This document shows, one piece after another, positions 1-64,000 of a stretch of DNA of 64,000 nucleotides. The notes under the pieces were generated by a model. The model was not told the origin of the DNA. It searched no databases and saw only the letters and a program-made list of their open reading frames with translations. Location of the stretch: assembly GCF_048128805.1 (NCBI RefSeq), contig NC_136000.1, forward strand, positions 14,230,854 to 14,294,853, in the 5' to 3' direction. Made by a program: the position numbers and the translations under genes. Each line of letters starts with the position of its first letter. The first letter of the stretch is position 1. The stretch is from Centroberyx gerrardi (Eukaryota > Chordata > Actinopteri > Beryciformes > Berycidae).

Positions 1-3000
1 ACAAAGAGTGTACTGCAGAGATACATGCCTTTCCATGAGCTTCTCTTTATCCCAGTTGAAGTGACTGAGAAGAATGCGTGTTATTGTTGCAGGATTCTAG
101 AGGAAAGGAAAAAACGGTTGTTCAGATATCAACCTGAAGTTTACATTCACCACTGACAACTTGAAATTTTAACTCTAAAATATTAAAATTGGGGATATTG
201 TTGAGAGGAAAAGCACATTAAGTGATATTTCCACACAGGGGGGCTTTCCCCAGTGTTTCAGGTAAACTACACACAAGCAACAACAAGGCTGGAGAGGCTG
301 TTCCTCTGGTGATTCTACTCCTTTTCTAAGTTGTAATATCATTTGTGTAACAGCAAAATGCAAACTGCAAAACTCTGGTTTCCAAGATATGGATTAAGCC
401 TAGTCCCGGACTAAAGTAGCAATTTGAGTTGGACTAACTCAAATCAAATATTTTACATTGCTAAAAAAAAATATCCTATGTCCTAATGTCCTATATTTAA
501 CTGTTCTGGGTTAAATTATTCAGATTGCAAAAGAGCAAGGTTAGAGCTACTCCAAGACTACATAATGTCTTAAATTAAACCTCCAATGGCGCAGGTGGAA
601 AACTTACTTACAGAGGCTTTAACTCTGTAGGTAGGTTTTATAAGTTGACGTTTTGTTTGAATTCACCTAAAACAAATCGCCATCTTAGGTGAACATTTAG
701 GTAAAATAACATGTCAGAATCTCTGCAATATTGATAGTGCCATTGCTCTGTTATTTGCTTTCAAAGAAAATTGAGTGGCTCCGAGTAAACTGTAGAGCAG
801 GAGGGCTTCCGGTTGTCAATCAGCTGTGTGCCAATTGCCAATAGTTTGGTGGGTAGCAGAGGGAGGGGAGAGGAGGGCTATGTGCGTTTGTCTTCCTGTT
901 TTCCCTCAATCTTACCTACCTTCTGATAAACACTGTTGATCAATGACAGTGTAGGAAAATGGACTATGGAGTCATAATCACTTAATACCAACAAGTGTAA
1001 AACGCACACCATGACTTCAATCTTTAAAGATAAAAGGTTTTCACAGGCTACAGTTTTTGTACAGAATCCATTTATTTCAATGAATTTCCTATATTTCCAT
1101 ATGCCATCTGATATTGTCTGTGATTGGCTTGTGTTATCTCACTTGAAGTACATTCAAACAAGACAAAACACATGTACGTCAAAGTCCATTTCAAGGGTTT
1201 AAGGAAACTTTCCATACCCAAGACCCAAGTTGTGTACTCCACCATCCAAACGTAATCAGCAAGTATTCTAGATTAATACTTACTCCAGGCTTAATTTATG
1301 CCTTGTCTAGAACCAGCCCTAATTGTCCAAAACAATCATTCCTTCCTTAGTTAAATGAAGTTTCACCACTTCAATAACTGATGGAAGCTTACAGGTTGAT
1401 TTTCAAAAAATGATAATCTTCCTAACCAAAAGGCCAAAACTAGACACCACAGGGTGACAGCAGGGACATGGAGTTGGGTCTAAAACTATCCCTAGCCTAA
1501 AAAGGTCTTTTAAGCGAGGACGACTTGATTTGGTGTTCACAGACATGGACAATTGTTTGTGTGTGCATTTGTTCATACCCATTCATCCTAGTTTGTAAGA
1601 AAAAGATTGGCCAATATAGTTTAGATGCCGATTTAAATATGCAACAGTAGATGCCTTTACTTGGAAAGTTATAGTGTTAGGTCGCTGCTCAATGGCAGTG
1701 GGGGACAATGGGCTATTGCAGTCAGAAAGCAGGCAGTGATTCTCTGAGCAACAACTGCGACCAAAGAGTGAAAATGCAGAACAGTCTAGGACTGTAATTA
1801 ATCTGACCCAAGAAAATTATTTGAAGGATTTTCTCTTCTAAATAATATTTAATGGACCGATATTCCTGTGTCTTGGTCAACCGAGATCCTAATGTCTGAC
1901 TAGGCAACAAGCCTAACTGATTAAGAGTTGACACCTCTGAACTCTAAGCCAAATTTCAAATTCAGCTTTTTCAATTTTAGACACAGCACCAGGAACCGTT
2001 TCAATTTTATGAATAGACTTAATAATATTTTCCTAATGTTGTCTACAATTTTCTGCAATTTGTTCTCCATAGGAATAATAATAATACTCATGGTATCAAG
2101 CCCATTTTAGGTTTTCAGAGGAAACTTCAGACCCATCCATGTAAAAGATTCAGCTATCCAAAAGTAACAAAACCAAATGTAACCATGTTCATGAAAGCTA
2201 TTTCACGTAAATGTTCTATATAAGCTATTTCAGATCAGGCCTACTGCTGGCTTAGTCTAAGCTGTGTCTGTGCCCCTTAAGTCACATTTGGCAAACAGAA
2301 TAGACCATTTGTCTAAAGTTGACTGCCAATTTGTTTTTGCAAATTTAACAGAGATGTAGATCCGAAGACTTGTTTACATATGTTACAGATCCATAAAACA
2401 GCACCACTCTGTACAGCATTGCCATGTCAGTGATGTTATGGCAAATCCAAATAGGTCACCAACACACATAATGTAATTAGGCTGTATCAAGGTTCTCCTT
2501 GCATATATATACAACTTTTTTTTCCTTCTCATTTTACCCTTCTTGATGTCCTTTCTGACTACCTAAAGGAAAATCTGGTCATGCAAAATATTTTGTTGGC
2601 ATACATCTTTTCTTTGCATGTGGCTTGTAAACTTGTAGTGTCTTTCCTTGCCTAGAGATCCACATTTCCCATGTGAACAATGCCCCTGCGTGTTTTGACT
2701 GTCAAGTTTGCTGTGTGATCTCAGAATCTTCCAAGTCCCCATCATGCAAAAAACATCAGCCACTGGTAACTTTACCTCCCAAGTCTCTTCACAAGCTAGG
2801 AAAAACCGACTGCTCTCAACAGCTGAAGGCATAGCATTAAAAGTAGTTTACTAGAATAGTGCATTCAAGTCTGCCCACCTCTCTCCTGTAACTGTTACCC
2901 AAGAGCTCCTTGAATAACTCTTGTTCAGAACTCAGCTGTGTAGATTTACTGTGAACGGTTATTCTTTGGCGTTGCAAAAACCTGAAAATGAAGTAGGCCT

Positions 3001-3979
3001 GAACACTATTTTTAGAAGAAAGCTCCATGCCTGTTATTCCTACTGTCTTCATACCAGTGTAACCATAGTGCTAATATTCTACTTCTGAAATGTTTCTAGG
3101 CTTAACTAAAGTCTGGCGATGACACTTATCAATAGAGTAATGTGGCCATCTTAAAAAATGAATGCGTTTCTTGCACGATCTAAATGGGATAGGATAAAGC
3201 CCACTTTCCATTTCATTCTGGACCATTTAAGTACAAGGTATGTGGAGGGAAATGGAGGCCTGCGCGGAGGCGAAGAAGGGCTCCACTGCGTGTGAACTGA
3301 AATGTATAGCTGGAGCCAGATTAAAACGTCTTCATGTGGTTCAAGTCAAGAAACTTTTATGTCATCATAGCTAGCTTGTTAACGTTAGCTAACCTAGCTT
3401 GTGACATGCTAACCAACTCGATGACCAAGCCTTCCTTCCATCATGACAATAAAATTAACGTTACAATAATTGCACAATTGCTTAAACTCAATTTACATAA
3501 TCAAACTGGCGTCTATAAAATGGTTGGCAACTAACTGGCTATATAGCTAACGACGTTATTTGACGTGACTCTGCTTTCCGTCTAAGGTGCTAACGTTAGT
3601 TTGCTAGTTAGCAAGCTGGCTAACCTTGCAAGCTAACGTTAACGTTAGCTTAGCAAACGTAGGTTAGCTGCCAACTTCTCAATAGGGATCCGACTACTTC
3701 CTGGAATGGAATCGGTTTGAAAACTGTTCCATATTTTACGTGCATATCTAAATGTGGTCATATCTCCGTATTTCAGAGCCACAAACAAGTAGGAAAAGAC
3801 AGCCCGAAAAACTCCGAAATTTAATCGTAGGTTAATTGTATCACCGTTTAATTATGAAACTGTAAACTTCCAGCAAGTAAACTACTCCTACGCGGCTAAG
3901 CTAACGTTAATGGCCTGTTTATGCTTCTCCCAAGCCCGGACCCCGGTCTTTCCTGTCGCTGACATACTAAAATACCTAC
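1..3979 (-). other. arih1: arih1 intron 1 (partial), no coding exon seen
   Basis: The next arih1 exon should begin with the NPATITR segment and is not in this window, so the whole stretch is taken as the 3'-flanking part of a long first intron. Its ORFs are short, AT-rich and lack family signatures. The part nearest exon 1 (3380-3647) is packed with TAACGTTA palindromes, noted separately. Around 391-416 there is a short motif resembling the arm of a teleost inverted-repeat element, but no partner arm was found. Confidence 0.7.
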
Positions 3980-4637
3980 CTGGATGACCTCATTGACCTC
4001 CCTGATACACTCCACCATATGCTGTAGGATCTGCTCGGCAGTCAAAACTTCGAAGCGGTAGTCCTCCTCTTCTTGGCCTGGGCCGTGGCCACTTCCACCA
4101 GTCTCACCGCACTCGTCTCGCTCCCCACCGGCCACCACGGGATCGACCAACTCCACCTCTCCGAGCTCCAGGGTGTCGTCCTCGGGTTCCTCTTCGGCGC
4201 TGTCTTCGCTGCATTCCTCCTCTTCGTCGTCGAATTCATAGTTATAACCCTCGTCTGAGTCCATTCCTAGGGTGGTTATCAACTTGTGACAAGCACACCT
4301 AAAGGTCTAGAGTGTGTGAAATGTTGATTGCGGAACAATACAAAAACCAAAATTATCCGAGCCTATTTTTCAGCTGCAGCGAAAATAACAACAAAACGTC
4401 GCCGCTGCTAAGCCAACAAAGAGACACAGCGTCACCAACTGACGACGACCTTACGTCAGACGGACTGTAAAATAAAATATTTTAAAAAATAATGGTATTT
4501 ATACCTTATACCACAAAGTTTGTCCTTATTTTGTACACTGTGTCCCCGAACCTATTTTAAAAAATATACAAATAGAAAACAAAATATGAGACGTCAGCCG
4601 CTATAATCAATCACCTGCGGCTACGTTCCTAACGTTA
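3380..4637. repeat. Cluster of TAACGTTA palindromes around the arih1 start
   Basis: The exact 8-mer TAACGTTA begins at 3380, 3456, 3591, 3634, 3640, 3902 and 4630, several within a longer GCTAACGTTAGC context and mixed with GCTAGC/GCTAAC words. Two other copies seen in the window are at 21788 (17 bp into stoml1 coding sequence) and 26102 (cyp11a1 intron 1, 65 bp after the donor). Confidence 0.8.
3980..4264 (-). CDS. arih1: arih1 exon 1 (coding part): RBR-type E3 ubiquitin ligase Ariadne-1, N-terminal acidic region
   Basis: The exon encodes 95 residues starting [11 protein letters not shown], followed by a long Glu/Asp stretch, a Gly-rich [17 protein letters not shown] segment and a final NEVIQ, closely matching the start of vertebrate ARIH1. 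The donor is CAG|GTAGGT just below 3980, and the human gene also breaks after NEVIQ. ARIH1 is a RING-between-RING ligase that adds ubiquitin to substrates of neddylated cullin-RING ligases; the RING domains are in exons left of the window. An in-frame ATG at 4282 would add MITTLG, but 4264 is chosen because the family begins with MDSDEGYN. Partial gene: only exon 1 and part of intron 1 are present. Confidence 0.95.
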
Positions 4638-5214
4638 CACTTCCAACTTCCCTTTCACGAAAATGTAGGGAAGGCCAACGTTTAAAAAAAATCAAAACGA
4701 TAAAAAAAAAATAATAATAACGAATGTTACTGTACATGACCGAGTTTGTTTGTACTATTCTAGAGTTGTTCTAAGACTTTATTATAAAATGTTATCCTAT
4801 TTTATAATGCAGTAATCTGCTCCATGCACTAACTAAAATCACTATATTCCTGTAATGTTCCTATATGGACTTGTAGTGTGTTGCTCAATGGTAAATTTAT
4901 AGTGACCTTATTATATTTTATGGTAGGCATATTTTTTTTAAATCTCCCACAGTTTCTAGGCCTGTAATATTCTATGACCCCTATAGGATATTATATATGT
5001 TTTGCTGTGATATTTACTATCCCACTATTTGCCTAGTTCATTTTCATAAGGGCGGTCTTCCAAATCGCATGTTGCTAGGCTATATTATTTTACCTTTTTG
5101 ACAAACCGACATACCACCACACCTTGTGCCCCACAAAGTCATGTGACTGAATGTTTTGAAGCACCTGACTGGAAGTGCTTTGAGTAACAAACAAGGACTA
5201 GTGGAATAGAAGTC
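4265..5214. promoter_or_regulatory. Head-to-head arih1/hexa promoter region
   Basis: The 950 bp between the divergent arih1 and hexa start codons must hold both transcription starts unless an unseen 5' exon exists. A CRE/ATF-like TTACGTCA lies at 4451-4458, another GACGTCA at 4590-4596, and TAACGTTA at 4630-4637. An E-box in the context GTCATGTGAC lies at 5138-5147, 68 bp before the hexa ATG. The hexa half is AT-rich and no convincing TATA box was seen. The regulatory role is inferred from position and motifs. Confidence 0.6.
5138..5147 (+). promoter_or_regulatory. E-box (CLEAR/M-box-like) upstream of hexa
   Basis: The ten bases GTCATGTGAC differ by one base from the CLEAR consensus GTCACGTGAC bound by TFEB/TFE3/MITF, and contain the TCATGTG core of the MITF M-box. 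HEXA is a known member of the CLEAR lysosomal network, and the site sits in the expected promoter-proximal position. Binding is not shown by sequence alone. Confidence 0.5.
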
Positions 5215-7416
5215 ATGTCTAAAGTTAATGCTAGGCGTTACTGTCGTACGCGATTTCAAATCCTGTCTTTAATTATTCTTCAGTTAGGCCTACAGACAGT
5301 GGAGGGAGTATGGCCATTACCGCAGACTATAACCACCTCAACGGAGCGATATTCACTGAACCCGCAGGACTTCAGCTTTCACTATGGAAGGTACTCAGCC
5401 ACGCAACAGGGCTGCTCCGTGCTGGATGATGCGTTCAAGAGATATTTTTCTCTAATTTTTCCAGATTACGTTTCAGGTAGGTCATAAAGTCAAGAGTACC
5501 TAGCTGGAAATGGATGTAAGATTTTAAACCTTTCTAAAATATATGTGCCCTAACAAAAATGACTGAAGGCTAATATTCCTACAGGGACTTATCGTGTGTC
5601 TGTGGCGCTAAATAGTGAAATTCTAGTGACTTTACAGTAGGCTAGTTGATTCTTTTTTTAATGTCCTGTGGTGTCCCTATAATATTTCTAGAAATTTTAT
5701 AGTTTTGCTGTAATATTTGTCTAGCAAGTAAAAGTGAAAGTGTTTGCGCTCTTGACAAAAAGGCTTACCAAAAATGTACGTCAGGTGCACAGATAAGCAA
5801 ATCACTGGGTTGAAGGAAGTAGCCCGCACACTGACATATTTGTATAGCACTCATCTACCCACCCATCTGGATTACTGTTGTATAGCTATATAAAGACGAG
5901 GTCTTAGGGTCTGATTTCTTTTTCCTGGCCTCTTGATAACTAGTGGGCACCAGGAGTGAATGAGGCTGGTGATGCAAATATTTAAGATTGCACCTTTACC
6001 TCATTTGTATGAGTGCACAACACTGTAGAGCAAAGCACTCCCTGTGGTTTTGTTCTGCCCTTTCTGTTTGTCATGTTGGCTTTTAAAGTAGATCAATGGG
6101 CTTTGTAAAGGCAGCAGTTGCCTGATGGATCATCAGTCAGCCAGTGTAGGCCTACCTGCTCCCAAAACATACAATGGACTAGAGTTCCAGGTTCATGTTA
6201 GTGTTTTTAAATATATGAAAGAATTGGCAGTTTTGGTCATAACTTTGTCAAAATGCCAATGTACAGGCTGTGTACGCTGTGCTACAAAACATGCATTCAG
6301 CAACTAATTACAGTGTTAACATTTTACTTTTGTGACCAACAGAAAATGGTGTTCCACCATCCAATGAGGCAAAATCGTTTTCTTTGGAGGTTAGTGTGGA
6401 CCAAGGAGACTGCGAGGGCTACCCAAATGAGGACTCTTCTGAGAGATGTAAGTACTGACACCCATCTACCAGAGCAACCTCAGGGAGGCGATGCAGAGCC
6501 ACTTCTTTGAGGTCACTGGCAACACCCATCCCAACCCCTAGGGCCTGTTGCATTGTCTAATCTGCTGCTACTTGTGTTCTAGACAAGCTGAGTGTCTCTG
6601 CAGGGCATGCGACCCTGAATGCAGAGACTGTGTGGGGGGCTCTAAGAGGTAATTATAATAAATACATTTATGTAGACTAGCATTTATGAATAAAGTTACA
6701 AAGGAACAAACAAAATATCTTGACAATCAGCTACAATATAGGGAAGGCTTGCATTGCTGGCTCAATGAAGGCCTGTTAAGCAAGTAACCACTGCATTATA
6801 CTGTATTTCTACATTCATGTTGCTGTATATTTGATAACTTACCTCATGAATCCAACTTTTAAATGTGTTTAGGTTAAAATGAATGCTAATTATCAACCAG
6901 ATATCCTCTGATTAAGCACAGGTCTAGAAACGTTCAGTCAGCTGGTGTATCAAGATGACTTTGGCACAGTAAGTCATCACATTTTTTCAAGTGATTCAGA
7001 GTTTTTCATCTGCACAAACATGCTATATAGCTTGGTATTTGCCTAAAATGTTAGGAACAGATAAATTATTTTTTTTCTGTTCTTTTATTTCTTTTTCTAG
7101 TTTTTTGTAAACAAGACTGAGATAGAGGACTTCCCCCGGTTCCAGTTCAGGGGGATTTTGTTGGACACTTCACGTCACTATTTACCAGTGCCGGTCATTC
7201 TGAAGACCCTGGTAATAATCCCATAATTTATTTGTTTATTTGTGCAATTTGGAAAAGAGAAAATATGAACAAATAGTATACAATGTACAGGTGATATAAA
7301 AACCCTTAAGGGCTTGTAGTAAAAACTACCCCATATAAATTCACATACATATGTCATACATATACAAACACATCCACATATACACTTGCACACACATAAA
7401 CAGACAGACAGACAGA

Positions 7417-7456
<40 letters not shown>

Positions 7457-10400
7457 ACATAACTTATGCAAACAAAGTAACAAACAAAGAGTAGGAAATG
7501 AATCAATACATCATTTGTCATTACATAAAAGAATACAAAAACAATATGTACTGTACATGAATAATACAAATAGGTCTATATATAACACCATAAGGAATGA
7601 AAGGGGTATAATATGATCTTATTTCTGTTTCATCTGGCATGCTCATGATGAATGTTATTAATAGATATGTTTCTTGTTAGGATGCGATGGCCTACAGTAA
7701 GTTCAATGTGTTTCACTGGCACATTGTTGATGACCCCTCCTTCCCGTACCAGAGCCGCACCTTTCCAGGCCTCAGCAGTAAGGTGAGACAAGTGGATGGG
7801 CACAGCTGAGTATAAAACAAGGAATAAGCCATTTTAAGTGCTGTTTAACACATAACCCTGCCCATTCTTAATGATTTACTGCACAAAGATTTTCTTTGTC
7901 TATATTTAATAAGATGATATTTGGTTGGTTTATAATATCCTAGATTTTTAACTGGGCATACTAAAAATGTGGATTCATGAGGTAAGGAAATACTGAAAAA
8001 TTGTATCCGCCCTTAACAAAGGCTTCTGGCTCTGATTCAGGGGGCTTTCCACCCGATGACTCACATCTACACACAGTCAGATGTGAGAAGGGTGATCTCA
8101 CATGCCAGGCTACGAGGAATCAGAGTCCTTCCCGAGTTTGACTCACCCGGCCACACCCAGTCATGGGGAAAAGGTAAAACTCAAAGACAATATGAGCCAC
8201 ATTTTCTGCAAAAATATAATTTTATAAGGATTGTCTTGGTTTCTCCATATGTAATTGATCTTCAACATACACTTGGCATTATTTCTGGTTTGGTACAACA
8301 GGAGTACTGCATGTTAAACCTGTCATACAAAATTGTAAATGGATACAGGCATTTACTGAAGCCTGAGCTTGACTACCTGTTATCCAGAAGACACTTCCTT
8401 GTGGTCTTATGCTTGTCATTATCATCATTGATTGTCATCAGCAGTTTCTCATTTAGCAACTATATATGTATGTGTATATAGCAAGTTTCTGCTCTTATCA
8501 GACAATACAAGAAATGTATTTAAACTAAACGCGTAATAAAAATTGTTTAACTAAAGTAAACTTTTAATTGCCCTTCTGTTCCCCAGGTCAGTCTGACCTG
8601 CTGACTCCCTGCTACAGAGCAGGAGCCCCTTCAGGTTCCTTTGGTCCTGTTAATCCAGCCAGAGCCTCCAGCTACCAGTTCATGGCCACGCTATTTAAGG
8701 AAGTGTCAGCTGTGTTCCCTGATTCCTTTATTCACTTAGGAGGAGATGAGGTTGACTTCAGCTGCTGGTAGGCCAAAGTTTGATCGATCAATAAATTAAT
8801 ACCTGATGTCTTTTAATGCCTTAAACTAAGCCCTTCCATTTTGGGTTATGATTATTTGTTTCCAGTGTTAGGGAATCTGGGTTTGTTACAGGGTTAGGCA
8901 TCAGAGGTAGTCATAAAAAATAATTAATTACAAAAAATGAAGAAAAGGATGAAAAAAACAATTCCCTTCTTTTCTTTTCCAGCCCAAACTAGTTGGTCAT
9001 TACAGTACTTAACTACGCCTCAAAATGACAATAATGAACTACTAGTAACACTATCCAAACAAAAACTACCTCCAAGCTACTGCAAAATGTAGTTAAACTT
9101 TAATTACATGAAGTGAAATTACTCCACAACACCGTTTGTTTCCCATAGGAAGTCCAACCCTGACGTCCGGACATTTATGCAGAGGATGGGATTTGGAAAC
9201 GATTACACCAAACTGGAATCATACTACATGGAGAAGTAGGTAGCAACTAGGAACAGACTGGGCTCAGGTTGTGGTGCTATGTATGATCAAATTTAGTCAG
9301 AGCATCAAAGTGGGACATACACATTAATCCTACAAAAGTAATTGTCTGTATTTCCAGCATTGTGAACATAACTTCAGCTCTCAACAAGACAGCCATAGTG
9401 TGGCAAGATGTTTTTGACTACCATGAACGAGTAAGTACACAACAAATGACACCTGCCTCTGAAACATAATCCAAACTATATTTATGTATCACAGTAGAGC
9501 CTCATCTATGTGAATTTATCTACGCTGCCCCACAGCTGTAACAAAATAGGCGACAATGAGAAAATGTGCAGGATTGTTGAAATATCATTGTGATTAAAAG
9601 TATTTCAACTGCAAATTAGACTAACTAAATGTTTGAAAGTAAATTTAAATGCACATAATCTTTAACAAAATTTCAGTAACCGAAACACTTTCTTTGAATG
9701 ACCACCATTTCTGATTAGTTAAACCTCCTACTGTACATGAACGATCTAGCTGTCTCCGTCTTTAGAGTTCATATATGTCTGATGGACTAGAGGACTGTGT
9801 TGCAGCGCAGCTCTCTGTCAGTGGTGGAGGTGTGGAGAGACGGCTGTTACCTGTGTGAGGTGCGCAGGGTGACTAAAGCAGGGCTCAAAGTGATTCTGGC
9901 CTCTCCCTGGTATCTGGACAAGCCAGGACCCACACACGACTGGGCCCGCTACTACGCTGTGTGGCCCCTCGCCTTCAAGGGTCAGAGCAGAACCGTGTGC
10001 AGTGGATAGTTGCAGTGTATTCAGTACTAACTGCTGTGTTGTTTGTCTTTAATAATCATAGAGATAGAGATGGAGATAAAACTTGATTTTCTTCTGGAAT
10101 ATAGGCTATACATGGCCAATCCCTTTTGTCTGATACAGACTGTTCTGATTACAGCCATACCACTAGGTGGCAGTAAAGACTTTCATAAATACTTCATTGT
10201 TACAGAGACATGGAGAAGTATTGGTGTTTGCTGTGTAATTAGCTTGAATGGTGTTAAAGCCCACAGTGGCGTCTTACAGATTAGGTGTGGCATCATGGGT
10301 AACCCGCTAACTCCTCCCCCGAAACACGGAGAGATGAGTGTGCCCAAATCTGTCCTTAGCTTGCACTCTGCAGCCATTTGCAAAGCTCCTCCCAGACAAA

Positions 10401-12430
10401 TATCAAGGCTATATATAAATATCACACACCTGTGCCCCTCCCACTCTATTGGTAGCAGAAACACAGTCAGCTATTTCCTAACATTTTAGGCTGTGGCGTT
10501 TTCCCCTGCCCTTTTAGTTGTCAGTTCCCTTTTCGCATTGAGAGACTGAGATAGAATTTCTAAATGGGCATCGCTAACACTGATCTCCTGTGGAGCTATA
10601 ACCAAAAAGGGTCTTTCCACTATATGCAGGCTATTGAACCTGCCTCCCCACATCAATATTTCTGCTACAACTTAACAATAATACCTTGTCAAGAGTGTAT
10701 ATCAGCAGTGGGCATTTAAGTGTCTGGCCCCTTCAGATGAAAAAACTGACAAAATTGTGAGAGACACCATACTGCAGTGAGAAACAACTATAAGGTTTGT
10801 TTTAAAACCTGGGCCTACATCTATTTGACTAGTTTTCACACCATTAACTGTATGATTTCTTTGCCCTGAAGAAGAATGATCATCACGTATCTAGTGGCAG
10901 ATAGTTTGGAAGCTTCACATGCTCTTCTTAACTTTCCTTGGTCAGAGTGCTCTACAGTGTGCACTACATGTTCAAAGATTATGATCCTCTGAAGACTGGG
11001 TATTTTGACAGGGCTCTTAATTTATGAACAGTCTGTTTGGGGCAGAGTGCGCTCTGGCACCGGGAGAAACAATTTAAAAAATGCACCTGGGATTCAGATG
11101 GTTCATATCATGGGAGAGGTATGAATCAAATGCAAGCTTATCTCAGTGCAAGCTTGTACTGATAAAAGCATTTTTGTGAAAGTGTTGATTTTTTTCTTTA
11201 AACCAAACCACTGAATGTAAGCAGATAAAGCAATACAGCAGGCAGACAGTGACTGACTGTGGCAAACACCAAACAAGACAAGTGCAGAAGGGCAAGACAA
11301 CATGTTGTTTGTCACCCTGCTCAGATTCCCAAGGACACAGTGCTGCACATCTGGAAGGGCCTCCCTGCTGATTATAAGGCAGAGCTCAGCAGGATCACCA
11401 AAGCCGGGAACAGGGTCCTGCTGGCTGCTCCTTGGTATATCAACCACATTGCCTACGGCCAGGACTGGCCCAAGTTCTACACTGTGCAGCCACAGAACTT
11501 CTCTGGTGTGTTCAAGGCCAAGCAATATACTATTATACTAGTATTATATTATATAGACTGGCCTAGTTACCTGCAGGTGGTGGTGCTTGCCTGGTGGTGG
11601 GAGTTGCCGATTGCTGTTCACACATAGATGATGTAGGATGCATGTTTTGAAAACCATGAACACAGGTTGCTATGCCGGAAAAGAGTCTTGATCCATTTAA
11701 ACATTCACTTGCTGAAAATATTAAGTAAAGGTACTCAGGTATTTGAGTGTTGACTTGGAGTGGTGGTGTGATAAAGCTGAGTAAAGAATCTGACTGCAAT
11801 GTAAAGTATATGCTTAAGTACAATAATTAACCACATTGTGTTGAAATTCTACATTGTGTTAAGTCAAAGTTTTGATTGTCCCTTCACAGGTACGGAGGAG
11901 CAGAAGAAGCTGGTGATTGGGGGCGAGGTCTGCATGTGGGGGGAATATGTTGACGCCACCAATCTCTCTCCACGTCTTTGGTATGAGAGCATGACAAACA
12001 CAAAATCACAACAGCAGTCAACATACAGTAATTGCAGTAACAACTTAAAGCATGACTTCATCCAACACACTCTCTGGTTGTGCCCAAAATCCCAGGCCGA
12101 GGGCAAGTGCTGCAGCAGAGAGACTTTGGAGTGATGAGAAGCAGACCTCCAGTGTGGACCAGGCATTCCCTCGCTTGCGGGACTTTCGTTGCAAGCTGCT
12201 GAGGTAGATTTTTCTATCCAGGACCTTTAAACAGTACAGTGCTTGCATTTTTCTAACAAAAGACTCATTTTTTGTTGATACCATAGGCTGTTCCAGTTTC
12301 TAGTCTTATTTATATACCTGCTTCATTAGATATTCATGTTTTTCCCCCTTTTCCTTTCTCTCCAAGGCGTGGCATCCAGGCGGAGCCTCTCTTTGTCGGC
12401 CACTGCAGGCATGAGTACCAGGGTGTTTGA
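5215..12430 (+). CDS. hexa: hexa: beta-hexosaminidase subunit alpha (lysosomal GH20 glycosidase), 14 exons plus an alternative exon 11
   Basis: Exons: 5215-5476, 6343-6447, 6583-6648, 6922-6968, 7101-7211, 7681-7782, 8041-8173, 8587-8767, 9149-9235, 9358-9430, 11 (9806-9980 or 11325-11505), 11890-11980, 12096-12203, 12367-12430. Phases close exactly; with 11325-11505 the product is 536 aa (human 529). It removes terminal GlcNAc/GalNAc; the alpha subunit pairs with beta to degrade GM2 ganglioside with the GM2 activator. Visible: hydrophobic signal ending near TVEG, mature start VWPLPQ; substrate-binding Arg185 in [16 protein letters not shown]; catalytic Asp329-Glu330 in [22 protein letters not shown] near the C-terminus. 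A hexb identity is unlikely: the mature start, exon 11b and C-terminus read as alpha. A poly(A) signal follows at 12748. Exon 11 duplication is described separately. Confidence 0.95.
7419..7454 (+). repeat. (CA)n microsatellite in hexa intron 5
   Basis: About 18 CA units, preceded by (CAGA)n at about 7401-7414. The long Cys/Val ORFs on the minus strand here are only the repeat translated. Confidence 0.95.
9806..9980 (+). CDS. hexa: hexa alternative exon 11a (upstream copy, beta-like pocket)
   Basis: This exon is 175 nt, enters in phase 0 and leaves after one base (AAG G|GTCAG), as exon 11b does. It is fully open and reads [12 protein letters not shown], then RRVTKAG, then [10 protein letters not shown], then [16 protein letters not shown]. 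By hand alignment 21 of 59 positions equal exon 11b, with a 2-residue gap whose length and VVEVWRD/PWYLD pattern look more like HEXB. Catalytic-pocket Tyr425 is kept, followed by Leu-Asp427-Lys428 where exon 11b has Ile-Asn-His. The acceptor is weak: the pyrimidine run lies near 9749-9763 and other AGs intervene. No stop or frameshift suggests decay. It would replace, not add to, exon 11b. Confidence 0.75.
10160..10173 (+). promoter_or_regulatory. CTCF-core-like motif between hexa exons 11a and 11b
   Basis: The 14 bases CCACTAGGTGGCAG fit every position of the CTCF core CCASYAGRKGGCRS. The site lies 180 bp after exon 11a and about 1.15 kb before exon 11b. CTCF binding near an exon is known to slow polymerase and favour inclusion of weak upstream exons (CD45 exon 5 is the textbook case). 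Single matches occur by chance and inside fish repeats, so function is conjecture. Confidence 0.4.
11325..11505 (+). CDS. hexa: hexa exon 11b (downstream copy, alpha-like pocket)
   Basis: This exon is 181 nt, phase 0 in and phase 1 out, with acceptor CTGCTCAG|ATT and donor CTCTG|GTGTG. It reads [12 protein letters not shown], then [10 protein letters not shown], then [16 protein letters not shown] and [11 protein letters not shown], matching the corresponding human HEXA segment better than exon 11a does. Tyr427 is the conserved substrate-pocket tyrosine; Asn429-His430 occupy the positions of human alpha Asn423-Arg424, which contact the acidic group of sulfated or sialylated substrates. I take this as the form giving the canonical alpha subunit. 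Confidence 0.88.
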
Positions 12431-12747
12431 ATTTGTTGGGTGGATAAATACTACAAGTTATTGTTTGCATATTCTTTGAAGTAATTAAGTTAATAGCTGC
12501 CGTAATCAGGGTAAAATCTTTAATAAATATTGTGTTAAAGTAAGTGTGCACTGAAAAATGTTTCCTCAGGGATTTTCCGGTTGAAGATTGAGACATTCAC
12601 ATTATTATGTAATGGTTATTTGAGTGATGCTCTTTTTATTTTACTTTTTGAATATTTAGCAGTCACAATATAGTAATATATTACAGAAATTCGAAGTGCT
12701 GCAATGTAATTCACTGTTAAACTGTACGTGGAATAATGTTGACTGCG

Positions 12748-12753
12748 AAATAA
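12748..12753 (+). other. hexa poly(A) signal
   Basis: AATAAA about 320 bp after the hexa stop, within the AT-rich 3' UTR; it is the first full match after the stop. Confidence 0.65.
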
Positions 12754-15700
12754 AGGATGCAGATTTTTATTGTGTATATATAGATATATATTTTAACACT
12801 ATAATTATCAATATGCTTTATTTAGTCTCGCACTGAAATGTCACAATAATATGTGTGCAAGCAGACACAGTGATCCTGAACCTTTTCTTCTAAGCACCCA
12901 TTACTAAGACTCTTTCATTGTGGAAAGACTCACCCATGAACAGACTAAGACTAGTGCTGGCCCTCTCTGTGTATAGACCACTGAATATGATGCATAGATG
13001 CAATTGCATCAACAGTTAGTTCTAACTGCTGGGATAATTGCACCTGACAGCCCAACTGATATCATTTAATATTCATTTAGAACATTACCAAAAAAATCAT
13101 TACCCATTCACTTTTAGAGAAGTCATTTGTAACTCAAGTTAATAATTCCAATGTTAATTTACATTTGAATGCTCAGTTTCATCCATGCCAAAGAGTATGG
13201 GTTGGCCATGTAGGAGACATACTCCCAATAAGCTTCTCAGTTACTTTGTCAGCAGTAACATGGACTTTACGATAAGTCTCCCTAATGTTTAATTTACTTG
13301 TTGAATTGAGCTGACATGTCTTTGATATGGACTGAGACAATTGATTTTCACATTGTGTGGATTATAGCGGTGGCAGCAGATGGCAGGGCGGGGCAATCCC
13401 TGGTGCCCATAGTGCTGACGCCTCAATCCTGCTCCCACTCTGTTCCCAATCTGAATTGGGGGGACTATAGAGGGCTTTGCGGTGCCGAACGGAACTAGCT
13501 GAGCTTAACAACACAACCTTGGTTTACCATCCTGTGTAGTTGCTGGGAAGAACAAAGATAATTGGAATCAGCTGGACAGACAGAACAGAAGCTCTTTGCC
13601 ATTATACCTGGGCTGGAATAGCATTATGAATAGATTATACTGGCTTTATTTAGGCAAAATTCCTAAGTACACATTTTGGGCTTAAACAAAAAGGCTTTTT
13701 TTTTTAGTTAGGGTGCACAATATGTGGAATTGAGGTGGGGGCTTAAGGGTGGATGGGATTGTTCTAAAAAATGCAAAAATTGAATTTTGTGAATTTATCT
13801 CTGCAAGTATATCTACTGTCAAATTCCTAATAATAAACACAGTTAAAAAAAATAAAAAAATTGTGATCTATGAAAATCTATTTTGATGTTTCAATTAGCT
13901 ACATTTATTTTGTTCGATTTTGTTACCATTTTTCTTCTATTTATGCCAAATATATGTCCATTGTTTTATCATAGTATCATGTAGCAGAATCTATGATGAA
14001 CTCAAGAACAGTTTCATAAATGAGGGCCTATCACTTTTCTGGCTATGATTGCTCACATAAAAATAATACACCATCAATTATGTCATTATTTTACACCCTT
14101 GCAACTTGAGGCACCTGCTACCTGCATACAAAGAGGCCACCAACCTCTTAAAAAGTTAATCTCACTCTTTGACAATAGCTGACATTCAAGGAGATTATAT
14201 ATAAAGCTGCTTAGGCTGATGCATAGATTTGTGAACTAGTGTTCAAGGGCATCCACTCAAGGGCAAGCAGAAAATACACCTTGTACAGTGTTGTAATAGT
14301 AAAATGTGCTACCAATGTGTATTATACAGTGTATAATAGCCCCAAAATCAAATGACTACAGTGAAAAACATATTTAAGATACTCTTCAGGTATAGTATTT
14401 GTAAAAATAAAGGTACTCTTTAACTGATGAACAGCTGATCTGTCTGATCTGCCACGCAACTGAGTTAGGGTTTTAATAGTGATGTGTGTCCGGTCACCTG
14501 CAGGGCTGCTGTCATCAGAAATATTTCTAAATACCTTAGTCCATCTTAATCATCCAGTTGGCTCATGGCAGGTGGCTGCTAAAGATTGCCTGGATCTGCA
14601 AAACAATCAGAGGGCTGCTGAGCTCCATCACAGTGCTCAGGAGTGCAGAAATGTGACAGTTATCCCTTCCAGGCAGCATTGTGCTGATGGCAGCAGCATC
14701 TCATCAGTACCAGCAGCTGGACTGTCAGAGATCTAGGTAAAGACGGAAAGGCAGGGAGAACTTATTTCATATTTCATCTTCACTGTAATGGAAAGCTTTG
14801 GTAATTCCCCTTTATATATGTGTAACTCATTCACACATCTAGATTTGGCATATGATATATTCAGGTTTCAAGGTATCATCACATACCACAAACCATCAGA
14901 TTTCAAACATCCATGGTCTGAAACATCTAACCAACAAGTAGTCACAAGGATGACCTATAAGCATGTGCCTTACATGTAAAGACTTACACTTAGTATGTGC
15001 CCTACTGTTTATTTGTGTGGAGACTTGTGTGGATGATCTGCTTCCCCCTGATGTGCAGGTAAGGTAATCCATGTGGTTCCTGTCCTTTAGGCCCTAGCAG
15101 GACAACCTGTATTATGTAATATTGCAGAATTGGGACTCCAGATTGCAACATTCAGCACTGCTTGGATCAGTATAATTAAGCATTTTAGGCTCATCCGATG
15201 TGACTGACAATGAGTGCAACACTAGAATAGGCTTAAGTTCCTAGATCGGCAACAACAACAGATGCACTTAAAATCTGTGACAAGAAGAATGAGTAGGTAT
15301 CTGATGTTTTGATTGTAAATTAATACAACTACTGTTCAAAGTGAGACAGGTAGGTTATGCTTCATTGATACATAGCTCTAAATGTGTGAAAATTAGATTA
15401 AATCCACTTGAAAACTCAAATTGAGTAGTATTGAATGCAGATGCTCGCACACAATTAGAGATATAGCTCTCAAATTTAGAATTCACATATGTTTTTCTGA
15501 TGGCCCAGGACATTTCAATCAGCTTCTCCCAAAGTTAGAAATGAGAGAACCCAGATTGTAATCTATGATATAATAATTTACAGGCCGGAGTTGCTCCATT
15601 CACAATGAATGAGGAACTGACTATGGTGCCATGCAATGCTTTATGAGCTTTGATATTAAATGGCATCAAACATAATTACAGTAGATCTATCAGTCCCAAA

Positions 15701-18116
15701 TCAGACAATGTACACTTATTATCAGAAAATCATATTGGGTTCTCCACAGACTTACTTTAAATTTTCTCCTATTCATTCTCTATGGAAATGTACATCAGTA
15801 TGCAGCACAACTTACTGTAATTTCTGGAAGTCAGTCACAAATGCTTACAAAAACAGACTGAACATAGCAAGACAAAATCATATTTCAAAGTTAAAATTCA
15901 ATGGTACCCCCTTTAAGTTTAGTCTGGGGGAAGGTCAATATGCTATTTGAATTCAACAGGTTACCAAAACTGAGTACATTGAACTTAAAGGCCCAATCTG
16001 TAATTGCAGTATGGTGCCCCATGTTGTCAACCCACCACTAAGTTTGTTTCCATACTGCTTTACTGGACTGAAGACATTTTCATTTTATAAGTATTGTGAG
16101 GCTAGTTTGGTTCATTTACTTTTGTAATATCTGCAATAAAACTTACCTGTAGAGAAGTTATTTCCCATCTAGTAAGGTGAAACACCTCAATAACATGTGT
16201 GAATCAACCCAAAATGCACAGTCAAATATATTGTTGTAGTTTTTAGTAATATATTTACTCTGGCACTTACTTCTTGAGAAAAACCTACATTGTCCCCCTC
16301 CCCAGATTATACAGCTGATTCAGACAACGAGTTCCGAGTTCAAATGGCTCCGTCTGCCAGCCATGACGACCCCCCTAGACTGCTCAGAGTCTGTAATCCT
16401 TTTATACACCAGTTTAGGCCAACAGAAGAGCTCTGTTTTCAATACAAAGTGGCCCTCCTAAAATCAAGAGTGACTTAATAAGGATTTTAGACATGAAAGA
16501 AATCAGTCTGTGGACAAGCCAGACAGTCACTTCAGTATCTCTAGTGACTTAGTGTTACTTTGGGGCTCCGTCAAAAACTGACTGAACAGAGTAGATGTTA
16601 TTGTAGTTGGAGAAAATTCTGGTGCTCTCTCATTGCAATTACTCCTATTAATGACTTCAGCCATGGTTAGAGAGATCTGTACAGAGAATAGTAAGCATTG
16701 GCGTTGCTACTTCCAGCTTTTCTTTGTGATCCTGCACTATCTAATAGCTTACGATAAAGCCACACATCATGGAAAAGAGCAGATCACTGACTTCAGGCCG
16801 CTCATTACTGGTAAATTGTGCATGGGTCACTAATTAGGCAGACTGGGGATCCAGAGAGCAGCCACCATATGGCAGAAGAATGGACTTAAGGGTCAACTCG
16901 TTGCTGCTCTTTCAATCTCAGAGCTAATTGTTTTTCTTCTCATCACCCCCTTCCATGATCCCCCTCAGAGAGGGAGACCACGTTTCATGGTTGTATAAGC
17001 TACTTTGCTGATTTGGGGTGTCTGTATTCTCCTGAGGCCACATGGCAAGGGTGCTGATGTTAAGTGTCATTGGCAGGACCAAAATGGCACAGAGGGAATG
17101 CCTTAACTAGGCTATAAAACTTGCTCTGCAAACAGGAAGGTGATCCAAGTACTTTATAGGAGTATGTATCTAACACTGCCTTTTGGCATGTACATCTGTG
17201 CAACAAATTTATATTACAAAACATGACAACAATGGAAAATTAGAAATTAGAAAACATTAGATGATAATGCGCTACCCATTTGTGCATCTGAGGCCACTCT
17301 AGATTTACATGTCTCACAGTGACATGAGACATATTGTGAGAAGAATGGAGTTGGTCAAAGTAGGAAATCTGTCTTAGCTTTAAGAAAGAAATGGTTGACA
17401 GAGAGCGAACATGGAATAATAGAGAAAACAATGCAGATTACAGTTGATCAGGTAAGTGTTGGCTGGTGATATCACCACTCAGCAGCAGCATCTACTAATT
17501 GCAGTGCATGCATCATAGATGAATTTGATAGCAGTGTGGGCTAGAGGAAAAGGGTGCTGCATGAATCCTTCCTTTTCATTTCCAATGTTCACATTTGTTG
17601 AGTATGGTTATCCCTCTAAGTGGTGTGACTGATTGATTCACCCTTATGGACAGTAAAGATTAAGAGGATGACAAATCAGCATTTGCTTACACAGCGCCTG
17701 CTGCTAATCTTCTTGTCTTCCTTCGGAGAGCCTCCAGACGACACAAGCTCACACACTCATTCTGGCAGAGAGGAAGAAAGAAGTAGAGAGGCGGCAAACT
17801 ACTTCTGTAACTCTGCTGACCCCCCTCGTTACATCAGAAACTACCAGCACAGGACCTACAACTTCAGGCACTCCAGGATCTGAGGATCTCTGCAGAAGTT
17901 ACATCAGAACTATCAGCCTTGGTGAAATGAAATTCTATATCCTTTTCTTTTGAGGGACATTGCAAAGTGTCAAGACTTCTCATGAAAGATTGCTTTGATC
18001 GAGCCAGACGACAGCAAAGAGGACAGCTTTATACAGAAGAGGAAATAATTCTGGGAATAATCCCTCATTTGTATAAAAATAATTTATTAAGACATTCAGA
18101 TAGCATACATCTGAAA
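12754..18116. other. Intergenic region hexa to nr2e3, with probable nr2e3 5' UTR at its end
   Basis: No gene was recognised in this 5.3 kb. Open frames on both strands are short, lack family signatures and have no consistent splice context. The sequence is AT-rich (for example 13680-13930). The segment of about 17670-18116 is purine-rich and contains GT/AG-like sites next to nr2e3, so it probably holds 5' UTR and promoter. In-frame ATGs upstream of the chosen nr2e3 start begin at 17982. Confidence 0.5.
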
Positions 18117-20739
<2,623 letters not shown>

Positions 20740-20881
20740 ACGGGCCTCGAGGAGAGCAAAATGAAGCCGGCTGTCAAGCAACACGATGTCTTGCTGTATA
20801 AACTTTACTTCTTTCATTTTTTCATGAAAGTTGTGATTTCTCCCAGATGCAGAATAATTAAAGCTGATACCATTCTAATGA

Positions 20882-20887
20882 AATAAA
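20882..20887 (+). other. nr2e3 poly(A) signal
   Basis: AATAAA 143 bp after the nr2e3 stop, with a T-rich stretch just downstream; a second AATAAA lies near 20972. Confidence 0.65.
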
Positions 20888-21770
20888 CATATTGTTTTTG
20901 TTCAGTGATGGTGACACTACTGACTTTGTAAGTATTAGAATTTTGTTAAAAATGCTGCTTCTCCTAAACTGAATAAATCACTTTTGAGTAGTAAGAAATA
21001 CAATTTTGTTTTATTATTTGAAAATGAAAATGTGTATTTTGAATTAATGTATTTGTACTAAATATGTGCATAAATATCTGTTTTATATGACATGTCTATT
21101 CATCTCTGGCCATAATTTTAATTTACTTGAGTTGTTTACTAGACGGTAAAGGTGTGAAGATTAATTTTAAGTCACCAAACTCTGCCCAAAGAACTTCATA
21201 GACTAGAACACTGGTTCCCAAACTGGGGTCCGGGTGGTCCACTGGGTCCCCAGCAAAATAAGGAATAGTTTTATTTCACTATTATTTCATCCACTATAAG
21301 TCAGCACTAGGACAGAATGTAGGAGAATATAACTATCCTGATCAGAGGTTTACTTCTCCTAAAAGAGACAGACAACAACAAAAAACAAAACAAAAATCTT
21401 CTGAAATCGGGGTCACTGAGACAAAACCTTGATCATCTGTTGTCAAAAACCCATGTTATGTGGGTTCAGGAATATAAAATCTATGGTCGGCAGTCCAGGT
21501 ACTACCTAGGTGGCGGTAATGCGCAAATTTAAGGTTGAGTGGCAACCGCCGACAGTAAACACCAAGAAGAAGAGGAGGAAGAAAACACGGAAGAAGCTCA
21601 ATCAACAAACAGTTTTCAGCTAAAGCGGTTTGGGTTTTTAGTAACCTTACCAAGTTTGACGACTTAATTCGACGATGCGGTTTTTGGTGACAGTTTGTCA
21701 CAGAAGCTACAAGATAAGCTATTAATCATGACGTTATTTTTTTAAGAAATAAACGTAATTGCACATGACA
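20888..21770. other. Intergenic nr2e3 to stoml1, with stoml1 promoter
   Basis: This 0.9 kb is AT-rich at first, then contains a lone arm resembling a hAT transposon terminus (CACTGGTTCCCAAACTGGGG near 21211-21230) with no partner arm. The last 250 bp has CpGs and a CTAGGTGGCGG motif near 21506, and probably holds the stoml1 promoter and 5' UTR. No coding segment was seen. Confidence 0.5.
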
Positions 21771-24700
21771 ATGTTTGGCAAGACGTCTAACGTTAGCTAC
21801 CACCAGTACAAGCCCCTTCCTCAGAGAGACTCCTCACCAAGAGGTCCCGGGCAGTTTGTGGCCACAGAGAGCTTTAATGTACCGCAAGCCAACTACCACA
21901 AAGGACACTCATTTGACTACATCCCCAAAATCACCGAGAACGACTTCACTGGTAGGTAACACTAACTACAGCAGGAGGTTTTAAAAGAAGTCACTACGGG
22001 CTAACGGAGAACAGTTAGCTAAATGACTATAACAGTGGTGTTGAGCTAATAACCAAACCAGACTCAAATAATCAAAATAAGTCTGTTTTCCCTTACCAAT
22101 TTCACTGTTGAACTCTAGGGGAGAGGAAATTTCAAGTTGACTATTCAAAATGAACGATGGATGTTGTCATATTTAGTGAGTGGCTCTATCGTGTAAATTT
22201 GACTACAGCAGCATCATATATATTGTAACTAAATTTTGTTCCCTTTCTTACAGATGCCTCCCAAGGATGGCTGTCCTGGATTTGCAACCTGATTGTCACA
22301 TTCCTGGTCTACATCTGCACGTTCATAACCTTTCCTATATCAGGATGGTTTGTGCTCAAAGTAAGCTGAAATGATCTCTGTATCTAGTTAACAATCACCT
22401 CTCACCTATTAAGACTAGTCATAATAAACTCTGACTGATCTTGTCTGTAGGTGGTTCCTAACTACCAGAGGATAGTGGTGTTTCGTCTGGGTCGGGTTTG
22501 TCCTCCAAAGGGCCCGGGCGTCGTCCTCGTGCTGCCCCTCATCGACCAGTGGCAGAGAGTAGACCTGCGCACCCGAGCCTTCAACATCCCTCCTTGCCAG
22601 GTACACCACTGTACAAAGGATAAGATATTAGATATAGAAATTCGGGTGTCACAGCAGCAATGTACAGTACAGTAGCAGAACAAAGCACAGAAGGTAATAA
22701 AAAAAATAACAGAAAAAGAATAGGAATATGTCACCATACAGTCAGTTGTTATGACGGACAACTCTTTCAAATCCTCAAACACTGAAACATTGACAAATGT
22801 GGAGCAAGAAAAACCTTTAATTGTAGCCAGGTGGGAGGATAGTGTGTTCACCGAAGTACAGTCATGTGGAATTAGCTTTGTTTCTTTAAAAAAAATAAAA
22901 ATAATAATAATCATACTTGATAGCTTCTCTCAGATTCTCTGACAAGTTGTTAGCACAAACCACCCTGGCTAAACTAAACTAAACTAAATCAAGAAATTAA
23001 GTTATGTTCCTAAAAACCACAGATTAAAGTTTGCTCTTCATTTTCTTCTTCTTGGTGTTTGCATTTCTGATGCTCAGGTTGATCTGAGGAAGACTGTATA
23101 CCTTTTCTTTACATAAGCGACAGCAAGCACAGATGAGAAACTCTTATGTCATCAGTGTAACATTTTGAATATGTGATTCTTACACATGTGAGTCGAGGTG
23201 TCTTTGCTGCTCACCAGCCACAGGCAGTTAAATCAACATTTTGGACCATTCCTCATGTTCAGGGCCAATTGAATGTGTAAGGCTTCTTATTTATGTTATG
23301 TGAGTGTGTTTTACTCCTACAGGTGGCACTGTTGGTGCACTGTTCAGTTTTGAAACCAGAGAGTAAACGGACACTGGGAACAGCCAGGATACTATGTGGC
23401 AGCACACGTTTTATGTATAATGTTTGTGAATAACCGTTAATAAGAGTTGTTATGTTAGTTCATATTGTTGGGAATTTATTCCAGAACTTTACAAATACCA
23501 ACAGCAAGTGCTCTACATTAAGTATATCAAACTTTTACTTTTCCATTTCTGTGTGTTGAGTGTCTTCTAGCTCGTCTTCTGTCTCCCTTCTTGAATCCTC
23601 CTTGTTTAACTTGTGTACACTCTTGAGCATTGGGAACAACGTCTAATACGCGGATCAGTCTAAATGTGGTAAAATCTTTGCCCTCATAATTTTCATATTT
23701 GAATACAAATCCTTGACTTATTTAGCAAAAATGAGTAGTGTGAATATGTTTTGAATGTTAGAGTCAAGGAGTCAAGTTTGGGTCACTTAATGGTGCCAAG
23801 ACCCTCCTTGTGAGCAGTCAGCATTTGAACTTTAAAATCAATCTTACACAGTGAACACAGCTGATACCTGCTTTAGGAATAAAGAAAGAGGTGATGTCTT
23901 CATATCTAGACTAGTCATATGTATTTTCAGATGAATTTGAATCTATTAGACAATACCCAAGAGCCTCCTTTCTGTAAATTGTGACAAATCTTAAGTTACC
24001 AGTATTTTCACCAGTACCAGGAGTAGGTCTAAATAAATGTAAATGTCTTGTAAAATGTTACCTTGTTAGGTGTCTACGCGGGATGGCGGTGTGTTGTCAG
24101 TGGGAGCAGACATCCAGTTCAGGATCTGGAACCCGGTCATGTCAGTGGTGTCCATCCAGGACCTCAACGCCTCCACCAGGCTTACGGCACAGAATGCTAT
24201 GACCCACAGTCTGGGCAAGAAGACTGTCAGGGAGATCCAGACTGAGAGAGTCAAACTGGGAGAATATCTCGGGGTGAGACAACAGTAGATAGACTTTTTA
24301 TTGCCTTATCAACTGGCTGCTGACTTTTCAAACTATCAGTTCAAACCAACTTCCCTTCTTCCTCTCTACAGATGGACATCAATGAGATGACTCGGCCCTG
24401 GGGGCTGGAGGTGGACCGGGTCGAGCTCACCTTGGGCTCTCTGCTGAAAGCCCCGGAGGGAAGCCCATCTGGACAAGTCATCATGCCTCCCTCTATACCT
24501 GGACTGGAAGGCTTCGCTGGCCCCATTCAGCAGCTGGCTATGCACTTCCTCAGTCACAGTGGAGTTTCACAGCCTGAGCAAGGTATTGCAACACACTCAA
24601 ACTTATTTTATGCTGTATGTACCCACTACTGTAATGTCGTGTAATGTGTCTGTGCCTTGTGTGTCCTTAGAGGACAGTGTGACGTTTACAGACGAGCTTA

Positions 24701-25240
24701 GCAGTGCGCCTCAGGCTGTGGTGGCCACGCCGGGTTCTGTGGAAGAGCTGCTCGGGGTCGTCAAGTCGCTGCTGTCCGAAACTTTGGTCAGCCAGGTGGG
24801 GGCCAGCTTCCAGTTTCACATCAGCTCAGAAGATGGACAACATCAGAGTTACTATGTGGACCTGACCCAAGGTAATGCTTCATAATGAACAGGGGATACA
24901 ACGGTGATAACAGAATTTTCATTGAGATAAATTCAGGAATTTAATGCAAGTTCTGCTAAATCTGTTTAAGAATGCTGAAAATCTTGTAGTAAATAGCAAT
25001 GAATGTGTGTGTGTGTGTGTGTGTGTATGTGTGTGTACTGTAGGTAGTGGTGCAGCTGGTGCAGGGTCCCCATGCCAGGAGCCAGATGTCACACTGAGCA
25101 TGAGTGACAGCGACCTGATGGCCATGTTCGAGGGCAGACTACAACCATTCGCTGCTTATACCAGCGGCAGACTGATAGTCCAAGGAGACCTGCAGACTGC
25201 CATGAGGCTGGAGGAACTCATAAAGTTAACTAGGAAATAG
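21771..25240 (+). CDS. stoml1: stoml1: stomatin-like protein 1 (SPFH domain plus SCP2 sterol-transfer domain)
   Basis: Exons: 21771-21951, 22254-22360, 22451-22600, 24070-24273, 24372-24582, 24671-24871, 25044-25240; phases close to give 416 aa (human 398). Order: a cytosolic N-terminus with a YKPL (13-16) tyrosine sorting signal, comparable to the GYRAL motif that sends human STOML1 to late endosomes; a hydrophobic hairpin at about 66-95 (WICNLIVTFLVYICTFITF, PISGW); the stomatin/SPFH domain at about 97-250 (VPNYQRIVVFRLGRV, GPGVVLVLPLID, VDLRTRAF, LTAQNAMTHSLGKKTVREIQ, WGLEVDRVEL); then a C-terminal SCP2-like domain at about 310-416 (VSQVGASFQFHISSEDG, GRLIVQGDLQTAMRLEEL). STOML1 is thought to move cholesterol at endosomal membranes. 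The start MFGKTSN is preferred over an ATG two codons earlier (21765) because it aligns with human MLGRSGY. Exon 7 is preceded by a (TG)n tract. Confidence 0.95.
25004..25036 (+). repeat. (TG)n microsatellite before stoml1 exon 7
   Basis: About 16 TG units with one interruption, ending 7 bp before the exon 7 acceptor AG (25042-25043). It stands where a pyrimidine tract would normally be. Confidence 0.9.
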
Positions 25241-25426
25241 CTGTTTGTAGTAACCTTTGTAACTTAATATTTATTTATCTTTAATTTTAACTGAAAAGTA
25301 CATGCTCAGAGCACATTCTTTTTCATGTATGCACCGATTACACTTATTATACACTGATTTTCTGTTATGGCCTTGTCTTCCTTCACAAATCAAAGCAAAT
25401 GCTTGTTTACAAAGACAAAAACTTTC

Positions 25427-25435
25427 TCAAGGTCT
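25427..25435 (+). promoter_or_regulatory. SF-1/NR5A1-like motif upstream of cyp11a1
   Basis: TCAAGGTCT fits 8 of 9 positions of the NR5A consensus YCAAGGYCR. It lies 331 bp before the cyp11a1 ATG. SF-1 is the established activator of CYP11A1 in vertebrate steroidogenic tissue. No binding evidence is available here. Confidence 0.4.
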
Positions 25436-25561
25436 TAGAACCACGACCTAGTTTTAGAGAAATGATCAGACCGATGCAACTACTCAGACAGCACAAAGTC
25501 AAACTTTCTCTGACCACACACTTTTTCCTGTGAGGTGAATGTAATATACCATGGTATATTA

Positions 25562-25567
25562 AATAAA
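25562..25567 (+). other. stoml1 poly(A) signal
   Basis: AATAAA 322 bp after the stoml1 stop and about 200 bp before the cyp11a1 start codon. Confidence 0.55.
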
Positions 25568-25765
25568 ATATTCAACAACTGAAACGGTTACACAGATACA
25601 CTGTGGGTTTATTCTATTAGGCTGTAAGTTTAACTGAAGAGCCTTGATCAGGACAGCGAGGGGGGCTGACTATTTAGACCAGCCTCCCTCTATTGCACCA
25701 GATGTCCCTGGGAGAGACAGAGCAGCTGCCATAGGTAGAGCAGAGGGAGCATTTTTGTCGCTGGG

Positions 25766-28700
25766 ATGGCCAGATGTAGAGTGTGGCGCAGCCCTGTGAC
25801 ACTGCCCCTGTCCTGGAGAGGAAAGCTGACAACATCTGGTGTGCGCTACAGCAGCAGCATGCCAGTGGTCAGACAGGCGTACCCAGAAAGCACCAGCGTT
25901 GTAAGGCCTTTCAATGAGATTCCTGGGCTGTGGAAGAATGGGGTGGCCAACTTGTATAATTTCTGGAAACTGGATGGCTTCAGGAATCTTCACCGCATCA
26001 TGGCGCACAACTTCAACACTTTTGGACCCATTTACAGGTACGGAAAGCGAGGCAGTTTGCATAAGGCTTAAAGATGAGGATACGATAGCTGTATTTGCAA
26101 CTAACGTTAATGGTTAAGTGAATAAAATAATTAAGTGAAGTGAATAAAATAATTAAAAATGCCTGCAGTAGACAAACTGACCTTCCGTTATGTAACTCGT
26201 TTGATTTTGATGGAGGTAAATATCTATCTTCTCTAGTCTAAATATAAATATTTTTTCTTTCCTGAAAAATGTGCCTTTGGCCAAGAATCTACAAGGTCAA
26301 ATTTTCTGAATACAAATAGCTAATGTAGCACGTCCTCTTTGTCTCTCTCTCTCTCTGTACAACAGAGAGAAAATAGGTTATTATGAAAGTGTGAATATCA
26401 TCAATCCTGAGGATGCAGCTATCCTGTTCAAAGCAGAGGGCTATTATCCTAAAAGGCTGAAAGTTGAACCATGGACATCATACAGGGACTACAGGAATCA
26501 CAAATATGGAGTTTTACTTAAGTATGTGCCTTGATTACCCTATTCTACCTGTATACATTTTGCCTGACCATTGTTTTGAGATGCTTTGTTGGAACCTAGT
26601 AGTTTAATCAGTGCGCAGCCTGCGTAGTTTACAAAGTCAACGTCCCATCTTTCAACAGGGATGGAGAAGACTGGAGGTCAAACAGAGTGATTCTCAACAA
26701 GGAGGTGATCTCCCCGAAGGTGCTGGGGAACTTTGTGCCGCTGCTGGACGAAGTGGGGCAGGATTTTGTGGCCAGAGTTCATAAAAAGATAGAGCGCAGT
26801 GGCCAGAACAAATGGACCACTGACCTCTCTCACGAACTCTTTAAATATGCACTGGAATGTAAGATTGGCTTTCATCACACCTGTATTTTAGAGTATAATT
26901 TATTTCATCTTTCTCTCACTGTATAGGCAGATGTGTTTTTTTGCTGATTTGTCTTTGCTCTGTTCTACACAGCGGTGAGCTCAGTGCTATATGGTGAGCG
27001 TCTGGGATTGATGCTGGACTACATTGACCCTGATGTTCAACATTTCATTGATTGCATCACCGTCATGTTCAAGACTACCTCACCCATGCTGTACATCCCC
27101 CCGGGCCTGCTGAGGCGGGTCAGAGCGAAGGTGTGGCGGGACCATGTGGAAGCTTGGGATGGCATCTTCAGCCAAGGTAGGACTGCACGAGTCAGAGAAC
27201 AATTAAGATGAATATTTTATAACAATGATTAGCTTTCAAACCAATAAGTCATGATGTTTTCAAGATGCATCAGCAGAACACTCAGCAAAGATTTCATATC
27301 AGTCATTTGAATATCACATGTCCCGCTATTACGGTGCAATTTCATGTTTATTTTATGGTCCTGTGGCTCACCAGCGGACCGCTGCATCCAGAACATCTAC
27401 AGGCGGCTGCGTCAGGAGACAGGCACTTCCAATAAATACCCAGGAGTCCTGGCTAGCCTGCTCATGCTGGACAAGCTGTCCATTGAAGACATCAAGGCAA
27501 GCGTCACTGAGCTGATGGCTGGAGGAGTAGATACGGTACAAAACACATTAAACATGTAATATGTAATAAAGAAAAAAAATATTTCCAGTATGACAGACAT
27601 GATACTTGCCTGTAAGCCCTTTGAGACTGTAACTGTGACAAAGGGCTACACAAATAAACTTGACTTTAATATAGATTCTGTTGTGATTATCTCTCTCTGT
27701 GTGTATTTCAGACCTCCATAACTCTGCTGTGGACGTTGTATGAACTGGCCAGACACCCCAACCTCCAGGAGGAGCTGAGGGCCGAGGTGGCTGCAGCCCG
27801 GGCCGAAACGCAGGGAGACATACAGGAGATGCTACGGCGGATCCCTTTGGTCAAAGGAGCTCTGAAGGAAACACTGAGGTGAGAAAACAGCAGCACAGGA
27901 GATATGATGCTAATGATACAGCAGAGATGATGGCAGGCAATGGATTAGGTACATCAAGATGACGGACTCCTGGATTGACATTATTCATTCCACAGTATCT
28001 GAAATAAGATGGACTATAGCTGGCATTTTTCTAAAATGTTTGAATATGTTAGTAAATGGTGAGTCAGTACTATTCCCTCACTCATGTTTTTATCATTTCA
28101 TACTTTGCCTCTTTCACAACTAATACTTTTACTAACAAATAATTGTGGTGATAATGACCTTTTGTCATGTTTGAAGTTGTGCCATTTACTGCCATTAAGT
28201 TAAGTCTCCCTAAATACAGAATTTTTTACTTCCATCCCTCAGGTTACATCCGGTCGCAGTGAGCTTGCAAAGATACATAACAGAAGACATCATTATTCAA
28301 AACTACCACATACCATCTGGGGTAAGAGGCAGTTAAAGATATACTTCAGCAAATCATGTTTTTGTGATTTGAGCTTTGTTATAGAATTTATCTGGCATAA
28401 ATAGAGCTAGTGTTTGTTAATGTAGTACAGTGGTGGGATACTGCTCACCTTGTTTCTGTGTGTGTGTGTGTGTGTGCGGTCAGACTCTGGTCCAATTAGG
28501 GCTGTATGCAATGGGCAGAGACCCCAAGGTGTTCCTTCGTCCAGAGCAGTATCAGCCGTCCCGCTGGCTGAGGACAGAGAGCCACTACTTCAGGAGCCTG
28601 GGCTTTGGCTTCGGCCCGCGCCAGTGTCTAGGACGCAGAATAGCTGAGACGGAGATGCAACTCTTCCTTATCCATGTGAGATATACAGAGAAGAAAGAGC

Positions 28701-28897
28701 AGTTCCAATATATTTTTGTGGCACATTTACACAGAATCTTAACTATGTTTGTACATTGTCTTTTGCCATTGCAGATGCTAGAGAACTTCAGAGTGGAGAA
28801 GCAGCGGCATGTGGAAGTGCAGAGTACCTTCGAGCTCATTCTGTTACCAGAGAAGCCGATTGTACTGACTGTGAAGCCTCTACAAAGCAGTCGGTGA
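25766..28897 (+). CDS. cyp11a1: cyp11a1: mitochondrial cholesterol side-chain cleavage enzyme (P450scc)
   Basis: Exons: 25766-26037, 26366-26521, 26659-26858, 26973-27176, 27375-27535, 27712-27878, 28243-28321, 28484-28675, 28775-28897; phases close to 517 aa (human 521). P450scc converts cholesterol to pregnenolone at the inner mitochondrial membrane with electrons from adrenodoxin: the first step of steroidogenesis. The N-terminus is Arg-rich and Asp/Glu-poor, as in a mitochondrial presequence. Seen: I-helix oxygen motif AGGVDTT (326-332), K-helix KETLR (383-387), [17 protein letters not shown], and heme loop [15 protein letters not shown] with ligand Cys461. Segments such as [19 protein letters not shown] match CYP11A rather than CYP11B or CYP27. 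Some fish have a second cyp11a copy; with one copy visible I call it cyp11a1. An SF-1-like site lies upstream. Confidence 0.95.
27607..27668. repeat. Fragment of a dispersed teleost repeat in cyp11a1 intron 5
   Basis: The stretch reading TGTAAGCCCTTTGAGACTG, then AAGGGCTACACAAATAAACTTGACTT, resembles the 3' tail of a very common fish retroposon. Only the tail is present. The family assignment is from memory of such tails. Confidence 0.55.
28457..28476 (+). repeat. (TG)n tract before cyp11a1 exon 8
   Basis: About ten TG units end 7 bp before the exon 8 acceptor AG (28482-28483), taking the place of a normal pyrimidine tract. Confidence 0.9.
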
Positions 28898-29246
28898 CAG
28901 AAAGTTTCAGAGAAAATTGTGGTGTTTTGTATTGTCCTTAATCACAGTTACAGTCTCAAAGGGCTTCTCGATGCCCGCACTATAAAAACAACAAATGAAA
29001 ACGACTTCCTCCAACCTTAGACACTCACTGAGGACAAGGAAAAACTCCCCTGTAAACTTCATTAGGAAAAAAAATGTCAAAAATGTGCATGAACAAATTA
29101 CCTCAGTAAATGCATGGAAATGTGTAGTCCACGTGCGTACTGTTTATTGAAAAGTATTGAATGTACAGACCTGTCATTCCATGTGTACATGGCAAAAGCA
29201 TTTTTTAAAATACAGAAAAGGAATGTATCCATATAAACAACTAATT

Positions 29247-29252
29247 AATAAA
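29247..29252 (+). other. cyp11a1 poly(A) signal
   Basis: AATAAA 350 bp after the cyp11a1 stop. It lies about 70 bp from the candidate ccdc33 poly(A) signal on the opposite strand. Confidence 0.6.
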
Positions 29253-29319
29253 AGACTGAACAAAATGCATCTTGTTATGAAAATGTATATCTAAAAATAC
29301 TTAGATCAAAATATCAATT

Positions 29320-29325
29320 TTTATT
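29320..29325 (-). other. ccdc33 poly(A) signal (minus strand)
   Basis: TTTATT on the plus strand reads AATAAA on the minus strand, 61 bp beyond the ccdc33 stop codon. A second minus-strand AATAAA is at 29143-29148, inside the cyp11a1 3' UTR. Confidence 0.55.
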
Positions 29326-29385
29326 ATGAAAGAGAAATGTCTGTGTGCGCCATTTGATCTGGATCATCAGTTCAATGGCTGCAGG

Positions 29386-62826
<33,441 letters not shown>

Positions 62827-64000
62827 CTGGCAAGATTTAACAGGTAGGGACAGATGGGACATTGCACATCATCTGGCTGCTGCAGTGTGGTTCCATGTAT
62901 GTGTATGATTCAGAGGGGCTTCACAGTTTCTAAACTAATATGACAGTCCATTGTAAATCCTTCGAAGTAAAGTATATGGGCCTCTTAGGATCCACTTTAT
63001 GAATGCATGTGGAAATTAGTTTCTGAGAATTTCCCTTGGGTTTGACACTGCTCTCACTTGAGAAAACTGCGAAAAAATATTAGGATAAAATTTTGGAGCA
63101 TCAAACTAGATTCAGTTGTGTTTGATGTTTAACATACTCTACAAAATCTAAAATGTGGATAAATGTGAACATATATAAAATTGACAATGAACAAATGAAT
63201 ATCTTTCTTATTTATTGTGTTTAAAAAAGCATAGTGCTGTTATCTGACTTCACAAACTGCCTGTATACATTTTTTTTTCAGGATCAATTCAGGAAAGGTT
63301 AAAATGCTAGTGCACGGAAAAAGTAGAGCAGGACTGTTCGGATGGATCTTCTTAAGGTGCCTTTAATTTCCCTTTGCAGCAGCCCATCCAGGATAACATG
63401 GGTTGTTTAAACAAGGATGGAGATGTCAGCCTGCATTAGCATCCAGACAGACTCTGCACCCAGAGGATTCAGCAGTGCCGGGAAATCAGTCATTAAATTT
63501 GCAGCCATTCTGCAGCGCTCCCACCGTGTGCTTATGGGATGAGGGGCAGTGTTTCAAGCCCAGGATGCTTTTACCACAATCAGGTTCATATTTCGGATTT
63601 ACCTCATAGATAAAGAGTCGCCTGTAACATGGGATGCAGAGGCCTAGCTGTAAGAAGATTTGGATGAAGCGTAGTTGTACACATACACTTTTATTTCTGA
63701 ATTTTGGAAGAGATAGAGGGCCATCTTTGAACAGCAGGGCCTTGAAAGCGCCCATGCAATATTTACAGCATACTAATAAGCTACCAGCTACCAAAGAGAC
63801 AGGGCTAAAAATACATATTTGTCTGCATTTCCCGTACAGTCCCTCCTTGTATATTCTTACATACCTGACAATAAAACACGGTCGCACTGTTATAAGCTTT
63901 AAGAAGCTGTTTAAATATAAAGGTTCATTTCAGAAAGACACCCGAGTGCTAGTATAAGGCTGTCACTTTAGACACAAAGAAAGATAATATTTTGAGTTTC
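62827..64000 (-). other. ccdc33: ccdc33 intron (partial) at the right edge
   Basis: The first visible ccdc33 exon begins at 62826 in phase 0 after the acceptor TCTTGCCAG. The protein family has an N-terminal part before this point, so more exons are expected beyond 64000. I found no phase-compatible exon here; the 63486-63887 minus-strand ORF has no C2 pattern. Confidence 0.5.

What the first reader, a model, noticed from the sequence alone, without database searches (positions are those of the whole stretch)
9806..11505. hexa carries two frame-enforced, mutually exclusive copies of exon 11
Seen: two intact segments (9806-9980 and 11325-11505) both encode the same region of the hexosaminidase barrel (VW or IW ... 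TKAG ... PWY ... DW ... FxG), both enter in phase 0 and leave after one base, both with GT-AG borders. Reading both in series hits a TGA 16 codons into 11b (counting the split codon). Skipping both hits a TGA at the ninth codon of exon 12. So only one copy at a time gives an enzyme. The copies share about 21 of 59 residues by hand alignment yet keep the structural residues, so both seem to be under selection for a long time. I know of no described splice variant of this kind in HEXA.
Basis: partly seen in the sequence, partly recalled or inferred. Interest (0 to 1): 0.93.

Follow-up and report, generated by a model that had tools for sequence, protein, structure and literature searches.

The report
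Swappable exon in fish Tay-Sachs gene
Many ray-finned fishes carry two interchangeable versions of one exon in hexa, the fish counterpart of the Tay-Sachs gene, and the swap changes the residues that decide which sugars and gangliosides the enzyme can digest, so one gene may make two different lysosomal enzymes.

Summary
Window hexa (5215-12430) has two intact, homologous, same-phase exons 11: 11a (9806-9980) and 11b (11325-11505). Either alone gives an open 534 or 536 aa enzyme; both or neither hits a TGA. It is not a one-off. 11a was found in 97 teleost proteins and an 11a-type exon in a sturgeon and a paddlefish, so the duplication predates their split from teleosts. In the window and nine other species both isoforms share their flanks, and 11a is as conserved as 11b (78.9% v 79.1%). 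The swap hits the residues that separate human alpha from beta specificity: 11b keeps alpha-like N423 (96 of 96 fish rows); 11a has beta-like D423 (96 of 97 teleost rows) and lacks the alpha loop. In eels and allies the two exon types sit in two genes. Best reading: an ancient mutually exclusive pair switching the alpha subunit between an anionic-substrate and a beta-like pocket. Not shown: 11a in transcripts (9 of 9 transcript-like records of the blind search are 11b), activity, regulation. NCBI already predicts both isoforms; ten paper searches listed no description.

The parts
5215..5476 (+). hexa exon 1 (start codon, signal peptide by position)
   Evidence: gene model
6343..6447 (+). hexa exon 2
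6583..6648 (+). hexa exon 3
6922..6968 (+). hexa exon 4
7101..7211 (+). hexa exon 5
7681..7782 (+). hexa exon 6
8041..8173 (+). hexa exon 7
8587..8767 (+). hexa exon 8 (holds GGDE; catalytic role recalled)
9149..9235 (+). hexa exon 9
9358..9430 (+). hexa exon 10, constant, ends in phase 0
9806..9980 (+). exon 11a: beta-like version (EVW...GCYLCE...[13 protein letters not shown]); weakest acceptor tract (7 of 17 pyrimidines, lowest of 14 acceptors)
11325..11505 (+). exon 11b: alpha-like version ([10 protein letters not shown]...[13 protein letters not shown])
11369..11371 (+). TGA met when 11a and 11b are read in series
11890..11980 (+). hexa exon 12, constant, entered after one base
11914..11916 (+). 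TGA met when both exons 11 are skipped
12096..12203 (+). hexa exon 13
12367..12430 (+). hexa exon 14 (coding part, stop codon)

Best explanation
hexa exon 11 was duplicated before the sturgeon-teleost split, and the copies have been kept as a mutually exclusive pair. Both exon lengths are 3n+1, so only one-exon mRNAs are in frame; double or zero inclusion meets an early stop, probably cleared by nonsense-mediated decay (inferred). The choice rebuilds the active-site rim. 11b gives an alpha-like subunit: N423 with H424, in many rows a loop like the human IPV398 loop, and the YGQDW stretch. 11a gives a subunit that keeps W392 and Y421 but has beta-like D423 with K, Q or L at 424, no IPV loop, PGPTHDW in place of ISYGQDW in a stretch that bears on the dimer interface, and a new CxxC. 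Most likely 11b makes the form for anionic substrates (GM2, 6-sulfated hexosamine) and 11a a form for neutral substrates with altered pairing. Shown: exons, frames, conservation, residues. Inferred: expression of 11a, decay, specificity, dimer effect.
For: Frame logic. 11a in 97 of the 202 proteins gathered; 75 of the 97 run in frame into exon 12. In one search, a search on exons 1-10 only and so blind to exon 11, 60 of the 120 listed rows carry 11a type, 56 carry 11b type (one of them a fluke), 1 both, 3 neither. Sturgeon and paddlefish 11a-type exons join teleost 11a at 99/94 support. Window plus nine species with both isoforms: flank of about 220 aa identical in nine of ten (carp over 210), 219/220 in stickleback; mean identity over 45 pairs 11a 78.9%, 11b 79.1%, flank 82.3%; 11a v 11b within a species 33-44%. 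Classed by the first half of the exon alone, position 423 is D in 96 of 97 teleost 11a rows (the exception, P0169, is a model fused from both exons) and N in 96 of 96 fish 11b rows, with H424 in 94 of 96. PMC3587417 (passages) names alpha N423-R424 v beta D452-L453 as the main cause of anionic-substrate hydrolysis and IPV398 as an alpha loop not encoded in beta. PMC11698352 (passages) lists P429Q and KD432-433RK among HexM substitutions, and these fall in exon 11. Eels and allies carry the two exon types in two genes, so 11a can serve a gene on its own if 11b is truly absent there.
Against: No RNA read was seen. In the blind search the 9 records whose only source is 'lgn' are all 11b; their contigs of 1.7-3.7 kb hold 506-537 or 538 aa, so they should be spliced transcripts (inferred). 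None of the 97 11a rows lists 'lgn'. 9 of 97 11a models appear to join 11b out of frame (8 end soon after, P0194 regains frame), 3 hold both exons by odd joins, 10 run into the intron or stop early. 11a has the weakest acceptor tract of the gene. Residue 424 in 11a is variable (Q 57, L 34, K 5, N 1) and basic in this window. Sturgeon and paddlefish 11a have N423, so the D came later. The IPV-like loop is shorter or lacks the proline in several 11b rows (carps, gar, sturgeon, tarpon and others). Zebrafish lacking hexb lose 99% of hexosaminidase activity (PMC10002607, passages), so hexa products give little activity alone on that assay.
Confidence: 0.6

Rival explanations
1. 11a is a poison exon: its main use is to join 11b out of frame and lower hexa output through nonsense-mediated decay, and it makes little or no protein.
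For: 9 of 97 11a-bearing models appear to run from 11a into 11b out of frame, 8 of them ending within 15 residues; in the window the series stop lies 134 nt before the last 11b base; 9 of 9 transcript-like records of the blind search are 11b; weak acceptor.
Against: A poison exon needs no protein conservation, yet 11a amino acids are kept as well as 11b, with W392 and Y421 in 97 of 97; 75 of 97 models run in frame to exon 12. Elopomorph and bonytongue 11a genes give long proteins with 11a in frame.
Confidence: 0.12
2. Both isoforms are made, but 11a mainly changes subunit pairing (a dominant or decoy alpha chain) rather than substrate choice.
For: 11a rebuilds the 425-433 stretch (PGPTHDWAR for human ISYGPDWKD); HexM changes P429Q and KD432-433RK lie there; each active site needs residues from the partner subunit (PMC3587417 passage). 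Zebrafish hexa adds little activity without hexb.
Against: W392 and Y421 are kept and D423 is near-invariant in teleost 11a, which points to a working pocket; no dimer model could be made (structure prediction switched off).
Confidence: 0.2
3. The exons are plain redundant copies under relaxed selection, used at random.
For: The same backbone motifs are kept in both.
Against: Only 33-44% identity between copies but 79% between species for each; each has its own signature at 423-429; kept since before the sturgeon split.
Confidence: 0.03

Closest known systems
Tandem duplicated exon substitution events / mutually exclusive exons (OGDH exons 4a/4b, U2AF1 exons Ab/3; abstracts seen)
   Same: Neighbouring homologous exons, same phase, one used per productive mRNA, ancient origin, identical flanks
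   Different: The study of human events PMC9741552 has no HEXA in its main text. Here the swap replaces the specificity residues and part of the dimer rim of a lysosomal glycosidase, and in eels the pair appears split between two genes
Human HEXA alpha subunit (PDB 2gjx)
   Same: Isoform B aligns over the mature length (678.6 bits); N423 kept; loop at 396-398 present in the window's 11b
   Different: H for R at 424; human has one exon 11 as far as known (recalled)
Human HEXB beta subunit (PDB 1o7a)
   Same: 11a shares EVW, lack of the IPV loop, D at the position of D452; exon-11 tree puts 11a beside HEXB (95/82)
   Different: The rest of the protein is HEXA (flank tree); PGPTH and CxxC are in none of the 7 HEXB rows seen (human and 6 tetrapods)
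HexM / H1 / H2 engineered alpha-beta hybrid hexosaminidases
   Same: H1/H2 exchange the residues at 423-424 (and H2 the IPV loop), HexM residues 429 and 432-433, all within exon 11 (passages)
   Different: Engineered for GM2 therapy; the fish swap is natural and set by splicing
Splice-isoform subfunctionalisation after whole-genome duplication
   Same: Elopomorph 11a and 11b genes are separate clades, each seen with one exon type
   Different: Absence of the other exon in each gene was not checked on DNA

Membership tests
Mutually exclusive tandem duplicated exons | Adjacent homologous exons with matching phase and intact splice borders | tested here: met
Mutually exclusive tandem duplicated exons | Productive mRNA holds exactly one copy | tested here: met
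   Reading frames of all four combinations in the window
Mutually exclusive tandem duplicated exons | Both copies are used in transcripts, rarely together | tested here: inconclusive
   Annotated proteins of both types on identical flanks in nine species; 75 of 97 11a models reach exon 12 in frame, 9 appear to join 11b out of frame; no reads available; 9 of 9 lgn-only records are 11b
Mutually exclusive tandem duplicated exons | Both copies conserved between species | tested here: met
   codon-level dN/dS not computed (no DNA of relatives)
HEXA (GH20 alpha subunit) | Whole protein closer to HEXA than to HEXB | tested here: met
   (2gjx is the best chain for both isoforms, by 652.5 v 646.1 and 678.6 v 657.1 bits); flank tree (fish rows and human HEXA against 5 HEXB rows, support 100)
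Alpha-type specificity (isoform B) | N423 with a basic residue at 424 | tested here: met
   N423 in 96 of 96 and H424 in 94 of 96 fish 11b rows classed by first half; gar and sturgeon have V at 424; histidine as the basic residue is an inference
Beta-type specificity (isoform A) | Asp at the D452 position, no IPV398 loop | tested here: met
   D in 96 of 97 teleost 11a rows, no loop in alignment; not met in sturgeon and paddlefish 11a (N)
Beta-type specificity (isoform A) | High MUG/MUGS activity ratio | not testable with these tools
   needs enzyme assay
Exon partition between teleost genome-duplication genes | Two genes of teleost-duplication age, each with one exon | tested here: inconclusive
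   Separate clades 96/95 and 100/99, different gene names and contig lengths; an elopomorph-only duplication is not rejected (AU p 0.072); lost exons not checked on DNA

The most novel reading that the evidence does not exclude
Exon 11a is a beta-type exon inside the alpha gene: either copied from hexb into hexa or a relic of the state before the alpha/beta split. By swapping one exon, one gene of ray-finned fishes can build either an alpha-type or a beta-type pocket on the same chain. After the teleost genome duplication, eels (and perhaps bonytongues, where only 11a genes were seen) gave each function its own gene, while many other teleosts kept both under splicing control, with 11a further reshaped on the teleost stem (D423, PGPTH) into a third specificity or pairing class unknown in tetrapods.
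Probability: 0.3. Interest if true: 0.85.

Novelty: new member of a known kind. Interest (0 to 1): 0.72.

Why it matters
HEXA/HEXB specificity is the core of Tay-Sachs and Sandhoff biology, and therapy designers have swapped residues of this same exon by hand. Fish appear to have run that swap by splicing since before sturgeons and teleosts parted. It gives a natural test of which alpha residues matter, warns that zebrafish hexa models may hit one isoform only, and offers a case of alternative splicing that may have become two genes after genome duplication.

Tried and rejected
Chance ORF, redundant or decaying copy and a separate nested gene (identical flanks of both isoforms) were considered and rejected. 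A U12/U2 clash as the cause of exclusion: all three introns have GT-AG ends and no match to the U12-type donor word. Crowding: the intron between the exons is 1344 nt, so steric blocking is unlikely. Pairing RNA arms: of two inverted repeats found, one weak 19-nt pair touches 11a (9788-9806 with 10455-10473, 79%); not pursued. Rfam: no match at gathering scores in the window. The origin of 11a stays open: the tree places 11a with HEXB (95/82), but a single alpha clade is not rejected (AU p 0.41; 61 columns, two long outgroups). Structure models of a same-species 11a/11b pair were planned (alignments) but the tool is off. Literature: ten searches; only the listings were seen, and two were capped (20 of 121 papers, 12 of 386); none listed describes paired exons 11 in hexa. 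Passages were read in PMC8162980, PMC3587417, PMC11698352, PMC8933327, PMC7815744, PMC10002607 and PMC9741552, none in full. PMC8933327 reports hexb, not hexa, as differentially spliced in a reef fish; not pursued. PMC2910082, PMC2910086 and PMC4774620 are not held.

Counting notes: one search sorted the 202 proteins by text patterns that contain the PWY and D/N letters, so its D423, N423 and Y421 tallies are partly built in; recounted by the first half of the exon alone. In one search the sturgeon 11a row P0195 fell in the 11b class, paddlefish P0193 in neither, and the fused model P0169 in 11b. In one search, six second matches inside the same exon (VW, VR), tetrapod HEXB rows and the fluke row were set aside before the counts given; P0201 lacks the first half and P0182 and P0184 gave no site. 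In one search two Alosa rows fell below the score cut. Okisutch_11a was dropped from the tree sets. Of 4222 hits only the best 120 were listed. The nine companion species were my choice among the returned proteins, not an exhaustive list; the Mugil and Siphateles 11a rows there are truncated models.
Full report
WHAT IS THERE. The window holds a complete hexa gene (15 exons, 5215-12430, + strand) beside the 5' end of an arih1-like gene on the other strand (named by eye). Two neighbouring exons, 11a (9806-9980) and 11b (11325-11505), encode the same stretch of the enzyme. All four splice combinations were read: 11a alone (534 aa) and 11b alone (536 aa) are open to the same stop codon; both in series end at a TGA in 11b; neither ends at a TGA in exon 12. 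These stops lie 134 and 64 nt before the next junction, so decay of such mRNAs is expected from the usual rule (recalled). The match between the exons is far beyond chance (116 v at most 44 in 200 shuffles). Isoform A is 524 of 534 identical to a Centroberyx affinis protein, so the window is from a berycid fish or close kin.

IT IS NOT A ONE-OFF. A protein search restricted to the 11a region gave 86 hits at E at most 1e-3, 85 of them labelled with a fish species, from eels to percomorphs, and one without species. A search restricted to 11b gave 91 hits, mostly fish hexa and some tetrapod HEXB. A third search with exons 1-10 of a tarpon protein, blind to exon 11, listed 120 of 4222 hits; of the 120, 60 carry 11a type, 56 carry 11b type (one a fluke), 1 carries both and 3 gave no site. 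It added sturgeon P0195 and paddlefish P0193 with an 11a-type exon, and sturgeon P0199 and gar P0185 with 11b. In the exon-11 tree all 23 11a rows, sturgeon and paddlefish included, form one group (99/94), and human HEXA lies on the 11b side of the branch (95/82) that sets off 11a plus HEXB. So the duplication is older than the split of sturgeons and teleosts. Whether sharks, bichirs or lobe-fins have it was not tested.

BOTH COPIES ARE KEPT. For the window and nine other species I compared both isoforms. Over about 220 residues before exon 11 the two isoforms of a species are identical in nine of ten (carp over 210) and differ at one residue in stickleback; across the 45 species pairs mean identity is 78.9% for 11a, 79.1% for 11b and 82.3% for that flank, while the two exons of one species agree at only 33-44%. 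Unconstrained sequence would not do this. Codon-level dN/dS could not be computed because no DNA of relatives was within reach.

WHAT THE SWAP CHANGES. PMC3587417 (introduction and Table 1 passages) states that hydrolysis of negatively charged substrates by human alpha rests primarily on N423-R424, aligned with D452-L453 in beta, and names the alpha loop IPV398, not encoded in beta, as potentially important for the complex with the GM2 activator. These lie in exon 11. Sorted by the first half of the exon alone, 423 is D in 96 of 97 teleost 11a rows (the exception is a fused model) and N in 96 of 96 fish 11b rows, with H424 in 94 of 96. In 11a position 424 is Q, L, K or N (57, 34, 5, 1 of 97) and the loop is absent. 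At lysosomal pH a histidine can carry the charge of R424 (inference). The loop of 11b is not fixed: it is shorter or lacks the proline in several rows, gar and sturgeon among them. 11a also turns human ISYGPDWKD (425-433) into PGPTHDWAR; HexM substitutions P429Q and KD432-433RK lie in that stretch (Table 1 passage of PMC11698352). That the tyrosine of YGQDW reaches into the partner's active site is recalled, not checked. W392 and Y421 (active-site roles recalled) are kept in 97 of 97 first-half matches. 11a carries a CxxC in 94 of 97 rows. Sturgeon and paddlefish 11a read NLIGYGQDW with the CxxC, so D423 and PGPTH arose later, on the way to teleosts.

TWO GENES IN EELS. Synaphobranchus and Aldrovandia each have an 11a protein and an 11b protein with different gene names on contigs of different length. 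In the tree of everything except exon 11, the elopomorph 11b genes form one group (96/95), the elopomorph 11a genes another (100/99), and the latter join the two bonytongue 11a genes (94/91). That fits one exon type per gene after the teleost genome duplication. An elopomorph-only duplication is not rejected (AU p 0.072), the deeper order of the teleost groups is unresolved, and loss of the other exon from each gene was not checked on DNA. The ten fishes have both exons on one gene's flanks. All 4 catfish proteins returned (P0080, P0181, P0189, P0191) carry 11a; whether catfish lost 11b is open.

RESULTS AGAINST. Direct transcript evidence for 11a was not found. In the blind search the 9 records whose only source is 'lgn', on contigs of 1.7-3.7 kb that are too short for the unspliced gene, are all 11b; none of the 97 11a rows lists that source. 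What 'lgn' stands for is not stated by the tool; transcripts are inferred. Nine of 97 11a models appear to run into 11b out of frame (judged from the shifted letters, not from DNA), three hold both exons by odd joins, ten run on into the intron or stop; 75 of 97 reach exon 12 in frame. The 11a acceptor has 7 pyrimidines of 17, the lowest of the 14 acceptors. So 11a is probably the rarer or more tissue-restricted form, and double inclusion may be a real, unproductive outcome. Zebrafish without hexb lose 99% of activity (PMC10002607 passage), so hexa products have little activity alone on that assay.

ORIGIN. The exon-11 tree with outgroups puts 11a beside HEXB (95/82), as do shared features (EVW, no loop, Asp in teleosts), but a single alpha clade is not rejected (AU p 0.41). 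Sturgeon 11a matches human HEXB at 35 of 59 and human HEXA at 30 of 59, but sturgeon 11b matches them at 35 of 59 and 31 of 61, so raw identity does not decide. Copying from hexb, duplication within hexa, or retention of an older state are open.

NOVELTY. Automatic annotation already lists 11a and 11b isoforms in several fishes (names), so the exons are in databases; ten literature searches listed no paper that describes the pair. The kind, mutually exclusive duplicated exons, is well known. The place, the specificity residues of the Tay-Sachs enzyme, its age and its apparent split into two genes are what make it worth an experiment.

Noticed in passing
9845-9856 (within exon 11a): A CxxC (in GCYLCE) four residues after W392; present in 94 of 97 teleost 11a rows and in sturgeon and paddlefish 11a. 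Possible local disulfide or redox site (inference).
   Followed up: partly
11576-11767: Cluster of TGGTGG/GGTGGT words just 3' of exon 11b: 8 in 384 nt, the most in any such stretch of the window's + strand. Resembles the ESRP splicing-factor motif (recalled); one species only.
   Followed up: partly
P0080, P0181, P0189, P0191: All 4 catfish hexa proteins returned carry 11a and none 11b; 11b may be lost or unannotated in catfishes.
   Followed up: no
14500-33000: By eye from ORFs: nr2e3-like nuclear receptor near 18.4-20.3 kb, stoml1-like near 24.3-25.2 kb, cyp11a1-like P450 near 25.7-28.6 kb, a coiled-coil gene (ccdc33-like) on the - strand near 29.6-33 kb; resembles human 15q23-24 content (recalled).
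   Followed up: no
P0022, P0062: Two fish gene models fuse a nuclear receptor (PF00104, PF00105) with hexa, probably run-on predictions of neighbouring genes.
   Followed up: no
4262-5215: arih1-like and hexa start codons face away from each other only about 950 bases apart, a possible shared promoter.
   Followed up: no
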